Source: Meiothermus cerbereus DSM 11376
Lineage (GTDB): Bacteria; Deinococcota; Deinococci; Deinococcales; Thermaceae
Reading direction: 5' to 3'
Length of the DNA stretch: 64,000 nucleotides
Assembly: GCF_000620065.1 (NCBI RefSeq)
Contig: NZ_JHVI01000023.1
Span: 1-64,000 of the forward strand
Shown here: in pieces, positions 1-64,000 of the stretch
How positions within the stretch are numbered: the first letter of the stretch is position 1
Layout: each line of letters starts with the position of its first letter
Notes under the pieces: generated by a model
Told to the model about the DNA's origin: nothing
Database searches by the model: none
Seen by the model: the letters and a program-made list of their open reading frames with translations, nothing else
Position numbers and translations under genes: made by a program

Positions 1-318
1 TCAGGCGAACTTTAGGCTGGACGGTGCAGGTCATGCAGCGACCCGATGCCAACTTTCGCGGTATCTGGTGGCCCGATGAAAAACCCATCCCTGATGACTT
101 AGCCGAGGAGCTACTCAAGAAGACCCGAGGGCATCGTGGCTTTGTGGTCATCCCCAGGAGGTGGGTAGTGGAGCGCACCTTTGCCTGGCTAAGTTTCAAT
201 CGTAGGCTCAATCGGGACTACGAGTTCCTGCCCGAAACCTCAGAAACCTTTATCTACACGGCGATGATCCGACTTATGGTCAGAAGATTGGCTTCCTAGA
301 CGGTTTTAAGACAGTCTC
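1..318 (+). mobile_element. Right end of an IS5-family insertion sequence (partial)
   Basis: The window opens inside an insertion sequence. It holds the C-terminal end of a transposase and, after the stop codon, a terminal sequence at 302-318 (GTTTTAAGACAGTCTC). Its reverse complement begins GAGACTGTCTTAAAA, which looks like the terminal inverted repeats of IS5-family elements. TTA at 319-321 may be the target duplication left by such elements. The left end lies outside the window, so neither the matching repeat nor the duplication can be confirmed. Family assignment comes from the transposase C-terminus and this terminus. Confidence 0.7.
3..299 (+). CDS. IS5-family transposase, C-terminal part
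   Basis: This is a DDE transposase fragment whose frame is open to the window edge, so the true start lies upstream. The visible residues include a WVVERTFAW motif followed by an R-L-x-x-D-Y-E segment and a run ending R-L-x-x-R-R-L. This is the usual C-terminus of IS5-family transposases and carries the catalytic glutamate (the E of VERTF). Stop TAG is 3 bases before the inverted repeat, as normal for a compact IS. Whether the whole gene is intact cannot be seen. Confidence 0.85.
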
Positions 319-343
319 TTAGGCACCGTTTGTGAATGGTTTA

Positions 344-606
344 CTACCCAACCGAGGCCAACCGCTCGAGCCGTTCCAGCAACGCTGCAAAGTCCTCTGC
401 TGTTTGCAGCACCAGCACTTCATCTTCGACCGCTGCCGCAAAGCCCTGCTCACAATGCGATAGACACGTTGCAAACTCCACTTCTATCCCCTTGCCCTCC
501 CCGCCAAAGTAGCCTATCCCCAGGCGCGATTGGAGCAGCTCGAGCCAGCCCGCAAAGTGCTTTTCGCCCTCCCGGGCCTGGCAGCCGGTACAGATAGCCA
601 GGCGCA

Positions 607-607
<1 letters not shown>
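344..607 (-). CDS. DUF1636-like small cysteine-containing protein
   Basis: An 87-residue protein with an N-terminal CTGCQ motif (residues 6-10) and a later CLSHC motif (48-52). This spacing resembles DUF1636 and thioredoxin-like 2Fe-2S proteins, which are predicted metal binders. The ATG overlaps the glyS stop by one base (TAATG), so it is probably translated by coupling and transcribed with glyS under T-box control. The frame stays open much further upstream, but that part is shadow sequence inside glyS and was left out. Function is unknown; the metal or cluster role is inferred from the four cysteines only. Confidence 0.7.
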
Positions 608-2133
<1,526 letters not shown>

Positions 2134-2171
2134 ACGTTTCCCTCCGTGTGTATTGACCCGTGCCGTACAAC

Positions 2172-2201
2172 AAAAAGCCCCCGGCACGAATGCCTGGGGA
2201 C
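2172..2201 (-). terminator. T-box intrinsic terminator upstream of glyS
   Basis: On the minus strand GUCCCCAGGCA pairs with UGCCGGGGGC around a UUCG tetraloop, with one bulged A, followed by UUUUU. It lies just after the T-box core, so the competing antiterminator can use the 5' arm. Confidence 0.85.
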
Positions 2202-2400
2202 GAAAGTTGAGGCTTCCGCGGTTCCACCCCAGTTCCTCGAGGGGCGATCCCCTTGGGTACAGAGGACTTATGCCCCTGTTCACCCGGAGTGCTCGAGGCC
2301 CTTTGAGCTGCGTTGAGGCTTGCTCCGCCGCCCTTCACCCGGTTCTTGGCTGCCTGGCTCACACCCTCCCAGGCTCGCTGGAGCGGAACGCCGGGTTACT
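2172..2400 (-). promoter_or_regulatory. T-box riboswitch controlling glyS (tRNA-Gly sensing)
   Basis: The leader of glyS contains the hallmark T-box sequence GGGGTGGAACCGCGG (2230 down to 2216 on the minus strand), whose GGUGGAACC stretch pairs with the tRNA acceptor end. Upstream, the stem I region shows an AGCGAGCC...GTGTGAGCC arrangement typical of the stem I distal bulge and loop. A GAA-G-GGC sequence near 2336-2330 places a GGC glycine codon (2332-2330) where a specifier loop is expected. The terminator lies at 2172-2201. Uncharged tRNA-Gly would stabilise the antiterminator and permit readthrough into glyS. The specifier is my inference; the T-box motif is plain in the sequence. Confidence 0.9.
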
Positions 2401-2474
2401 CCTGCGGTTCAACGCTGGTTATAAGCGTAACACACAGGCCCTTTACCATCAAGGATTTTGCTATCCTGTAAGTG

Positions 2475-3023
2475 ATGCCACGGCAGGAGCCCCCGGTAAA
2501 AATCGTCCACTCGCTTGAGGAGTTCCTCCACTTTGAGGCTGGTTCGAATGCTAAGCACGAGTACGTCCAGGGCCAAATTTTTTTGATGGCCGGTGGGACT
2601 CGCCGCCACAACCGCATCGCGGTTCGGCTGGGTAGCTTGATTGAGAACAAGGCTCAACAAACAAGCTGTCTGGTGGCAATTGCCGATACCATTGTCCAAG
2701 CCGGAGATGCCCTGTACTATCCCGACGTCATGGTCTATTGCCAACCCGAAGAGGACCTGCGCGTGGTCAAAAAGCCTTGCCTGATTGTGGAAGTCTTATC
2801 GGATCGCACAGCCGAAATAGACCGGGGTGAAAAGTGGCTCAACTACCAGACCATCCCGAGCCTGCAAATGTACGTTTTGCTCGAGCAGGACACCATCCGG
2901 GCCGAGGTGTTCCGGCGGGTGGAGGGGGGCTGGTTCTACGAGAGATTCGAGAGCGGTACATTAAAGCTGCCCTGCGTAGACCTGGAGATTGCGCTCGAGG
3001 ACATCTATTCCCGTCTGGGGTAG
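2475..3023 (+). CDS. Uma2-family (DUF820) putative restriction endonuclease
   Basis: About 182 residues of the Uma2/DUF820 family, a PD-(D/E)XK nuclease fold abundant in cyanobacteria and Thermaceae whose biological role is unsettled. The E-Y-V-x-G-Q start of the domain, YYPDV near the middle and LIVEVLS (the ExV catalytic strand) are visible. GTG at 2472 is possible, but a -10 box TATCCT (2462-2467) lies seven bases before ATG 2475 with no Shine-Dalgarno, so a leaderless mRNA starting at ATG fits best. One of three Uma2 genes in the window. Confidence 0.85.
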   Translation: MPRQEPPVKIVHSLEEFLHFEAGSNAKHEYVQGQIFLMAGGTRRHNRIAVRLGSLIENKAQQTSCLVAIADTIVQAGDALYYPDVMVYCQPEEDLRVVKKPCLIVEVLSDRTAEIDRGEKWLNYQTIPSLQMYVLLEQDTIRAEVFRRVEGGWFYERFESGTLKLPCVDLEIALEDIYSRLG

Positions 3024-3148
3024 CGCCCACAGGGGCTTTTCAGCCCTTCCTGTTCCCAACAGCGCAAGGCCGCAACAACCCGCCAGCGGGCTTGGTGCCC
3101 AAAGGTTCGATGCCCCTGAGGCATGATTTGCAGATGGGCTAATCTTTT

Positions 3149-3167
3149 CTTTAGACTCAGACTAAAG
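3149..3167. repeat. Inverted repeat CTTTAG-N7-CTAAAG upstream of clpC
   Basis: A perfect 6-bp inverted repeat with a 7-base spacer lies about 120 bases before the clpC start in the 264-base gap after the Uma2 gene. The geometry resembles the HspR operator (HAIR) seen before lon at 57576, but the half-site differs. A stress-regulator site is possible; no -35 element can be fixed nearby. Confidence 0.4.
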
Positions 3168-3287
3168 GTCAGCAACGCTTAGTAACGTGTGGCGCAAACA
3201 CCCAGCGTAAGTCCGTCATACTGTAATATTGAGGTAGGAAGAAAGCGGCGCTATGAATGCTTGTACGACACACCAGGAGGTTCGCGC

Positions 3288-5498
3288 TTGAACAGGTACG
3301 ACGACCGCGCCAGGTTGGTATTTCACTATGCCAGGGAGGAAGGGAGCCGACTGGGCCATAGCATGATTGGGCCCGAGCACCTGCTACTGGGCCTGATGCG
3401 CGAAGGGGGTACAGCCGCGCGCATCCTGATGGAGTATGGGGCCAGCCTCGAGGCCATGCGGCGCATGGTCGAGGAGCTGGTGGGGCGGGGTGAGGGCAGC
3501 CGCACCGGCGAGCCGCCCGCCATTACGCCCCGCGCCCGGCGGGTGATGGAGCTGGCCGGGGCCGAGGCCCGCAACATGTCCAGCCAGGTCATCGGCACCG
3601 AGCACATCTTGCTGGGCATCATCCGCGAGGGCGATGGTATCGCCTACCGCATCATGACCCACTACGCCAAGGATGTGGACACCATCCGCTGGCGGGTGCT
3701 GTCGCAGGCCGGTGAGCAAACCAAAGAGAAAACGGTCGCTACCCCATTCCTGGACGAATACGGCCGCGACCTGACCCGCGAAGCCCGCGAGGGCAAGCTC
3801 GATCCCGTTATTGGCCGGGCCGAGGAGATCAACCGGGTCATCCAGATTCTGGCCCGCCGCACCAAGAACAACCCCGTGCTGGTAGGCGACCCCGGCGTGG
3901 GCAAGACGGCAATTGTGGAAGGGCTGGCCCAGGCCATTGTGGAAGGCCGGGTGCCGCCGGTGCTGCGGGGGGCCCGCATCGTCTCGGTAGATCTGGCCGG
4001 GGTGGTGGCCGGCACCAAGTACCGGGGCGAGTTCGAGGAACGCCTGCGCCAGATTATCGAGGAGCTCAAAAACGCCAAAGTGGTGGCGTTTATTGACGAG
4101 CTGCACACCCTGATTGGGGCAGGCGGGGCCGAGGGCACCCTGGACGCCGCCAACATCCTCAAGCCCCCTTTAAGCCGGGGCGAGATTCAGGTCATCGGCG
4201 CCACCACCACCGGCGAGTACCACCGCTACATAGAAAAAGACGCCGCCCTCGAGCGCCGCTTCCAGCCGGTGATTGTGCTCGAGCCCAGCCCCGAGGAGAC
4301 CCTGGAGATCCTGAAGGGCCTGCGCCCCCGCTACGAGGCCCACCACGGGGTGGTCATCCCCGACGAAATCCTGGGTCTGTCGGTCAAGATTGGGATTCGC
4401 AGCCTGCCGGGGCGCAACTTCCCCGATAAGGCCATCGACCTAATCGACGAGGCCGCCAGCCGGGTGCGCCTCAACGACTCCCTGGGTCTGCCGGTCGCGG
4501 TGGATGAAGACGGCACACCCCTGGTCGCCCGCGAGGACATCGAAAGCGTGGTGGACTCCTGGGGCGGCGTGTACGTAGACGACAAGGACGACAGCAAGCT
4601 GTTTGGCCTGGAGGAAGAGCTCAACAAGCGGGTCATCGGCCAGAAAGAAGCCGTCGAGGCCCTGGCTGCAGCCCTCCGGCGCAGCCGGGTGGGGCTGGGT
4701 GGGCGCACCCGCGTTGCGGCCAGCTTCCTGTTTGTGGGTTCCTCGGGCGTGGGCAAAACCCACCTGGCCAAGGCCTTAGCCGAGGTGCTCTTCGGCTCGG
4801 AGCGGGCGCTCATCCGCTTTGACATGAGCGAGTTCCAGGAGCCCCACTCCATCTCCAAGCTGATTGGGGCCCCGCCGGGCTATGTGGGCTACGAGCAGGG
4901 GGGCCGCCTGACCGAGGCGGTACGCCGCCAGCCTTTCAGCGTGGTGCTCCTGGACGAGATCGAGAAAGCCCACCCCGACATCTACAACACCTTCTTGCAG
5001 GTGCTCGACGAGGGCCGCCTCACCGATGGCCTGGGCCGCACGGTGGACTTCCGCCGGGTCATCTTGATCATGACCTCCAATACCGGCTTCAACGTGGGGC
5101 CAGCTATCGGCTTCACCAGCCGCGAGGTGGACACCGAGAGCCCCCTCAAGGCCATCTTTACACCGGAGTTCCTCGACCGCCTCGACGAGGTGATCCGCTT
5201 CCGCAACCTGAGCGAGTCCGAGCTGGTGCAGGTGGCGCAGATTATGCTCGAGGACATCGCCAAAGAGCTCGAGTCCCGCGAAAAAGTGGTTCGCTTCGAC
5301 CCCTCGGTGGCCTCCTGGCTGGTCGGGCAGGCCCCCAAACAGGGCAGCACCCGCATCCTGCGCAATCTGATCCGCGAGAAAATCGAAGACCCCCTCTCGC
5401 TCGAGCTCCTCTCGCGCCCTGGCCGAACCCTCTTCGTCACCCTCAAAGACGGTGAAATCGCCTTCGAGGAAGAAGAGCTGAGCCTGGGCCTGGTATAA
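3288..5498 (+). CDS. clpC: ATP-dependent Clp protease ATP-binding subunit (ClpA/ClpC type)
   Basis: A 736-residue AAA+ unfoldase that would feed substrates to ClpP. Two Clp N-repeats (about 1-140) precede D1 with Walker A GDPGVGKT (about 200) and Walker B AFIDELH. D2 follows with GSSGVGKT (about 483) and Walker B LLDEIEKA. An IGF tripeptide after NTGFNVGPA fits the ClpP-docking loop, so it is ClpA/ClpC rather than ClpB. The long middle domain of ClpB/ClpC is mostly missing, making it shorter than classical ClpC (about 810). Start TTG at 3288 is set by CAGGAGG seven bases upstream and by family alignment ([12 protein letters not shown]); the longer frame upstream is unlikely. Confidence 0.88.
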
Positions 5499-5513
5499 GG
5501 AAGCCCTAACCCG

Positions 5514-5541
5514 TACCTCCCCCATAGCGGGGAGGTTTTTT
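5514..5541 (+). terminator. Rho-independent terminator after clpC
   Basis: CCTCCCC and GGGGAGG form a 7-bp stem with a 6-base loop, followed by six T. It lies between clpC and the convergent SDR gene. Confidence 0.85.
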
Positions 5542-6311
5542 CAGCGCTTTTTGAGCCGCAGGCTTTCCCAGCTACCATCGGCCACCCAGCCCCCATCCAC
5601 ACTGAGGGTATGGCCGTTTACAAAAGCGCTCTGCTGCTCATCGGCCAGAAAAGCAATGGCCTGGGCAATATCATCGGGTCTGGCAAAACGCGCCATAGGA
5701 ACTCGGTTTTCGATGTCGGCATCGGTATAGGCCCCGCTGCCCATGTCTTTCTCGTCCATCTCGGTTTTGACCCAGCCTGGGCAGACTGCGTTTACCCGCA
5801 CCCCCCTACCGCCCCATTCCGCCGCCAGGGTACGGGTAAGGCCAATCAAGCCGTGCTTGCTGGCATTGTAGGCGACCCGATCCGCGATACCCAGAAGGCC
5901 CGCCACGCTCGCTACGTTCACAATGCTGCCCTTACCCTGCGCCAGCATAACCTTGCCAAACTCGCGGCACAGCAAAAAAGGGCCAAACAGGTTCACATCC
6001 ATGACCCGCTTCCACTCGGCGCTCGAGGTGGCCTCGGCAGGTTTAATAAGGCTTATCCCGGCGTTGTTCACCAGCACATCCAGCCGCCCAAAGCGCTCCA
6101 AGACCCTGGTCACCATCTGGAGCACCTGGGCCTCGTCGGACACGTCGGCCACAGCTTGCAGCACCTCTGTTTGGGCGGGCAGGCTGGCAATGGTTTGCTG
6201 GAGGCCGTGCAGATCGTTCAAAACCAGGCTATAGCCGCGCTCGGCCAGCACCTGGGCAGTCCGCTTGCCAATGCCCTGGGCCGCCCCGGTAATCAGAGCA
6301 ACTTTCGCCAT
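5541..6311 (-). CDS. SDR-family oxidoreductase
   Basis: A 256-residue classical short-chain dehydrogenase/reductase. The NAD(P)-binding motif TGAAQGIG is near residue 8, NNAG is near 80 and the active site is YNASK preceded by the catalytic Ser of NVASVAG. The C-terminus HTLSVDGGW is typical of FabG-like members; the substrate cannot be predicted. ATG 6311 lies six bases after a -10 box CATAAT and has no Shine-Dalgarno, suggesting a leaderless transcript. The frame is open further upstream only because it shadows folA. It lies downstream of folA on the same strand. Confidence 0.88.
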   Translation of the reverse strand: MAKVALITGAAQGIGKRTAQVLAERGYSLVLNDLHGLQQTIASLPAQTEVLQAVADVSDEAQVLQMVTRVLERFGRLDVLVNNAGISLIKPAEATSSAEWKRVMDVNLFGPFLLCREFGKVMLAQGKGSIVNVASVAGLLGIADRVAYNASKHGLIGLTRTLAAEWGGRGVRVNAVCPGWVKTEMDEKDMGSGAYTDADIENRVPMARFARPDDIAQAIAFLADEQQSAFVNGHTLSVDGGWVADGSWESLRLKKR

Positions 6312-6372
6312 AGGTTGATTATGGCACGAAGCACGAGGCCGGTAATCGCTATCGGTAGCGCACCCGACGCGC

Positions 6373-6861
6373 TTACCGAATGCGCTCGAGGTCCACAAAG
6401 CTGAAGGCAAAAAGGTGGCGTTCGTCGGCGGGGTGGAACTCCCGATGGGTTTCGCGCCACTCGGCCGGGTTCCACTCTGGGAAAAAAGTATCGGCATCGG
6501 GGATGGCGGTGTCCACCAGGGTCAGGTGCAGGTGGGTGGCCAGGGGCAAAAACAGGGCGTAGACCTCTCCCCCGCCAATCACCATAATCTCTTCATCCAA
6601 TAGAAGCGCATCATCGAGAGAGTGGACAACTTCGACGCCTTCCGCCCCGAAGCTGGGGTCTTTAGTCAACACCACATTGCGGCGCTTGGGCAGCGGGCGA
6701 CCGATGCTCTGGAAGGTTTTGCGGCCCATTAACACCGTCTTGCCCAGCGTGAGGGCCTTGAAATGCTTCAGATCGTCCGGCAGGTGCCAGGGCAGCGCCC
6801 CGGCCCGGCCAATAGCCCGGTTCTTGTCCATGGCCACTACCAGAGCAATCTTCTGGGCCAT
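6373..6861 (-). CDS. folA: Dihydrofolate reductase
   Basis: 162 residues. Reduces dihydrofolate to tetrahydrofolate with NADPH, regenerating the cofactor consumed by the thyA product next door. The N-terminal A-M-D-x-N-R-A-I-G loop, LPWHLPDDLKHFK with the active-site acidic residue, MGRKTFQSIGRPLP and IGGGEVY are all present. Start ATG 6861 is one base from the thyA stop, so thyA-folA form a coupled pair. Confidence 0.96.
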   Translation of the reverse strand: MAQKIALVVAMDKNRAIGRAGALPWHLPDDLKHFKALTLGKTVLMGRKTFQSIGRPLPKRRNVVLTKDPSFGAEGVEVVHSLDDALLLDEEIMVIGGGEVYALFLPLATHLHLTLVDTAIPDADTFFPEWNPAEWRETHREFHPADERHLFAFSFVDLERIR

Positions 6862-6862
6862 G

Positions 6863-7696
6863 CTAAACCGCTACCGGGGCGGAAATGCGCGGGTGGGGGT
6901 GGTAGCCCACAAGCTCGATGTCGTCGTAGGTGAAGGCGAATAAATCCCGCACGGCAGGGTTGAGCCGCACCGTGGGCAAAGGCCGGGGCTCGCGGGAAAG
7001 CTGCAAGCGGGCCTGTTCGAAGTGGTTGTGGTAGAGGTGGGCGTCGCCCAGGGTGTGAATGAACTCGCCCGGCTGCAAGCCCGTAACCTGGGCCACCATC
7101 AGGGTCAAGAGGGCGTAGGAGGCGATGTTGAAGGGCACCCCCAGAAAAATGTCGGCGCTGCGCTGGTAAAGCTGGCAGGAAAGCCGCCCCTGGGCCACAT
7201 AAAACTGAAACAGGATGTGGCAGGGGGCCAGGGCCATCTTGGGCAGGTCGGCCACGTTCCAGGCACTCACCACCAGGCGGCGGGAGTCGGGGTTGCGTTT
7301 GATCTCCTCTACCACCCAGGCCAACTGGTCTATGGTCTGGCCGTCTGCGCCTTCCCAGCTTCGCCACTGCTTGCCGTATATGGGCCCCAGCTCGCCTTCT
7401 GGGTCGGCCCACTCGTCCCAGATGGTCACCCCGTTCTCGCGCAGATAGCGGATGTTGGTCTCGCCCCGCAAGAACCACAGAAGCTCGTAGACCACGCTTT
7501 TCCAGTGCACCTTCTTGGTAGTAACCAGCGGAAAGCCCTGGTCTGGTGCACGAGCGCCAGCGAGTCCTGAAAGGGATCGTCCCAGGTCGAAGCGCATCTG
7601 GTAGCCAAAAACCGAGCGGGTTCCCACCCCGGTACGGTCGGATTTGTCTACCCCGTGCTCGAGCACATGGCGCATCAGTTCGTGGTACTGCTTCAT
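6863..7696 (-). CDS. thyA: Thymidylate synthase
   Basis: 277 residues. Methylates dUMP to dTMP using methylene-tetrahydrofolate. The catalytic cysteine lies in [13 protein letters not shown]; other signatures are DRTGVGTRS near the N-terminus, [18 protein letters not shown] and [12 protein letters not shown] 7696 is preceded by -10 TACACT with a 7-base gap and no ribosome site, so a leaderless mRNA is likely. The open frame upstream shadows the FAD oxidoreductase. First gene of the thyA-folA unit. Confidence 0.96.
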
Positions 7697-7709
7697 GGCG
7701 GATAGTGTA

Positions 7710-8597
7710 TCAGGATTTGCCGCCAAGTCGTTTGAGGAGGCGCTGGGCGTACAGGGGGGCATAAAAATACGCCGCCGAGCCAAAGCCGGTGAGGGCAAAG
7801 CCGCCGGGAATCTCCTTGAGATAGTCCCTGTCCAGCCGGTAGCGCACCCCCGCCCAGGTGGAAGTAAAGGCAGGCCGGTAGCCCAGCAGCTTTTGCGCCT
7901 CGGCGAGCAGCCAGTCAATTTCATGGGACTGGGTCTGGTGGGGCCAATACCGGTCTTGATGGGGCAGGTAGCTGCCCCCCAGGCTGTGCCCGGCCACATA
8001 CACCCCATACGAGCGGGCCTGCTTGAAGTGTTCCTGGGTCACGAGCACCGAGCCCGCCGTGAAGCGCCCACCCAGCCCCACCAGGTGCGCCCCGCTCGCA
8101 CCACCAGCGTAGACCAGCACCTTGCTGGCTAGCCTGCGCCCATCCTCGAGCCACAGGGTATTTTCTTCAAGCCGCTTAACCTCGGCAAAAACGATGTTGA
8201 GCCCCTCGGCCAGGCGATGCAGCAGGGGGGTGGTCTCGAGCCAGCCCGCCGTTTCCAGGTAAAGCCCCTCCTCCAACCACTGGTGGGGAACCCGGCGGCC
8301 CTGTAGCTTTTCCCGCCAGACCGGCCTATCGCTTTCGGGCACAGGCCGCAAAATGCCCTGGCGCAGCGGTACAAAGGACGGATAAAAGTCCCAGATGGCG
8401 GCCAGGGCCTCCTCCGCCTCGGGCGCGACCGTTCCACGCTTGCCCCGCACCGGGTTCAACAGAGCATCCGGCACCCGGCTGGCCTCGCCCAGCGTGCGGG
8501 CCACCACCAGCACCTCTTTTCCCGATTCGCACAGCATCCGGGCGGTACACAGACCGGCGATGCCGGCCCCGACGATGATAATCTGGGCTCCCCTCAC
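7710..8597 (-). CDS. FAD-dependent oxidoreductase (DAO/glycine oxidase-like)
   Basis: 295 residues with an N-terminal dinucleotide motif [14 protein letters not shown] binding FAD and a C-terminal segment [16 protein letters not shown], typical of the D-amino-acid oxidase/ThiO/MnmC-C superfamily. The substrate is not evident; it is shorter than most DAO proteins (about 350-370). Start GTG 8597 is preceded by GAGG and an AAAAT box, so the exact start has some doubt. It ends 13 bases before the thyA start codon on the same strand. Confidence 0.75.
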
Positions 8598-8846
8598 ACC
8601 CTCAATTTTGACGCATGGAGCACCGCCTAGTCATCCAGGATGCCCTTGCCGTGGAACTTGATGAGCTCTAGAATGTAGTGGAAGCTATTGTCTTACTACT
8701 CATGTAAACCATCCACTCGGTTTGTGAACTTTTTTATACAGGTAGACGGTTGTATTGAATACCTTTGCAGTTTAGTCGGTAGCTGGACAGGTTGGCTTCC
8801 TCCCCGCCTCACCAGGGAGGTGAGCTGATGCGGAAAGGAGGCATCT

Positions 8847-9635
8847 GTGCAAACGATCACCTCCAGAGACGGTACCCTGATCGCGTTCTGGCGAGGTGGC
8901 AACGGGCCGCCACTCCTGCTGATCCACGGCGCAGCCGCGGATCATACGACTACTTGGAGATTCGTTCTACTAGAGCTCGAGCAGCGCTTCACAGTTTACG
9001 CTATGGATCGGCGTGGCCGCGGGGGCAGTGGGGATATACCCCCATATGAGCTTCAGCGTGAAGCCGAAGACATAGCCACAGTCGTTGATTCCATTGCCGA
9101 GCCCGTCAATGTAATCGGACACTCCTACGGCGGCCTCTGCGCGATTGAAGCCGCCTTGCTTACAGCAAATCTCCGCCGGCTGGTTCTCTACGAGGGGGTA
9201 CCTCTCCGCGGAGCGGAGCTTTACACACCTGGCATCGTCGAGCGGCTCGAAGAATTGCTCAAGGCCGGAGACGTGGAGGGTATGTTGGTGGCCATGTATC
9301 ACGATGTGGTCAAGATGCCGCCCGAGGAAATCGAGCTCTTGCGTTCCCAGCGAGACGCATGGGCTGTACGGCTAGGGAATGCGCCCACCATACCTCGTGA
9401 GATTAGGACGGAGCAGGGCTATACCTTCGAGCCCGAACGATTCAGGAGTATGCAGACGCCAACTCTTCTGATGGTAGGCAGCAACAGCCCGCACCGCGAG
9501 CTTGAGCACGCTAATGGTATAGCCGACACACTGCCGAACGCACAGGTGGTAATTCTGCCCGGGCAGCAGCATGTCGCCATGCACACGGCACCGGAGGTCT
9601 TTGTGAGTCAGGTTGTGCAATTTTTAGAAAAATGA
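8847..9635 (+). CDS. Alpha/beta-fold hydrolase
   Basis: 262 residues. The nucleophile elbow GHSYGG (serine at about residue 94) and a C-terminal GQQHVAMHTAPE carrying the likely catalytic His define the fold; substrate unknown. Start GTG 8847 follows AAAGGAGG with suitable spacing. Codon use is visibly less GC-biased than in neighbours (many A/T third positions), and both flanks are AT-richer gaps of about 250 bases holding hairpins, so recent acquisition is possible. Confidence 0.85.
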   Translation: MQTITSRDGTLIAFWRGGNGPPLLLIHGAAADHTTTWRFVLLELEQRFTVYAMDRRGRGGSGDIPPYELQREAEDIATVVDSIAEPVNVIGHSYGGLCAIEAALLTANLRRLVLYEGVPLRGAELYTPGIVERLEELLKAGDVEGMLVAMYHDVVKMPPEEIELLRSQRDAWAVRLGNAPTIPREIRTEQGYTFEPERFRSMQTPTLLMVGSNSPHRELEHANGIADTLPNAQVVILPGQQHVAMHTAPEVFVSQVVQFLEK

Positions 9636-9746
9636 TTCGGCGGATTTTCTCAAACTTGCCTGTTGCAGCCCCAAGGCTTTCGAAGTAAGTTTGTTGAGTA
9701 GCGGGATTTACTGTGGGGCGGCTTGTTTATCGCGCTCTTCACAGAC

Positions 9747-9770
9747 GTGGCCTCCCCTCCGGGAGGCCAC
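9747..9770. repeat. Perfect hairpin GTGGCCTCCC-N4-GGGAGGCCAC
   Basis: A 10-bp perfect inverted repeat with a 4-base loop lies in the 256-base gap between the hydrolase and miaB (convergent). No T-run follows on either strand. A second small inverted repeat, GCTGTG...CACAGC, follows within about 25 bases. It could be a terminator without a U-tract or a remnant mobile-element end. Nothing else was recognised in the gap. Confidence 0.5.
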
Positions 9771-9891
9771 TGTGCTGTGCAGGACACAGCCATCAAGTTG
9801 GTAAAGAGCTCAATGATTATGAAGAGTGCTTTAGAAGTCTCACGTGTGTACCGATTTCTTGATTGCAGATTGCTACCAACGCGCCGAACGC

Positions 9892-11214
9892 TTAAGCCAT
9901 CAAGAGCGGGATGGTAGCGGGCGTTTGGGCCCCCACCACCTCACCCAAGAGCATGTGCGGGGTGGCCTGCTGCACCCGAACCAGGTACAGGCCGGGACGG
10001 GGGGCCTGGGCCGCGGGCACCAGGGTGGGGTGGTTGCCGCGGGTGTGGCCTTCGGCAAAGCTATCGTCTTTGGCTACCCCGCGCACCAGCACCTCTACGG
10101 TCTGGCCCACCCAGCGCTGGTTCTGCCGATAGCTCCAGTCCTTTTGCTTCTCAATCAGGCGCTGCAGCCGCTCGACCTTGACCTCGCGGGGCAGATCCTG
10201 GAAGTGCTTGTAGCTGGGGGTTCCGGGGCGGGGGGAGTAGATGAACATGTAGGCGCTGTCGTAGCGCACCTCGTCGTAGAGCGAAAGGGTCTCCTGGAAG
10301 TCTTCCTCGGTCTCGCCGGGGAAGCCCACGATGATGTCGGTGGAGAGCACCACGTCCGGCATGGCCTCTCGGATGGCCCGGATGCGGTCGAGGTACCATT
10401 CCCGCCGGTACTCCCGCCCCATGCGGCGCAGCACCCGGTTGGAACCCGACTGCACCGGCAGGTGGATGTAGCGGCACACCGCGGGGGTTTCGGCCATGGC
10501 GGCGATCACGTCGTCGGTGAAGTTGACCGGGTGGCTGGTGGTGAACTTTATGCGGGGAATCCCTACCTGGGCCACCAAGCGCAACAGCTCGGCGAAGCTG
10601 GGGAAGCCCGGCTGGTCTTTGCCGTAGGAGTTGACGTTCTGGCCCAGCAGGGTGACCTCGAGCACTCCGCTGGCCTTGAGCTGCTCCACCTCGCGCAGGA
10701 TCAGGTCGGGGTGGCGGCTCACCTCAGGCCCGCGGGTGGTGGGTACGATGCAGTAGGTGCAGTGGTGGTTGCAGCCCCGGATGATGCTCACAAAGGCCGA
10801 TAGGGCCCCTTGGGGGGCAGGGGGCAGGTGGTGGGTCAGCTCCTCGCGGAAGCTAAGATCCCAGAAGCGGCTTTTGGCTTCCAGGGCTTTACCGATTTCG
10901 GTCAGGGCGCCAGGACCCAGGAGTACGTCCACCTCGAACTTGCGGGCCATCTGCTGGCCCTCCTCGAGCTGGGCCAGGCAGCCCATCATGCCGACCAAGA
11001 GGGGGCGCTTCTCTTTTTCTTTACGCAGTTCGCCCAAGAGGGAGCGCACCTTTTCGACAGGCTTGCCCCGCACCGCACAGGTGTTGACCAGCACAAAGTC
11101 GGCTTCCCGCCAGGTGTCCACAAACTCCGCGCCCAGCGAGACCAGCTCGCTTCGCACGAGGTGGGTATCGTATTCGTTCATCTGGCAGCCGTAGGTGATG
11201 ATGTTTGTTTTCAT
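9892..11214 (-). CDS. miaB: tRNA-2-methylthio-N6-dimethylallyladenosine synthase (MiaB)
   Basis: A 440-residue radical-SAM methylthiotransferase that modifies A37 of tRNAs reading UNN codons. The N-terminal UPF0004 domain carries the auxiliary-cluster cysteines ([23 protein letters not shown]), the radical-SAM core has CNHHCTYC, and a C-terminal TRAM domain spans roughly 375-435. ATG 11214 was chosen because family members start [13 protein letters not shown]; the longer frame upstream lacks homology signs. GAGG lies a few bases upstream. Confidence 0.95.
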
Positions 11215-11282
11215 GCAGACCTCTGGGCCGACCGGAGGGATTCCGGGGCTCCGCAAGGTATCAGTGTAGCAAATGACAGGGG

Positions 11283-12080
11283 CTATGCCGAACGTTCCTG
11301 CAAACCTTCCTGAATCAGCCGCATCAGCCGGGGCTCCTCGTGGGGGATGTTCTCCCGCAGGCGCGCGGCGGCCACAATTGGCATCCAAGCGCGAAGCTGG
11401 GCCATGTCGAGCCCGGAAAAGTTTTGGTAGTGCTCGAGGTAGGTTTGGTAAAAATACTGACGCTGGTGCATAATCTCTTCGCGTGCAGGCAGGTCATGCG
11501 GAAGCTCGCTGTATAGCATCAGCAGGGTGGTTCGAGCGATGTCGGCCATAGGGTTGCCCCGCGTCACATTGGGCCAGTCCACCACAAACACACCCTGCTC
11601 CCCCAGCAGTACGTTTTCGGGGTGGAAGTCGCCGTGGCAGAGCACGCTTCCGTCGGGCAACTGCTCCAGGTGTTGCAGCAAAGCCTCCCGCTGAGCCTCT
11701 GGCAGCCGACAGGCCTGGATTCGCTGAATAAGGTGCAGCCGCTGGGAAGGCAGGTGTCCGGCAGCCTTGCTGTGCAGCTGGCGGTGCAAGGCCCCCAGCA
11801 TCTGGGCAGCAAAGCGCAGTCGGTCGGGATTGGCCTGGATGTATTCGGTCAGGGGAACCCCCCGAATCCACTCGAGCACCAGCCCCCACCGCCCCTCGAA
11901 CTCGAGCACATCCTCCACCCTGGGTGATGGCACTCCCAGAAGCCAGACCTGCTGGGTAAGGCGGGCTTCTAGCTCGGCATCCTCTTGCGAAAACTCCGGC
12001 CAGAACAGTTTGAGCACGTAGCCGTCGGCCCAGGCAAACACCTCGGCCTCGCGCCCCTGTCCCAGCCGCATCAGCAACAT
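11283..12080 (-). CDS. APH-type phosphotransferase (aminoglycoside/choline kinase-like)
   Basis: 265 residues with a protein-kinase-like fold: Brenner motif [12 protein letters not shown] (catalytic Asp) followed by VVDWPNV, the metal-binding Asp. The substrate is unknown; these proteins are often small-molecule kinases of the APH/homoserine-kinase group rather than resistance genes. A -10 box TATGCT sits eight bases before ATG 12080, five before an alternative TTG at 12083. No Shine-Dalgarno is seen, so leaderless initiation is likely. Single gene, divergent from the leu leader. Confidence 0.78.
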
Positions 12081-12178
12081 CAATTCACAGCATACCCATT
12101 TGCCCGCGCACCTCCAAACAGCAGAACCAAACAGTGGTCATATTTTGGTAGCTGGCTTTTGAGCCCTGGCCCAATCGC

Positions 12179-12207
12179 TTGACGTTTGGTATACCAAACT
12201 TTATACT
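12179..12207 (+). promoter_or_regulatory. Promoter of the leuC operon
   Basis: TTGACG and TATACT separated by 17 bases give a near-consensus sigma-70 promoter. The leader peptide ATG begins seven bases after the -10 box. Confidence 0.88.
12184..12199. promoter_or_regulatory. Palindromic operator in the leuC promoter
   Basis: GTTTGGTATACCAAAC is a perfect 16-bp palindrome occupying the spacer between -35 and -10, the classic position for a repressor. ACCAAA and TTTGGT recur just upstream (12126-12131 and 12144-12149). The regulator is unknown. Confidence 0.65.
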
Positions 12208-12214
12208 TTGGGCG

Positions 12215-12265
12215 ATGCCGACTCGGGTAAAGCAGCCCCTACTAAGCCCCGCTTCAGGGGTCTAG
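12215..12265 (+). CDS. leuL: Leu-operon leader peptide
   Basis: A 16-codon frame, MPTRVKQPLLSPASGV, begins seven bases after the promoter -10 box and is probably leaderless. Codons 9 and 10 are tandem CTA leucine codons, rare in this GC-rich genome, so ribosomes should stall there when charged tRNA-Leu is short. It lies directly before an antiterminator/terminator pair ahead of leuC, the standard layout of amino-acid attenuation. Too short for ordinary gene finders. Confidence 0.75.
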   Translation: MPTRVKQPLLSPASGV

Positions 12266-12310
12266 TTGCTGTACCGCACGACCCCAGGGCTAAAGCCGCT
12301 GGGGTTTTTT
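12257..12310 (+). terminator. Leucine attenuator: antiterminator and terminator before leuC
   Basis: The terminator is CCCCAG-GGC-TAAA-GCC-G-CTGGGG followed by six T (12282-12310). GGGGTC at 12257-12262, overlapping the end of the leader peptide, is complementary to GACCCC at 12280-12285, which holds most of the terminator 5' arm. Stalling at the CTA codons would leave GGGGTC free to pair and prevent termination; a ribosome reaching the leader stop would cover it and allow termination. Pairings are seen in the sequence; the mechanism is inferred. Confidence 0.75.
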
Positions 12311-12338
12311 GAGGCGCACAAAAAAGGAGAGAGCTTCC

Positions 12339-13760
12339 ATGGGCAAAAGTTTGTACGAGAAAGTTTGGGAGAGCCACGCCATTCGCACCCTGCCCAACGG
12401 GCAGACCCAGCTTTTCATTGACACCCACCTGATCCACGAGGTCACCAGCCCCCAGGCCTTCGGTATGCTGCGCGACCTGGGCCTCAAGGTGCGCTTCCCC
12501 GAGCGCACCTTTGCCACCGTAGACCACATCGTGCCCACCCACTCCCTGCTCGAGCCCTTCGAAGACCCACAAGCCGACGAGATGATCCGCCAGCTTCGCA
12601 AAAACGTGCAGGAGTTTGGCATCACCTTCTTCGACGTGAACTCGGGGCTGCAAGGCATCGTGCACGTAATTGGCCCCGAAAACGGCATCACCCAGCCCGG
12701 CATGACCATTGCCTGCGGCGACTCCCACACCTCAACCCACGGGGCTTTTGGAGCGATTGCCTTCGGCATTGGCACCACCCAGGTGCGCGATGTGCTGGCC
12801 ACCCAGACCATGGCCGTCAGCAAGCTCAAGGTGCGGCGCATCAACGTAGAGGGCCAGCTTCGCCCAGGGGTCTACGCCAAGGACGTGATTCTGCACATTA
12901 TCAAAGTGCTGGGCGTAAACGGGGGCATCGGCTATGCCTACGAGTATGGCGGCAGCGTATTCGATAACTTCAGCATGGAAGAGCGCATGACGGTCTGCAA
13001 CATGAGCATCGAGGGCGGGGCCCGCATCGGCTATGTGAATCCCGACCAGACCACCTTCGACTACCTCAAAGGCCGCCTCTATGCCCCTAAGGGTGCGGCC
13101 TGGGACGAAGCGGTACAGCGCTGGAAGGCCCTGGCCTCCGACCCCGACGCCCACTACGACGACGTGGTCAACATCCGGGCCGAGGACATCGCCCCCACCG
13201 TAACCTGGGGCATCAACCCCGGCCAGGGCTGCGCCATCACCGAGCGGGTGCCCGACCCAGCCCTCTACCCCGAGACCGAGCGGGCCGCGCTGGAAGAGGC
13301 CCTCAAGCACATGAAACTGAAGCCGGGCCAGCCCATCAAGGGGGTCAAGGTGGACGTGGCCTTTTTGGGAAGCTGCACCAACGGGCGCATCTCTGACTTC
13401 CGCGAGGCCGCCAAATACCTCAAGGGCCGCAAGGTGGCCCCAGGGGTACGGGCCATTGCGGTGCCGGGTTCGCAGCAAGTGGCTAAGCAGTGCGAGGAGG
13501 AGGGCATCGCCGAAATCTTCCGCCAGGCCGGGTTTGAGTGGCGCGGCGCGGGCTGTTCGATGTGCCTGGCCATGAACCCCGACAAGCTGGTGGGGGACGA
13601 GCTGTGCGCCAGCAGCTCCAACCGCAACTTTAAAGGGCGTCAGGGCAGCGCCACCGGGCGCACCGTGTTGATGTCGCCGGTGATGGTGGTGGCGGCAGCG
13701 GTGACGGGCCGCATCAGCGATGCCCGGGAGGTGTTTGGCGAAGCCCTGGTGGGCACTTAG
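12339..13760 (+). CDS. leuC: 3-isopropylmalate dehydratase large subunit
   Basis: 473 residues. With LeuD it isomerises 2-isopropylmalate to 3-isopropylmalate in leucine synthesis. Aconitase-type 4Fe-4S ligands are visible in FLGSCTNGR and GCSMCLAMN, and the [16 protein letters not shown] motif is typical. ATG 12339 follows AAGGAGAG at good spacing. First structural gene behind the leu attenuator; leuD lies downstream after a Uma2 gene and a small membrane-protein gene. Confidence 0.96.
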
Positions 13761-13794
13761 CGCCAGGGTGTTTGTTCGGTGCTAGGCTATTTAT

Positions 13795-14364
13795 ATGGTC
13801 TCAGATCTCAGTACCAAGAAGTGGAGTTTGCAGGAGTACCATCGCCTGGGCGAGGTCGGTCTGCTACAAGATGGGCGGTTTGAACTGATCAATGGAGAGA
13901 TTGTCGAGATGAGTCCGGTGGGCATTCGCCACAAGGATTGTGTGAGCCGGCTGGTTCGGGTGTTGGGCAAACGCCTGGCAGAGACAGCCCAGCTCGAGAG
14001 CCAGCAGCCGCTGGTGGTGGGTGGTGATGAGCTGATGCCCGATGTTTTTTTGTTGCGACCGAGGCCGGATTATTACGAAGGCCAGCATTTCAGTGCAGAG
14101 GATGTGCTACTGCTCATCGAGGTGGCCGAGTCTTCGCTCAAAACCGATCAGGAGGTCAAGGTGCCTAAATACGCCCGGCAGGGTGTGCCCGAGGTCTGGG
14201 TAGCGGATCTAGGCGGCGAGCGGGTCTGGGTGTACCGCCATCCTGCTGGGGGTGCCTATACGCATATCCAGGCTTACGGGCGCGGCGAGCGCATCCAGCT
14301 TGAAAGCCTGGGTGGTGTAGAAATCGGGGTGGACGAGGTTCTGGGAAAACCCCTGTCGGCGTGA
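13795..14364 (+). CDS. Uma2-family (DUF820) putative endonuclease
   Basis: 189 residues. The domain begins with the EYHRLGEVGLL and GEIVEMSPVG elements; the catalytic strands read MPDVFLLRP and LLIEVAESS, followed by K-V-x-K-Y-A-R-x-G-V-P-E-V-W, matching the PD-(D/E)XK Uma2 pattern. -10 TAGGCT ends six bases before ATG 13795, so it likely has its own leaderless promoter although it stands inside the leu gene cluster, 34 bases after leuC. Confidence 0.85.
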   Translation: MVSDLSTKKWSLQEYHRLGEVGLLQDGRFELINGEIVEMSPVGIRHKDCVSRLVRVLGKRLAETAQLESQQPLVVGGDELMPDVFLLRPRPDYYEGQHFSAEDVLLLIEVAESSLKTDQEVKVPKYARQGVPEVWVADLGGERVWVYRHPAGGAYTHIQAYGRGERIQLESLGGVEIGVDEVLGKPLSA

Positions 14365-14373
14365 GGTTTGGTT

Positions 14374-14586
14374 GTGGGAACGATGCAGTTGGTACGAGGG
14401 GTGGCACTGGTGGCAGCCTCGGTGCTGCTGTCCATCGCTACGCTGGGGCTCTGGCTCGGCAACCTGCAAACCAACCCCCTCTTAAGTTGGATGGTTTTTG
14501 TGCTGGGGTTTGCCCTGTGCGCTGCGGCGGCCATCATCGGGGTCTGGAACATCCTGGGCTTTTTCAGAGATAAGGAGGGCAAGTAA
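14374..14586 (+). CDS. Small two-helix membrane protein
   Basis: About 70 residues with two hydrophobic segments (roughly 5-30 and 38-62) and a charged tail ending RDKEGK. No family recognised. Start is uncertain: TTG 14368, GTG 14374 (best spaced from GTGAGG) or ATG 14383. Its stop codon abuts the leuD ATG (TAA|ATG), so the two are probably cotranslated. Confidence 0.6.
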   Translation: MGTMQLVRGVALVAASVLLSIATLGLWLGNLQTNPLLSWMVFVLGFALCAAAAIIGVWNILGFFRDKEGK

Positions 14587-16286
<1,700 letters not shown>

Positions 16287-16373
16287 AACCAGGCCCGGCG
16301 GGCGCTTAGCAACCACTACCTCTTTCCGCAATTGACCCTGGCGATTTGGGAGAATAAAGCGTATACAAGGAGT

Positions 16374-17123
16374 ATGAAGCTAAAAGGACAGACCTTCATC
16401 ATTACGGGAGCCAGCCGGGGCATTGGTGAAGCCTTGGCCCTCGAGCTGGCCAGAGCCGGGGCCAACCTGGTCATCGGGGCCCGCAACCCGAAGGCCCTCG
16501 AGTTCGTGCGGGACGAGGTACGCGGCCTGGGTGTGCGCTGCGAGTCGGTGGCGGGAAGCGCTGCCGATAGCGCCGTGGCCGAGGCGTTGGTACAGGAGGC
16601 CTTGCGACTGGGCAACTTTGTGGGCTTTATCCACAACGCCGGCGTTTTGAATGCGGGCCCACTGGCCTACGAGCTTATCGAGGTCCAGTACGACGAAGTC
16701 ATGGAGTCCAACGTCAAGGGCGGCTACCAGCTGGCCCGCTTTGCCTACCCCCACCTGATAAAGCAGCCGGGCAGCGTCGCGGTCTTCCTGGGTTCCGGTG
16801 TGGCCGAGCACAACATACCCGGCATGGGCATCTATGCCATCGCCAAAGCTGCCGAGGAACACCTGGCCCGGCAACTGGCAATAGAAGCCCCCGAGGTTAC
16901 CTGCTTCACCTACCGGCCCGGCATTGTAGAAACCGAGATGCAGCGGCAGCTTCGCGAGGCTCAGGGAAGCGCCAGCGAGACCCTGCGGCCCCTGTTCCGC
17001 GGATACCAGAGCCAGGGACGCATCCTCACCCCCGAGCAGTCGGCTAAGGCCCTGGTGCGCCTCCTCGAGGGCGACCCACGCAAATTTCACGGTAAGATAG
17101 CCACGGTTGCGGACAGCGCATAA
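16374..17123 (+). CDS. SDR-family oxidoreductase
   Basis: 249 residues. TGASRGIG cofactor motif near residue 10, HNAG near 84, active-site Ser in FLGSGVAE and YAIAK. The typical FabG C-terminus is absent and the end (FHGKIATVADSA) resembles atypical SDRs; substrate unknown. ATG 16374 directly follows CAAGGAG and lies six bases after a TATACA box, so the mode of initiation is unclear. It sits between leuB and ilvD on the same strand. Confidence 0.85.
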   Translation: MKLKGQTFIITGASRGIGEALALELARAGANLVIGARNPKALEFVRDEVRGLGVRCESVAGSAADSAVAEALVQEALRLGNFVGFIHNAGVLNAGPLAYELIEVQYDEVMESNVKGGYQLARFAYPHLIKQPGSVAVFLGSGVAEHNIPGMGIYAIAKAAEEHLARQLAIEAPEVTCFTYRPGIVETEMQRQLREAQGSASETLRPLFRGYQSQGRILTPEQSAKALVRLLEGDPRKFHGKIATVADSA

Positions 17124-17165
17124 CAGACAAGCTTTTTCTCCATCGGTGATTGGCGAGGTTTTCCC

Positions 17166-18827
17166 ATGCGTTCGGACATCATCAAAAAAGGCCCTCAACA
17201 AGCCCCCGCCCGGGCCATGCTGCGCGCGGTGGGCATCGGCGACGAAGAGTTCAAGATTCCCTGGGTGGGCATCGTAAACACCTGGACCGAAGGGATGCCC
17301 TGCAACTTCCACCTGCGCGACCTGGCCGCCGACCTTAAGATTGGGGCCAAAGAGGCCGGCTTCCAGACCTTCGAGTTTGGCGCCCCGGCCATCTCCGACG
17401 GCATCAGCATGGGTACGGTGGGCATGCGGGCCTCGCTGGTGAGCCGCGAGGTGATCGCCGATTCGATTGAACTCATCGCCCAGGGCTACCTCTACGACGG
17501 CATGATAGCGCTGGTGGCCTGCGACAAAACCAACCCCGGGGCCATGATGGGGGTCATCCGGGCCGACGTGCCCAGCCTGGTGCTGTATGGCGGCTCCATC
17601 GCGCCGGGCATCCTGCACGGCAAAAAGCAGACCGTGGTCTCGGTCTTCGAGGCGGTGGGACAGTATGCTGCCGGCCAGATCAGTGAAGAAGAGCTGGCCG
17701 AGGTCGAGCGCACCGCCATCCCCGGCCCCGGCGCCTGCGGTGGGCAATACACCGCCAATACCATGGCCATGGTTCTGGAGGTGATGGGCTTCTCCCCCAT
17801 CGGCTACAACGCCATACCGGCCATCGTGCCCGAGAAGAAGGAAGCCGGGCGGCGGGCCATGCACATCCTGGCCGAGGCCATCCAAGCAGGCCGCACCCCC
17901 AAAAGCTTCCTAACCAAAAAGAGCTTTACCAACGCCATCGCGGCGGTAGCGGCCACCGGCGGCTCCACCAATGCGGTGCTGCACCTGCTGGCCGTGGCCA
18001 GAGAGGCCGGGATTAAGCTCACCCTGGAGGAGTTCGACAAAATCTCGCGCAAAACACCAGTAATTGCCGACATGCGCCCCTGGGGCCAGTACACCGCCTG
18101 GGAGCTGTGGGAAGCCGGGGGCATTCCGCTGGTGATCCGCCGCTTGATCGAGGGCGGGCTGATTGACGGCGACCAGATGACCATTACCGGCAAAACCCTC
18201 TGGCAGGAAACCAAAAACGCCAGAGAAACCAAAGGCCAGAAGGTGGTGGTCAAGGCCGAAAAAGCCTTCAAACCGGAGGGGGGTCTGCGGGTGCTAAAGG
18301 GCTCGCTGGCCCCAGACGGCGCGGTGCTCAAGCTGGCCGGAACCGAGACCAAAGTACACCGGGGGCCGGCCCGGGTCTTCGATGGCGAACAAAGCGCCAT
18401 GAAGGCCGTGCTCAAGAAGCAGATCAAACCCGGCGACGTGGTGGTGATCCGCTACGAAGGCCCCAAAGGCGCACCCGGCATGCCCGAGATGCTCTCGGTC
18501 ACCTCGGCCCTGGTGGGCGAAGGGCTGGGGCCTTATGTGGCCCTGGTCACCGACGAGCGCTTTAGCGGCGGCACCAAGGGCCTGATGATCGGGCACGTGG
18601 CCCCCGAGGCCCAGGTGGGCGGCCCTATTGCGCTGGTCAAGGAAGGCGACATCATCTCGATTGACTGCGACCGGGGCATCCTGAACCTGGAAGTCCCGGA
18701 AAAAGAACTCGCCAAACGGGCCAAAGCCTGGAAACCCCCCAAGCCCCACTACAAGAGCGGCCTGTTTGCCCGCTACGCCGAGCTGGTGAGCAGTGCGCGG
18801 GAGGGGGCGGTGCTCTTAAAGCCGTAG
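17166..18827 (+). CDS. ilvD: Dihydroxy-acid dehydratase
   Basis: 553 residues. Dehydrates dihydroxy-isovalerate and dihydroxy-methylvalerate to the 2-oxoacid precursors of valine, leucine and isoleucine. Cluster cysteines appear as [16 protein letters not shown] and [13 protein letters not shown]; the C-terminus shows [21 protein letters not shown]. Start ATG 17166 follows GCGAGG. It supplies the keto acid upstream of the leu genes, consistent with clustering. Confidence 0.97.
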
Positions 18828-18831
18828 TGAG

Positions 18832-19254
18832 ATGGGCGATAACAAAAAGACCCGCATCAAACTCGAGGGCTGGCTCGAGCATATTGCCATCCATGAGCGC
18901 AAAATCGCTGAAGAGCTGGCCAAGCCAGAGCCCAACATGGGGCTTGTAGTACACTTAGGAGTCGGAGATAAGAGCCGCCATGAAAATGGTTGTTCGATTG
19001 CAGAAGCGCCTTCCAGGAGGCAAGAAATGACCATTGTCCACAGCCTCGAGCAAATCAGGGCCAGCAATATAACCTTGCTCGAAGAACTCGGCGAGCATTC
19101 TGAGGCGTATTTGCAGATTTTGCGGGAGTGGAAGGCAAATCCTACGGTCGAACTCCGCGCCAAGCTCGAGGTGGCAGCTTCCATTCTCAAGAGCCATGCT
19201 GAAATTCTCGAGTCGAGCCTCGAGCTCGAGGATGAGCTAAGCGATGAAGAGTAG
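18832..19254 (+). CDS. Hypothetical acidic helical protein, possibly two small genes read as one
   Basis: A 140-codon frame four bases after ilvD. Residues 1-38 and the last 75 look like separate charged helical peptides. The joining stretch (about 40-65) is low in sense: it spans a strong AGGAGG seven bases before an in-frame ATG at 19027. A 75-residue protein starting MTIVHSLEQ may therefore be the real gene, with the first part a distinct small ORF that lost its stop. No family recognised. A hairpin follows at 19291. Confidence 0.5.
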   Translation: MGDNKKTRIKLEGWLEHIAIHERKIAEELAKPEPNMGLVVHLGVGDKSRHENGCSIAEAPSRRQEMTIVHSLEQIRASNITLLEELGEHSEAYLQILREWKANPTVELRAKLEVAASILKSHAEILESSLELEDELSDEE

Positions 19255-19290
19255 GCTCGAGGTTTTTACCGCCTAATGTAGAAGCCACCA

Positions 19291-19317
19291 GCGCTGCGCG
19301 ATAAATCCGCGCAGCGC
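19291..19317 (+). terminator. Strong hairpin after the 18832 gene (no T-run)
   Basis: GCGCTGCGCG and CGCGCAGCGC form a perfect 10-bp stem around a 7-base loop. No poly-T follows on either strand, so it may end or stabilise transcripts of the two convergent small genes rather than be a classical terminator. Confidence 0.45.
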
Positions 19318-19358
19318 CCGTGTGCACTGCCCAGTTGGGTTTCCAGTTTTTATTGTGG

Positions 19359-19574
19359 CTAAAAGCATTTGTTTGCAGCACTCTCTTGCAGTACTGCTCT
19401 CGGTTTTGAATTACTTGGTCGTCTGTCCTCATTGGCCTTGAGCCCTTCTAAAGCCCCCAACGCCTCTGTCCGGCTTTCCGCACGGTACACCCGCTCGAGG
19501 CCATCGGCAAAGCGTCCGTCAACCCAGTCCACCGAGCCATGCAAGCGAACCCGCGCATGCAGGTACACCACCAT
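19359..19574 (-). CDS. Small hypothetical protein coupled to the MDR gene
   Basis: 71 codons; its ATG immediately follows the stop of the upstream MDR gene (TGA|ATG), so translational coupling is possible. The sequence begins MVVYLHARVRLHGSVDWVDG and is mildly basic, without membrane segments or recognised motifs. It may be a real downstream gene of the TetR-controlled unit or a fortuitous frame. Confidence 0.35.
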   Translation of the reverse strand: MVVYLHARVRLHGSVDWVDGRFADGLERVYRAESRTEALGALEGLKANEDRRPSNSKPRAVLQESAANKCF

Positions 19575-20612
19575 TCAACCGTGGCTCACCGTGACCACCA
19601 CACTCCCCCGCTTGCGGCCGGTCTCCACGTAGCGGTGGGCCTCGGTGATCTGCTCGAGGGCATAGCGACGGTCTATCACCGGCTGAAGGCGGCCTTCTTG
19701 GGCGAGCCTTGCCAGCGTCTGCACGTATTCGGCTCGTTCGCTGGTTGGCCCGGCGATCACCTTCTTGCCGCTGGTTGCCGATTCCCAGGGGGCCGAAAGC
19801 ATCTGCCACAACGTAGCCAGCACCAGTAGCAGTCGTCCGCCCTTACGCAGCGAGTTCTTGCTACGGGCGAAGGGGGCTGTGCCCACGGTGTCCACGATCA
19901 CGTCGTAGGTTTGGCCGCTGGCGCTAAAGTCTTCTTTGGTGTAGTCAATCACCTGCACCGCACCCAACAACCGCACCAACTCGGCGTTCGCCCCGCTGCA
20001 CACGGCGGTTACTTCGGCCCCGAAGTGTCGGGCAAGTTGCACGGCGGCCACCCCCACCGCCCCCGAGGCCCCGTTGACCAGCACCTTGTCCCCGGCCTTC
20101 AGCCTGGCTCGTTGGTAGAAGTCCATCATGGTGGCGCCACCGAAAGGGAGAGCGACGGCATCCTCATAGCTCAGGCTGGGCGGAATCAGGGCCAGCGCCC
20201 CGCTCTCCGGCAAGCACTTGTACTGGGCATGGGCACCCATTCCGAGGCCGTCGATCCCGAACACCCGGTCACCGACCTTGAATCGTGTGACGTTTTTGCC
20301 GACCGCCTCGACCTCGCCGGCGAACTCGCTCCCCAGTACGGTCTGCCTCGGACGCACCACCCCCATAGCGAGGCGGATCATCAGCCCGAAGCCAGCGGGC
20401 ACCTTGAGGCTGCGTACCCGGCAGTCGCCAGAAGTGACGGTGGTGGCATGAATCTTGACCCTTACTTCTTGATCCTTGGGGGTCGGCTTGGAGAGTTCTG
20501 TAAGTTTCAGAACTTCGGGCGGGCCGTATATCTCACGCACGACGGCCTTCATGGTGCTTGGTTGTGCCGAGCGCTCAGCGTTGAAGGTGTTCTGTTGGGC
20601 GGCTGTATTCAT
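19575..20612 (-). CDS. NAD(P)-dependent MDR oxidoreductase (quinone reductase-like)
   Basis: 345 residues of the medium-chain dehydrogenase/reductase superfamily. The GroES-like N-domain contains VLGSEFAGEVEAVGKNVTRFKVGDRVFG, and the Rossmann motif is VNGASGAVGVAAVQLA. The structural-zinc Cys cluster of alcohol dehydrogenases is absent, favouring the quinone oxidoreductase or enoyl-reductase branch. It faces a TetR regulator across two operators, so it is probably induced by a toxic or reactive compound. The start ATG 20612 precedes a 19-residue tail before the usual MKAVV core; that inner Met is an alternative start. Confidence 0.85.
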   Translation of the reverse strand: MNTAAQQNTFNAERSAQPSTMKAVVREIYGPPEVLKLTELSKPTPKDQEVRVKIHATTVTSGDCRVRSLKVPAGFGLMIRLAMGVVRPRQTVLGSEFAGEVEAVGKNVTRFKVGDRVFGIDGLGMGAHAQYKCLPESGALALIPPSLSYEDAVALPFGGATMMDFYQRARLKAGDKVLVNGASGAVGVAAVQLARHFGAEVTAVCSGANAELVRLLGAVQVIDYTKEDFSASGQTYDVIVDTVGTAPFARSKNSLRKGGRLLLVLATLWQMLSAPWESATSGKKVIAGPTSERAEYVQTLARLAQEGRLQPVIDRRYALEQITEAHRYVETGRKRGSVVVTVSHG

Positions 20613-20627
20613 CTTTGGGCTCCCTAC

Positions 20628-20640
20628 CTTACGTTGTAAG
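20628..20640. promoter_or_regulatory. Operator 1 in the MDR-TetR gap
   Basis: CTTACGTTGTAAG, 5-bp inverted half-sites around a 3-base centre, in the 5' leader of the MDR gene. Near-identical to operator 2; centres are 32 bases apart, about three helical turns. Confidence 0.75.
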
Positions 20641-20651
20641 GCGATGGAACA

Positions 20652-20680
20652 AGGGTAGCCTTACATTGTAAGATTGTCAA
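20652..20680 (-). promoter_or_regulatory. Promoter of the MDR gene
   Basis: On the minus strand, TTGACA and TACCCT are 17 bases apart. Operator 2 lies wholly within the spacer, so repressor binding would block RNA polymerase. Confidence 0.7.
20660..20672. promoter_or_regulatory. Operator 2 in the MDR-TetR gap
   Basis: CTTACATTGTAAG, the same palindrome with one changed central base, within the MDR promoter spacer and 24 bases before the TetR start codon. It probably binds the adjacent TetR protein and controls both directions. Confidence 0.75.
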
Positions 20681-20695
20681 TAGAGGAGCTGCCCA

Positions 20696-21379
20696 ATGTC
20701 CAAAAAAAGCCCCAAAGTGCAAAGCGCTAAGCCCCCGCCCAAGGCCAGGTTGAGCCGTGAGGCGGTGCTGCAGAAAGCCCTCGAGGTCGCCGACCGGGAG
20801 GGTATCGAGGCCCTTACCATGCGCCGCCTGGCCCGGGAGCTGGGCGTGGAAGCGATGTCGCTTTATTACCATTTCGCCAGCAAAGATAAGCTCTTGGATG
20901 CGATGATTGACCTGGTATTCGCCGAGATCGAGCTGCCCCCCCAGGGCGGTTGGAAAAGCCGGATGCGGGCTCGAGCCGCCTCTGCCAGGGCTGTCCTGCT
21001 GCGCCACCGCTGGGCGCTGGGGCTGATGGAGTCGCGCACCTCCCCCGGCCCCGCCACCCTGCACCACCACAACGCAGTGATCGAGTGCTTGCGCACCAAT
21101 AGCTTTTCGGTCGCAGCAGCCGCCCACGCCTATTCGTTGTTGGATAGCTACGTGTATGGTTTTGTCTTGCAGCAGCTTAATCTGCCCTTCAACCGCTTCG
21201 AGGAAGCCGATCCCGCCACGGACAGCATCATGGCAGAGATGGCGGCGGGCAATTACCCCTACCTGGTCGAGATGGCCACCGAGCATGTCCTGAGGCCGGG
21301 CTACGACTACGGCGAAGAGTTTGAAATCGGCCTCGAGATTGTGCTGGATGGGCTCGAGCGCCTGCGCAGCGAAGCGTGA
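20696..21379 (+). CDS. TetR/AcrR-family transcriptional regulator
   Basis: 227 residues. The N-terminal helix-turn-helix contains LTMRRLARELGVEAMSLYYHFASKDKLLDAM (residues about 40-70), typical of TetR, and the C-terminal ligand domain resembles the TetR_C (tetracycline-repressor-like) group. Divergent from the MDR gene with two matching palindromes between, so probably a local repressor of that gene and of itself. GAGGAG precedes ATG 20696. Confidence 0.9.
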   Translation: MSKKSPKVQSAKPPPKARLSREAVLQKALEVADREGIEALTMRRLARELGVEAMSLYYHFASKDKLLDAMIDLVFAEIELPPQGGWKSRMRARAASARAVLLRHRWALGLMESRTSPGPATLHHHNAVIECLRTNSFSVAAAAHAYSLLDSYVYGFVLQQLNLPFNRFEEADPATDSIMAEMAAGNYPYLVEMATEHVLRPGYDYGEEFEIGLEIVLDGLERLRSEA

Positions 21380-21440
21380 GCCATTGGCCGGGTCGTGGAG
21401 TCGGCTCGACGCAACCAGCAAAAGCCCTTAGGCTAGAGCG

Positions 21441-22232
21441 ATGGACTGGCTCGACAACGTCCGCATTGTGCTGGTAGGCAGTCAGGAACCTATGAACGTG
21501 GGGGCGGCGGCCCGTGCGATGCAAAACTTTGGCGTATCGGATCTGTGGCTGGTAGCTCCAGAGCCACGGGTGCGGGAGGATCTGGCCCAACACCCCGGGG
21601 GTTCGATGGCCTACCGCCTGGCGGTGCACGCCGAAGAGGTGCTGGACAATATGAAGATTGTGGATAGCCTGCCCGAAGCGGTGGCCGATACCTGGTTGGT
21701 GGTGGGCACCACCGTGCGCGAACGAGAGATTTACACCGGCCCGGTGGTGGGGCCCAAACCGATGGCCGAGCGGATCGCCCAGGTGGCACCGCAGGGCAGG
21801 GTGGCGGTGGTGTTTGGGCGCGAGACCTCGGGCCTGACCACCGCCGAGATAGACCTTTCCCAGCTCATCGTGCGTATTCCCACCTCCTCCAAGCAGCCCA
21901 GTCTGAACCTGGCACAGGCCGTTTTGTTACTTTGCTACGAAATTTTCGGTGCTGCATCGGCCCCGCCTGCACCCAGCCAGACCGAACTAGCCAGCCAGGA
22001 AGCCCTGCAACAGCTCTTCGACGACCTACGGGAGTACATTTTGCGTATCGGATTTACCGACGAGAAGCGGCTGCCCTACGCAGTCAGACGGTTTCGACGG
22101 CTGCTGTACAAGGCCAACCTAACTCCTGGAGAGGTTCAGCTTCTACGTGGATTTTTGCACCAAAGCCGCTGGTACGCCCAGCACGGCAGGCGCAAAACCG
22201 ACCTGGAAACGAATGCCACAAGTGACCCGTAG
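21441..22232 (+). CDS. trmJ: TrmJ-like tRNA (Cm32/Um32) methyltransferase, SPOUT family
   Basis: 263 residues of the SpoU/TrmH class. The knotted SAM-binding site shows VVFGRETSGLT and PSLNLAQAVLLL; the N-terminus begins VRIVLVGSQEPMNVGAAARAM. The C-terminal helical extension (about 175-255) fits TrmJ, which 2'-O-methylates position 32 of tRNAs. -10 TAGGCT lies six bases before ATG 21441, so leaderless expression is likely. Confidence 0.85.
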   Translation: MDWLDNVRIVLVGSQEPMNVGAAARAMQNFGVSDLWLVAPEPRVREDLAQHPGGSMAYRLAVHAEEVLDNMKIVDSLPEAVADTWLVVGTTVREREIYTGPVVGPKPMAERIAQVAPQGRVAVVFGRETSGLTTAEIDLSQLIVRIPTSSKQPSLNLAQAVLLLCYEIFGAASAPPAPSQTELASQEALQQLFDDLREYILRIGFTDEKRLPYAVRRFRRLLYKANLTPGEVQLLRGFLHQSRWYAQHGRRKTDLETNATSDP

Positions 22233-22296
22233 CTCCCCAGATGGCATCGGGGAACCCCGGTGTGGGGCCTGGGCATAGACCCTATAATTCTTGGGC

Positions 22297-23886
22297 ATGG
22301 AACCCATCCCTAGCTTATATCGCCTCATCAAGCTGTACCGGCTCATCTTGCCGCTGGCGATTGCGCTGGTGGTGGTGCTTTTTGAGCTTTCCCTCGAGCC
22401 CTACCAGGGCCAGCCGGTAGCTTTCTGGCTGCGGATGGGCTTTTATGGCCTGGTGGGGCCGCTGGTTACCTGGATGACCCTGGAATGGATTGCTCAACAG
22501 GTGCAAGAACGTGAGCGGGCCCAGCGCGCTCTGGAGGTAGCCAACCAGCGGCTAAAGGCCATTGGCAACATCCTCAAGCGGGCCTCGGCTGCCGACAACC
22601 TCGAGCAGGCCCTGGCCTCGGTAGTGCAGGAGGTGGCCCAGGCCCTGGGCATGGAGGCCTCGCTGACCCTCGAGGGGGTGCGGGCCACCTCGCCCGGCTT
22701 CAAGGCGGGGTCGGGGCCTTTGTACGAGGTGCCGCTACCGGGCCTGGAAGGAAGGCTCGAGGTGGTTCTGCCCCGGCCCCTTTCGAGCGAGGAGCAGAAT
22801 TTTCTGGAAGTGCTGGTGGCCGAAGTGGCCGGGGCGCTGGACTCAGTGCGCGCCCGCAGCCGCGATCTGCTCACCCTCTACGAGGTAGACCAGGCCCTCA
22901 GGGCCGAGGCCAATCTGGGCCGACTGCTGGAGCGCCTGATGGATCGCATCCTGGCCTGGGCCGGGGCCAGCGGGGGCGGGGTCTTGTTGCTGGACGAAGA
23001 GAACTTTTTGCAGCCGCAGGTGCTGCGCAACCTCGAGCTGCCCCTTTACGCCTTCATACCCGAAGAGCGCTGGAAAGAAGCCCTGGAAACACCGGTTTTT
23101 GTACGGGAAAACCTGCTGGCAGTGCCCCTGCGCGAGCAGTCGGCCATCGGACTGCTGTTGGTACAGGGCGAGGCCGAAAACCTGCGCCAGCGGCTGCCCT
23201 TTCTGCGCTTTCTGGCCGCCCAGGTCACCCTGGCCGTACGGAACGCCCAGGCCTACCTGCGGGCCGAGGAGCTGGCCCTCACCGAGGAACGCAACCGCAT
23301 AGCCCGCGAGATCCACGACGGCATCGCCCAGGCCCTGGCGTTTATGGCCCTCAAGCTCGACCTTTCCGAGCGACTCCTGGCAACCGACCCAGAACGGGCC
23401 AAAGAAGAGCTGCAGCAGGTCAAAGAAACCCTGCGAAGCCAGATTCGTGAGGTTCGGCGCAGCATTTTTGCCCTAAGGCCCATCGACTTAGAGCGCTACG
23501 GATTTCTGGAGTCGGTACGGCGCTACGCTAGCGCTTTCGCCGAGCAAGCTGGCTTCCGGGTGCGCCTGAGTCTGCCGGAAAAAATCGAGCTATCCCAGGC
23601 TTCCGAGCTGGTTTTTTTCAGGGTGTTACAGGAAGCCCTGGCCAACGCCGCCAAGCACGGCAGGCCGGGGCTGGTGCAGGTCAGGCTCACACCGCTGGGC
23701 GAACGGGGCGGTGTGCTGGAGATCAGCGATAACGGAAAGGGCTTCCAGGCCGACGCCAGGGCTGGTGGAATGGGCGGGTTTGGCCTGACCCAGATGCGCG
23801 AGCGGGTGGAAGCGCGGGGCGGGCGCTTCGAGGTCGAGTCGGCGGAGAATAAAGGCACCACAGTACGGGCCGAGCTGCCTTTTTGA
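22297..23886 (+). CDS. Membrane sensor histidine kinase, NarL/DesK type (HisKA_3)
   Basis: 529 residues. Two N-terminal membrane helices (about 13-33 and 45-68) are followed by a coiled segment, two GAF-like regions (about 95-190 and 200-320), a HisKA_3 domain with phospho-His340 in REIHDGIAQAL, and an ATPase domain with EALANAAKH, ISDNGKGF and GGFGLTQM. The usual partner is a LuxR-type response regulator, but none is adjacent, so it is an orphan. -10 TATAAT is eight bases before ATG 22297. It converges with nqo14. Confidence 0.9.
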   Translation: MEPIPSLYRLIKLYRLILPLAIALVVVLFELSLEPYQGQPVAFWLRMGFYGLVGPLVTWMTLEWIAQQVQERERAQRALEVANQRLKAIGNILKRASAADNLEQALASVVQEVAQALGMEASLTLEGVRATSPGFKAGSGPLYEVPLPGLEGRLEVVLPRPLSSEEQNFLEVLVAEVAGALDSVRARSRDLLTLYEVDQALRAEANLGRLLERLMDRILAWAGASGGGVLLLDEENFLQPQVLRNLELPLYAFIPEERWKEALETPVFVRENLLAVPLREQSAIGLLLVQGEAENLRQRLPFLRFLAAQVTLAVRNAQAYLRAEELALTEERNRIAREIHDGIAQALAFMALKLDLSERLLATDPERAKEELQQVKETLRSQIREVRRSIFALRPIDLERYGFLESVRRYASAFAEQAGFRVRLSLPEKIELSQASELVFFRVLQEALANAAKHGRPGLVQVRLTPLGERGGVLEISDNGKGFQADARAGGMGGFGLTQMRERVEARGGRFEVESAENKGTTVRAELPF

Positions 23887-23929
23887 TGGTGGCCCGCAGC
23901 AACAGTCGATGGCGCCGCCAAAAGCATCC

Positions 23930-23954
23930 GTAGGGGCGCACCATACGCCCCTAC
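23930..23954. repeat. Perfect hairpin between convergent kinase and nqo14
   Basis: GTAGGGGCG-N7-CGCCCCTAC, a 9-bp perfect inverted repeat. It sits 30 bases before the nqo14 stop on one side and 44 bases after the kinase stop on the other, so it may terminate both transcripts. It resembles palindromic intergenic repeats common in bacteria. Confidence 0.55.
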
Positions 23955-23983
23955 GACAACGCTGGCCTTTTGTACCTGGAGCG

Positions 23984-26227
23984 CTACTGCACCTTCAGGC
24001 TGATGGTGGTGAGCGGTGGCTCGCCCTCGGGCCGACCCGTCTCGCGCACCTCGTAGGTGACTTCGCCGGGGCCGGGGTCAGAGAGGTAGCTCCAGCCGCA
24101 GGCCGCGCTCAGGGCGATCTCTTTGCGGCCAACAATCCGCTCGCCTCGCTTTATCACAATGGTGTAGCTGCTGGCCGAACCCACCCCACCAAAGCGAAAG
24201 GGCCTCGAGACCGTTCCGCCAGCCTGCAGGTTTGATAAGGCAAAGCTTTGGTTGCAAACAGCCCCGGCCTGGGCCTCGGATACCTGCAAGGAGATGCGGG
24301 CGCCAGAAGCGGCCCCTTCGGCCCGCACCTCGTACACCCGCGCCCCACTGGCAGGGGGCGGCACATTCAGGCTCCACTGGCCGTTGGCATCGGCAGTGGC
24401 CCGGCCCAAGCTGGCCCCATCCTCAAAGATTTCGACCACCTGGCCGGGCCTGGCGGTGCCCTGCAGGGTAAAGCCTGTAGCAGCCACGGTAGCTCCGTCC
24501 AGCGGCGAGGCAAAAACGGGCTCCGCCGGTAGCGAAACCGTAACGCTGGTGCTGGCTTTGCTCATGGCTCCAGGCCGACGGGCCTCGTAGGTGTGCACCC
24601 CAGCGGTTAGAGCCGAGGCCGGGAGCGGGAAGCTCCAGCGCCCATCGGGGCCTACCGTGACAGTGCCGAGGGGGTTGCCGTTGTCGAAGAGCTCGAGGGT
24701 CTCTCCAGGTTTACCAGCGCCCTCCAGGTTGTAGCTTCCGGCCACCAGGGTCGCGCCAGCCGTAGGTGCCGCGATGGTAACAGCCGCTACCGCAGGAGCC
24801 AAACCTGTGCTAAAGGCCCGCAGGCCCAGTCCAGGCAAAACCGATAGCAGGCCAAGTAAGGCCATCGCCCCCACCAGCATCCCCAGCGCAGGCAGGCCTG
24901 TCCGCGCCGCCGGGGCCATCAGAGCCTGGCTGATGCCCAATGGGGCCGCCGCCACCGGAATGCCCGGCGCTTCGGAGCTGCCAAACTGAGCCAGGGCGGC
25001 TTCGGCCTCGCGGTCTTCAGCTTCTTGCACCGGCGTAGGCTTGCTAAAAATCAGGAAGAAGGTCTTGAGGTAGTAGTACGCCCCAATGGCCGAGGTGACG
25101 AGGGCCAGCACCACCAGTCCGTAGAACCCGGCCCTGGCCGCTTCCTGAAAAACCAGGTACTTGGCCCAGAACCCAGCCAACGGGGGCAGCCCCAGCACCG
25201 AGAGGATGCCAAGGCCCATCGCCCCACCCAGCAGCGGCTTGCGATACCAGAGTCCCCGCAAGCGTTCCAGCGGCACGTCCTGGTTGGAAAGCATCGAGAG
25301 CACCGCAAAAATGAGGCCCGTGGCCAGCCCGTAGGTCAGCAGGTAGAAGGGAATGGTAGCCTGTCCGGTCGGGCCAAAGAGCCCCAACCCGATGTAACCG
25401 GCGTTGGCGATGGAAGAATAGGCGAAAAGCCGCTTAGCTTCGGTCTGTGACAGGGCCCCCAGGTTCCCAAAGAGGGTGGAGAGGGCAATCAGCGCGGCCA
25501 TCCCGATGCCCCAGACCTCGAGACCTTCGGGGGTGAAGATCCGCAGCATTGCCGCGAACGCTGCAGCCTTGACCGCTGTCGCCATGAAGAGCGTGACCAC
25601 GGTAGGGCTCCCCTGGTACACATCGGGCGACCACCACTGGAAGGGCACCATGGCGACCTTGAAGGCAAAAGCTGCCATAATCAAGAACAGTCCTGCCAGA
25701 TACAGCGGCCCAGAGCCCGTTGCCCCTGCCATAAAGCTGCCGGTAGCGCCAAAGTAGAGCGCAATCCCATAAAGAAATATGGCCGCACCCAACGCCCCCA
25801 GCAAGAAATATTTCAGGCCCGCCTCAAAGCCTTTCTCATCGCGCTGCCAGGTCGCCAGAACGTACAGGGGCAGCGAAAACACCTCCAGGGCGATCACCAA
25901 GACCACCAGGTTGGGACTGCTGGCCATGATGTGCATCCCGGCTACGGCGTAGAGCACCAGCAGCGGAAACTCAAACTTTTTGGCAGGCCCTAGCAGCAAG
26001 ATCCACAAGCCCCCCAGAATAGCCACCAGGGTCAGGCCCCGCGCCAGGGTGTCCAAACGGTACAGCCCGCCAAAGGCTTCCAGGGTCTCTCCCCATCCCA
26101 CCGCACAGAACAGGCCGGCCAGCCCCAGGCCCGCCACCGTGATCCAACGGTTGGCCTCCCTCGAGATCACAAAGGCCAGCAACGAGAGCACTGTGGCGAA
26201 GCCAGCCAGGATGTATAGGGTTAGCAT
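23984..26227 (-). CDS. nqo14: Complex I subunit Nqo14 (NuoN) fused to C-terminal Ig-like repeats
   Basis: 747 residues against about 427 for Thermus Nqo14. Residues 1-475 form the antiporter-like NuoN core with around 14 helices, including the helix Lys of the channel region (FKVAMVPFQWWSPDVYQG). A longer polar loop (about 397-440) lies before the last helix. Residues 484-565 and 568-650 are two tandem repeats with the pattern G-x-G/A-x-P-G-x-x-x-E-[LI]-F-x-[DN]-G-x-x-L-G followed by D-G/N-G-x-W-S, typical of bacterial Ig-like domains. The tail 655-747 holds two cysteines (658, 710). NuoN ends in the periplasm, so the extension should lie outside. Last gene of the operon, after a 118-base gap. 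Confidence 0.93.
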   Translation of the reverse strand: MLTLYILAGFATVLSLLAFVISREANRWITVAGLGLAGLFCAVGWGETLEAFGGLYRLDTLARGLTLVAILGGLWILLLGPAKKFEFPLLVLYAVAGMHIMASSPNLVVLVIALEVFSLPLYVLATWQRDEKGFEAGLKYFLLGALGAAIFLYGIALYFGATGSFMAGATGSGPLYLAGLFLIMAAFAFKVAMVPFQWWSPDVYQGSPTVVTLFMATAVKAAAFAAMLRIFTPEGLEVWGIGMAALIALSTLFGNLGALSQTEAKRLFAYSSIANAGYIGLGLFGPTGQATIPFYLLTYGLATGLIFAVLSMLSNQDVPLERLRGLWYRKPLLGGAMGLGILSVLGLPPLAGFWAKYLVFQEAARAGFYGLVVLALVTSAIGAYYYLKTFFLIFSKPTPVQEAEDREAEAALAQFGSSEAPGIPVAAAPLGISQALMAPAARTGLPALGMLVGAMALLGLLSVLPGLGLRAFSTGLAPAVAAVTIAAPTAGATLVAGSYNLEGAGKPGETLELFDNGNPLGTVTVGPDGRWSFPLPASALTAGVHTYEARRPGAMSKASTSVTVSLPAEPVFASPLDGATVAATGFTLQGTARPGQVVEIFEDGASLGRATADANGQWSLNVPPPASGARVYEVRAEGAASGARISLQVSEAQAGAVCNQSFALSNLQAGGTVSRPFRFGGVGSASSYTIVIKRGERIVGRKEIALSAACGWSYLSDPGPGEVTYEVRETGRPEGEPPLTTISLKVQ

Positions 26228-26345
26228 GCGCCACCTCCTTGCATACGGTCAAAGCTCAGGCCTCGAGGGTAACCGTTCTTGGTGCCCCTCGGCTTTCGGC
26301 TTTCGGTTCTCGACCAACCCGCTCGATAGGCAACACAGCTGCACC

Positions 26346-27767
26346 TCATGACGCACCCCCGAACAACGCAGCAAAAGCCTTGCCCAAGGGCTCCAAATAC
26401 ACCGTGAAGAGTTTTGGATACAGTCCCATCAAAAGCAGCACCCCTACCGCTACGACAGCAAAGCCCCACTCACGGGTGTCCATATCGGGCACAGCCTGGG
26501 CCTGGGGGGTTTCCTGGAAAAGCTTCTGGTACGCCGTGAGGGCATAAGCCGCCGCTGCAATAACCGCCAGGAAGGCCAAAAAGGTAAGCCAGGGCGAAAC
26601 CTGGTAAGCCCCCAGCAAAACCATCAGCTCACCGGGGAAGCCCGATAACCCCGGTAGCCCAATCATGGCCATCAGCAAGAACATCCCCAGCACATACAGC
26701 GCGGGGGTGTGCTTAGCCAGCCCGCGCACCGGCAGGACTTCCAGGCTGCCGGTTCGTTTATATACCAGACCCACAAACAAGAACATGGCCGAGCCATACA
26801 CCATCGAAGCCCCCAGCAGGTAAAGGGCACCCACCGTACCTTCCATATTCCCGCTGAACAGCCCTAGGGCCGCTACGCCCATGTGCGAGACGCCCGCATA
26901 GGCCAGCAGGGTTTTCCAGTCGGGCGCACTGAAAGCCAACCAGGCCGCATAGAGCGCACCAAAAGCGGCCAGAAAAAGCAGCAGCCCCTGCCACTCCCGG
27001 AAGCCTTCCGGCATCAGCGGAATGGCCCACTTGAAGAGGGCGAACACCCCCACCTTGTACAGGGTGCCCATCGCGTCGGCCAGGCCCGAGGGGTGGTTTT
27101 GCTGGTGGAAGCTAGGCAGCCAGGCATGCAGCGGGAAAAGCGGGGTTTTGACCGCCAGCGCTATCAAAAAGCCCAGAAAAGCCAGCACTGCGGTTTGTCC
27201 GCTAAGAGGATGGGCCACCAGGTCGGAGTAGAGGAAGCTACCAGCCCCTCCCAAAAAGCGCACCGCAAAGATGGAGGCCAGCATGGGCAGCGAACCCATC
27301 AGGGTAAACAGCGCAAAGGTATAGATGGCCCGCAGCCGGTCGGGCCCCCCGTAAAACCACAGCATCAGGAGGGCGGGAATCAGGGTGGCCTCGAAGAAGG
27401 CGTAGAACAAAACCAGGTCTTGGGCCGCAAAGATGCCCAGCAAACCGGTTTGCATCATCAGGGCCAGGGCCAGAAAGCGCACCGGCACATCGGCCACCCA
27501 GACCCCCAGCAAAACCACCAGGCTTACCGCAAGCCAGAGTAACAAGCCTGCCCCGTCCAGCCCTACTGCGTAGTAAACCCCAGCCTCCGGCAGGAATGGG
27601 ATCTGGCTGGCATAGGCCGCAGCCTCTCCCGCATAGCCCACAAACAGCACCACCGCAATAAGCAGGCTCACCGCCGCCGAGAGGGTGGCAAAGGCGCGCC
27701 CCAGGCCCGGCACCATAAACAGCAGCAAACCCGCCAGGAGGGGCAACCACAGTCCTACATGAATCAT
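26346..27767 (-). CDS. nqo13: Complex I subunit Nqo13 (NuoM)
   Basis: 473 residues, a proton-pumping antiporter-like membrane subunit of NADH-quinone oxidoreductase. Multiple membrane helices; conserved Glu in [10 protein letters not shown] and channel Lys in [12 protein letters not shown]. The start overlaps the nqo12 stop by four bases. Length matches Thermus (about 469). Confidence 0.96.
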
Positions 27768-29596
27768 CGCAACACCCCCCAGCCCACCAACAGTACCAGG
27801 GCGATTATCATCCCGGCCATATAGAAGCGCAAAGCACCTGTCTGGAGTTTGGTTAGCACGCTTCCCAGCCCTCCAACCAGACCTCCAAGACTCATAAAGC
27901 CTGTCAGCAGACCTTTATCCCCGCCAAAAAGTAGCTCGGCCAGCCCTTTGGCCGGATTCACCAGCAGGGTGTTATACAGTGCATCCGCGTAGAAGCCCTG
28001 CAAAGCCGCCGCCTGGAAGCGCTCGTACCAGGCCGGCATCTTCTGCTGGAAGAAGCGGAAGCCCCACCACAAAGCGGCAATGGCCACCACCGCCGAGGTA
28101 ACGATGAGCGCCCATTCGGTAAGCACGGGCAGCTTCTCGTGGGGAAAGTCTCCGATGGCCTTGGTGAGGAACGGCTCGATAAAGTTTTTGTAGTCAATCA
28201 CATAAGGCAGCCCGATAAAACCCACGCCAATAGCCCCGCCCATCAGTATGTGGTTGGGCCAGAGCATCACCGCGGGGCTCTCGTGGGGGTGCTCCTTGCC
28301 CCGGTAATCGCCCCAGAAGACCAGCACATACCAGCGGATCGAGTAGAGCGCCGCCAGTACCGAAGCCAAGAGCATCAGGGCCCACAGCCAGGGGCCATAC
28401 TCAAAGGAGTAGGCCAGAATTGCGTCCTTGGACCAGAAGCCCGCTAAGGGCACCAGGCCGCCCGAGGCAAAAGTAGCCACCAGGCCGTGCAGGTGCGTAG
28501 CCGGCAGGTACTTACGCATTCCTCCCATTTTTCGTACGTCCTGCTCGCCGCCTAGGGCGTGAATCACCGAACCGGAGGTCATGAACATCAGGGCTTTGAA
28601 GAAGGCGTGGGTCACGATGTGGAAGATGGCCACCCAGTAGGCCCCCACCCCCACCGCCACAAACATGAAGCCAAGCTGCGAGAGGGTGGTGTAGGCCACG
28701 ATGCGCTTGATGTCCCACTGGCCCAGCGAGCAGAGCGCCCCATAGAGGGCGGTAAGCAAACCGATGGCCACAATCAGGCCCGACAAGAAGGCATCGCCGT
28801 GCAGCATAAAGGCGTGACGAACCAACAGGTAGACCCCCGCCGTGACCATGGTGGCCGCGTGGATCAGGGCCGATACCGGGGTGGGGCCGGCCATGGCGTC
28901 CGGCAACCAGACCATCAGCGGCACCTGGGCGCTCTTGCCGATAGCCCCAATCAGCAGGAAGAAGCCGGCCAGGGTGAGGGTGGTAAAGCTATAACCGCCA
29001 GCCTCTACCTTCTCGACCAGCTCGGAGATCGAGAGGGTGCCGAACATGCTCCACAAGAGGCCCATGGCCAGCAAAAAGCCCAGGTCACCGATACGGTTGA
29101 CGATGAAAGCCTTGCGGGCTGAGTCGGCGTTGACGCGCTCCTGATACCAGAAGCCGATTAGCAGGTAGGAGGCCAGGCCCACCCCCTCCCAGCCGATGAA
29201 CACCACCGGCAGGCTGTCGCCCAGGATGAGCACCAGCATGGCCGCGATGAAGAGGTTGAAATAGCTAAAGAAGCGGCTGTAGCCAGGGTCGCCGTGCATG
29301 TAGCCGATGGCCCAGACGTGAATCAGGAAGCCCACCCCAGTCACCACCATCAACATGACGCCCGAAAGGTTGTCGAGGTTGAGGCCGAAGGGGATTCCCG
29401 GTAGCCAGTCGGGAAGGGCCCATCGGGCTCCGCCTTGCAGCAGCAAAACCAGGCCCAATAAGAAGCTCCCCAGCACCAGAATTGAGGCCAGCCAGCCAGC
29501 AGACGGCTCACCGATTCGTTTACCAAACAGCCCAAGAATCACAAACCCCAGCACGGGAAGTGCGATGGTCAGGGGTAGAAGAAGGGTTTCTTGCAC
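27764..29596 (-). CDS. nqo12: Complex I subunit Nqo12 (NuoL)
   Basis: 610 residues. The distal antiporter-like subunit; the C-terminal part should hold the long lateral helix running along the membrane arm. [49 protein letters not shown] and [13 protein letters not shown] are family signatures with the channel Lys and His residues. Four-base overlap with nqo13, three bases after nqo11. Confidence 0.97.
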
Positions 29597-29599
29597 GTT

Positions 29600-29890
29600 T
29601 TACCCCCTAAGTTGCCGCAGCTCATCTACGCTGGTGGTCTCGCGGCGACGGAAGATGGCCACAATCAGGCCCAGGCCCACCGCTACCTCGGCAGCAGCAA
29701 TGGCGATGATAAACAGCACCACCACCTGGGCATCCAGGCTTCCAATCATTTTGGAGAAGCTGATCAGGGAGAGCGCTGCGGCATTCAACATTAGCTCGAT
29801 GGACAAAAACATCAGAATAGCGGTGCGCCGGGTAAGCGCGCCGTAAGCCCCAATCGAAAACAGCAAGGCGGAAGCTATAAGCCAGATCAT
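29600..29890 (-). CDS. nqo11: Complex I subunit Nqo11 (NuoK)
   Basis: 96 residues, three membrane helices. Membrane glutamates of the coupling path lie in SIELMLNAA and IAAAEVAVGL. Start overlaps the nqo10 stop by four bases. Confidence 0.95.
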   Translation of the reverse strand: MIWLIASALLFSIGAYGALTRRTAILMFLSIELMLNAAALSLISFSKMIGSLDAQVVVLFIIAIAAAEVAVGLGLIVAIFRRRETTSVDELRQLRG

Positions 29891-30486
29891 CGCTTCACCA
29901 CCGCCCTCTCATCTTTCTGTTCGGCAGTCGGGGGATTGGGCTTTGGGTTCTGCCGAGGGTGGGCTGGGTGGCTGGTTGCAGAAACAATTCGCTCCGGCTC
30001 GATCAGCACCACCGCCGCCACGGTAGCCACCAGCAGCAAAAAACCCACCACCAAAAGGGCATACAGCCACTTGTCGGGGTCATAGAGCAGGGGCCCCAGG
30101 GCCTGGGGCAGACCGCCACCCAGCGCAGGCGCATTTGCGGGCGGCTGAAACCGGGTTACGGCAAAAATCAAGACGCCTGCCAGGCCCAGCGCACCAAACC
30201 CGGCCACCCAGGGCAACCGGGGCAGCAGGTCCTGGCCCACATTGGCACTTGCCGCCGAGAGCAGCATAATCACGAACAAAAACAGCACCACGATGGCCCC
30301 GGCGTAGACGATGATCTGGATCATAGCCACGAAGCGGGCCTCGAGCGCCACGTACACGCCCGCCACTACCAAGAAATTGGCAATTAGCGCCAGGGCTGCG
30401 TGGACGGCATTTTGTAGGCGCACTACCGCAATGGCGCTACCAGCCAGCAACACCAGCGCGAGGATTTCCCAAAAACCGACACTCAT
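29887..30486 (-). CDS. nqo10: Complex I subunit Nqo10 (NuoJ)
   Basis: 199 residues. Five membrane helices in the first 165 residues, including the conserved IQIIVYAGAIVVLFLFVIML. The Pro/Lys-rich tail of about 30 residues makes it longer than Thermus Nqo10 (176). ATG 30486 follows GGAGGA; a slightly longer TTG frame exists but is less likely. A 155-base gap separates it from nqo9, unlike the tight spacing elsewhere. That gap holds a 7-bp hairpin (GGTTGCG...CGCAACC) and a possible internal promoter (TTTGGG-17-TATGCT). Confidence 0.94.
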   Translation of the reverse strand: MSVGFWEILALVLLAGSAIAVVRLQNAVHAALALIANFLVVAGVYVALEARFVAMIQIIVYAGAIVVLFLFVIMLLSAASANVGQDLLPRLPWVAGFGALGLAGVLIFAVTRFQPPANAPALGGGLPQALGPLLYDPDKWLYALLVVGFLLLVATVAAVVLIEPERIVSATSHPAHPRQNPKPNPPTAEQKDERAVVKR

Positions 30487-30641
30487 TGATTCCTCCAAGG
30501 GAGCCTCGAGTCTAAAGTTATACGTCCAGGGTCAAGCATAATCTTGGAGATTTTAACCCCAAACAGGGGTTGCGAAGCACCCGCAACCGGCTTTGAATTC
30601 ATTCCGCCTCGAGGCTCGAGCCTAGACACGAAGCCCTCTAC

Positions 30642-31184
30642 TCACTTTTTCGGCCTGGGTGGATGCACACCCTCGAGCTCGGGCCGCACGTATGGTACGG
30701 AGTAACCTCGCTTGATCGGCTTGCCGGTGTAGGCCGCCTCGCGGCGCTGGGGCTTAGTACCCTCCACCTCGACCAGCATGTCCTCCTTACCATAAACAAA
30801 GTCGGAGTAACGGTAGTCGGCCATCTCGAAGTCGTAGCCCATTACCACTGCACCAGTGGGGCAGGCTTCCTCGCACAGGCCACAGAAGATGCAGCGCAGC
30901 ATGTTAATCTCGTACACCCTGGCATAGCGCTCGCCGGCGCTCACCGGGTTGTTGGGGTCGTTCTCGGCAGCCTCCACATAGATGGCATAGGCCGGACAGG
31001 CTGCCGCACACAGCGAACAGCCGATGCACTTTTCCAGGCCGTTGGGGTGCCGGGTCAGCACATGCCGCCCGTGGAAGCGGGGCTTGAGGGGCACCGGGGC
31101 GTCCGGATACGGAATCGTAACCGGTTTAGAAAACAGCGCTTTCAGGGTTATACCCATGCTCTGCGCAAGTGCAGCAATACTCAC
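30642..31184 (-). CDS. nqo9: Complex I subunit Nqo9 (NuoI), two 4Fe-4S clusters
   Basis: 180 residues. Carries clusters N6a and N6b through [12 protein letters not shown] and [12 protein letters not shown], passing electrons to N2 in Nqo6. Start GTG 31184 is set by GAAAGGAG seven bases upstream and by alignment with Thermus Nqo9 (x-LAQS-x-GITLK); the longer frame from 31214 would run into nqo8. Gap to the nqo8 stop is 16 bases. Confidence 0.95.
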
Positions 31185-31200
31185 AGCTTCGCTCCTTTCT

Positions 31201-32469
31201 CTAGTCACCCGCACCCACGCCGGGCATGGCCCTGGGCTTGGGTTTGGCGGTCAGAATCACATAGGCCGAAAAAAGCACCAGACTCAACAAGGAGAGCCAG
31301 CCCAGCACGGCCACCGGCCACTGCAAGGCCACCACCATGGCCGACAACAAAAACCAGGCCAGCGCCAGCGGGAACAAGCGGCCCCAGCTAAAGACCATCA
31401 GCTGGTCGTAGCGCAGGCGGAACAGCGTACCCCGCACCCAGATAAAGAAGAACAAGAACAGCGCAATTTTGACAAACATCCACAGGTAGGGCAGGGCAAA
31501 AAGACCGCCGATGATGGGGATTTGCTCCATAAAGCCGGGCATCCGCCAGCCGCCCAAAAAGATGGTGGGAATCAGGGCCGCAGCAGTGATGAGGTGGATG
31601 TACTCGGCCATCTGGAACAAGGCCCACTTGATGGAGCTGTACTCGGTGTTGTAGCCCCCCACCAGCTCCTGCTCGGCCTCGGGCAGGTCGAAGGGGGTGC
31701 GGGCCGCTTCAGCCATGCTGGTCAGGAGGAAGATGGCAAAAGCGGGGAGCATGTACAGAATCAGCCAGCCGTTTTCGTACTGCCAGTTCACAATCTGCTG
31801 GAGGTTCAGCGACCCCACCAGCACCACCGGGGCAACCAGGCTGATGCCCAGGGCCAGCTCGTAGGAGATCAGCGAGGCCGAGGAGCGCAGCGAGCCCAGC
31901 AGGGAGTACTTTGAGTTGGAGGCCCAGCCCGCCAGAAAGATGCCGTAGATGGCCATCTCGGAAACCGCAAACACATACAGGATGCCCACATCCAGGTTGA
32001 TGACCCAGGGGTCGTAACCAAAGAAAGCGTCCTTGGGGCCAAAGGGGATCAGGCCAAAGGTGAGCACGGCAAAGGTAACCGAGATCATGGGAGCTAGGAC
32101 AAAAATCACCCTATCCGCTCTGGCTACGATCAGGTCTTCCTTGAAAATGGACTTGATGGCATCGGCCAAGGGCTGGAGCAGACCATCCGGCCCCACCCGG
32201 TTGGGCCCCTGGCGAATCTGGATACGGGCCAGCAGCCGCCGCTCAATCAGGGTCATGTAGGCAAAGGCCGTCAGCAGGCCAAAAATCACCAGGAAGGCCT
32301 TGATGCCTACCATCCATAGGGGGTCGGTGGCATCGGCATCGGCAGGGGCCGCTTGGGCCGCCAGGGCAGTACCCATGACAAACGTTGCGCTACTCAAAAT
32401 TAGCTTTTGAACCGATGATCTGAGTCGCCCTGGGCTTTCGACTCTGGGCTTGGGGCATTCGTCCTTCAT
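31201..32469 (-). CDS. nqo8: Complex I subunit Nqo8 (NuoH) with N-terminal extension
   Basis: 422 residues against about 365 in Thermus. The core from about residue 50 has the eight-helix NuoH fold with [19 protein letters not shown] and [19 protein letters not shown], forming the quinone chamber with Nqo4 and Nqo6. The first 48 residues are extra: a polar start, then a hydrophobic stretch ending AAQAAPA that looks like a cleavable signal. ATG 32469 is supported by GGAGGTG and a four-base overlap with the nqo3 stop; an inner Met at 32 or 53 is the alternative. Confidence 0.93.
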
Positions 32470-34832
32470 GCTTCACCTCCGACCAATACCCTAGCCTCAA
32501 CCTTGCGACCCGCCCAGGCTCCCAGTGCAGGCAGGTACATCGCGCCCTCGGGGAGGCCAGGCACCACCTTGACCTCGAGCTTCTCTATGCCCATCGGCGT
32601 TTCCAGCTCAACCAGGTAACCTTGAGCCAAGCCATTGGCCTTGGCAGTCTCCGGGCTCATCTCCAGCTTGACCTCCACCGTTTTGGCCACTGCACCTACG
32701 AGCTGCTCCCGCCGCCACATGGTCGGGCGCAGGTACAACGACCCTATAGTCACATCCGCATCGGAGGCAGCCCAGCCGGTTGATTTTTGCGTCCAGCGCT
32801 CTAACACAGGCGGGAGTTTGTGTTTATCGACCAGCAGCCTGGTGGCCTGACGCACCAGCCGAACCGGAGTCTTGACCCCTGCGGCCTCGGCAATCAGGCC
32901 CAGCGCCGCCACTGCACCATCGGCCTCGCCATTGTTGATTCCCGCGGGCTCGAGCGGCAACACCCGGCCCTCGAGGTTCACGGTGTGGCCGCGCTTCTCG
33001 TAAGCGGTCTGGCCCGGCAAAACCACATCGGCGTATTTCTCGGCCAGCGGATGGCGGTGGGTCAGGTGCAGAATGCGGAAGGAGGCCGCTTTGAGCTGCT
33101 TTTCGCTGGGCAGGTAGGCATAGTAAACCACCCTGGGCCCCGCCTCGCTCCAACCTGCGCCGCCCTTGCCAGGAAACAGCCCCAGCGCTTCCAGCCCCCG
33201 CGCGTTGGCCGCAGGGGTCATGCACATCACCCGAGCACCCGTGCGCTCGGCAAGCTGCTTGGCTTCTTTGGCCGCCTGGGGCTGGTTAAGCACCCCCGCG
33301 CCCAGCACCAGCACCACCCGCGAACTGGCCGCCAGGCGCGCCTTGACCCAGGCCACCGGCTCGCTCAGACCAGCGGGCGCTTCGGCCTGATCCAGCAGGG
33401 CCGCCAGCAGGGCCGCTTCCATCCCCGGGGCGTGTACGGCGCTGGCCCCAGCCCACCTGGCCGTGCTGCTGGGATAGGTGCTGAAGAGGGCCAGCTTATG
33501 GGTCAGGCGGGGCATCCGCTCCTTGATGTTGAGGTCGGCAAAGGGGGTACCGTGCGCGAGCTTGGCAGCGGGTTTGAGGCCACGGCTGTACTCCGAAAGT
33601 CGCAGGTGCAGGGTGGGGGCCTCTTCCTCCGGCTGGCCCAGCACCAACACAAACTCGGCGTCCAGGAGCTCATCGAAGCTGGCCGGGGCAAACACCCCAA
33701 CGGGGTGGGCGGTACGGCCCTGGAAGTCGCGGTGCGGCGTGCTCAGGGCCTGGGTCAGCTCGAGGGCCGCCAGGCCCTCCTCCAGGGTGCTGTTGCCCGC
33801 CAGGTAGATGCCCATATCCGCCCCGGCGATACCCTCCAGACCTTTGCGGATGGCCTCCAGGGCCTCCTCCCAGGTGGCTTCCACCAGTTTGCCGTCCTTG
33901 CGCACCAAGGGCGTGCGCACCCGGTTTTCGTTGACCCATTCGTGGCCGAAGCGGGCCGCATCGGAGATCCAGACCTCGTTCACTTCCCGGCGCTCGGCCG
34001 CCCGGATGCGCTCGAGCAACCCGCTACGGGTATCCACCACAATTGCCGCCCCGCTGGCGTCGTCCATCGAGGTGGTCTCGGTGGAGTCGTACTCCCAGTT
34101 GCGGGCGCGGAAGCGTGCGGTCTGGTCGAGCAGGGCCCCCACCGGGCAGATGTCCACGATGTTGCCGCTAAAGTTGGAGGGTAGCCCCTTCTCCTCGCTG
34201 TTGATGAAGGTATGCACCCCCCGCTCGATGAAGTCGAGCACCTCCTCGCCCGGAATCTCCTCAAAGTAGCGCACACAGCGCTTGCAGTGGATGCAGCGCT
34301 CCCGGTCGAGCACGATGAAAGGCGAGAGGGGGTGGTGCTTGTCCACCTGGCGCCGGGTCATCTCGAAGCGGGTGTACATGGGCAGCTCCATGGGGTCGGG
34401 CTGGTAGAACTTCTCCACCAGGCCGTACTCGTAGCTGCGATCCTGTAGCTCACAGGCCCCGCCCTTGTCGCAGGTGGGGCAGTCGAGCGGGTGGTTGAGC
34501 AGGGTCAGCTCCACCATGCCCGACTGGGCGTGCTTCACCTCGTCGGAGAGGGTGTCCACCACCATCCCGTCGGTTACCGCGGTGATGCAGGCCGCCGCCA
34601 GCTTGGGCATCCAGAAAATTTTGGGCTGCCCATCCTCCATGATGAAGTTGCCGTCCGGCCCTTTGCGCGGGCTGCCGGTCCTAACCAGGCACATCCGGCA
34701 GGCCCCGATGGGCGACAGGTGCTTCTCAGCGCAGAACAGCGGCACATCGTAGCCAGCGTGGAAGATGGCATCCATCACCGAGGTGCCGTTCGGTACCTCT
34801 ATGGTTCTGTCGTTAATGGTTACCTTGGCCAT
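32466..34832 (-). CDS. nqo3: Complex I subunit Nqo3 (NuoG), lacking cluster N7
   Basis: 788 residues, the large Fe-S subunit of the NADH arm. Ligands for N1b (Cys34, 45, 48, 82), N5 (His114, Cys118, 121, 127) and N4 (Cys180, 183, 186, 229) are in place. The four cysteines that hold the off-path cluster N7 in Thermus (256, 259, 263, 291) are all replaced here (Ser255, Asp258, Ala262, Ser290). The rest is the molybdopterin-oxidoreductase-like fold without cofactor. Eight bases after the nqo1 stop. Confidence 0.96.
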
Positions 34833-34840
34833 TCCCTACC

Positions 34841-36157
34841 TCACCCCCAGCGGCTCCCCAGGCGCTCGACCGGCCTGCCCTGTTCTACAGCTTCCACAAA
34901 CTGGTGGCGGAAGTGCTTGAGGCTGCCACGCACCGGCCAGCAGGCCGCATCGGCCAGCGCACAGAAGCTGCGGCCCTCGATCTGGTCGAGCATGCTCTCC
35001 AAAAGCTCCACATCGCCTTTCTGGCCCTGTCCGGTTCCGATCTTCTCGAACAGGCTCACCATCCAGCCCGAAACCCCCTCGCGGCAGGGGGTGCATTTGC
35101 CGCAGGACTCGTGGCCGTAGAAGCGGGTTATGTTCCACATAGCATCCACCATGCTCATGCTGGCCGGGATGCCGATCACCCCCCCGGTGCCCAGCAGCGA
35201 GCCCTTGGCGCTGATGGACTCGTAGTCCATGGGGGTATCGAGGATTTCGTCGTTCCAGGGCAAAGGCGGGCAGGAAGAGCCCCCCGGAATAATGGCCTGG
35301 ATGGGCTCGGTGGGGCCCCCGGCCCAGTCGAAGAGCAGCTCGCGGAAGGTGGTGCCCAGGGGCAGCTCGTACACGCCGGGGCGCTTGAAGGGGCCCGAGA
35401 CCTGGAAGAGCTTGTGGCCCTTGGACTTTTCGGTGCCCATGCTGGCGAACCAGTCGGCCCCGCGCTCGATGATGTGCACCACCGAGCAGAGCGACTCCAC
35501 GTTGTTGATGGTGGTGGGCATCCCCCACAGGCCGGCCTGGGCCGGGAAGGGGGGCTTCATGCGGGGGTTGGCCCGCAGGCCCTCGAGGGAGTTCATCAGG
35601 GCGGTCTCCTCACCGCAGATGTAGGCCCCGGCCCCCCGGTGCACATACAGGTCGAAGCTAAAGCCGGTGCCCATCACATTCTGACCCAGGTAACCCGCCG
35701 CATAGGCCTCGCGAATCGCCGCGATAAGCCGGTCGTAGGCCCGGCGGTACTCGCCGCGGATGTAGATGTAGCCCTTGCTGGCCTGGATCGCCACCCCCGC
35801 AATCATCATGCCCTCGATGAGCTGGTGGGGGTCATCCTCCATCAGGTAGCGGTCTTTGAAGGAGCCCGGCTCCGACTCGTCGGCGTTGCAGACGATGTAG
35901 TGCTGCTTGCCGGTGTTTTTGGGCATGAAGCTCCATTTGAGCCCGGTGGGGAAACCCGCCCCTCCCCGCCCACGCAGGCCAGACTTCTTGACCTCCTCAA
36001 TGACCCAGTCCTGGCCCTGGGCGATGGCCTTCTTGATGGCCTGATAGCCGCCGTGGGAAAGGTAATAGGCAAGCGTCCAGGAGTTGGGCTGGCCCACGTG
36101 TTTGTATAAGGTCTTTTCGAAGCGGGGGTCTTTGCCGCTCACGATGGGCCCGTTCAT
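34841..36157 (-). CDS. nqo1: Complex I subunit Nqo1 (NuoF), NADH and FMN site
   Basis: 438 residues, same length as in Thermus. Binds NADH and FMN ([26 protein letters not shown]) and cluster N3 ([11 protein letters not shown] plus Cys in FCALADA). The start overlaps the nqo2 stop by four bases. Confidence 0.97.
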
Positions 36158-36717
36158 GCGCCCACCTCCTCCCCGCGCACATGCACCTCGTGCCCCACCT
36201 TACCCGGCAGCGCGATCTCCTCGAGCCGCCGACCTTCCCGCAAACCCTGCAACAGCGCATGCAGACGGGCTTTGGTTACGCACTCCACGTAGGGCTCGTC
36301 GTTGACCTGCACCACCGGGGCGGTGTGGCAGGAACCCAGGCACTCCACCTTCTGGATGCTAAAAAGGCCATCGGGGGTTACTTCTCCCCGCAAAATGCCC
36401 AGCTCCTGCACCAGTTCGTCCCATAGCTCATCGGCCCCCCCAATGGCACAGGAGAGGGTGGCACAGACCTGGAGGTGGTACTTGCCGGTGGGCAGAGCCT
36501 GGTAGTAGCTATAAAAGCTCATCACACCCGCCACCTCGGTAGCGGTGATACCTAGGATTTGGGCAATCTCTTCCTGACGCTCAGGGGAGATCCAGCCCTC
36601 CTCCTGCTGTATCCGCCGCAGCATGGGCATGATGGCCGCCCGTCGCCCCTGGGGCGTATCAGGGTACTGTGCGAATACCTCACGTAGCCAGTCTTGTTTA
36701 TCGTCGAAAAATCCCAT
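36154..36717 (-). CDS. nqo2: Complex I subunit Nqo2 (NuoE), 2Fe-2S cluster N1a
   Basis: 187 residues. A thioredoxin-like domain binds N1a through Cys residues of [11 protein letters not shown] and [14 protein letters not shown] 36717 follows GGAGG; an upstream in-frame start adds four residues and is less likely. A 72-base gap separates it from the nqo4 stop codon. Confidence 0.96.
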
Positions 36718-36789
36718 ATGCCTCCGCAAACATTCAAAAGCCTGGGGGGGGACAGCTTGTCCCTGAACGCCAGGCCTCCGTTACATAAC

Positions 36790-38037
36790 TCATCGGTCTA
36801 CGTCCCCCATCACCGGGTCTAAAGAAGCAATCACCGCCACCATGTCGGCCATCTGGACGCCTTTGCAGGCATAGGGCAGGCTTTGCAGATTAACAAAGCT
36901 GGGCGCGCGCACCTTGACCCGGTAGGGCATCGAACCACCATCGGAAACGATGTAGTAGCCCAGCTCACCCCGGGCGCTCTCGGTAGGCACGTACACCTCG
37001 CCCGGGGCGGGGTGGAAGCCTTCGGTCACCAGCTTGAAGTGATAGATGACCGCCTCCATCGAGGTTTCCAGCAAGTGGCGCGGCGGCAGCGAAATTTGCG
37101 GGTTGGGGTCGCGGATGGGGCCGGGCCCGATGGCCTCGAGCCGCTCGACGGCCTGCCGAATAATCTTGACCGACTCGCGCATCTCGAGGAGGCGAATCAC
37201 CATCCGGTCGAAGATGTCGCCCCCCGTGAGCACCGGTACGTCGAAGTGGTAGGTTTCGTAGCCGGCGTAAGGGTAAGCCTTACGCACATCGTAGTTAACC
37301 CCCGAGGCCCGCAGGCTGCCCCCGGTAAGGGAAAGGTTGATGGCCACCTCGGGGGGGATCACCGCCACACCGCGGGCGCGCTCGTAAAAGATGGGGCTTT
37401 CCCGGAACAAAGCCTCGTACTCGTCGATCCGGGCCGGCATCTGCGCGATGAACTTCTTCACCTCGCCCAGAAACTCCGGCGGCAGGTCTTCCTTGAGGCC
37501 GCCAATCCGGATGTAGTTATGGTGGAAGCGCTGCCCCGAGACCCATTCGAAGAGGTCGAGCACCGCCTCGCGCTCGCGGAAGGCGTAGAAGAACGGCGTC
37601 AGCGCACCAAAGTCCAGCAGGCCCGTCCCCAGGAAGACCAGGTGCGAGGCGATGCGGGACAGCTCGTTGAGCATCACCCGGATGGCCTGGGCCCTGGGGG
37701 GCACCTGGGCCCCCACCAGCTTTTCCACGCTCAGGGCGTAGGCCAGGTCGTGGCTAAAGCTGTGCAGGTAGTCCATGCGGGGGGTGTAGGTGATGCACTG
37801 CGTGTAGGTGCGGTGCTCCATGTTCTTCTCGAAGCCGGTGTGAAGGTAGCCGATGTGGGGGGTCAGGCGCAGAATCTGCTCCCCTGAGAGATCCACCACC
37901 ACCCGCAGCACCCCGTGGGTTGAGGGGTGCTGGGGCCCCACGTTGAGGGTCATGACCTCGGATTTCAGCTCCGGCGCATCGGCGATATCGTAGGCCTCCA
38001 CCGAGGGGCTGTGTAGCTTTTGCGGGTCGCGCACCAT
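36790..38037 (-). CDS. nqo4: Complex I subunit Nqo4 (NuoD)
   Basis: 415 residues of the NiFe-hydrogenase-like 49-kDa subunit, forming the quinone site with Nqo6. [11 protein letters not shown] near residue 32 and [18 protein letters not shown] are conserved quinone-site segments. Start overlaps the nqo5 stop (TGATG). Confidence 0.97.
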
Positions 38038-38660
38038 CAGTTGCCTCCCTTCACAACCTTCTGCACCTCAGCGGCCACATCCTGGTAACCCTTGCGGGTA
38101 CCCCCCCGCCAGCCGGTCATGCCGCCTTTATCGCCGGACAGGCCGGCCCGGAAAGCGTCGGGATCAATGAAGCGGCCCTCCTTGAACAAAGTGGGGGTCT
38201 CGCCCAGGGGGAAGTCCTTGCGCAGGGGGTGGCCTTCCAGGTCTTCGGGGGTCAGGATTTTGCGCAGGTCGGGGTGGCCCTCGAAGCGGATGCCCAGCAG
38301 GTCGAAGACCTCGCGCTCGAGGTAGTCAGCCCCCATCCATAGATCGGTCAGACTGGGCAGGCTGGGGTTGGCCTCGGGCACATACACCCGGATGAAGACC
38401 CGGCTGCCATCGCCCCCCTGGTAGCCCGGCAACGAAACCAGCTCATAAACCACGCAGAAACGCTCCGGTTTGGGTTGGGGGTATTTCAGGTAGTCAATGC
38501 CCACCACGTCGGCCAGGTAGTTCCAACCCTGGCTTTTGAGCTGGGTCAGCAAGGCCTTGAACTCGCCGCGGGGCACCACCACCCAGGTGTTGCCGTGGGC
38601 CTCCTCGATGGCCCAACCGTTGGCTTGAGCCTGTTTTTTTAGCTCGGTCAGCTTTTGCAT
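38037..38660 (-). CDS. nqo5: Complex I subunit Nqo5 (NuoC)
   Basis: 207 residues, equal to Thermus Nqo5. Peripheral-arm subunit bridging Nqo4 and Nqo9; [25 protein letters not shown] and [10 protein letters not shown] are family motifs. ATG 38660 chosen over GTG 38666. Sixteen bases after nqo6. Confidence 0.95.
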
Positions 38661-38676
38661 GTCCACCTCGAGCGCC

Positions 38677-39216
<540 letters not shown>

Positions 39217-39248
39217 TCAAAACCCCCTTTGTCTTCGGGCTGGGCCCA

Positions 39249-39608
39249 CTAGTGCCATTTCATCACGCCCTTGTACCACTCGTACAAAAACCCCACGAAC
39301 AACAAAAGCGTGAAGGCCAGCAGGCCGAAAAAGCCCACCACACCCACGGTACCGGCGCTCACCGCGTAGGGCCACAAAAAGGCCACCTCCACATCGAAGA
39401 TGATGAACAGCATCGCCACCGCGTAGAAGTGCACCGGGAAGCGCTTGACCTCCCCGGCGGGGTCGTTGCCCGATTCATAGGGCATCAGCTTGAATCGCCC
39501 ACCTTTTTTGGGGCCCAGAACTGCCCCTACCACGGTTGCCAGAACGGCAATGCCGACTGCAACAGCCAGGTACACCAGCAGAGCCTGATACTCACTTATA
39601 GGTGACAT
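39249..39608 (-). CDS. nqo7: Complex I subunit Nqo7 (NuoA)
   Basis: 119 residues, three membrane helices. The loop [19 protein letters not shown] is conserved and contacts the quinone cavity. First gene of the operon; GAGGAGG precedes ATG 39608. Confidence 0.96.
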
Positions 39609-39697
39609 GCGCCTCCTCTTGATGGGTGGCCGAGCTTGTGCCGGTCTTCACGAGCTTTGGGAAACCCTACCGGCTGCCCGGCCTACTTGTCGCCAAC

Positions 39698-39725
39698 ATC
39701 TTACACTTCTACCTTCTCGACGCAA
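39698..39725 (-). promoter_or_regulatory. Candidate promoter of the nqo operon
   Basis: On the minus strand TTGCGT and TAAGAT are separated by 16 bases, about 90 bases before the nqo7 start. Best candidate in the 529-base gap up to the GGDEF-EAL gene; apart from this and a doubtful short frame at 39780-39980, I see nothing in the gap. Confidence 0.45.
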
Positions 39726-39779
39726 TATCGTTCCAAGGAAAATGTTATTTGGGAATGAGCTCCAACATTGTAGTTACCC

Positions 39780-39980
39780 CTACCGGAACAGAAAAAACCA
39801 GCCTTTTATTCCTTCACGGGCCACCTCATAACCCTGCCCCGTCGTCCGTAGGGTGGTGTCGTCACCATCCCAAAGAATGCCCCAGCCAAGAAAGAGCCCT
39901 TGCTCATTCATCACCGCCATCAGGACGTAGCCCGCAAAGCCACCCAGGGGGCCTACCCAACGCGGGCTCGGGGAGGTCAA
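39780..39980 (-). CDS. Doubtful small ORF or gene remnant
   Basis: 66 codons from a TTG start with an unusual content: four Trp, many Gly and a hydrophobic stretch (PLGGFAGYVLMAVM). No ribosome site is visible; a TACACT box lies just upstream. It may be the tail of a decayed gene in the nqo upstream region. No function can be given. Confidence 0.25.
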   Translation of the reverse strand: MTSPSPRWVGPLGGFAGYVLMAVMNEQGLFLGWGILWDGDDTTLRTTGQGYEVAREGIKGWFFLFR

Positions 39981-40137
39981 AAGTGTAAATCAGCCGGGGT
40001 AGCTTTCTGGTATTTTTGGGTTAGAGAAAGCCATTCGCCTCGAGGGATTTGAGTTCATCCACTTGCACATGCCCAGCCGGGCAGATCAAGAAGCATACGA
40101 AGGAACAAGTGGCTTTTGGCGATGGAAGTCAGGAACC

Positions 40138-42702
40138 TTAAAGCGAATCCGGTCGGCCCAGGATGTAGCCCTGTCCCAGGGAAAAGCCCAGGTACTGCAA
40201 ATAGTTCAGGGCAGCTTCATGTTCGATACCTTCGGCAATCGCAGCCAGATTCAAGGCCTGGGCCAGGGCCAAAACCGCGGCCACCAGTCGGGCAGCAGAG
40301 CTTGTGGGGTTCGGAGGGGTGCTTAGGGCATTGGTAAAGGCCTGACCCAGCTTGAGTCCGTCCACCGGAAGATTGGCCAGACGTTCCAAGCTGGAGTAGC
40401 CGCTACCGAAGTCATCGAGGTAAACCCGCACGCCGAGTCTCTTTAGGAAACCTATGGTCTGGCTGGCATCTCTTCCTCGCCCATCTGGGATGAGGGAACT
40501 CTCCGTGATTTCCAGGATGAGGGCATCTGGAGGACAGTTGGTCTCTTCCAACACATTAACCACCAGTTCGGCATAGTTGGGCTGAAGGAGCTCTTGCGGG
40601 CTCACATTTACATGCACCGGCAGGCCGTGACGGTTCCTGTCCATACAGGCCCGACGCAGCACCCAGTTGCCCAGCCTGGGCATCAGGTGGTGCCGTTCTG
40701 CCAGGGGGATGAACTCGGAAGGAGGTGCTTTGGGCCAGCGCAGGAGGGCTTCCAGGGCCTCGGTTTTTCTCGTTTTGAGGTTTACAATGGGCTGGTACAG
40801 CAACGTCAGGTTCTTGTTGGACTCCAGATCCGATTGAAGGGCCTCCAGGAGCTCCATCTCCCGGCGCAAGGCATCCTGAAGCTGGGTTTCATAGAAGGCA
40901 AGGCGGTTTTTCCCCTCGGCCTTGGCGCGATAAAGGGCCATGTCGGCCCGCTGTAGAAACTCCCCTGGGGACAGTCCAGCTTCTCCCATGGCAATACCAA
41001 TGGAGGTGGTGATACGGTACGTTCGCTCCCCTAGAGGTAGAGGAAGGCGGGCCACCTCGAGCAGCCGTTCGCCCACCTTGATAACCTCTTCCACCGTTTC
41101 TATTCCAGTGAGCAAAACCAGGAACTCATCGCCCCCTTGTCGGGCCACAATATCTCGAGGCCGAAGGGCAGCCTGGAGCCGGGTAGCGATTCCTCGGATT
41201 ACCTCGTCTCCCGCCGCGTGGCCTTCCAGGTCGTTCACCAGCTTGAGCCCATCTAAGTCCAGGTAGAGCACTGTGGGGCGGGCTTCATGCTGCAAGGCTT
41301 GCGCCAGCTTCTCCATGAAAAATAAGCGGTTGGGCAGCCCGGTGAGGGCATCGTGGTACGCCAGGTGCTGCAACCTGCCCTCCAGCTCCATTCTCCTCAG
41401 GAGAAGACCCAACTGGCTGGCAAAAGCCTGGGCCAGTTCCACATCCAGGGGTGCAAAAGCGTCGCTTCGTTCGAAGTTATCGAGGTACAGAATGGCCTTG
41501 CGCTGCCCGGTCAGGTAGACCGGAACCGAAAGGATGGCCTGAATTTCCCGCACCCGCCCTGCCTCCTCCATCACCTGGCGCTGTTTGGCATCCAGGCGCC
41601 GGTTGTAGCGCTGCAGGTCTTCTTGTGTGAAGATATGGGCCTTCTTATGCTCGGTGAGGGAAATGGCATCCCCTGGCTGGAGGCGGATCTGGCGGAGCGC
41701 TGCCAGGTCGTACCCCCTGGCGGTCACAAAGTGGTAGTAGCCGTCTTCCATCAAGATGACAACGCTCCCTGCCTGGGCACTGGGTACGGTGTTCAGCGCG
41801 GCGTCGAGGATGAGGCTAAAAATAGAGTCGGAAAACCCCTCGGTCATGAGGGTCTCGTAGACCCGCAGGAGATTTTGGCGAAAGGTGCTCCAGCGCATCT
41901 CTCTTTCCTGGGCCTCGAGGCGATCTCGAATGTCCACACCCAGGGCCAGAATCTCCAGTGTTTCGCTGCCGGGACCGGGCACCGCCATAAAGGTCCATTC
42001 TGTCGGGTTAGCATCAAGGGTTGTGGCCGTAAGCGGCTGTCCTGGTTTTTCTAATGCGGCCTCAATAGGAAGAGAAAGGCCTTGGGGAAATGCCTTCTGC
42101 AAAGCAGGGTTGGCCCAGAGCAGCACCCCTGCAACACCCAGGCGGGCTACATAGAAAGGAGATAGGCTCAGAAGACGCTCTAACCAGCGATGGCGCTCAA
42201 AGAGATCCAAGGTTCGGGCCAACACCTCAGCTACACCTCGCAGGAAGGCGGCCTCCTCAGGGGTAAAGCTTCGCTCTTGCTGACAGTCATCCACCCCCAG
42301 GAAGCCCCAAAGGCCTTCCTCCACCCAGATGGGCACCACCAGAAGGCTCTGAATATCCTGGGCTTCAAGAAGGGGCCTTTCCGCTTCAGGAAAAGAGTAC
42401 ACGGTTCCAGCGATGGCCTGGTTCTGCAGGAATGCTTCCAGCCAGCGGGTGTACCCGGCTTCCTTCATGGGCAGATTTTGCAGTGCGGGATTCTGAATCT
42501 GGGGAGCCGTATCGGAAGCCGCCCACTCGGCCACTTGCGAGGCATACCAGGTGCCGTCCTGTTCCTTCAGACGAAAGATATAGGAGCGTTGGGTCTTCAA
42601 AGCCTCCGCCAGGGCCTGCAAAGTCTCGGGAAGACCGGAAAGCCCTTGTCGCAGCAGGGGCAAAAAGGTTTGGGGAATGCCATCAAAAGAAGCCTGTTGC
42701 AT
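40138..42702 (-). CDS. GAF-GGDEF-EAL cyclic-di-GMP enzyme
   Basis: 854 residues, cytoplasmic, no membrane helices. A GAF-like domain (about 15-180), a PAS-like stretch, a second GAF (about 300-450), GGDEF (motif at about 520) and EAL (EALLR at about 650). The GGDEF half is intact and has an RxxD inhibitory site (RPRD) five residues before it. The EAL half keeps E (EALLR), N (VNVSP), E (EITES), DD (DDFGSGYSS), K, E (AEGIE) and the QGY glutamine, so both synthesis and hydrolysis of c-di-GMP are possible. ATG 42702 was chosen since the longer frame shadows the next gene; the ribosome site is weak. Confidence 0.92.
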   Translation of the reverse strand: MQQASFDGIPQTFLPLLRQGLSGLPETLQALAEALKTQRSYIFRLKEQDGTWYASQVAEWAASDTAPQIQNPALQNLPMKEAGYTRWLEAFLQNQAIAGTVYSFPEAERPLLEAQDIQSLLVVPIWVEEGLWGFLGVDDCQQERSFTPEEAAFLRGVAEVLARTLDLFERHRWLERLLSLSPFYVARLGVAGVLLWANPALQKAFPQGLSLPIEAALEKPGQPLTATTLDANPTEWTFMAVPGPGSETLEILALGVDIRDRLEAQEREMRWSTFRQNLLRVYETLMTEGFSDSIFSLILDAALNTVPSAQAGSVVILMEDGYYHFVTARGYDLAALRQIRLQPGDAISLTEHKKAHIFTQEDLQRYNRRLDAKQRQVMEEAGRVREIQAILSVPVYLTGQRKAILYLDNFERSDAFAPLDVELAQAFASQLGLLLRRMELEGRLQHLAYHDALTGLPNRLFFMEKLAQALQHEARPTVLYLDLDGLKLVNDLEGHAAGDEVIRGIATRLQAALRPRDIVARQGGDEFLVLLTGIETVEEVIKVGERLLEVARLPLPLGERTYRITTSIGIAMGEAGLSPGEFLQRADMALYRAKAEGKNRLAFYETQLQDALRREMELLEALQSDLESNKNLTLLYQPIVNLKTRKTEALEALLRWPKAPPSEFIPLAERHHLMPRLGNWVLRRACMDRNRHGLPVHVNVSPQELLQPNYAELVVNVLEETNCPPDALILEITESSLIPDGRGRDASQTIGFLKRLGVRVYLDDFGSGYSSLERLANLPVDGLKLGQAFTNALSTPPNPTSSAARLVAAVLALAQALNLAAIAEGIEHEAALNYLQYLGFSLGQGYILGRPDSL

Positions 42703-42718
42703 AGGGTAATGTCTTTGG

Positions 42719-42747
42719 TAGAAAGCCCCCTGAGGGTGGGGGGCTTG
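42719..42747 (-). terminator. Terminator after the PaaK-like gene
   Basis: On the minus strand AAGCCCCC and GGGGGCTT flank a short loop, then TCT. It lies 17 bases after the ligase stop and just before the GGDEF-EAL start. Confidence 0.6.
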
Positions 42748-42763
42748 GGATTGGAGGCTCCTG

Positions 42764-43903
42764 TCAGTACCGCTTGTCCACCAGGGGCGGCCCTTCCAGG
42801 GCGGGGTCGGCCTGGATATCGTCGAGGCGGATGCCGGTGGCCTGTTGCAGGGCCGGGCCAAGCTGGGGCGGGACGGCCTCGGCCTTGATGCGCAAGGTTA
42901 GCTTGTCGGTTCCACCCTCCTTGGTTTCGACCACCAGCTGGGCACCGCCCCTGGGGTCTATACCAAAGGCCATCAGCATGGGTGCGAGTTCGGTGGGGTA
43001 GAGTTTGACCCCCTTGACCTTGACCATCAAATCGGTGCGCCCGATCACCCCTCTGGGCAGGCACAGCCTGCCCTCTGTGCGGGATACCACCGCCAGGTCG
43101 CCTGTGCGGAAACGAACCATGGGCATCAGGGTACGCGACAGAGAAGTCACCACCAGCTCACCCTTTTCACCCTCCGGGGTGGGCTGAAGCGTCTCGGGGT
43201 CAAGCACCTCGATGATGGCCATCTCGGGAATTTCCCACATTCCGTTCTTTTCCAGGCTCTCCCCTGCTACCACGCCCAGCTCGGAAGTGCCGTAGGCATC
43301 TACAGCGATGCCTCCTATGGCCTGCTCGAGCTTCTCGCGGTAACCCGGCACCGAGGTAAAGGGTTCGCCACCCGCCATCAGTAGCTCGAAGCGGCCTCCC
43401 GCCTGGGCAATCTTCATCGCAAAGCTGGGGTTGCAGACCAGGATCTCGAAACCATACTGCTGCTGTAGCTGAACGATGCGCTCGGCCTCGCCCGGGCCAT
43501 GCGGCAGCACCATGGCGCCAGCCCGCTGCAGGGCCTCGTGGAACAGCCACCCCCCGGCAAAAACGTGGTAGCCAAAAGCCACCAGCGCTTTCTTCCCAGC
43601 CACCCCCAGGCGGCGCATCTGGGCTGCCAGGGCCTCCGCCTGGTACTGCACGTCGTCGGCCGAGAGGTACTCGGGCATCCAGCCAATGGCCGGGCTGGGG
43701 GTCAGGTGCATCAGGGCAGCCCCCTGGGGCGGCCTGGGGTTCGCCTGGATGTAGGCCAGCCACTCCTGCCGGGTGGTAAGGGGTAGGCTGGCAAGCTGCT
43801 CTGGGGTTACACCAGAGGCGTTCACTGTGCTGAGTTTTTGCGCGTAGACAGGGTGTTTTTGCGCGGCGGCAATGACGGTGCGAAGGCGTTGGACTCGATC
43901 CAT
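42764..43903 (-). CDS. PaaK-like acyl-CoA ligase / adenylate-forming enzyme
   Basis: 379 residues, shorter than phenylacetate-CoA ligase (about 430). The adenylation signatures are DAYGTSELG (AMP-binding), MVRFRTGDLAV and GRTDLMVKVKGVKLYP, the hinge typical of PaaK. The N-terminal part and the usual SSGTTG phosphate loop are not evident, so the substrate and even ligase activity are uncertain. Start ATG 43903 follows AAAGGAG; a TATAAT box lies at 43931-43936 on the minus strand without a clear -35. Confidence 0.78.
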   Translation of the reverse strand: MDRVQRLRTVIAAAQKHPVYAQKLSTVNASGVTPEQLASLPLTTRQEWLAYIQANPRPPQGAALMHLTPSPAIGWMPEYLSADDVQYQAEALAAQMRRLGVAGKKALVAFGYHVFAGGWLFHEALQRAGAMVLPHGPGEAERIVQLQQQYGFEILVCNPSFAMKIAQAGGRFELLMAGGEPFTSVPGYREKLEQAIGGIAVDAYGTSELGVVAGESLEKNGMWEIPEMAIIEVLDPETLQPTPEGEKGELVVTSLSRTLMPMVRFRTGDLAVVSRTEGRLCLPRGVIGRTDLMVKVKGVKLYPTELAPMLMAFGIDPRGGAQLVVETKEGGTDKLTLRIKAEAVPPQLGPALQQATGIRLDDIQADPALEGPPLVDKRY

Positions 43904-44002
43904 ACTGCTCCTTTCTGCTTTTCTTAGGCGATTATACGGCCTACTGCCGCGCTTGTACTTCTGTTGAAGCGGGCTGGGCCCTGATCGCAAGGTCTTGGGG
44001 GC

Positions 44003-44305
44003 TCAATCGAACAGGTCGAAGAGTTTAGACAGCTTGCTTTTTTTCTTTCCGCGGCGCTTGTAGGCCTCGTCGTCATCGGTGTCGTAGGGGCTACGCGGTT
44101 GGGCTGGCGGCGCGTACTGTCGGCGGTAGCTATCAAGCTCGGCCTCGTATTCCTGCTCGTACTGCCGCACCTGGCCCAAAAGCTTTTCCAGCTCTCCGCC
44201 GTCGAGCCAGACCCCCCGGCACCTGGGGCAAACATCTATGTGCACACCGTTGCGCTGTATCTCGTTCATACCTGTTTCGCAGTTGGGGCAGATTAAAAGC
44301 GGCAT
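44003..44305 (-). CDS. Zinc-ribbon protein (zf-TFIIB family)
   Basis: 100 residues. CPNC at residues 6-9 and CPRCRGVWLDGGELEKL (about 26-42) form a TFIIB-type zinc ribbon; the remainder is charged, with a Lys-rich end. Role unknown; such proteins are common and may bind nucleic acids. ATG 44305 chosen with GGAGGAG just upstream. Divergent from the next membrane-protein gene. Confidence 0.8.
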   Translation of the reverse strand: MPLLICPNCETGMNEIQRNGVHIDVCPRCRGVWLDGGELEKLLGQVRQYEQEYEAELDSYRRQYAPPAQPRSPYDTDDDEAYKRRGKKKSKLSKLFDLFD

Positions 44306-44452
44306 ATGCTCCTCCACATACCAGCATGCAACAAAAGCGGGTTCGAAAACAGCCAGCCATCACGACAGTTACAACAGCGCGGTCTTCAATGGTGTCGTGG
44401 GTGGTTCGATTATCACCGGGTACGCTCCGGAAGGGCCCTATACTCCAGGGCA

Positions 44453-44824
44453 ATGAGCACTTTAATCGCGCCCCTGCTGATCACTTTTGCTTTGAGTGGA
44501 ATGGCTTTCTTCGCCCACCGCGCCATGAAGCAGATGCACCGCCGCTTGCTCGAGTCCGAGCTTGGGGGACGCAGCTACAACGAGCTGAGCGTGCACCAGC
44601 AACATTTCATCAACGAGGTGGTCAACCACAAATTTCAGCAGTCCCTTGGAGGCAGGCTTGCCACCTTCGTGCTGCTTTATGCGTACCCTACGATCTACAT
44701 TGGCGAAAGGATATTCGGGCGCACCCAATTTAGTGCCATTGAGGTTTTTGGCATTTCCTCCCTGTTCTATTTTGTGGCTCTGGCGCTGGTCGATATGGTA
44801 TCCAGGGCTGTGACCATGGGCTGA
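44453..44824 (+). CDS. Hypothetical membrane protein
   Basis: 123 residues. Hydrophobic segments near 3-22, 66-84 and 93-115, with a polar stretch (about 25-60) rich in His, Arg and Gln between. No family recognised. -10 TATACT is eight bases before ATG 44453, suggesting a leaderless transcript. It converges with the PucR gene. Confidence 0.6.
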   Translation: MSTLIAPLLITFALSGMAFFAHRAMKQMHRRLLESELGGRSYNELSVHQQHFINEVVNHKFQQSLGGRLATFVLLYAYPTIYIGERIFGRTQFSAIEVFGISSLFYFVALALVDMVSRAVTMG

Positions 44825-44878
44825 ATGCCAGGCCAGCCTCAGCGGAATGCCCCAAGATTTTGTTTCGGTGGCAAGAAT

Positions 44879-45592
44879 TTAGCCCTGCCGCTTAAGAAGC
44901 TCCAGCGCAAGCCAGAGCCCAAACCGCTTTTCCGGGCTTTCAAGCTCGCCCAGCATGCCCCGGAGTTGCTCGAGGCGGTAGTAAATGCTCTGCCTGCGCA
45001 CACCCAGCTTGCGGGCTGCTTTGGCAATGTTGAACTGCGCCAAAAGCAGGGCCTCGAGGGTAGCCAGTAAGGTGCTTTTGGGGCGGCTGGGCAGGCGCAA
45101 CAGCGTCCCGAGCTGGCGCTCTAAAAAACGCTGACCCAGCCCAGCCTCGATAAGGGCATCCAGGAGCGACTCCAGCAGGGGCTCGTCCTCACTGACGGCG
45201 GGGCGCAGGATTCGCTCGTGGGCAGCCCGGGTCAGCTCGGCAAAGCGCACCTCGCTGCGAAAAACCAGGATGGGAAACTGCAGCATCCGGGCGGTCTGAA
45301 GCATCTCGGCGGGTACTTCTTTTAGCCACTGCACCAGCTCGAGCCCCAGCCCACCCACCCCGGCCTCGGCCAGCGAGCGCACATAGGCCACGCGGGCTTC
45401 GGGGCTAGTGCGGGCCAGCTCGAGGCCTGTGGAAAGCAAAAGCTCGCCCCCCGAGAGCAGCCTGGCGGCGTCCAGCACCTCCGCCACGTGTACCCAGGTA
45501 ATCTGCCCATCGAGCCTGGCCTGACCCGAAAGCAGTTCGGCCCCTCTGAAAGCGGGGAGCCCCAGGATTTGACGAAGCGTGGGAAGGCTCAT
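44879..45592 (-). CDS. PucR-family transcriptional regulator
   Basis: 237 residues. The N-terminal PucR domain begins MSLPTLRQILGLPAFRGAELLSG and the C-terminal HTH_30 carries NIAKAARKLGVRRQSIYYRLEQL. PucR proteins activate purine, allantoin or pyrimidine catabolic genes. It lies at the 3' end of the pyrimidine-catabolism cluster, 23 bases after the M20 hydrolase gene, so it probably regulates these genes. It lacks the GGDEF-like middle domain of long PucR members. Confidence 0.88.
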   Translation of the reverse strand: MSLPTLRQILGLPAFRGAELLSGQARLDGQITWVHVAEVLDAARLLSGGELLLSTGLELARTSPEARVAYVRSLAEAGVGGLGLELVQWLKEVPAEMLQTARMLQFPILVFRSEVRFAELTRAAHERILRPAVSEDEPLLESLLDALIEAGLGQRFLERQLGTLLRLPSRPKSTLLATLEALLLAQFNIAKAARKLGVRRQSIYYRLEQLRGMLGELESPEKRFGLWLALELLKRQG

Positions 45593-45615
45593 CGGCTCAA
45601 ACCTGGCCCGGGCCG

Positions 45616-46854
45616 CTACCGACCCAGTATCCAGCGCATGGTTTTGTCGGCCAGCCGATCCAGGGCCTGCACCGAGAGCTCGAGGTGCTCTTCTTTGGTG
45701 TCCTCGATTTTGTTGTGGCTAATGCCGTGCAGGCTTTGCACAAACATCATGACCGTAGGAATACCCGCCCTGGCTACCTCGGCGGCGTCGTGCAGCGGCC
45801 CTGAGGGCAGGCGGTGCGAGACCCCGGCCACCTCGCGGATGGCCTCATCGCAAAACTCGATCAGCTCGGGGTGGAACAAAATGGGCTCGATGCGCCAGAT
45901 GGTCTGCCAGTCCGGCGCGGGCAGCCCACCTTCGCGGGCAAAACGCTGGCTGGCCTTTTCTGCTTCAAACTTAAGCCGGGCCAAAGCTTCGGCATCGAGG
46001 TGGCGCTGGTCGAGGGTGATGGTGCACTCGGCCACCACACTGGTTACGATACCCGGCCTGGTTACACAGCTCCCGATGGTCGAGACCCCGCCATTGCGGT
46101 CGGTGATGTTGTAGATTTCGGGGGCCATCTTAGCCGCGGCCAGAAAGGCATCTTTGCGTTTGTGCATGGGGGTCGAACCGGAGTGGGCAGCCTGACCACG
46201 GAAGGTGATGGCGTGACGCTCCACCCCAAACGTACCCAGCACCACCCCTAAAGGCAGACCCATGTCCAGGAGTACCGGGCCCTGCTCGATGTGCAGCTCG
46301 AGGTAGGCCGCCGCATTTTTCTGTTCGAGCTGGGCCTCGAGCATCCGGGAGAGCTCCACCCCACAGCGTCGCAGGGCATCTTCCAGGCGAATGCCGTCCT
46401 TATCGGTGCGGTCTTTTTCCAGTTCGGGCTCCAGGGTGCCCGAGAAGGCCGAGGAGCCCAGCAGGCTGCGGCCAAAGCGGGCCCCCTCCTCGTCGGCCCA
46501 GTCTACCAACCGCACCGTAACGGGGGGCTTTCCCTGGTATTCCTTGGCAATCCGGCGCAGCACCTCGAGGCCCGCCAGCACATTCAGACAGCCGTCCAGC
46601 CAGCCTCCGCCCGGCACCGAGTCCAGGTGGCCCCCAATCAAGAGGGCCTTCTCGCTTTGGCCTTGTAGCGTAACCCAGTTGTTGCCCGCGGCGTCGTAGT
46701 GCTGCTCCACAGGCAGGTCTGCCAGCTTGCTGTTAAACCATTCGCGCGCTTTGAGCCAGGTATCGCTCCAGGCCACCCGCCAGGCCCCGTTTTCATCGGC
46801 GGTGAGTTCGCGCAGTTCCTTGAGTTCGGCCACGGTTCGTTTGGGGTTAAGCAT
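45616..46854 (-). CDS. M20-family carbamoyl-amino-acid hydrolase (likely beta-ureidopropionase)
   Basis: 412 residues of the hydantoinase/carbamoylase group. The binuclear metal site is visible as GGHLDSVPGGGWLDG, WADEEGARFG, LELHIEQGP and SHNKIEDT. In this setting it should hydrolyse N-carbamoyl-beta-alanine to beta-alanine, CO2 and ammonia, the third step of reductive uracil breakdown; N-carbamoyl-L-amino acids or allantoate are alternatives. Start ATG 46854 follows GGAGGG. Confidence 0.88.
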   Translation of the reverse strand: MLNPKRTVAELKELRELTADENGAWRVAWSDTWLKAREWFNSKLADLPVEQHYDAAGNNWVTLQGQSEKALLIGGHLDSVPGGGWLDGCLNVLAGLEVLRRIAKEYQGKPPVTVRLVDWADEEGARFGRSLLGSSAFSGTLEPELEKDRTDKDGIRLEDALRRCGVELSRMLEAQLEQKNAAAYLELHIEQGPVLLDMGLPLGVVLGTFGVERHAITFRGQAAHSGSTPMHKRKDAFLAAAKMAPEIYNITDRNGGVSTIGSCVTRPGIVTSVVAECTITLDQRHLDAEALARLKFEAEKASQRFAREGGLPAPDWQTIWRIEPILFHPELIEFCDEAIREVAGVSHRLPSGPLHDAAEVARAGIPTVMMFVQSLHGISHNKIEDTKEEHLELSVQALDRLADKTMRWILGR

Positions 46855-46900
46855 GGTTCCCTCCAAAAAGCATTCTGTTTCGACCACCTGGTGTGAAATA

Positions 46901-46924
46901 GGGGGCGACGCATTGGCCGCCCCC
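46901..46924. repeat. GC-rich hairpin between the binding-protein and hydrolase genes
   Basis: GGGGGCG pairs with CGCCCCC across a 10-base loop. No T-run follows. Such hairpins after binding-protein genes often protect or partly terminate the mRNA. Confidence 0.5.
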
Positions 46925-46956
46925 CAGCTCAGATTGCTTTCACGCTTTAGTGCAGG

Positions 46957-48042
46957 TTATTTCCAGTCTCGAGCGCGCTTGCCGGTAGCGGCTTCCCAGG
47001 GGCCATAGTCCACCGTGGCCGCTGGGGGGTCTTTGGTCAGAATACCCTGCTCGCGCAAGAGCTGCACCGAAGCCTGATAATCGGCAGGCACCAGGAAGCC
47101 AGCCCAGCCTTTGGTGGTGGCCCCAGCGTTGTAGAGCTTGGCGATTTCGGCCATCTGCCAGGTCTGGTGGCCTTTAGCATCCGCACGGCTGCCGGAGCCC
47201 TTGCAGGTGTTGCCACATACTGGCAGCACGTACTTTTCTACCGTCTCGGCCTGGTTGGCTACCGCCCAGTTCCAGCCCTGAATGGAGGCCCGAATCAGGC
47301 GGGCTGCCACCTGGCGACCGGTGAGGCCCGAACCTTTAAAGTTGCGGTCGTTCAGCACCCGCTCGGTAGTAAAAATCAGGTCTTCCAGCAGGTTGATGCC
47401 CAGGTCGGCCAGCTTGAAGACATCTACCTTGGTCTCGTCGTAGCCCAGCCCGGCAATCTGGTTAACTTCGTTATAGATCATGGCCGAAACCAGCTGCACT
47501 TTGTCGGGGAACACCAGGGCAGGGTCGAAGGGGTAGCTCACCGCAGTTACATCGGGGTTGGTAACCCGCGGGTCGAGCGAGCTGGTCAGGCCACATTTGC
47601 GGAACAGAGCCACTGCGGGGTACTCGTTACCGGAGGGCCAGACTCCTACGCTCTTTCCTTTGAGGTCTTTACAAAGGTCCTTGATGCCGGTGGACTTCAG
47701 CGCAACCAGGGTAAAGCCCGAACGCTGGAAAATCTGGGCCAGGTGCACTACAGGAATACCGCGCTCACGGGCAGTTAGCAGGTCGGCAATCCAGGTTGTG
47801 CCAAAGTCGGCTGCACCAGACTGCACCACCTGAATGGGCGATTGATCACCCGCAGGCAGCAGGTTAACGTCGAGGCCCTGAGCCCGGAAAAAGCCCCGCT
47901 CTTTAGCCACAAAGAAACCAGCAAACTGCGCCTGAGGAAACCACTTAAGCTGCAGGTTCACCTTGACCAGGTTTTGCTGTGCGCTTGCAAGCGACGCCAG
48001 CACGAAGACTGCCAGTACCCAAAAGACCGACCACTTCTTCAT
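46957..48042 (-). CDS. ABC transporter substrate-binding protein (NMT1/THI5-like)
   Basis: 361 residues. A signal peptide (about 1-22, cleavage after ASA) precedes the NMT1 domain starting LQLKWFPQAQFAGFFVAKERGFF, the signature of pyrimidine-type binding proteins such as ThiY. Two cysteines in VCGNTCKG could form a disulfide. The cluster makes uracil, a dihydropyrimidine or a hydantoin the likely ligand. A 265-base gap separates it from the permease gene; TTGACA is present in that gap on the minus strand, but no well-spaced -10 follows. Confidence 0.88.
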   Translation of the reverse strand: MKKWSVFWVLAVFVLASLASAQQNLVKVNLQLKWFPQAQFAGFFVAKERGFFRAQGLDVNLLPAGDQSPIQVVQSGAADFGTTWIADLLTARERGIPVVHLAQIFQRSGFTLVALKSTGIKDLCKDLKGKSVGVWPSGNEYPAVALFRKCGLTSSLDPRVTNPDVTAVSYPFDPALVFPDKVQLVSAMIYNEVNQIAGLGYDETKVDVFKLADLGINLLEDLIFTTERVLNDRNFKGSGLTGRQVAARLIRASIQGWNWAVANQAETVEKYVLPVCGNTCKGSGSRADAKGHQTWQMAEIAKLYNAGATTKGWAGFLVPADYQASVQLLREQGILTKDPPAATVDYGPWEAATGKRARDWK

Positions 48043-48307
48043 CCTTGCCCTCCTTTTTGTGCCAGAACGACTTCAGAAGGTAGCCTACTTCAACCTATAA
48101 CCCTCTTGTCAAGCAATATCTTTATCTTTATTATCTTTCCTCACCTCCTAACCAGCTAACAACGCATGTTTCGTGGCCATGTTGTTTTTCCTCATCAGCC
48201 ACTAGCTGCCTGCAAGTTGTGCGCCACCCAAGCCTGCTTTACCACTCGAGATGCGGGTTTCGCCGCGAAGCGGGGTGACCGAAGGTGCGAGCCTGGCGTA
48301 AGGGCCG

Positions 48308-49273
48308 TCAGCGAAACGATACATGCCACCCCGTGAACTTGCGCTCGAGCCAGGCCACCAGTCCATACCAGGCGATGCCGATAATCGAGGCCACAATAAT
48401 GGCCGACCACACGATGTCGAAACCGAAGCGACCCGCTTCGATCTGGATGCGAAAACCCAGGCCCTGCCCGTTGGCTCCAAAGAACTCACCCACAATGGCC
48501 CCAATCATGGCCAGGGTTGTACCCAGCTTGAGGGCGTTGAATATGAAGGGTAGTGCGTTGGGCAGTCGAAGCCAGCGGTACTGCTGCACCTCACTGGCCG
48601 CATATGAGCGCATCAGATCCAGCGAGAGCGGGTTGACCTCGGTCAGACCTCGAAAGGCATTCACCACCATAGGAAAAAACACCGTAATGGCTACGATGAC
48701 GGCCTTGGAGGGCCAGTCGATTCCAATCATCTTGACCAGCACCGGGGCCAGGGCCACAATCGGGATGCTGCTAAAGACCGTGGCATAGGGCAAAAGACCG
48801 CGCTCGAGGAAGACGTAGCGGCTCACCAGCAAAGCCGTGAGCAAACCCAGGCTGCAACCGACCAGGTAGCCCACCATAGCCTCCAGCACCACGGTCTGGT
48901 AAGCGTCTCGCAAAAGCACGTCCCGCACCTCCAGCAGGGTCGAGAGCACCCGGCTAGGGGTAGGAATCAAGCCCGTAGGAACCTGATAGGCCCGCAACAG
49001 GGCCTCGGCAGCCACCACCACCGCGAGAAGCGTGAGGGCGGCTGGCGTGAAGCCAATAACCGGGTTGGTGATGTTTACAAACTGCTGGGCCACCCTGGCA
49101 ATGCCCCACACCACCAGCAAGAAGCCCAACCCAATCAGGAGCTTCTGGGCACCGGAAGCCGGTTCGGACATGTCCCACCAGGCTGCGATGAACCAGAGCA
49201 ACAACCCAAACCCAAGCCCCAGCAATAGCCACCCCGACCCGTATCTGGCAGCAGGCCCGTATAACGAGCTCAC
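48308..49273 (-). CDS. ABC transporter permease (SsuC/ThiX type)
   Basis: 321 residues with at least six membrane helices. The EAA loop region reads DLMRSYAASEVQQYRWLRLPNALPFIF. GTG 49273 overlaps the preceding permease stop (GTGA) behind GGAGG; the longer frame is shadow. The N-terminal 110 residues contain extra hydrophobic segments before the usual permease core. Confidence 0.9.
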   Translation of the reverse strand: MSSLYGPAARYGSGWLLLGLGFGLLLWFIAAWWDMSEPASGAQKLLIGLGFLLVVWGIARVAQQFVNITNPVIGFTPAALTLLAVVVAAEALLRAYQVPTGLIPTPSRVLSTLLEVRDVLLRDAYQTVVLEAMVGYLVGCSLGLLTALLVSRYVFLERGLLPYATVFSSIPIVALAPVLVKMIGIDWPSKAVIVAITVFFPMVVNAFRGLTEVNPLSLDLMRSYAASEVQQYRWLRLPNALPFIFNALKLGTTLAMIGAIVGEFFGANGQGLGFRIQIEAGRFGFDIVWSAIIVASIIGIAWYGLVAWLERKFTGWHVSFR

Positions 49274-50190
49274 GAACGCACCTCCCCCCGCGTAGCCAGC
49301 CGGGTCTCTTTTGTGGGCACAGCCACCACCTGGCTCGAGCGTCGCCAAGGCGTAAGCAGGCGCTCGAGCCAGTTCACCAAAGCCACCAGCAAAATGCCCA
49401 GCACCGCCGAAGAAAGCATGATCACCCACATCGCCACCACATCCGAGGCCCTCGAGTTCTCCGCCAGCATCTTGCCGATGCCCTGAAAGCTGATGGTGGA
49501 GATTTCAGCCACAATGGCCCCGATCAAAGCCGCCGTCATGGCCACCTTGAAGGCGGTAAACAAATAGGGCACCGAGGCCGGAAAGCGCAGCTTGAGGTAG
49601 GTCTGCCAGTTGTTGGCGTTATAGGTTTTCATCAGGTCGAGGGCCAGGGGGTCGGGGCTTTTGAGCCCCTTGGCCACCCCGATGGTGATGGGGAAAAAAG
49701 CGATATAAGCCGCAATGATGGCCTTGGGCAGCCAGCCCTGCACCCCATACTGCCCCAGCAAGACCACCAGCATGGGCGCAATGGCGATGATGGGCACGGT
49801 TTGCGAGGCCACAATCCAGGGCAGCAAGGCCCGCTCGAAGGCCCTCGAGGCCACCATCCCGATGGCAAAGAAGAAGCCCACCAGCGTCGCCAGCAGCAAG
49901 CCCACCAGCGTCTCGAAGGCAGTCACGGCCGCATTGATGGGTATGGCATTGGGCGAGTTGAGGGGAAACATCAGGTTGGCAAAACCGTTCCAAAGCTGCT
50001 GCGGCGAAGGCAGCACCGGGCTTCTGAGCTGGGTCGCACACTCGAAAGCGGTCTTGCAGGGCAGGGCTGCGCCTGTATCCAAAGCCCGCTGGGCTGCCGG
50101 GATATTGGCCAGGTACATGATGGGCCAGTACAGCGCTACCACCACCAGCGCCACCACCAGCATCGGCACCAGGTTGGGCGAGAGGCGCAT
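49270..50190 (-). CDS. ABC transporter permease (SsuC/ThiX type)
   Basis: 306 residues, paralogous to the next permease; together they would form a heterodimeric channel. EAA region DLMKTYNANNWQTYLKLRFPASVPYLF. A periplasmic loop (about 35-65) has two cysteines. ATG 50190 overlaps the ATPase stop (ATGA). Confidence 0.9.
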   Translation of the reverse strand: MRLSPNLVPMLVVALVVVALYWPIMYLANIPAAQRALDTGAALPCKTAFECATQLRSPVLPSPQQLWNGFANLMFPLNSPNAIPINAAVTAFETLVGLLLATLVGFFFAIGMVASRAFERALLPWIVASQTVPIIAIAPMLVVLLGQYGVQGWLPKAIIAAYIAFFPITIGVAKGLKSPDPLALDLMKTYNANNWQTYLKLRFPASVPYLFTAFKVAMTAALIGAIVAEISTISFQGIGKMLAENSRASDVVAMWVIMLSSAVLGILLVALVNWLERLLTPWRRSSQVVAVPTKETRLATRGEVRS

Positions 50191-51014
50191 CACTCGGTCA
50201 CCTCGTAGCCGTGGCCTTTGCGCAGGGCTTCGCGCACCTCGGTGGCCAGCTCGAAAAAGCGGGCGGTCTCGCGGGTCTCGAAGGTACGGGGCTGGGGCAG
50301 GTCTACCGGTATGACGGTCTCGATTTTTCCGGGGCGGGGGGTCATGACCACAATGCGGGTTGAGAGAAACACCGCCTCGGGGATGGAGTGGGTCACGAAA
50401 ATCACGGTTTTGCCCGTCTCCCGCCACAAGCGCAAAAGCTCCAAGTTCAGGTTCTCGCGGGTAATCTCGTCCAGGGCCCCAAAAGGCTCGTCCATGAACA
50501 AAAGCTGGGGGTCGATGGCCAACGCCCGCGCGATGGAGACCCGCTGTTGCATCCCGCCCGAAAGCTGCCAGGGGTAGTGCCGGGCGAACTTCTCCAGTCC
50601 CACCAGCGTCAGCATCTGTTCGGCCCTGGCCTTGCGCTCAGGCGGCGGAAAGTTCATCACCTCCAAAGGCAGCATCACGTTCGAGAGCACCGTGCGCCAC
50701 TCCATCAGGGTAGGGGCTTGAAAAACATAGCCATAGGCCCGGCTTTTCCGCGCTTCCTCGGGAGTTTTACCCCCGATGCGGATGGTGCCCGCAGAAGGCT
50801 TTATCAGGTCGGCCAGCAAGCGCAACAAGGTGGTCTTGCCGCAACCCGACGGCCCAATCAGGCTGATGAACTCGCCCGGGGCAATCTCGAGGTTGGCGTC
50901 TTTGAGCGCCACCGTTCCGTTCTGAAACACCATCGAGACCCCCTGCACCGATACAATTGCGCCAGGGTTGGAACCTTTAGCGGATAGCTCTGAAGCGGTA
51001 TTGGCTTGCATCAT
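50190..51014 (-). CDS. ABC transporter ATP-binding protein (SsuB/ThiZ type)
   Basis: 274 residues. Walker A GPSGCGKTT, signature LSGGMQQR, Walker B LLFMDEPFGALDE and switch His in FVTHSIPEA. Powers the adjacent two-permease importer. Two tandem ATG codons at the start; GGAA upstream is a weak ribosome site. Eight bases after the LysE gene stop. Confidence 0.93.
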   Translation of the reverse strand: MMQANTASELSAKGSNPGAIVSVQGVSMVFQNGTVALKDANLEIAPGEFISLIGPSGCGKTTLLRLLADLIKPSAGTIRIGGKTPEEARKSRAYGYVFQAPTLMEWRTVLSNVMLPLEVMNFPPPERKARAEQMLTLVGLEKFARHYPWQLSGGMQQRVSIARALAIDPQLLFMDEPFGALDEITRENLNLELLRLWRETGKTVIFVTHSIPEAVFLSTRIVVMTPRPGKIETVIPVDLPQPRTFETRETARFFELATEVREALRKGHGYEVTE

Positions 51015-51022
51015 GTTCGTTC

Positions 51023-51667
51023 CTATTTGTGCCGGTTGCCGGTCAGGGCTGCGGTCAGGCCCAGCCCGATATAGATGCCCCCGGTGACGAGCCGCTGCCC
51101 CTGGGCAAAGCGCGGCTCACGGGCTTTGCGACGCAGCCAGCCCCCGAGTGAGCTGGACAAAAAGGCGTAGGCCCCATCGCTAAGGGTTGCCAGAGCAATA
51201 AACACTACCCCCAACAATAAAAACTGCAACCAGGCCGCACCCCGGGCCGGGTCCACAAACTGCGGCAGGAAGGCAAAAAAGAACAGGGCGGTCTTGGGGT
51301 TGAGGACATTGACCACGAACCCTTGCAGAAAAATTTGCCGCAAGGGCTGGCGTGCTGCCGCACCGAGCTCGAGGGGCTCCCTGGAAAACCACGTCCGCAG
51401 GCCCAAGTACACCAGATAGGCCGCACCCGCATACTTAACCAGACTGAACGCCAGGGCGCTGGAAAGCAAAATGGCCGAAAGGCCCAGGCTGGCCATCAGC
51501 ACGTGCACCATACCCCCACACTGGATGCCCAGAACGCTGGCCACACCCGCCGCAGATCCCTGAGCGGCGCTGCGTGTAACGATATAGAGCACCGCCGGCC
51601 CCGGAATCAGGAGCAAGGCCAGGCTGGCCAAGGCAAACACAAGCAGTTGGTCTGGGGGTATTAGCAT
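51023..51667 (-). CDS. LysE/RhtB-family transporter
   Basis: 214 residues with about six membrane helices. The conserved start LLIPGPAVLYIVTRSAAQGSAAG and LNPKTALFFFAFLPQF match the LysE superfamily of amino-acid exporters. In this cluster it may export beta-alanine or another end product; inferred only from position. ATG 51667 with GAGG upstream. Confidence 0.88.
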   Translation of the reverse strand: MLIPPDQLLVFALASLALLLIPGPAVLYIVTRSAAQGSAAGVASVLGIQCGGMVHVLMASLGLSAILLSSALAFSLVKYAGAAYLVYLGLRTWFSREPLELGAAARQPLRQIFLQGFVVNVLNPKTALFFFAFLPQFVDPARGAAWLQFLLLGVVFIALATLSDGAYAFLSSSLGGWLRRKAREPRFAQGQRLVTGGIYIGLGLTAALTGNRHK

Positions 51668-51724
51668 CTCGATCTACCTCTTAGTGGGATTTTACTGGGG
51701 TTTGCATAAATATTCATTCAGCGC

Positions 51725-51877
51725 CTATCTCCTCCTAAAGTCCCTTTGCGCCAGTACCAAGAGGAGTCCGCCAACCACCGCAAAAAGCGCCCATGCCGAA
51801 CTGCCCCCAAGCGCCAGGATTGCAGCTATCCACAGGCAGATCCCACCCAGCAAATTCAAAACCCATCTCGGCTTCAT
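51725..51877 (-). CDS. Small two-helix membrane protein (50 residues)
   Basis: MKPRWVLNLLGGICLW begins this short frame, which is nearly all hydrophobic apart from the ends (KPR at the start, RDFRRR at the end) and has two helices separated by GGSS. Its ATG immediately follows the dihydropyrimidinase stop (TAG|ATG), so it is probably coupled. It lies between the dihydropyrimidinase and LysE genes on the same strand. No family recognised; it may be a small partner of the transporters. Confidence 0.6.
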   Translation of the reverse strand: MKPRWVLNLLGGICLWIAAILALGGSSAWALFAVVGGLLLVLAQRDFRRR

Positions 51878-53257
51878 CTAAAAGTACATGGGCTCGCGCC
51901 GCAGGAACTTACCCCGCCCTTTCTCGCCGACAAACTGCCCGTCCCGCACCGCCACCTTGCCGCGCACCGTTACCACGCTGGGCCTGCCGTCAATCTCGAA
52001 GCCTTCAAAGCCGTTGTAGTCGTTGTTAACGTGCTGGGTCTTGACCGAGATGGTGCCGCGGTAGTGGGGGTCGTAGACCACCAGGTCGGCATCGCTGCCC
52101 ACCGCGATGGTGCCTTTGCGGGGGAAGAGCCCAAACAGCTTGGCAGCCTTGGTGCTGGCGGCATCCACGAAGCGGTGTATGTCCAGATGGCCCCGGCTCA
52201 CACCATAGGTGTAGAGCAGGTTCACTCGGTCTTCGATGGCCGGGATGCCGTTGGGGATGGCAGTAAAGGCATCTTTGCCCATTAGCTTCTGCTCGGTGTC
52301 GAAGGGGCAGTGGTCGGTGCCCACGGTGTCAATGAAGCCCTGGGCCAGCGCGTCCCACAGCGCTTTTTGGTTGCGCTTATCGCGCAGCGGGGGCGACATG
52401 ATGTACTTCATGGCCTCTACCCCACCCCGCTCGGCGTAGGTTTTGTCGAGCAAGAAGTGCGGAATCACCGATTCGATAAAGATGGGCACCCCCCTCGATT
52501 TAGCGGCCATGGCCGCATCCAGGGCCGGCTTGCAGGAGAGGTGCACCACATAGCCGGTAGCCCCGGTGTTCTCGAGGAAGGTGGCAAAGCGCGCCGTACC
52601 TTCGGCCTCCACCGACTCAGGCCGGCTGGGCTCGTGCCACTCGGGGCCGGTTTTGCCCTCGGACAGTAGCTTTTGCTGCAGCTGCCCCACCAGCTCGGCG
52701 TTCTCGCAATGGGCTGTCACGATGACTCCCAGTTCCTTGGCCAGCCGCAAGGTCTGGTACATCTCCCCATCGTCGACGCCGAAGAAGTTTTTGTAGGAGA
52801 GGAAGATTTTGAAGGAGCTGATGCCGTCGGCCACGATCTCCCGTAGCTGCCCCTCGGTTTTATCGTCGAACTTGGAGACCGCCATGTGGAAGGTGTAGTC
52901 GCAGTAACTGTTGCCCTCGGCCTTGCTCTTCCAGAGTTGATAGCCCTCGAGCGCATCGTCGTTGCGGCTGGGGCAGCACATTTCAATGTAGGTGGTGGTG
53001 CCCCCCATCAAGGCCGCCTTGGAGCCGGTCTCGTGGGTGTCCTTGGCAAAGGTGGCCATAAAAGGCAGGTAGATGTGCACGTGGGGGTCAATGAAGCCCG
53101 GAAACACGTATTTTCCGGTAGCGTCAATCACTTCTGTGCCGGGCGGAACTTCTAGGTTCTGCCCGATGCGGCTAATGGTTTCGCCCTCGGCGTAGATATC
53201 GGCCTTATACCGGCTGTCTGCGGTAACAATTTCACCGTTTTTGATGAGCAGTCCCAT
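51878..53257 (-). CDS. Dihydropyrimidinase / D-hydantoinase
   Basis: 459 residues, a cyclic amidohydrolase. Metal ligands: DPHVHIYLP (two His), the likely carbamylated Lys in SSFKIFLSYK, TAHCEN, VVHLSC and GTDHCPF. It would open dihydrouracil or dihydrothymine rings to N-carbamoyl-beta-amino acids, the second step after PreTA. ATG 53257 follows GGAGGTG. Confidence 0.93.
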   Translation of the reverse strand: MGLLIKNGEIVTADSRYKADIYAEGETISRIGQNLEVPPGTEVIDATGKYVFPGFIDPHVHIYLPFMATFAKDTHETGSKAALMGGTTTYIEMCCPSRNDDALEGYQLWKSKAEGNSYCDYTFHMAVSKFDDKTEGQLREIVADGISSFKIFLSYKNFFGVDDGEMYQTLRLAKELGVIVTAHCENAELVGQLQQKLLSEGKTGPEWHEPSRPESVEAEGTARFATFLENTGATGYVVHLSCKPALDAAMAAKSRGVPIFIESVIPHFLLDKTYAERGGVEAMKYIMSPPLRDKRNQKALWDALAQGFIDTVGTDHCPFDTEQKLMGKDAFTAIPNGIPAIEDRVNLLYTYGVSRGHLDIHRFVDAASTKAAKLFGLFPRKGTIAVGSDADLVVYDPHYRGTISVKTQHVNNDYNGFEGFEIDGRPSVVTVRGKVAVRDGQFVGEKGRGKFLRREPMYF

Positions 53258-53335
53258 ACGCACCTCCGTAGATGTAATCGTCCTGGGGAACCAGGTCTTT
53301 AGCCATAACGTGCTCGAGGCCCCCCAAGGCCGGCC

Positions 53336-53911
53336 CTACTCAAACACCCCGCGATAGATTTGGGGCAGCGTGATCTGCCCATCCAAACAAGGCAGCGGGA
53401 TGTTGCCGTCCCCGGTGAGGTCTTGATGGTTCCAGTGCCCCGCCTCGTCGCGGTACCAGTGCCGCACAAACAGGGTGTCCTGATCGACCACCAGATAGGT
53501 GCGAAGGCTGGGGAGACGGGTGTACTCCAGATACTTTTCGCGCAAGTCCACGCTTGCGGTAGATGGCGACAGCACCTCGACCAGAATGCAGGGCTCGGTT
53601 TCGTAGTATTCGTCAGGTAGCAACTTGTCGCACACCACCATCACGTCTGGATAGTAAAAGGCCTGCTCGGTGTCGTAGCTGCCCTCCCGGCCCACCCGCA
53701 GCTTCATGCCCTCAAGGTAGACCCGGCATGGCCTGCCCTGGGCCATCTGCCAGCACAGGGCGTGAATGTTCCCCGCGACGCGGTTGTGGCGGCTGCTCCC
53801 GCCCGCCATCGCATACACCTGGCCCCCCACGTACTCCCGGCGAACCGGGGAGACCTGCTCACTGCTAAGGTACTCCGCAACGCTCATGGGTTTGGCAACC
53901 GGCTTGACCAT
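53336..53911 (-). CDS. Uma2-family (DUF820) putative endonuclease
   Basis: 191 residues. EYVGGQVYAMAGGSSRHNRV, FYYPDVMVVCD and ILVEVLSPST show the PD-(D/E)XK pattern of Uma2. -10 TACACT ends six bases before ATG 53911, so it has its own leaderless promoter inside the pyrimidine cluster, between preA and the dihydropyrimidinase. Third Uma2 gene of the window. Confidence 0.85.
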   Translation of the reverse strand: MVKPVAKPMSVAEYLSSEQVSPVRREYVGGQVYAMAGGSSRHNRVAGNIHALCWQMAQGRPCRVYLEGMKLRVGREGSYDTEQAFYYPDVMVVCDKLLPDEYYETEPCILVEVLSPSTASVDLREKYLEYTRLPSLRTYLVVDQDTLFVRHWYRDEAGHWNHQDLTGDGNIPLPCLDGQITLPQIYRGVFE

Positions 53912-53978
53912 AGACCTAGTGTAACTTCTCCAGGACAGGATTTACCTTGACGTTTTGCCGTTATACGTTCGGCATCTC

Positions 53979-55364
53979 TTAGTGAATCTCAATCCCCATC
54001 TCTTCCCGATACCGCTTCATGGCCTCCCAGTCGGTACCTACCTCGGGCCGGGCCTGGGTGAGTTGGTCCCAGGTGATGGAGGGGCGCCCCGAGGGCAGCT
54101 CGACCATCTCGATGCAGCCATCCACCGGGCAGACGTTGTAGCAAAGGCGGCAGCCCACGCAGTCGTCCTCGCGCACCACCGGCTGGGGGCGGGTGCTCAC
54201 CGCCTCGTGTTTGCCGTTGGAGTGAACATCGTAGCGGTAAGGCGGTACCACCTGGCCGCTAGCATCTACCAGATCAATGCACTGGTGGGCCGTATCGTTG
54301 CAGGCCACATAGCAAAGGTTGCAGCGGATGCATTTGTCGGGGTCGATGCGGGCCACCGCCCGGAAGGAGAGGTCGAAGTCCTTGAAGTCGGAAATACGGT
54401 GAAGGCTTTTGCCCACCACATCGGAGATAGTCTTGAAGCCTTTGGCATCCATCCAGGCATTGAGCCCGTCGGTCAGGTCTTCGATGATGCGAAAACCATA
54501 GTGCATCACGGCGGTGCACACCTGAAGGCTGGTCGCACCCAGCAACAAAAACTCTGCCGCATCTCGCCAGGTTGAGATACCGCCCATACCGCTGATAGGC
54601 ACACCAGACTGCTTCACCACCGGATCTACGCCCAGAGAAGACAGCATGTTCAGCGCGATAGGCTTAACGGCGGGCCCCGCGTAGCCACCATGACCACCCT
54701 TACCCCCGATGCTTGGGGTGATCTCGAGGGTGTCCAGATCTATCCCGATGATAGAGTTGATGGTGTTAATGAGCGAAAGCCCGTTGGCCCCCGCCGCCAG
54801 GGCCGCCCGCGCCGGTGGCACCACCGAGGCCACGTTGGGGGTGAGCTTTACGATTACCGGAATCTTAGCGACATCCATCACCCACCGGGTAATCTGCTGG
54901 CAGTACTCGGGCACCTGCCCCACGGCGCTGCCCATGCCCCGCTCGCTCATGCCGTGGGGGCAGCCGTAGTTGAGCTCGATGCCGTCGGCGCCGGTGTCTT
55001 CGATCTTGAGGATGATGTCCCGCCAAGCCTCGGGGGTAGACTCCACCATGGCCGAAACAATCACCGCCCGGTCGGGCCAGTGGCGCTTCACATCCCGTAT
55101 CTCCCGCAGGTTGACCTCCAGCGGCCGGTCGGAAATTAGCTCTACGTTGTTAATGGCCAGCATCTTCTGGCCCCCATAGTGCCAGGCCCCATAACGGTTA
55201 GACACGTTGAGCACGGGGGCCCCGATGGTTTTCCAGACCGCCCCGCCCCAACCGTACTCGAAGGCCCGGTGCACCTGGGCCCCGGAGTTGGTGGGGGGGG
55301 CCGAGGCCAACCAGAAGGGGTTGGGCGACTTGATGCCAGCAAAGTTGATACTGAGGTCTGCCAT
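53979..55364 (-). CDS. preA: NAD-dependent dihydropyrimidine dehydrogenase subunit PreA
   Basis: 461 residues. An FMN-binding dihydroorotate-dehydrogenase-like barrel (about 1-310, with NYGCPHGMSERGMGSAVGQ carrying the active-site loop) is followed by two 4Fe-4S clusters (CIRCNLCYVAC and CVGCRLCYNVCP). With PreT it reduces uracil or thymine using NADH. AAGGAG precedes ATG 55364. The pair resembles the split parts of eukaryotic DPD. Confidence 0.94.
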   Translation of the reverse strand: MADLSINFAGIKSPNPFWLASAPPTNSGAQVHRAFEYGWGGAVWKTIGAPVLNVSNRYGAWHYGGQKMLAINNVELISDRPLEVNLREIRDVKRHWPDRAVIVSAMVESTPEAWRDIILKIEDTGADGIELNYGCPHGMSERGMGSAVGQVPEYCQQITRWVMDVAKIPVIVKLTPNVASVVPPARAALAAGANGLSLINTINSIIGIDLDTLEITPSIGGKGGHGGYAGPAVKPIALNMLSSLGVDPVVKQSGVPISGMGGISTWRDAAEFLLLGATSLQVCTAVMHYGFRIIEDLTDGLNAWMDAKGFKTISDVVGKSLHRISDFKDFDLSFRAVARIDPDKCIRCNLCYVACNDTAHQCIDLVDASGQVVPPYRYDVHSNGKHEAVSTRPQPVVREDDCVGCRLCYNVCPVDGCIEMVELPSGRPSITWDQLTQARPEVGTDWEAMKRYREEMGIEIH

Positions 55365-55383
55365 AAAACTCCTTCACTTGCTT

Positions 55384-55413
55384 TAGCCCCTTCTCCACTT
55401 GTGGGAGAAGGAG
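55384..55413. repeat. Intergenic palindromic repeat copy (preT-preA)
   Basis: On the minus strand CTTCTCCCACAAGTGGAGAAG forms a hairpin and is followed by GGGCTAA. It matches the leuD-leuB element in GGAGAAGGGGCTAA and in the CTCCCA...AAG centre. No T-run. Confidence 0.5.
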
Positions 55414-55418
55414 TTTAA

Positions 55419-56750
55419 TCAATCGTCTGCTGCCACGCCAGCACTTGGGACGAGCTTGCGGTGTATCGCACGGGCTGCCAGCTTGCCGTCCTGCACGGCC
55501 ATCACAGTGGAAGCCGAGCCTTTGGCGCGGATGCAGTCGCCACCTGCGTAAACTCCCGGCAGGCTGGTCTGGTAGTCCTGGTCTACCTTGATAAAGCCTT
55601 TCTCGGTCTCGAGGTCTAAGAGCTTTGCCACCGCAGGCTTTTCCTGGCCAATGGCCTTCACCACCTGGTCACAAGGCAGCACAAACTCAGAACCTGGCAC
55701 TGGCACTGGAGCAGGCCGGCCCGTAGCGTCTGGCGCGCCCAGCTGCATCCGCACGCACCTCAAGCCGGTTACTTTGCCGTCCTGAACCAGCACCTCTACC
55801 GGCTGGGTAAGGAAGCGAAACTCAATTCCTTCTTTTTTAGCAAACTCAAACTCATGGGGATAAGCAGTCATCTCCTTTTGCGTACGGCGATAGACCATCG
55901 TAACGCGCTCAGCCCCCAGGCGCTTGGCGATGGTGGCACAGTCCACAGCGGTATTGCCTGCTCCTATCACCACCACCTCACGCCCCACCTGCAAAGCCCC
56001 TGGGTTCATCTTGGAGGTCTCGATATAGCCAAGGCCATCTACAATAAACTCCTCACCAGGAATGCCCAGCGGGGGCACTGCGCCCAGACCCACGCTCAGG
56101 AAAACCGCATCAAAGTTGTTGCGAACCTCTTCCCAGCTGAGGTTTTGCCCCAGCTCCATCTGGGTTTTTATCTCGACCCCAAGGCGTTTGACCATCTCGG
56201 CCTCGGCCAGGGCCACTTCCACCGGTTCGCGCAGTACAATAATGCCGTACGTTGAAAGGCCATTGGGGAGTTCACGCTTCTCAAACACCGTTACGCTGTG
56301 GCCAAGTTTGGCAAGCTCTCCAGCGCAGGTCAGGCCTGCTGGCCCAGCCCCAATTACTGCAACCTTTTTACCGGTAGGCACACCGGGCTTAAACACATCA
56401 ATGCCCCGCTGGTAAACGTAGTCGGTGGCGTAGCGCTGCAACCGCCCGATCATGATCGGTTTATGCTCGGCCCCCAGTACACAAGCCCCCTCGCATAGCT
56501 CTTCTACTGGACAAACCCGTGCACACGTAGCGCCCATCAGGTTGGACTCCAGAATCGTCCGAGCCGAGCCCACCAGGTTCCCTGTAGCAATTTTCTTGAT
56601 GAAGCGGGGAATATCGATGTGGGTCGGACAGGCCTGGGTACAGGGTGCGTCGTAGCAGTAGAGACACCGGTGGGCCTCGACCACTGCTTCGTGGTCGCTC
56701 AGGGGCGGGTGGTACTCACTCAGCACTTCCTCGGGTTTGATAACCTGCAC
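55419..56750 (-). CDS. preT: NAD-dependent dihydropyrimidine dehydrogenase subunit PreT
   Basis: 443 residues, a GltD-like flavoprotein. N-terminal Fe-S cysteines (CLYCYDAPCTQACP and CARVCPVEELCEGAC), an FAD motif VIGAGPAGLTCAGEL and an NAD(P) motif VVVIGAGNTAVDCATIAKRLG. It takes electrons from NADH and passes them to PreA. Start GTG 56750 follows AGGAGG by four bases. First gene of the cluster, behind the PyrR-like attenuator. Confidence 0.94.
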   Translation of the reverse strand: MQVIKPEEVLSEYHPPLSDHEAVVEAHRCLYCYDAPCTQACPTHIDIPRFIKKIATGNLVGSARTILESNLMGATCARVCPVEELCEGACVLGAEHKPIMIGRLQRYATDYVYQRGIDVFKPGVPTGKKVAVIGAGPAGLTCAGELAKLGHSVTVFEKRELPNGLSTYGIIVLREPVEVALAEAEMVKRLGVEIKTQMELGQNLSWEEVRNNFDAVFLSVGLGAVPPLGIPGEEFIVDGLGYIETSKMNPGALQVGREVVVIGAGNTAVDCATIAKRLGAERVTMVYRRTQKEMTAYPHEFEFAKKEGIEFRFLTQPVEVLVQDGKVTGLRCVRMQLGAPDATGRPAPVPVPGSEFVLPCDQVVKAIGQEKPAVAKLLDLETEKGFIKVDQDYQTSLPGVYAGGDCIRAKGSASTVMAVQDGKLAARAIHRKLVPSAGVAADD

Positions 56751-56782
56751 ACTTCCTCCTTTGCCAGCCGCTTGTGGAAGTT

Positions 56783-56805
56783 AAAAAGCCAAGAGACCTT
56801 CTCGG
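56783..56805 (-). terminator. Attenuator terminator of the pre operon
   Basis: On the minus strand CCGAGA pairs with TCTTGG (one G-U) around a 5-base loop, then CTTTTT. Its 5' arm is shared with the 3' arm of the competing hairpin at 56796-56826, so the two structures exclude each other. Confidence 0.6.
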
Positions 56806-56826
56806 TGAGCGATTCACTAAGAAGGT
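56796..56826 (-). promoter_or_regulatory. Antiterminator hairpin of the pre leader
   Basis: ACCTTCT...AGAAGGT with an inner GTGA/TCAC pair, interrupted by one mismatch. The 3' arm overlaps the terminator; the 5' ACC overlaps the foot of the PyrR-like hairpin. Confidence 0.55.
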
Positions 56827-56855
56827 TCGAGCCCTCGCGGGAGCCGATTTAACCC
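56824..56855 (-). promoter_or_regulatory. PyrR-binding-loop-like hairpin in the pre leader
   Basis: The loop region TCCCGCGAGG matches the core UCCNGNGAGG of the PyrR RNA consensus (ARUCCNGNGAGGYU). CCC-GCGA-GGG tops a stem closed by GGTT and AACC. It stands immediately before the antiterminator and terminator, the order used in PyrR attenuation of pyr operons. The outer consensus positions (AR and YU) are not matched. Confidence 0.55.
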
Positions 56856-56879
56856 AAATGACCAGGTTATTGATAGTGA

Positions 56880-56908
56880 ATATAAGGACTGAGGCAGAAG
56901 CTTGTCAA
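56880..56908 (-). promoter_or_regulatory. Promoter of the pre (pyrimidine catabolism) operon
   Basis: TTGACA and TTATAT are 17 bases apart on the minus strand, about 130 bases before the preT start. The resulting leader of about 120 bases contains the three hairpins described. Confidence 0.8.
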
Positions 56909-57002
56909 GCATTTCCGCGCATCCGGCATCCTCCCGGGCTTTTTATGATGACTAAGGGGCCTTCTTTTGCGTAATAGTAAAAAAACGTAGCCTCATTATG
57001 TC

Positions 57003-57031
57003 TTGACTTAAATAGTGATATGCTATATACA
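57003..57031 (+). promoter_or_regulatory. Promoter of the 40-residue protein gene
   Basis: TTGACT and TATACA are separated by 17 bases and the ATG follows six bases later, a clear leaderless promoter in an AT-rich gap. Confidence 0.75.
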
Positions 57032-57037
57032 TATTGC

Positions 57038-57160
57038 ATGTCTTTGAAACGAACCCCATCTAAAAAGAACGCTGCTCGGGAACTGTTGCTGGACATCGCA
57101 ACTGGCGCCGTTGCAGCCCTGCTGCTGGTGCTGTTTGCCCGAATGGTGCCCGCCTTTTAA
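57038..57160 (+). CDS. Small single-helix membrane protein (40 residues)
   Basis: The frame starts MSLKRTPSKKNAARELLLD and continues into one hydrophobic helix (about 21-36) ending ARMVPAF: a basic N-terminus followed by a membrane anchor. Strong promoter evidence (TTGACT-17-TATACA, then six bases to ATG) supports it although it is very short. Divergent from the pre operon and followed by a CCGGTT...AACCGG hairpin. No family recognised. Confidence 0.6.
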   Translation: MSLKRTPSKKNAARELLLDIATGAVAALLLVLFARMVPAF

Positions 57161-57307
57161 GTCAGGCGGGGCCGGTTTTGTCATAACCGGTATGGCCTGT
57201 CCCAGATGCACTGTTCTGACCCAGGTCAGGTTCGCTTTACCAAGGGCCTCGCCAGCGCTCCAATGCAGAACAGGCTGGTTGGGAAAAATTGCGCCTAAAA
57301 TCACAGC

Positions 57308-57523
57308 ATGTACGAGACGCTCGAGGGTACGGTAGTCCACGCGCAGGTCGCTAATATTCACGGAGTAGTTTTTTACGATGTGGTTTTGCAAACCCCAGAG
57401 GGAAGGCGCCGTTTACGCTTTCAGGACACCTTTTTGAACCCGCCCCCTAGGGAAGGCGAGCATCTACGGCTCGAACTCATTTTGGGCAACGTTAACGAAG
57501 TCAGGCGAATTGCTGCACCTTAG
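57308..57523 (+). CDS. Hypothetical protein
   Basis: 71 residues, a beta-rich pattern (EGTVVHAQV, HGVVFYDVVLQ, GRRRLRFQD, HLRLELILGNV) that may be a small barrel; no family recognised. -10 TAAAAT lies six bases before ATG 57308 (leaderless). It precedes lon by about 200 bases, upstream of the HAIR site. Confidence 0.6.
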   Translation: MYETLEGTVVHAQVANIHGVVFYDVVLQTPEGRRRLRFQDTFLNPPPREGEHLRLELILGNVNEVRRIAAP

Positions 57524-57575
57524 CGGTGCTGTGGGGGTAGCTGATGATGGGTTTCAGAAGCCAAGCTAAACCAAC

Positions 57576-57596
57576 CTTGAGCAAAGAAGGCTCAAG
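57576..57596. promoter_or_regulatory. HAIR-type operator (HspR site) upstream of lon
   Basis: CTTGAGC-N7-GCTCAAG, a perfect 7-bp inverted repeat with a 7-base spacer, against the HspR consensus CTTGAGT-N7-ACTCAAG. About 125 bases before the lon start. HspR represses lon and other chaperone/protease genes in Deinococcus. Confidence 0.75.
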
Positions 57597-57721
57597 TTCG
57601 CTAAGTGTAAGATTTGACCCTATCCCAGCCCCATCTGCCTTTAGAATCTAAGGTATATATCGCTCCCAGTACAGCCGCGAGAGCGACGAATCATAGGCAG
57701 AACATAGGAGATAGATACCAT

Positions 57722-60103
<2,382 letters not shown>

Positions 60104-60123
60104 CCCAATTTAGTAAGCGATTA

Positions 60124-60145
60124 AGCCCCCATATGGGGGCTTTTT
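60124..60145 (+). terminator. Rho-independent terminator after lon
   Basis: AGCCCCC-ATAT-GGGGGCT followed by TTTT, 20 bases after the lon stop. Confidence 0.9.
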
Positions 60146-60168
60146 CCATGCTCGTAGGGGATTTCCTG

Positions 60169-60444
60169 CTATTCGTGAGTATCCCACAAGGCTTTCCAGA
60201 AACGCTCCTGTAGCTGTGGCTCCACCAGCAAGCCACCCCCCCGTTTGCGGCGTACCCTGGGCTGCCCGTGCAAACCCTGTTGAGCCAGTACCCGGGCAAC
60301 CTCTTCCAGCGCCCGGCCCAGATCGCGCGTAGGCCGGTAATAGATTTCACGCCGAAGCTTCCCCAGGGCATCAAAATACTCCACCTGCACCACCGCCCGG
60401 CCCTGCTCGAGCCACACCAGCACCTGATCCAGCCTTGCTTCCAC
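60169..60444 (-). CDS. Hypothetical basic protein
   Basis: 91 residues. The N-terminal half is of beta/alpha type with an internal YYRPTRDLGRALEEVARVL helix; the rest is rich in Arg, Gly and Gln. No family recognised. Start GTG 60444 lies six bases after -10 TAATCT, so probably leaderless. Confidence 0.6.
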   Translation of the reverse strand: MEARLDQVLVWLEQGRAVVQVEYFDALGKLRREIYYRPTRDLGRALEEVARVLAQQGLHGQPRVRRKRGGGLLVEPQLQERFWKALWDTHE

Positions 60445-60497
60445 CTCTTTAGATTACGCCAGAGGAGCCAGCTATTTGCCAGCCGGTGCTGTATTGC

Positions 60498-60535
60498 TAA
60501 AAAAATAAGCGCAGCTATTTAGCGCTGCGCTTATT
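60498..60535 (-). terminator. Strong terminator after pntB
   Basis: On the minus strand AATAAGCGCAGC and GCTGCGCTTATT form a perfect 12-bp stem with an 8-base loop, followed by a run of T, 24 bases after the pntB stop. Confidence 0.92.
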
Positions 60536-60559
60536 GCACGACCAGTCCGCTACTGAAAC

Positions 60560-61918
60560 CTAAAGTTTCTTGAGGGACTGAACCAGTTGCCCCAGTACGT
60601 TTTGGGCATCGCCATAGAGCATCCGGGTGTTGTCGGCGTAGAACAGCTCGTTTTCTACCCCCGCGAAACCTTTGCCCTGGCCCCGCTTAATCACGATGGC
60701 GTTCTTGGCCTTATCCACCTCTAAAATCGGCATGCCATACAGCGGCGAGCCCTTGCGCCGGGCAGCGGGGTTCACTACGTCGTTGGCGCCGATGACCACT
60801 GCCACATCGGCTTGGGGGAACTCGGGGTTGATGTCTTCCAGGTCGTAGAGCTTCTCGTAGGCTACCCCGGCCTCAGCTAGCAACACGTTCATGTGGCCGG
60901 GCATACGGCCTGCCACCGGGTGAATGGCAAACTTGACTTCGATACCTTTGGCCTCGAGCACATCCGCCAGCTCACGCAGTTTGTGTTGGGCCTGGGCCAC
61001 CGCCATGCCATAGCCCGGCACAAAAATCACCTTGGAGGCATAGGCCAGCATGACCGCGGCGTCCTCGAGGTCAATCGGCTTGAGGCTACCCTTAACCTCG
61101 CCGCTGTCCTGCTCTACACCAAACCCGCCCACCAGCACGCTCCACAAGCTGCGGTTCATGGCCTTGGCCATCAGCAGGGTGAGCAGGGTACCGGCGGCCC
61201 CCACCACTGTACCGGCCACGATGAGGGCAGCATTGCCGATGGCAAAGCCTTCAAAGCCCACCGCCAGCCCGGTAAAGGCGTTGTAGAGCGAGATCACCAC
61301 CGGCATATCACCCCCGCCAATCGGCAGGGTCATGAGCACCCCAAAACCCAACGCCAGCAGGAAGAACACCAGAATCAAGGGCCCCGACTGGGTGAGGAGC
61401 ACCATTATGGCCAGCACCAAAGCCCCCACCCCCACCGCCGCATTGACCAGCTTCTGGGCAGGGAACTGGATAGGCCGGCTCGACATCAGGCCCTGGAGTT
61501 TGGCAAAGGCGATTAGGCTGCCGGTAAAGGAAATCGAGCCGATCAAAGCCCCCAGGATGGCCAGGAGCTTGAGCCCCTGGGCCTCACCGAACTCCCCCCG
61601 CAAAAGCTCAACCGCCGCGATGGCCCCTGCAGCACCCCCCCCCATGCCGTTGTAGATGGCCACCATCTGGGGCATATCGGTCATCTGTACCCGCTTGGCG
61701 GCAATCCAGGCCACCACCGTACCGAGGATGACCGCCAGAATCATCAGACCCTGGTTGTGCAGGCCGGGGACAAAAAAGGTAACCAGGGTAGCCGCGACCA
61801 TCGCCACCCCAGCCCAGATCACCCCACTGCGGGCCGTATTGGGCGAGGACATGCGCTTCAGGCCCAGGATGAAAAGGAAGGCCGTAACAAAGTAAATAAG
61901 CTCGACGAAGTTTTCCAT
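60560..61918 (-). CDS. pntB: NAD(P) transhydrogenase subunit beta
   Basis: 452 residues. About nine membrane helices (1-260) then the NADP(H)-binding dIII domain (about 275-452, with GYGMAVAQAQHKLRELAD and VVIGANDVVNPAA). Couples hydride transfer from NADH to NADP+ to proton entry. ATG 61918 has no clear ribosome site; an earlier in-frame start adds five residues. Gap to the pntA2 stop is 62 bases. Confidence 0.95.
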   Translation of the reverse strand: MENFVELIYFVTAFLFILGLKRMSSPNTARSGVIWAGVAMVAATLVTFFVPGLHNQGLMILAVILGTVVAWIAAKRVQMTDMPQMVAIYNGMGGGAAGAIAAVELLRGEFGEAQGLKLLAILGALIGSISFTGSLIAFAKLQGLMSSRPIQFPAQKLVNAAVGVGALVLAIMVLLTQSGPLILVFFLLALGFGVLMTLPIGGGDMPVVISLYNAFTGLAVGFEGFAIGNAALIVAGTVVGAAGTLLTLLMAKAMNRSLWSVLVGGFGVEQDSGEVKGSLKPIDLEDAAVMLAYASKVIFVPGYGMAVAQAQHKLRELADVLEAKGIEVKFAIHPVAGRMPGHMNVLLAEAGVAYEKLYDLEDINPEFPQADVAVVIGANDVVNPAARRKGSPLYGMPILEVDKAKNAIVIKRGQGKGFAGVENELFYADNTRMLYGDAQNVLGQLVQSLKKL

Positions 61919-61980
61919 AACTGCGGATCGCAAAAGCAGATAGCCAAGTAGCCCTGGGGCTACCGGCGGTCTGTCTTAAG

Positions 61981-62274
61981 CTACTGACCCCCCTTCGGCT
62001 TCCGCTCGAACATTTCCAGCATCCGCTCGGTTACGGCATAGCCCCCAGCAGCATTGGCCGCGCCCAGAATCACCCCAAAAAAGCCAATGGCCTGTTCTAA
62101 GGGTGTTTCGGCGTGGCCCAGCACCACCATAGCCCCCACCACCACAATGCCGTGGATGAAGTTGGAACCCGACATCAGGGGGGTGTGCAAAATAACCGGC
62201 ACCCGGCTAATCACTTCGTATCCGGTAAAAGCCGCCAACAAAAAGATATACAGCGCAGCCCAGGTTGAGTCCAT
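61981..62274 (-). CDS. pntA2: NAD(P) transhydrogenase subunit alpha part 2 (membrane)
   Basis: 97 residues with three membrane helices, corresponding to the C-terminal membrane segment of PntA; the split alpha1/alpha2 layout is usual in Thermus and Rhodospirillum. Sequence SRVPVILHTPLMSGSNFIHGIVVVGA is highly conserved. ATG 62274 shares one base with the pntA1 stop (TGATG). Confidence 0.95.
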   Translation of the reverse strand: MDSTWAALYIFLLAAFTGYEVISRVPVILHTPLMSGSNFIHGIVVVGAMVVLGHAETPLEQAIGFFGVILGAANAAGGYAVTERMLEMFERKPKGGQ

Positions 62275-63401
62275 CACGCACCTCCTACCAGCGCCCGGGT
62301 GGGCGCATGGGTGATCTCGCCTTGGTGGGTCAGAAGAGCCCCTGCCAGAATTTCGTCGCCCCAGTCGGGCGCAAGCTGCCCATCTTTGATAAGCAGCTTG
62401 GATAGGTTGTAGAGGTTTTTGGCGTACATCTCGCTGGCGTGCACCGAAAGCGCACTGGGCAGGTTCAAAGGCCCCACCACCCTGACCCCGCCGACCTCGA
62501 GGGTCTGTCCAGGCTGGGTTAGCTCGCAGTTGCCACCAGACTCAGCAGCCAGGTCTACAATCACCGCGCCAGGGCTCATGCGCTCCACCATGTCTTTGGT
62601 AATGAGGATGGGCGCTTTGCGGCCCGGAATCTGGGCGGTGGTGATCACCGCATCCATGCTGCCCACTTCTTTGGCCAGGGCCTCGTGCTGAATTTTCTTT
62701 TCTTCTTCGGTTAGCTCGCGGGCATAGCCCCCTTCGCCCTCGGCGCTGATGGGCAGCTCAATCACCTTGGCCCCCAGCGAAAGGGCCTGCTCGGCAGCGG
62801 CTTTGCGCACATCGTAGGCCCAGACGTTAGCCCCCAGGCGGCGCGCAGTGGCGATGGCCTGCAAGCCCGCCACCCCCACACCCATCACCATCACCTTGGC
62901 CGGACGGATGGTACCAGCGGCCGTGGTGAGCATGGGGAAGAAGCGGCTGCTCTCGCGGGCCGCAATCAGGGCCGCCACGTACCCGGCCACGGTGGCCTGG
63001 GAAGACAGCACATCCATGCTCTGGGCACGGGTGATGCGGGGCACCAGCTCCATAGCCAGGGCGGAAATCTTGCCCGTAGCCATGGCCTGCACCCGCGACG
63101 GGTTGCGGTGGGGGTACATCAGGCCCGCCACAATGGTACCGGGCTCGAGCTGGGCCAGGTCAGGCTCTTCCAGGGGCTGCACGGTAAACACCACCTGTGC
63201 ACCTTTGAATAGCTGGTCTCTGGTAACCACGTCAGCCCCAGCGTTGCGGTAAGCGTCGTCGCTGTAGTAGGCCTGGGCGCCTGCGCCCGTCTCGAGGCGT
63301 ACCGCCCAGCCTTCCTTGATCAGACGGCCCACTATCTCTGGCGTAAGCGCCACCCGGCGTTCGCCCGGGGCGGTCTCTTTGGGAACTGCGATTAAAACCA
63401 T
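62274..63401 (-). CDS. pntA1: NAD(P) transhydrogenase subunit alpha part 1 (NAD-binding)
   Basis: 375 residues, the soluble dI domain related to alanine dehydrogenase. PKETAPGERRVALTPE at the N-terminus, the VMVMGVGVAGLQAIATARRLGA Rossmann motif and the mobile loop region EGEGGYARELTEEE. GGAGG precedes ATG 63401; the open frame further upstream shadows the divergent SDR. Confidence 0.95.
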   Translation of the reverse strand: MVLIAVPKETAPGERRVALTPEIVGRLIKEGWAVRLETGAGAQAYYSDDAYRNAGADVVTRDQLFKGAQVVFTVQPLEEPDLAQLEPGTIVAGLMYPHRNPSRVQAMATGKISALAMELVPRITRAQSMDVLSSQATVAGYVAALIAARESSRFFPMLTTAAGTIRPAKVMVMGVGVAGLQAIATARRLGANVWAYDVRKAAAEQALSLGAKVIELPISAEGEGGYARELTEEEKKIQHEALAKEVGSMDAVITTAQIPGRKAPILITKDMVERMSPGAVIVDLAAESGGNCELTQPGQTLEVGGVRVVGPLNLPSALSVHASEMYAKNLYNLSKLLIKDGQLAPDWGDEILAGALLTHQGEITHAPTRALVGGA

Positions 63402-63454
63402 TGAACCTCCTATAAAAAACGTGCCGCAGCGTTGGTATACCTTCTCCGCAGGGA

Positions 63455-63482
63455 AGTATACCAGTGTGGGAATAGAGAGCAA
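63455..63482 (-). promoter_or_regulatory. Promoter of the pnt operon, with GGTATACC elements
   Basis: TTGCTC and TATACT lie 16 bases apart on the minus strand. The palindromic core GTATACC occurs here and GGTATACC again at 63434-63441, the same core as in the leuC operator. Confidence 0.65.
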
Positions 63483-63499
63483 CGTCCCGTTCCAAACAG

Positions 63500-63529
63500 T
63501 TGACCTTAGTTCGCCCACATCAATACAAT
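63500..63529 (+). promoter_or_regulatory. Promoter of the terminal SDR gene
   Basis: TTGACC and TACAAT are 18 bases apart, 27 bases before the GTG start, diverging from the pnt promoter. Confidence 0.65.
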
Positions 63530-63555
63530 CACTTTTGTTCAGATAAGGAGCGCTT

Positions 63556-64000
63556 GTGGATTTCCAGGGAAAAGTGGTGGTCGTGACCGGGGGCGCTTCG
63601 GGCATGGGGGAAGCTACGGCACGAGAGTTTGCTCGTTCAGGCGCCCACGTGGTGATTGTGGATCGCAACCAGGAGCGCGCCCCACAGATCGCCAGTGAGA
63701 TCGACGCAGGGGCCCAGGTTGGGGATGTGAGCGATTCGGCTTTTTGCAACGCGGTGGTAGCAGATACCCTGGCCCGGTACGGTCGGCTCGATGTGCTGGT
63801 CAATGCAGCAGGCATCATCGTGCGGGCCAGCGGCGAGGAGACCAGCGACGAGCAGTGGCAGCGCATCATGGCCGTGAACGTGAGCGGCACCTTCTTTATG
63901 TGCCGGGCTGCCATCAAAGCCATGAAACCCCAGGGCAGCGGCGCCATCGTCAATTTTGGCTCCATCTGGGGCGAGCTGGGGGCCGCTGGGGTGGCCGCCT
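63556..64000 (+). CDS. SDR-family oxidoreductase, 5' part
   Basis: At least 148 residues, cut by the window end. Reads VDFQGKVVVVTGGASGMG with the cofactor motif TGGASGMG, NAAG in the middle and a Ser-containing NFGSIWGE; the catalytic Tyr lies beyond the edge. Substrate unknown. Start GTG 63556 follows AAGGAG at five bases. Confidence 0.85.
   Translation, partial: MDFQGKVVVVTGGASGMGEATAREFARSGAHVVIVDRNQERAPQIASEIDAGAQVGDVSDSAFCNAVVADTLARYGRLDVLVNAAGIIVRASGEETSDEQWQRIMAVNVSGTFFMCRAAIKAMKPQGSGAIVNFGSIWGELGAAGVAA

Follow-up and report, generated by a model that had tools for sequence, protein, structure and literature searches.

A predicted leaderless leucine attenuator with conserved CTA codons ahead of leuC in Thermaceae and related families

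Introduction

The leuC gene of Meiothermus cerbereus is very likely preceded by a leucine attenuator, in which the supply of charged tRNA-Leu would be sensed at CUA codons of a leaderless mRNA, with probable repression by a GntR/FCD protein added in the Meiothermus-like clade. As a prediction the attenuator is well supported, since the leader frame, its codon restriction, its geometry, the mutually exclusive helices and the target genes can all be read from the DNA. The stretch analysed, called the window throughout, is 64,000 nucleotides long and belongs to a genome of 3.03 Mb (G000). This would be a classical case of leucine attenuation, apparently leaderless and using the same rare codon as the enteric bacteria, found in three families of an order rich in thermophiles.

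Architecture of the leu leader

An earlier note on the window had proposed that a 16-codon frame with tandem rare CTA codons ends just where an antiterminator competes with a terminator ahead of leuC, and each of these parts is indeed there (Table 1). The two antiterminator arms, GGGGTC and GACCCC, are complementary, the second is shared with the terminator, and the TAG stop codon (12263-12265) follows directly on the first, inside the 5′ arm of the antiterminator. That account lacked the 1:2 hairpin, which completes a three-hairpin layout, as well as the palindrome in the promoter.

The promoter-like site scores 10/12, with 0.1 such sites expected in shuffled sequences. It ends at 12207, and the ATG of the leader stands 7 nt downstream of the -10 box with no Shine-Dalgarno sequence before it. 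As transcription usually starts 6-8 nt past the -10 box, the transcript would begin at or next to this ATG, and the message would thus be leaderless. Between the terminator and the start of leuC lies a Shine-Dalgarno-like AAGGAG. Past leuC, the Uma2 gene, leuD, leuB, an SDR gene and ilvD follow in this order on the same strand. The operon behind the leader serves leucine biosynthesis.

Table 1. Features of the leu region and of a second palindrome-bearing promoter, in window coordinates
Feature	Position	Strand	Remark
leu operon promoter, TTGACG-17-TATACT	12179..12207	+	same arrangement 5′ of leuC across the order
Palindrome GTTTGGTATACCAAAC in the -35/-10 spacer, putative operator of the GntR/FCD regulator	12184..12199	.	
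Leader frame of 16 codons, predicted leaderless, MPTRVKQPLLSPASGV then stop	12215..12265	+	shared by relatives
1:2 hairpin spanning the Leu codons and the stop codon	12232..12272	+	89.9% of cells paired
Putative sensing codons CTA CTA	12239..12244	+	in-frame conservation
Antiterminator 5′ arm GGGGTC, directly 5′ of TAG	12257..12262	+	complementary to GACCCC
Antiterminator 3′ arm GACCCC, doubling as terminator 5′ arm	12280..12285	+	
Intrinsic terminator GACCCCAGGGCTAAAGCCGCTGGGGTTTTTT, run of six T	12280..12310	+	fold
leuC (TIGR00170)	12339..13760	+	
Uma2-family gene (PF05685), between leuC and leuD	13795-14364	same as leuC	
leuD	14587..15192	+	
leuB	15234..16286	+	
ilvD	17166..18827	+	
Second GGTATACC of the window, in the promoter of the pntA-like gene at 62274-63401 (minus strand)	63434..63441	-	kept in 7 Meiothermus-type genomes

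How much does a pair of Leu codons say by itself? When open 16-codon frames were shuffled, 0.4% of trials gave tandem CTA, and 11% gave adjacent Leu codons of any kind. Tandem Leu alone is therefore weak, and the case for an attenuator rests on conservation. The Rfam covariance models gave no T-box or other Rfam leader match in the leader.

Recurrence of the leader across the order

The comparison drew on the regions upstream of leuC in 50 Thermaceae genomes and in 40 genomes from other families of the order. Among the groups, g1 was read as Meiothermus and g4 was taken as Thermus, while g1-g3 together are called Meiothermus-like; f5 corresponds to Trueperaceae, and f4 is a related family whose MAGs were deposited as Thermaceae. 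The earlier note expected the same leader before leuC in other Thermaceae. It was found in every Thermaceae region examined (51 regions from 50 genomes), and its layout recurs in f4 and in most of f5, which brings the number of families to three. This common layout comprises a promoter, an ATG usually 6-10 nt past the -10 box (a spacing seen in nearly all relatives), a frame of 12-42 codons and, in most cases, a terminator. The three leuC regions of the family f3 contained no such leader. In one Thermus genome (G040) the same leader occurs twice upstream of leuC (L083, C4:2003-2758, and L079, C4:2013565-2014959), near both ends of one contig, a duplication that is probably an assembly overlap.

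CTA as the putative sensing codon

The conservation of Leu codons in orthologous leaders, on which the earlier note had staked its proposal, turns out to be that of one particular codon. At least one in-frame CTA occurs in 75/76 distinct leaders, and CTA makes up 124 of their 210 Leu codons. It is as rare elsewhere as had been said, with 16/336 Leu codons (5%) in ten genes of the window and 11/1789 (0.6%) in the bodies of 41 leuC genes. A binomial figure for this enrichment takes no account of how the leaders are related, and no weight is placed on it. Reading frame matters as well: out of 128 CTA triplets in the leaders, 124 are in frame, leaving 2 in each of the other two frames. Thermus, with 27 sequences, keeps both CTA codons without exception, while the one that separates them may be GAC, TCC, CGC, ACC, GTC or CCC. 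The frame bias, together with the invariance of CTA beside a codon that varies, shows that it is as a codon that CTA is conserved. More generally, the codons neighbouring the conserved CTA drift among leaders. Some leaders have a single CTA only, and the last CTA lies 21 nt 5′ of the stop codon in 45 distinct leaders.

The only leader devoid of CTA, L054 (5′ of leuC in the genome G019), reads MPDRVKQILVSPA and has CTG; about 80 extra bases separate it from the terminator. It is perhaps a decaying attenuator.

Predicted switching between antiterminator and terminator

The two states were compared by masked folding, in which the RNA covered by a ribosome standing either at CTA or at the stop codon was removed. 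The footprint extended 12 nt downstream from the first base of the codon in the A site (9-15 nt were also tried), and folding was done at 37 and 60 °C. In 55/57 sequences from g1-g4 and f4, a ribosome at CTA left the 5′ arm of the terminator sequestered upstream, and a ribosome at the stop released it; the picture was not clear in Trueperaceae, where this pattern appeared in 7/18 sequences. As a control, the segment before the arm was shuffled, and the median fraction of shuffles performing at least as well was recorded. This control was strong in Thermus (0.01) and g2 (0.00) and suggestive in g3 and f4 (0.07 each). In g1 it was not significant (0.50); the metric there includes, in its average, segments of the arm that are not involved.

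The antiterminator of G000 is small, with six core pairs only (-13.3 kcal/mol), and the predicted terminator hairpin reaches -17.5 kcal/mol (z -3.5). When the whole leader is folded, no state is more stable than the terminator, which wins at equilibrium, so the switch would depend on kinetics. Terminators are favoured at equilibrium in kinetic attenuators generally. The antiterminator arms are kept in 12/12 Meiothermus-type sequences and are nearly invariant there, which makes the absence of two-sided changes among these sequences uninformative as to covariation. Support for the switch comes from the comparison of lineages, whose arms differ in sequence yet remain complementary and keep their position with respect to the stop codon, and from the Thermus equivalent of the 1:2 helix, which does show two-sided changes.

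A promoter palindrome and its putative regulator

The spacer of the leu promoter holds TTTGGTATACCAAA. Its exact 12-mer, TTGGTATACCAA, is present in the leuC promoter of all 22 g1-g3 genomes, and in 19 of them this is the single genomic copy. Among the g4 and g5 genomes a single one contains it, in one copy away from leuC, and the reversed control pattern had no occurrence in the genomes scanned. A second exact palindrome in G000 (C1:165982) has neither a promoter nor a clear target nearby. The shorter GGTATACC recurs in the leuC and ilvB promoters of Meiothermus-like genomes and 5′ of a GntR/FCD regulator gene; the Thermus promoters do not have it. The ilvB promoters that could be read in g1-g3 follow the form TTGACA-x-GGTATACCAA, with the same position in the spacer, and those readable in Thermus are without the GGTATACCAA pattern.

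Scanning G000 with GGTATACCAA led to a site just 5′ of the start codon of a 215-aa protein, P0003, which carries the Pfam domains GntR and FCD. Orthologues with at least 62% identity exist in 20/22 g1-g3 genomes, the remaining two being many-contig drafts, 92% and 85% complete; in Thermus there is one more distant copy (56%), in 1/27 genomes. Shortly before the start of the orthologous gene, GGTATACC is found in 18/18 cases from g1 and g3 (18/20 overall), and it is absent before the start in the two g2 orthologues. It matches the FadR-subfamily consensus, both before the target genes and before the regulator gene. From this pattern of sites, both BCAA operons and the regulator's own gene are probably under the control of the GntR/FCD protein. 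It would most likely act as a repressor, because its site sits between the -35 and -10 boxes. This suggests that G000 has two controls on the operon, of which attenuation is one.

The window contains two copies of GGTATACC, against 0.3 expected. The second lies in the promoter region (63400-63470) of the pntA-like gene, downstream of the -10 box TGGTATACT, and makes this gene a possible further target of the regulator.

Could control then lie wholly in the promoter operator, with a terminator that is constitutive or reflects transcript trimming, and a small frame that is there by chance? The conserved palindrome and the co-occurring GntR/FCD regulator are what such a reading would predict, but we consider it very improbable: the palindrome is missing from leuC promoters in Thermus, f4 and f5, which nevertheless keep the leader and its CTA, and one codon would not be preserved in a chance frame.

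Nascent chain or codon?

A further possibility is that the leader encodes an arrest peptide, the stall being set by the nascent chain rather than by the reading of a codon. It finds its material in Trueperaceae, where 19 leuC leaders (L129-L165) carry RRRL (or RPRL, RKRL), mostly followed by R-V-I. The R and L positions of this motif use 4-6 codons each, and such variety indicates that conservation acts on the peptide rather than on the RNA. Exactly 14 residues past the first R, the codon is CTA in 19/19 of the motif-bearing leaders. As amino-acid and codon constraints sit at a fixed distance from each other, the nascent chain of Trueperaceae may help to place or time the stall at CTA, as this spacing suggests. 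For the leader as a whole, however, the chance that arrest replaces codon reading is slender. Thermaceae leaders have no peptide conservation beyond Leu, with drifting codons around CTA, and that Leu is always written CTA, not with any Leu codon, which points to reading by a tRNA.

In another rival, CTA is conserved for structure, as the partner of the UAG stop codon within the 1:2 hairpin, while leader translation senses nothing. It draws on the predicted G000 fold and the Thermus consensus, in both of which the second CTA (in G000) or its counterpart pairs with the stop; such pairing with a TAG stop is open to the CTA of many leaders. This rival is almost certainly wrong: stop-codon pairing as the cause of the conservation is ruled out by the in-frame bias, which a structural constraint would not produce, and by the leaders stopping at TAA or TGA, 17/18 of which retain CTA, and the first CTA of the tandem pair is not paired with the stop at all.

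Attenuation through the reading of CUA thus remains the preferred explanation, around which a graded family can be sketched. Thermaceae would have a pure codon sensor, Trueperaceae a hybrid of attenuator and arrest peptide (RRRLR-V-I) whose stall is tuned in the exit tunnel, and in the Meiothermus branch both BCAA operons would also answer to a GntR/FCD repressor of their own. We put this picture forward tentatively, and with less than even confidence. If the fixed spacing from RRRL to CTA is functional, codon sensing and nascent-chain control would be joined in one leader.

Other leaders encountered

A second apparently leaderless attenuator stands 5′ of ilvB in G000 (34583, G000:C15; L249:1330-1500). 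Its leader, MLLPSSLILVVVGLITRPTGDLV, contains CTA, GTA and ATT codons; the promoter has GGTATACC in its spacer, a terminator is present, and similar leaders lie 5′ of ilvB in the other Thermaceae read. Upstream of asd, encoding aspartate-semialdehyde dehydrogenase (L088:1459-1575, G000:C5), a promoter-like TTGACT-17-TATCGT precedes the frame ATG GTT TGG TAT ACC ACC ACT ACC TAA (MVWYTTTT) and then a terminator-like hairpin, making it a probable threonine attenuator. Ahead of trpE, leuA and a leuA-like gene of G000, no upstream frame had a qualifying promoter.

Proposed mechanism

The start site, the loading of ribosomes at the 5′ end, their positions and stalling, and the response to leucine are the parts of the model that we infer. 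Translation of the leader, with the place of the ribosome setting the fold, would agree with the frame bias of CTA and with the masked foldings. Transcription would begin at or next to the ATG at 12215, and a ribosome would load on the 5′ end of the message. If leucyl-tRNA for CUA is short, this ribosome would stall at 12239-12244 and cover the RNA to about 12254. GGGGTC (12257-12262) would then stay uncovered and pair with GACCCC (12280-12285) once the latter emerges, blocking the terminator and letting RNA polymerase enter leuC. When leucine is plentiful, the ribosome would get to the TAG at 12263 and cover GGGGTC; GACCCC would pair with its 3′ partner instead, and transcription would end at about 12310. 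In the Meiothermus-like clade, the GntR/FCD protein would probably also repress initiation through GTTTGGTATACCAAAC, between the -35 and -10 boxes.

Comparison with known systems

The leuL leader of Salmonella and E. coli, which has a run of four Leu codons, shares with the present one a CUA-containing leader peptide, alternative terminator and antiterminator structures, and leu genes downstream. The Meiothermus leader differs in being leaderless (as predicted), in having 16 codons with one or two CTA, in placing leuC first and in its putative spacer operator. The Salmonella leu leader has three CUA codons (PMC1183508), and exchanging CUA for CUG lowered its sensitivity (Carter et al. 1986, as far as cited in PMC1183508). 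Theory places CUA first among the Leu control codons of E. coli (PMC1183508), a result that a distant phylum now appears to bear out.

Leaderless leader peptides are known as well. The ilvBNC operon of Corynebacterium glutamicum has a leader peptide of 15 residues, with a start codon one nucleotide from the transcription start and a three-hairpin model (PMC11857589). It is thus alike in both respects, but it uses Val-rich branched-chain codons before ilvB, and in another phylum, in place of Leu as CTA before leuC. In Sinorhizobium meliloti, the transcript of the trpL attenuator starts at the ATG of a 14-aa leader and is a small leaderless mRNA (PMC7298713); there the codons are for Trp, not Leu, and the terminated RNA also acts in trans.

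Within the phylum, the leu operon of Thermus thermophilus has the same order leuC, leuD, leuB. A leader upstream of it was reportedly noted in 1998 by Tamakoshi and colleagues, in Gene, and the attenuator in Thermus may thus have been noted already at that time. In the literature collection searched, we found no paper on a leu leader of Thermus, Meiothermus or Deinococcus, nor on a BCAA GntR regulator of Meiothermus. The present analysis adds codon evidence from across the clade, a probable GntR/FCD regulon and the leaders of Trueperaceae.

As for the regulator, GGTATACC fits the FadR-subfamily consensus, GTM-N0-1-KAC with TKGT/ACMA boxes, in a survey whose table omits the Deinococcus-Thermus phylum (PMC4494728). 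NanR, a GntR regulator of the same subfamily, binds GGTATA repeats (PMC8012715). In contrast to FadR and NanR, the palindrome described here lies over the BCAA promoters of Meiothermus-like bacteria, for which a candidate BCAA regulator can now be named.

Follow-up and report, generated by a model that had tools for sequence, protein, structure and literature searches.

What is a proton-pumping subunit of respiratory complex I doing with a long extension behind its last membrane helix? This question is raised by the NuoN/Nqo14 gene of Meiothermus cerbereus, which lies in the 64,000-nucleotide stretch of DNA that was analysed here (the window). One uninterrupted open reading frame on the minus strand (23984-26227), with an ATG start and no internal stops, encodes both the NuoN/Nqo14 core and a C-terminal immunoglobulin-like (Ig) arm. 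We confirmed the length of 747 residues that a first-pass annotation of this DNA had reported, and added the strand, which it had not given. The best match in the PDB was the Nqo14 of Thermus thermophilus (4he8_N, 427 amino acids), aligned over residues 2-399 with an E value of 4e-114. The core, residues 1-473 (24809..26227, minus strand), was assigned from this match, from a Proton_antipo_M domain (PF00361, residues 104-381, E 2.7e-56, 191 bits against a cut-off of 21.5), and from invariant residues and loop charges. It comprises 14 transmembrane (TM) helices, which were placed by the Nqo14 alignment and are also found in a full-length structural model. The pump residues E115, K190, K220 and K356 (the glutamate of TM5 and the lysines of TM7, TM8 and TM12) are invariant in 27 homologues and align to identical residues of the T. 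thermophilus protein. That protein thus shares residues 2-399 and the pump residues with its Meiothermus counterpart, but it has nothing after TM14 and lacks both the enlarged TM13-14 loop and the Ig arm. Scores against the NuoN family model TIGR01770 were 304-307 bits, below the cut-off of 332.6. Since Nqo14 proteins of the genus Thermus also fall below it (about 298-316 bits), the cut-off does not separate the NuoN described here from Thermus Nqo14. There is a single strong NuoN match in the M. cerbereus genome; the next one listed, 32% identical, is a distant subunit of the antiporter type.

The gene is the last of the nuo operon, so a C-terminal fusion leaves no downstream nuo gene disturbed. 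According to the lists of open reading frames, nuoB to nuoM lie upstream of it on the same strand (26346..39216, minus), with nuoM at 26346-27767, nuoL at 27764-29596 and nuoB at 38677-39216, and a sensor-kinase-like gene (22291-23886) is convergent with nuoN. Several other features of the region were recorded along the way. The TM13-14 loop of NuoN (residues 396-445; 24893-25042, minus strand), presumed to be cytoplasmic, is acidic and larger than in Thermus Nqo14, and a G-[LI]-[ST]-Q-x-L-M-A-P-A motif is conserved in this loop in most Meiothermus. NuoH (31201-32469, minus strand) carries, in the listed frame, a signal-peptide-like N-terminal extension of ~50 residues before the usual TM1; a similar extension occurs in genomes of one sister genus (g4; L056, L057) and none in the listed frame of g2 (L093). 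A gene for a GGDEF/EAL-type signalling protein separates a PaaK-like ligase gene from the beginning of the nuo operon (40138-42861 and 42764-43990, minus strand); when the longest frames are listed, the two share about 100 bp. The PaaK-like ligase gene of g4 adjoins nuoA with no GGDEF/EAL gene in between.

Behind the core, about 265 residues of beta-sandwich follow a short linker (residues 474-483; 24779..24808, minus strand). The first-pass annotation had described two bacterial Ig-like repeats here, and both are borne out by the Big_6 profile (PF17936), which matched two stretches and scored the whole protein at 50.9 bits, well above the gathering score of 27.6. These stretches correspond to Ig1 (residues 484-565; 24533..24778, minus strand), which is further supported by modelled beta strands, sequence identities and the domain tree, and to Ig2 (residues 566-650; 24278..24532, minus strand), which is likewise recovered in the tree. 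The Ca_tandemer model (NF033510) scored 62.6 bits against a cut-off of 50. In Pfam no family matched the tail alone (residues 655-747; 23987..24265, minus strand), and neither LysM nor any other known wall-binding domain was found in the arm. An AlphaFold model of the arm, built on an alignment of 21 arms, gave three successive beta-sandwiches at a mean pLDDT of 90.4, and the full-length model gave the same strands, with low confidence at residues 478-481. The structure prediction that the first-pass annotation had suggested as a check therefore returned Ig sandwiches, three instead of the two expected. What had been described as a plain tail with two cysteines is, on the predicted fold, a third Ig-like domain (Ig3); its identity to a stand-alone protein and its substitution rate are given below. 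The cysteines themselves stood: C658 (codon 24254-24256, minus strand) and C710 (codon 24098-24100, minus strand) are kept in all tail-bearing proteins, in NuoN and in the stand-alone protein alike, at a spacing of 50-52, which fits a disulfide outside the cytoplasm. Fold comparison matched the arm to bacterial adhesins, S-layer proteins and eukaryotic Ig and complement domains among many Ig-type folds. Because these matches are generic, with a VIA-align list dominated by Ig/FN3-like folds at Z of about 8-10, we claim no specific functional relative.

On which side of the membrane would such an arm lie? With 14 TM helices, both termini of NuoN are on one side. Lysines and arginines number 12 in the presumed cytoplasmic loops and 1 in the periplasmic ones. 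In the Paracoccus complex I structure the TMH2-3 loop of ND2 (NuoN) is on the periplasmic side (PMC11522691), and the long NuoL helix that joins TM15 to TM16 lies on the N-side (PMC3274701); both would place the end of TM14, and hence the arm, in the periplasm. Confidence in the core of the full-length model is low (mean pLDDT 72, from a shallow alignment), and this topology therefore rests on homology and charges. By analogy with these structures the Ig arm should face the periplasm, in agreement with the C-terminal orientation assumed at first pass.

We then examined how widely the fusion occurs, using a sample of 18 Meiothermus genomes, two genomes from each of two sister genera, and 111 genomes of the phylum. 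Full-length NuoN with three Ig domains was found in 14 of the 18 Meiothermus genomes at 72-89% identity, some of them assembled into one to three contigs, which excluded the assembly error that had been named as a possible refutation. In the remaining four, NuoN lacks Ig1 (G014), ends within Ig1 (G010 and G012) or is cut by a contig end (G005). The gene downstream of nuoN in G010 and G012 is the same as in the intact genome G016, and unrelated DNA of roughly 370 and 185 bp, lengths taken from alignment coordinates, stands in place of the arm. Sequence comparison thus indicates real in-place deletions with different breakpoints. As these two genomes have lost most of the arm, it is dispensable, and complex I works without it. 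The two loci (L062/L111 and L063/L112) are also natural armless comparisons.

Outside Meiothermus, exactly one Ig domain follows NuoN in each of the two sister genera (G018, G022; G020, G023), and among the matches listed for the 111 phylum genomes no Ig arm was found on NuoN of Thermus or other genera. The suggestion that other Thermaceae might share the feature therefore holds for these two genera in a one-Ig form and fails for Thermus, and the fusion is as unusual as had been supposed, no three-Ig NuoN being seen outside Meiothermus in the phylum matches listed. Long NuoN frames of other Deinococci (up to 1010 amino acids) were considered as further arms and rejected, since BLAST placed the extra length upstream in the 12 that were checked; in these, no more than the TM13-14 region, 51-84 residues long, comes after the aligned core. 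In a plasmid collection (263 records with matches), NuoN-type matches end by residue 399 in the 40 matches listed, and matches within residues 501-714, rejected as fusions, belong among those 40 to separate Ig proteins such as BapA. A scan of genome contigs with a tail profile, whose sensitivity is limited by its single strict peptide pattern, returned 13 loci, all from Meiothermus or Thermaceae. A tree built from the NuoN core separated Meiothermus from the one-Ig genera without fixing their order relative to Thermus, so that a single gain of an Ig domain may have been followed by its loss in Thermus.

Comparison of substitution rates among the 14 full-length genes gave median pairwise dN/dS values of 0.086 for the core, 0.243 for Ig1, 0.195 for Ig2, 0.146 for Ig3 and 0.41 for the linker, and the GC3 of the arm is like that of the core. 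These values argue that the arm is a maintained protein under purifying selection. The most conserved domain of the arm is Ig3, at the tip, and the least conserved stretch is the linker, at the joint.

The origin of the domains appears to be composite. Within Meiothermus, the tail domain has just two carriers, NuoN and a stand-alone Ig protein of about 305 residues. The latter has an N-terminal TM helix and two Ig domains followed by the tail, and 8 of the 18 genomes encode it. Its second Ig domain (IgB) and cysteine tail are homologous to Ig2 and Ig3 of the arm and match them in order and spacing, with 58% identity between the tails. The domain tree grouped NuoN Ig2 with IgB at moderate support (93/71). 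Ig1, for its part, is 45-49% identical to the NuoN Ig domain of the sister genera and 36% identical to Meiothermus Ig2. We considered the possibility that Ig2 is a tandem duplicate of Ig1 that arose within Meiothermus, as would follow if the two repeats described at first pass were sisters. The AU test rejected this arrangement (p 0.026, on short domains), while a single clade uniting all NuoN Ig domains was not rejected (p-AU 0.096). Ig1 and Ig2 thus probably have different origins. Given the IgB-tail order common to both proteins and the 58% tail identity, the simplest account would be a transfer of IgB and tail from the stand-alone gene to NuoN, and the class-wide spread of the stand-alone family, which the fused form does not share, makes this direction likelier than the opposite one. 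This probable donor of Ig2 and Ig3 was missing from the first-pass annotation. The two-cysteine tail domain of Ig3 was also seen in a genome of another family (G040, L058:4283-5476), behind a DUF937 protein and a TM helix.

The stand-alone protein has a setting of its own. It is anchored by one N-terminal TM helix and has a different first Ig domain; among the proteins of Meiothermus and a sister genus (L051-L057), LysM is carried in the sister genus only. In all five Meiothermus loci inspected, its gene directly follows one encoding a TM-coiled-coil-HhH (helix-hairpin-helix) protein. The form found in the sister genus g4 has LysM at its C-terminal end (E 1.3e-13 and 7e-13), and a single PaaK-like gene separates its gene from nuoA and the rest of the nuo operon downstream. 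A TM-coiled-coil-HhH gene also precedes a TM-Ig protein in another family (G051), where LysM scores just below the cut-off. By gene order and domain content, the stand-alone protein is part of an envelope-type module, and at least one lineage had this module close to its complex I genes. More broadly, Deinococci repeatedly show a pair of genes in which one for a TM-coiled-coil protein, in most cases with HhH at its end, is directly followed by one for a TM-Ig-Ig protein that sometimes has LysM (L051-L057, L061, L117); a literature search returned no description of this module. We also noted a 1310-residue alpha-amylase-family protein of M. cerbereus (L116:749-4681, G000:C6) whose C-terminal HhH-like segment resembles that of the coiled-coil envelope protein. 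Without an N-terminal anchor and without the coiled-coil/HhH neighbour, the NuoN arm is best described from these comparisons as a derivative, and not a member, of the stand-alone family. A model in which the arm requires the stand-alone protein was rejected: eight genomes, including M. cerbereus, have the arm without a tail-bearing stand-alone protein, which therefore cannot be its general partner.

The architecture and history of the arm are well supported, and its partner and function we infer. In the reading that we favour, at a probability of about one half, NuoN is a complex I pump subunit extended by a three-Ig periplasmic stalk that serves as a stalk or tether in the envelope. An ancestor would have gained one Ig domain after TM14, a state retained in the two sister genera, and on the Meiothermus stem IgB and the two-cysteine tail of the stand-alone protein would have been added behind Ig1, presumably by recombination; both steps are supported by the distribution and the trees. 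NuoN would hold the membrane end, two Ig domains would act as spacer, and the cysteine-bearing Ig3 would provide the contact. If extended, the stalk may measure perhaps 10-12 nm, and its conserved terminal domain would dock to an envelope component, possibly a peptidoglycan-associated protein or polymer. Complex I might then be held at the cell wall or spaced from it, or gathered with other complexes. The LysM domain on the g4 stand-alone protein is consistent with a role of the arm as an anchor. A more specific version is tentative: that complex I is mechanically anchored to the wall by a dedicated NuoN stalk, taken from a peptidoglycan-linked protein whose gene sits near the nuo operon in a sister genus. 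The loss of the arm in two species shows that its role is accessory; in this reading it is non-essential and lies outside the proton pump.

Alternatively, the Ig domains could fold back against the periplasmic side of NuoN, NuoM and NuoJ/K and stiffen the complex with no outside partner. Periplasmic beta-hairpins on this same side are described as stabilising other complexes I (PMC11522691), although these Paracoccus-type elements are short hairpins or loops in contrast to a three-domain arm. Stiffening would also fit the purifying selection and the presence of one Ig domain directly after TM14 in the sister genera. However, the linker before Ig1 evolves fastest (dN/dS 0.41) and includes residues of low model confidence (478-481), which suggests a flexible joint, and the domain furthest from the membrane is the most conserved, as expected of a binding tip. 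Moreover Thermus, though it grows hotter than Meiothermus, has no arm. We consider a bracing role unlikely. A strongly conserved Ig3 would serve equally if the arm were a dock for a supercomplex partner or a periplasmic redox protein instead of the wall, and complex I of another bacterium has been reported in supercomplexes (PMC11522691); yet the homologous domains are carried not by respiratory proteins but by a membrane-anchored envelope protein with ties to LysM and to a coiled-coil gene, and this makes docking of that kind rather improbable. Still less probable is a near-neutral passenger at the end of the last operon gene, tolerated since the C-terminus is free in the periplasm. The in-place deletions in two species and the shortening in another are what such a passenger would produce, but dN/dS of 0.15-0.24 in all arm domains, invariant cysteines and motifs, and the full form in 14 of 18 genomes speak against it. 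Finally, an assembly or sequencing error joining nuoN to a neighbouring gene deserves practically no weight, because the same fusion is found in independent assemblies, including the one-contig G016, and codon constraint and composition continue through the arm.

The families that make up this protein are known individually. Big_6/Ca_tandemer Ig domains usually occur in long arrays of secreted adhesins. Ig1 and Ig2 of NuoN score above the cut-off of Big_6, a domain of adhesins and surface proteins, but in Meiothermus the array is a short arm and its carrier is a polytopic pump subunit. No such arm was present among the matched solved NuoN-type chains, of which the best full-length ones have 427-571 residues, and neither a NuoN-Ig fusion nor the complex I of Meiothermus was the subject of any paper returned by a literature search. 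The combination of these parts on a core pump subunit was thus not found in the PDB set, the phylum, the plasmid matches listed or the literature. Complex I has highly conserved core subunits, and a conserved periplasmic multi-Ig extension of one of them would be a simple case of an envelope-positioned respiratory complex, for which the armless species and the one-Ig sister genera are ready comparisons. For the organisation of respiratory complexes in bacterial membranes the arm is a candidate determinant that can be removed without touching the pump. If the envelope-tether reading is true, Meiothermus would possess a respiratory enzyme that brings its own tether to the wall.
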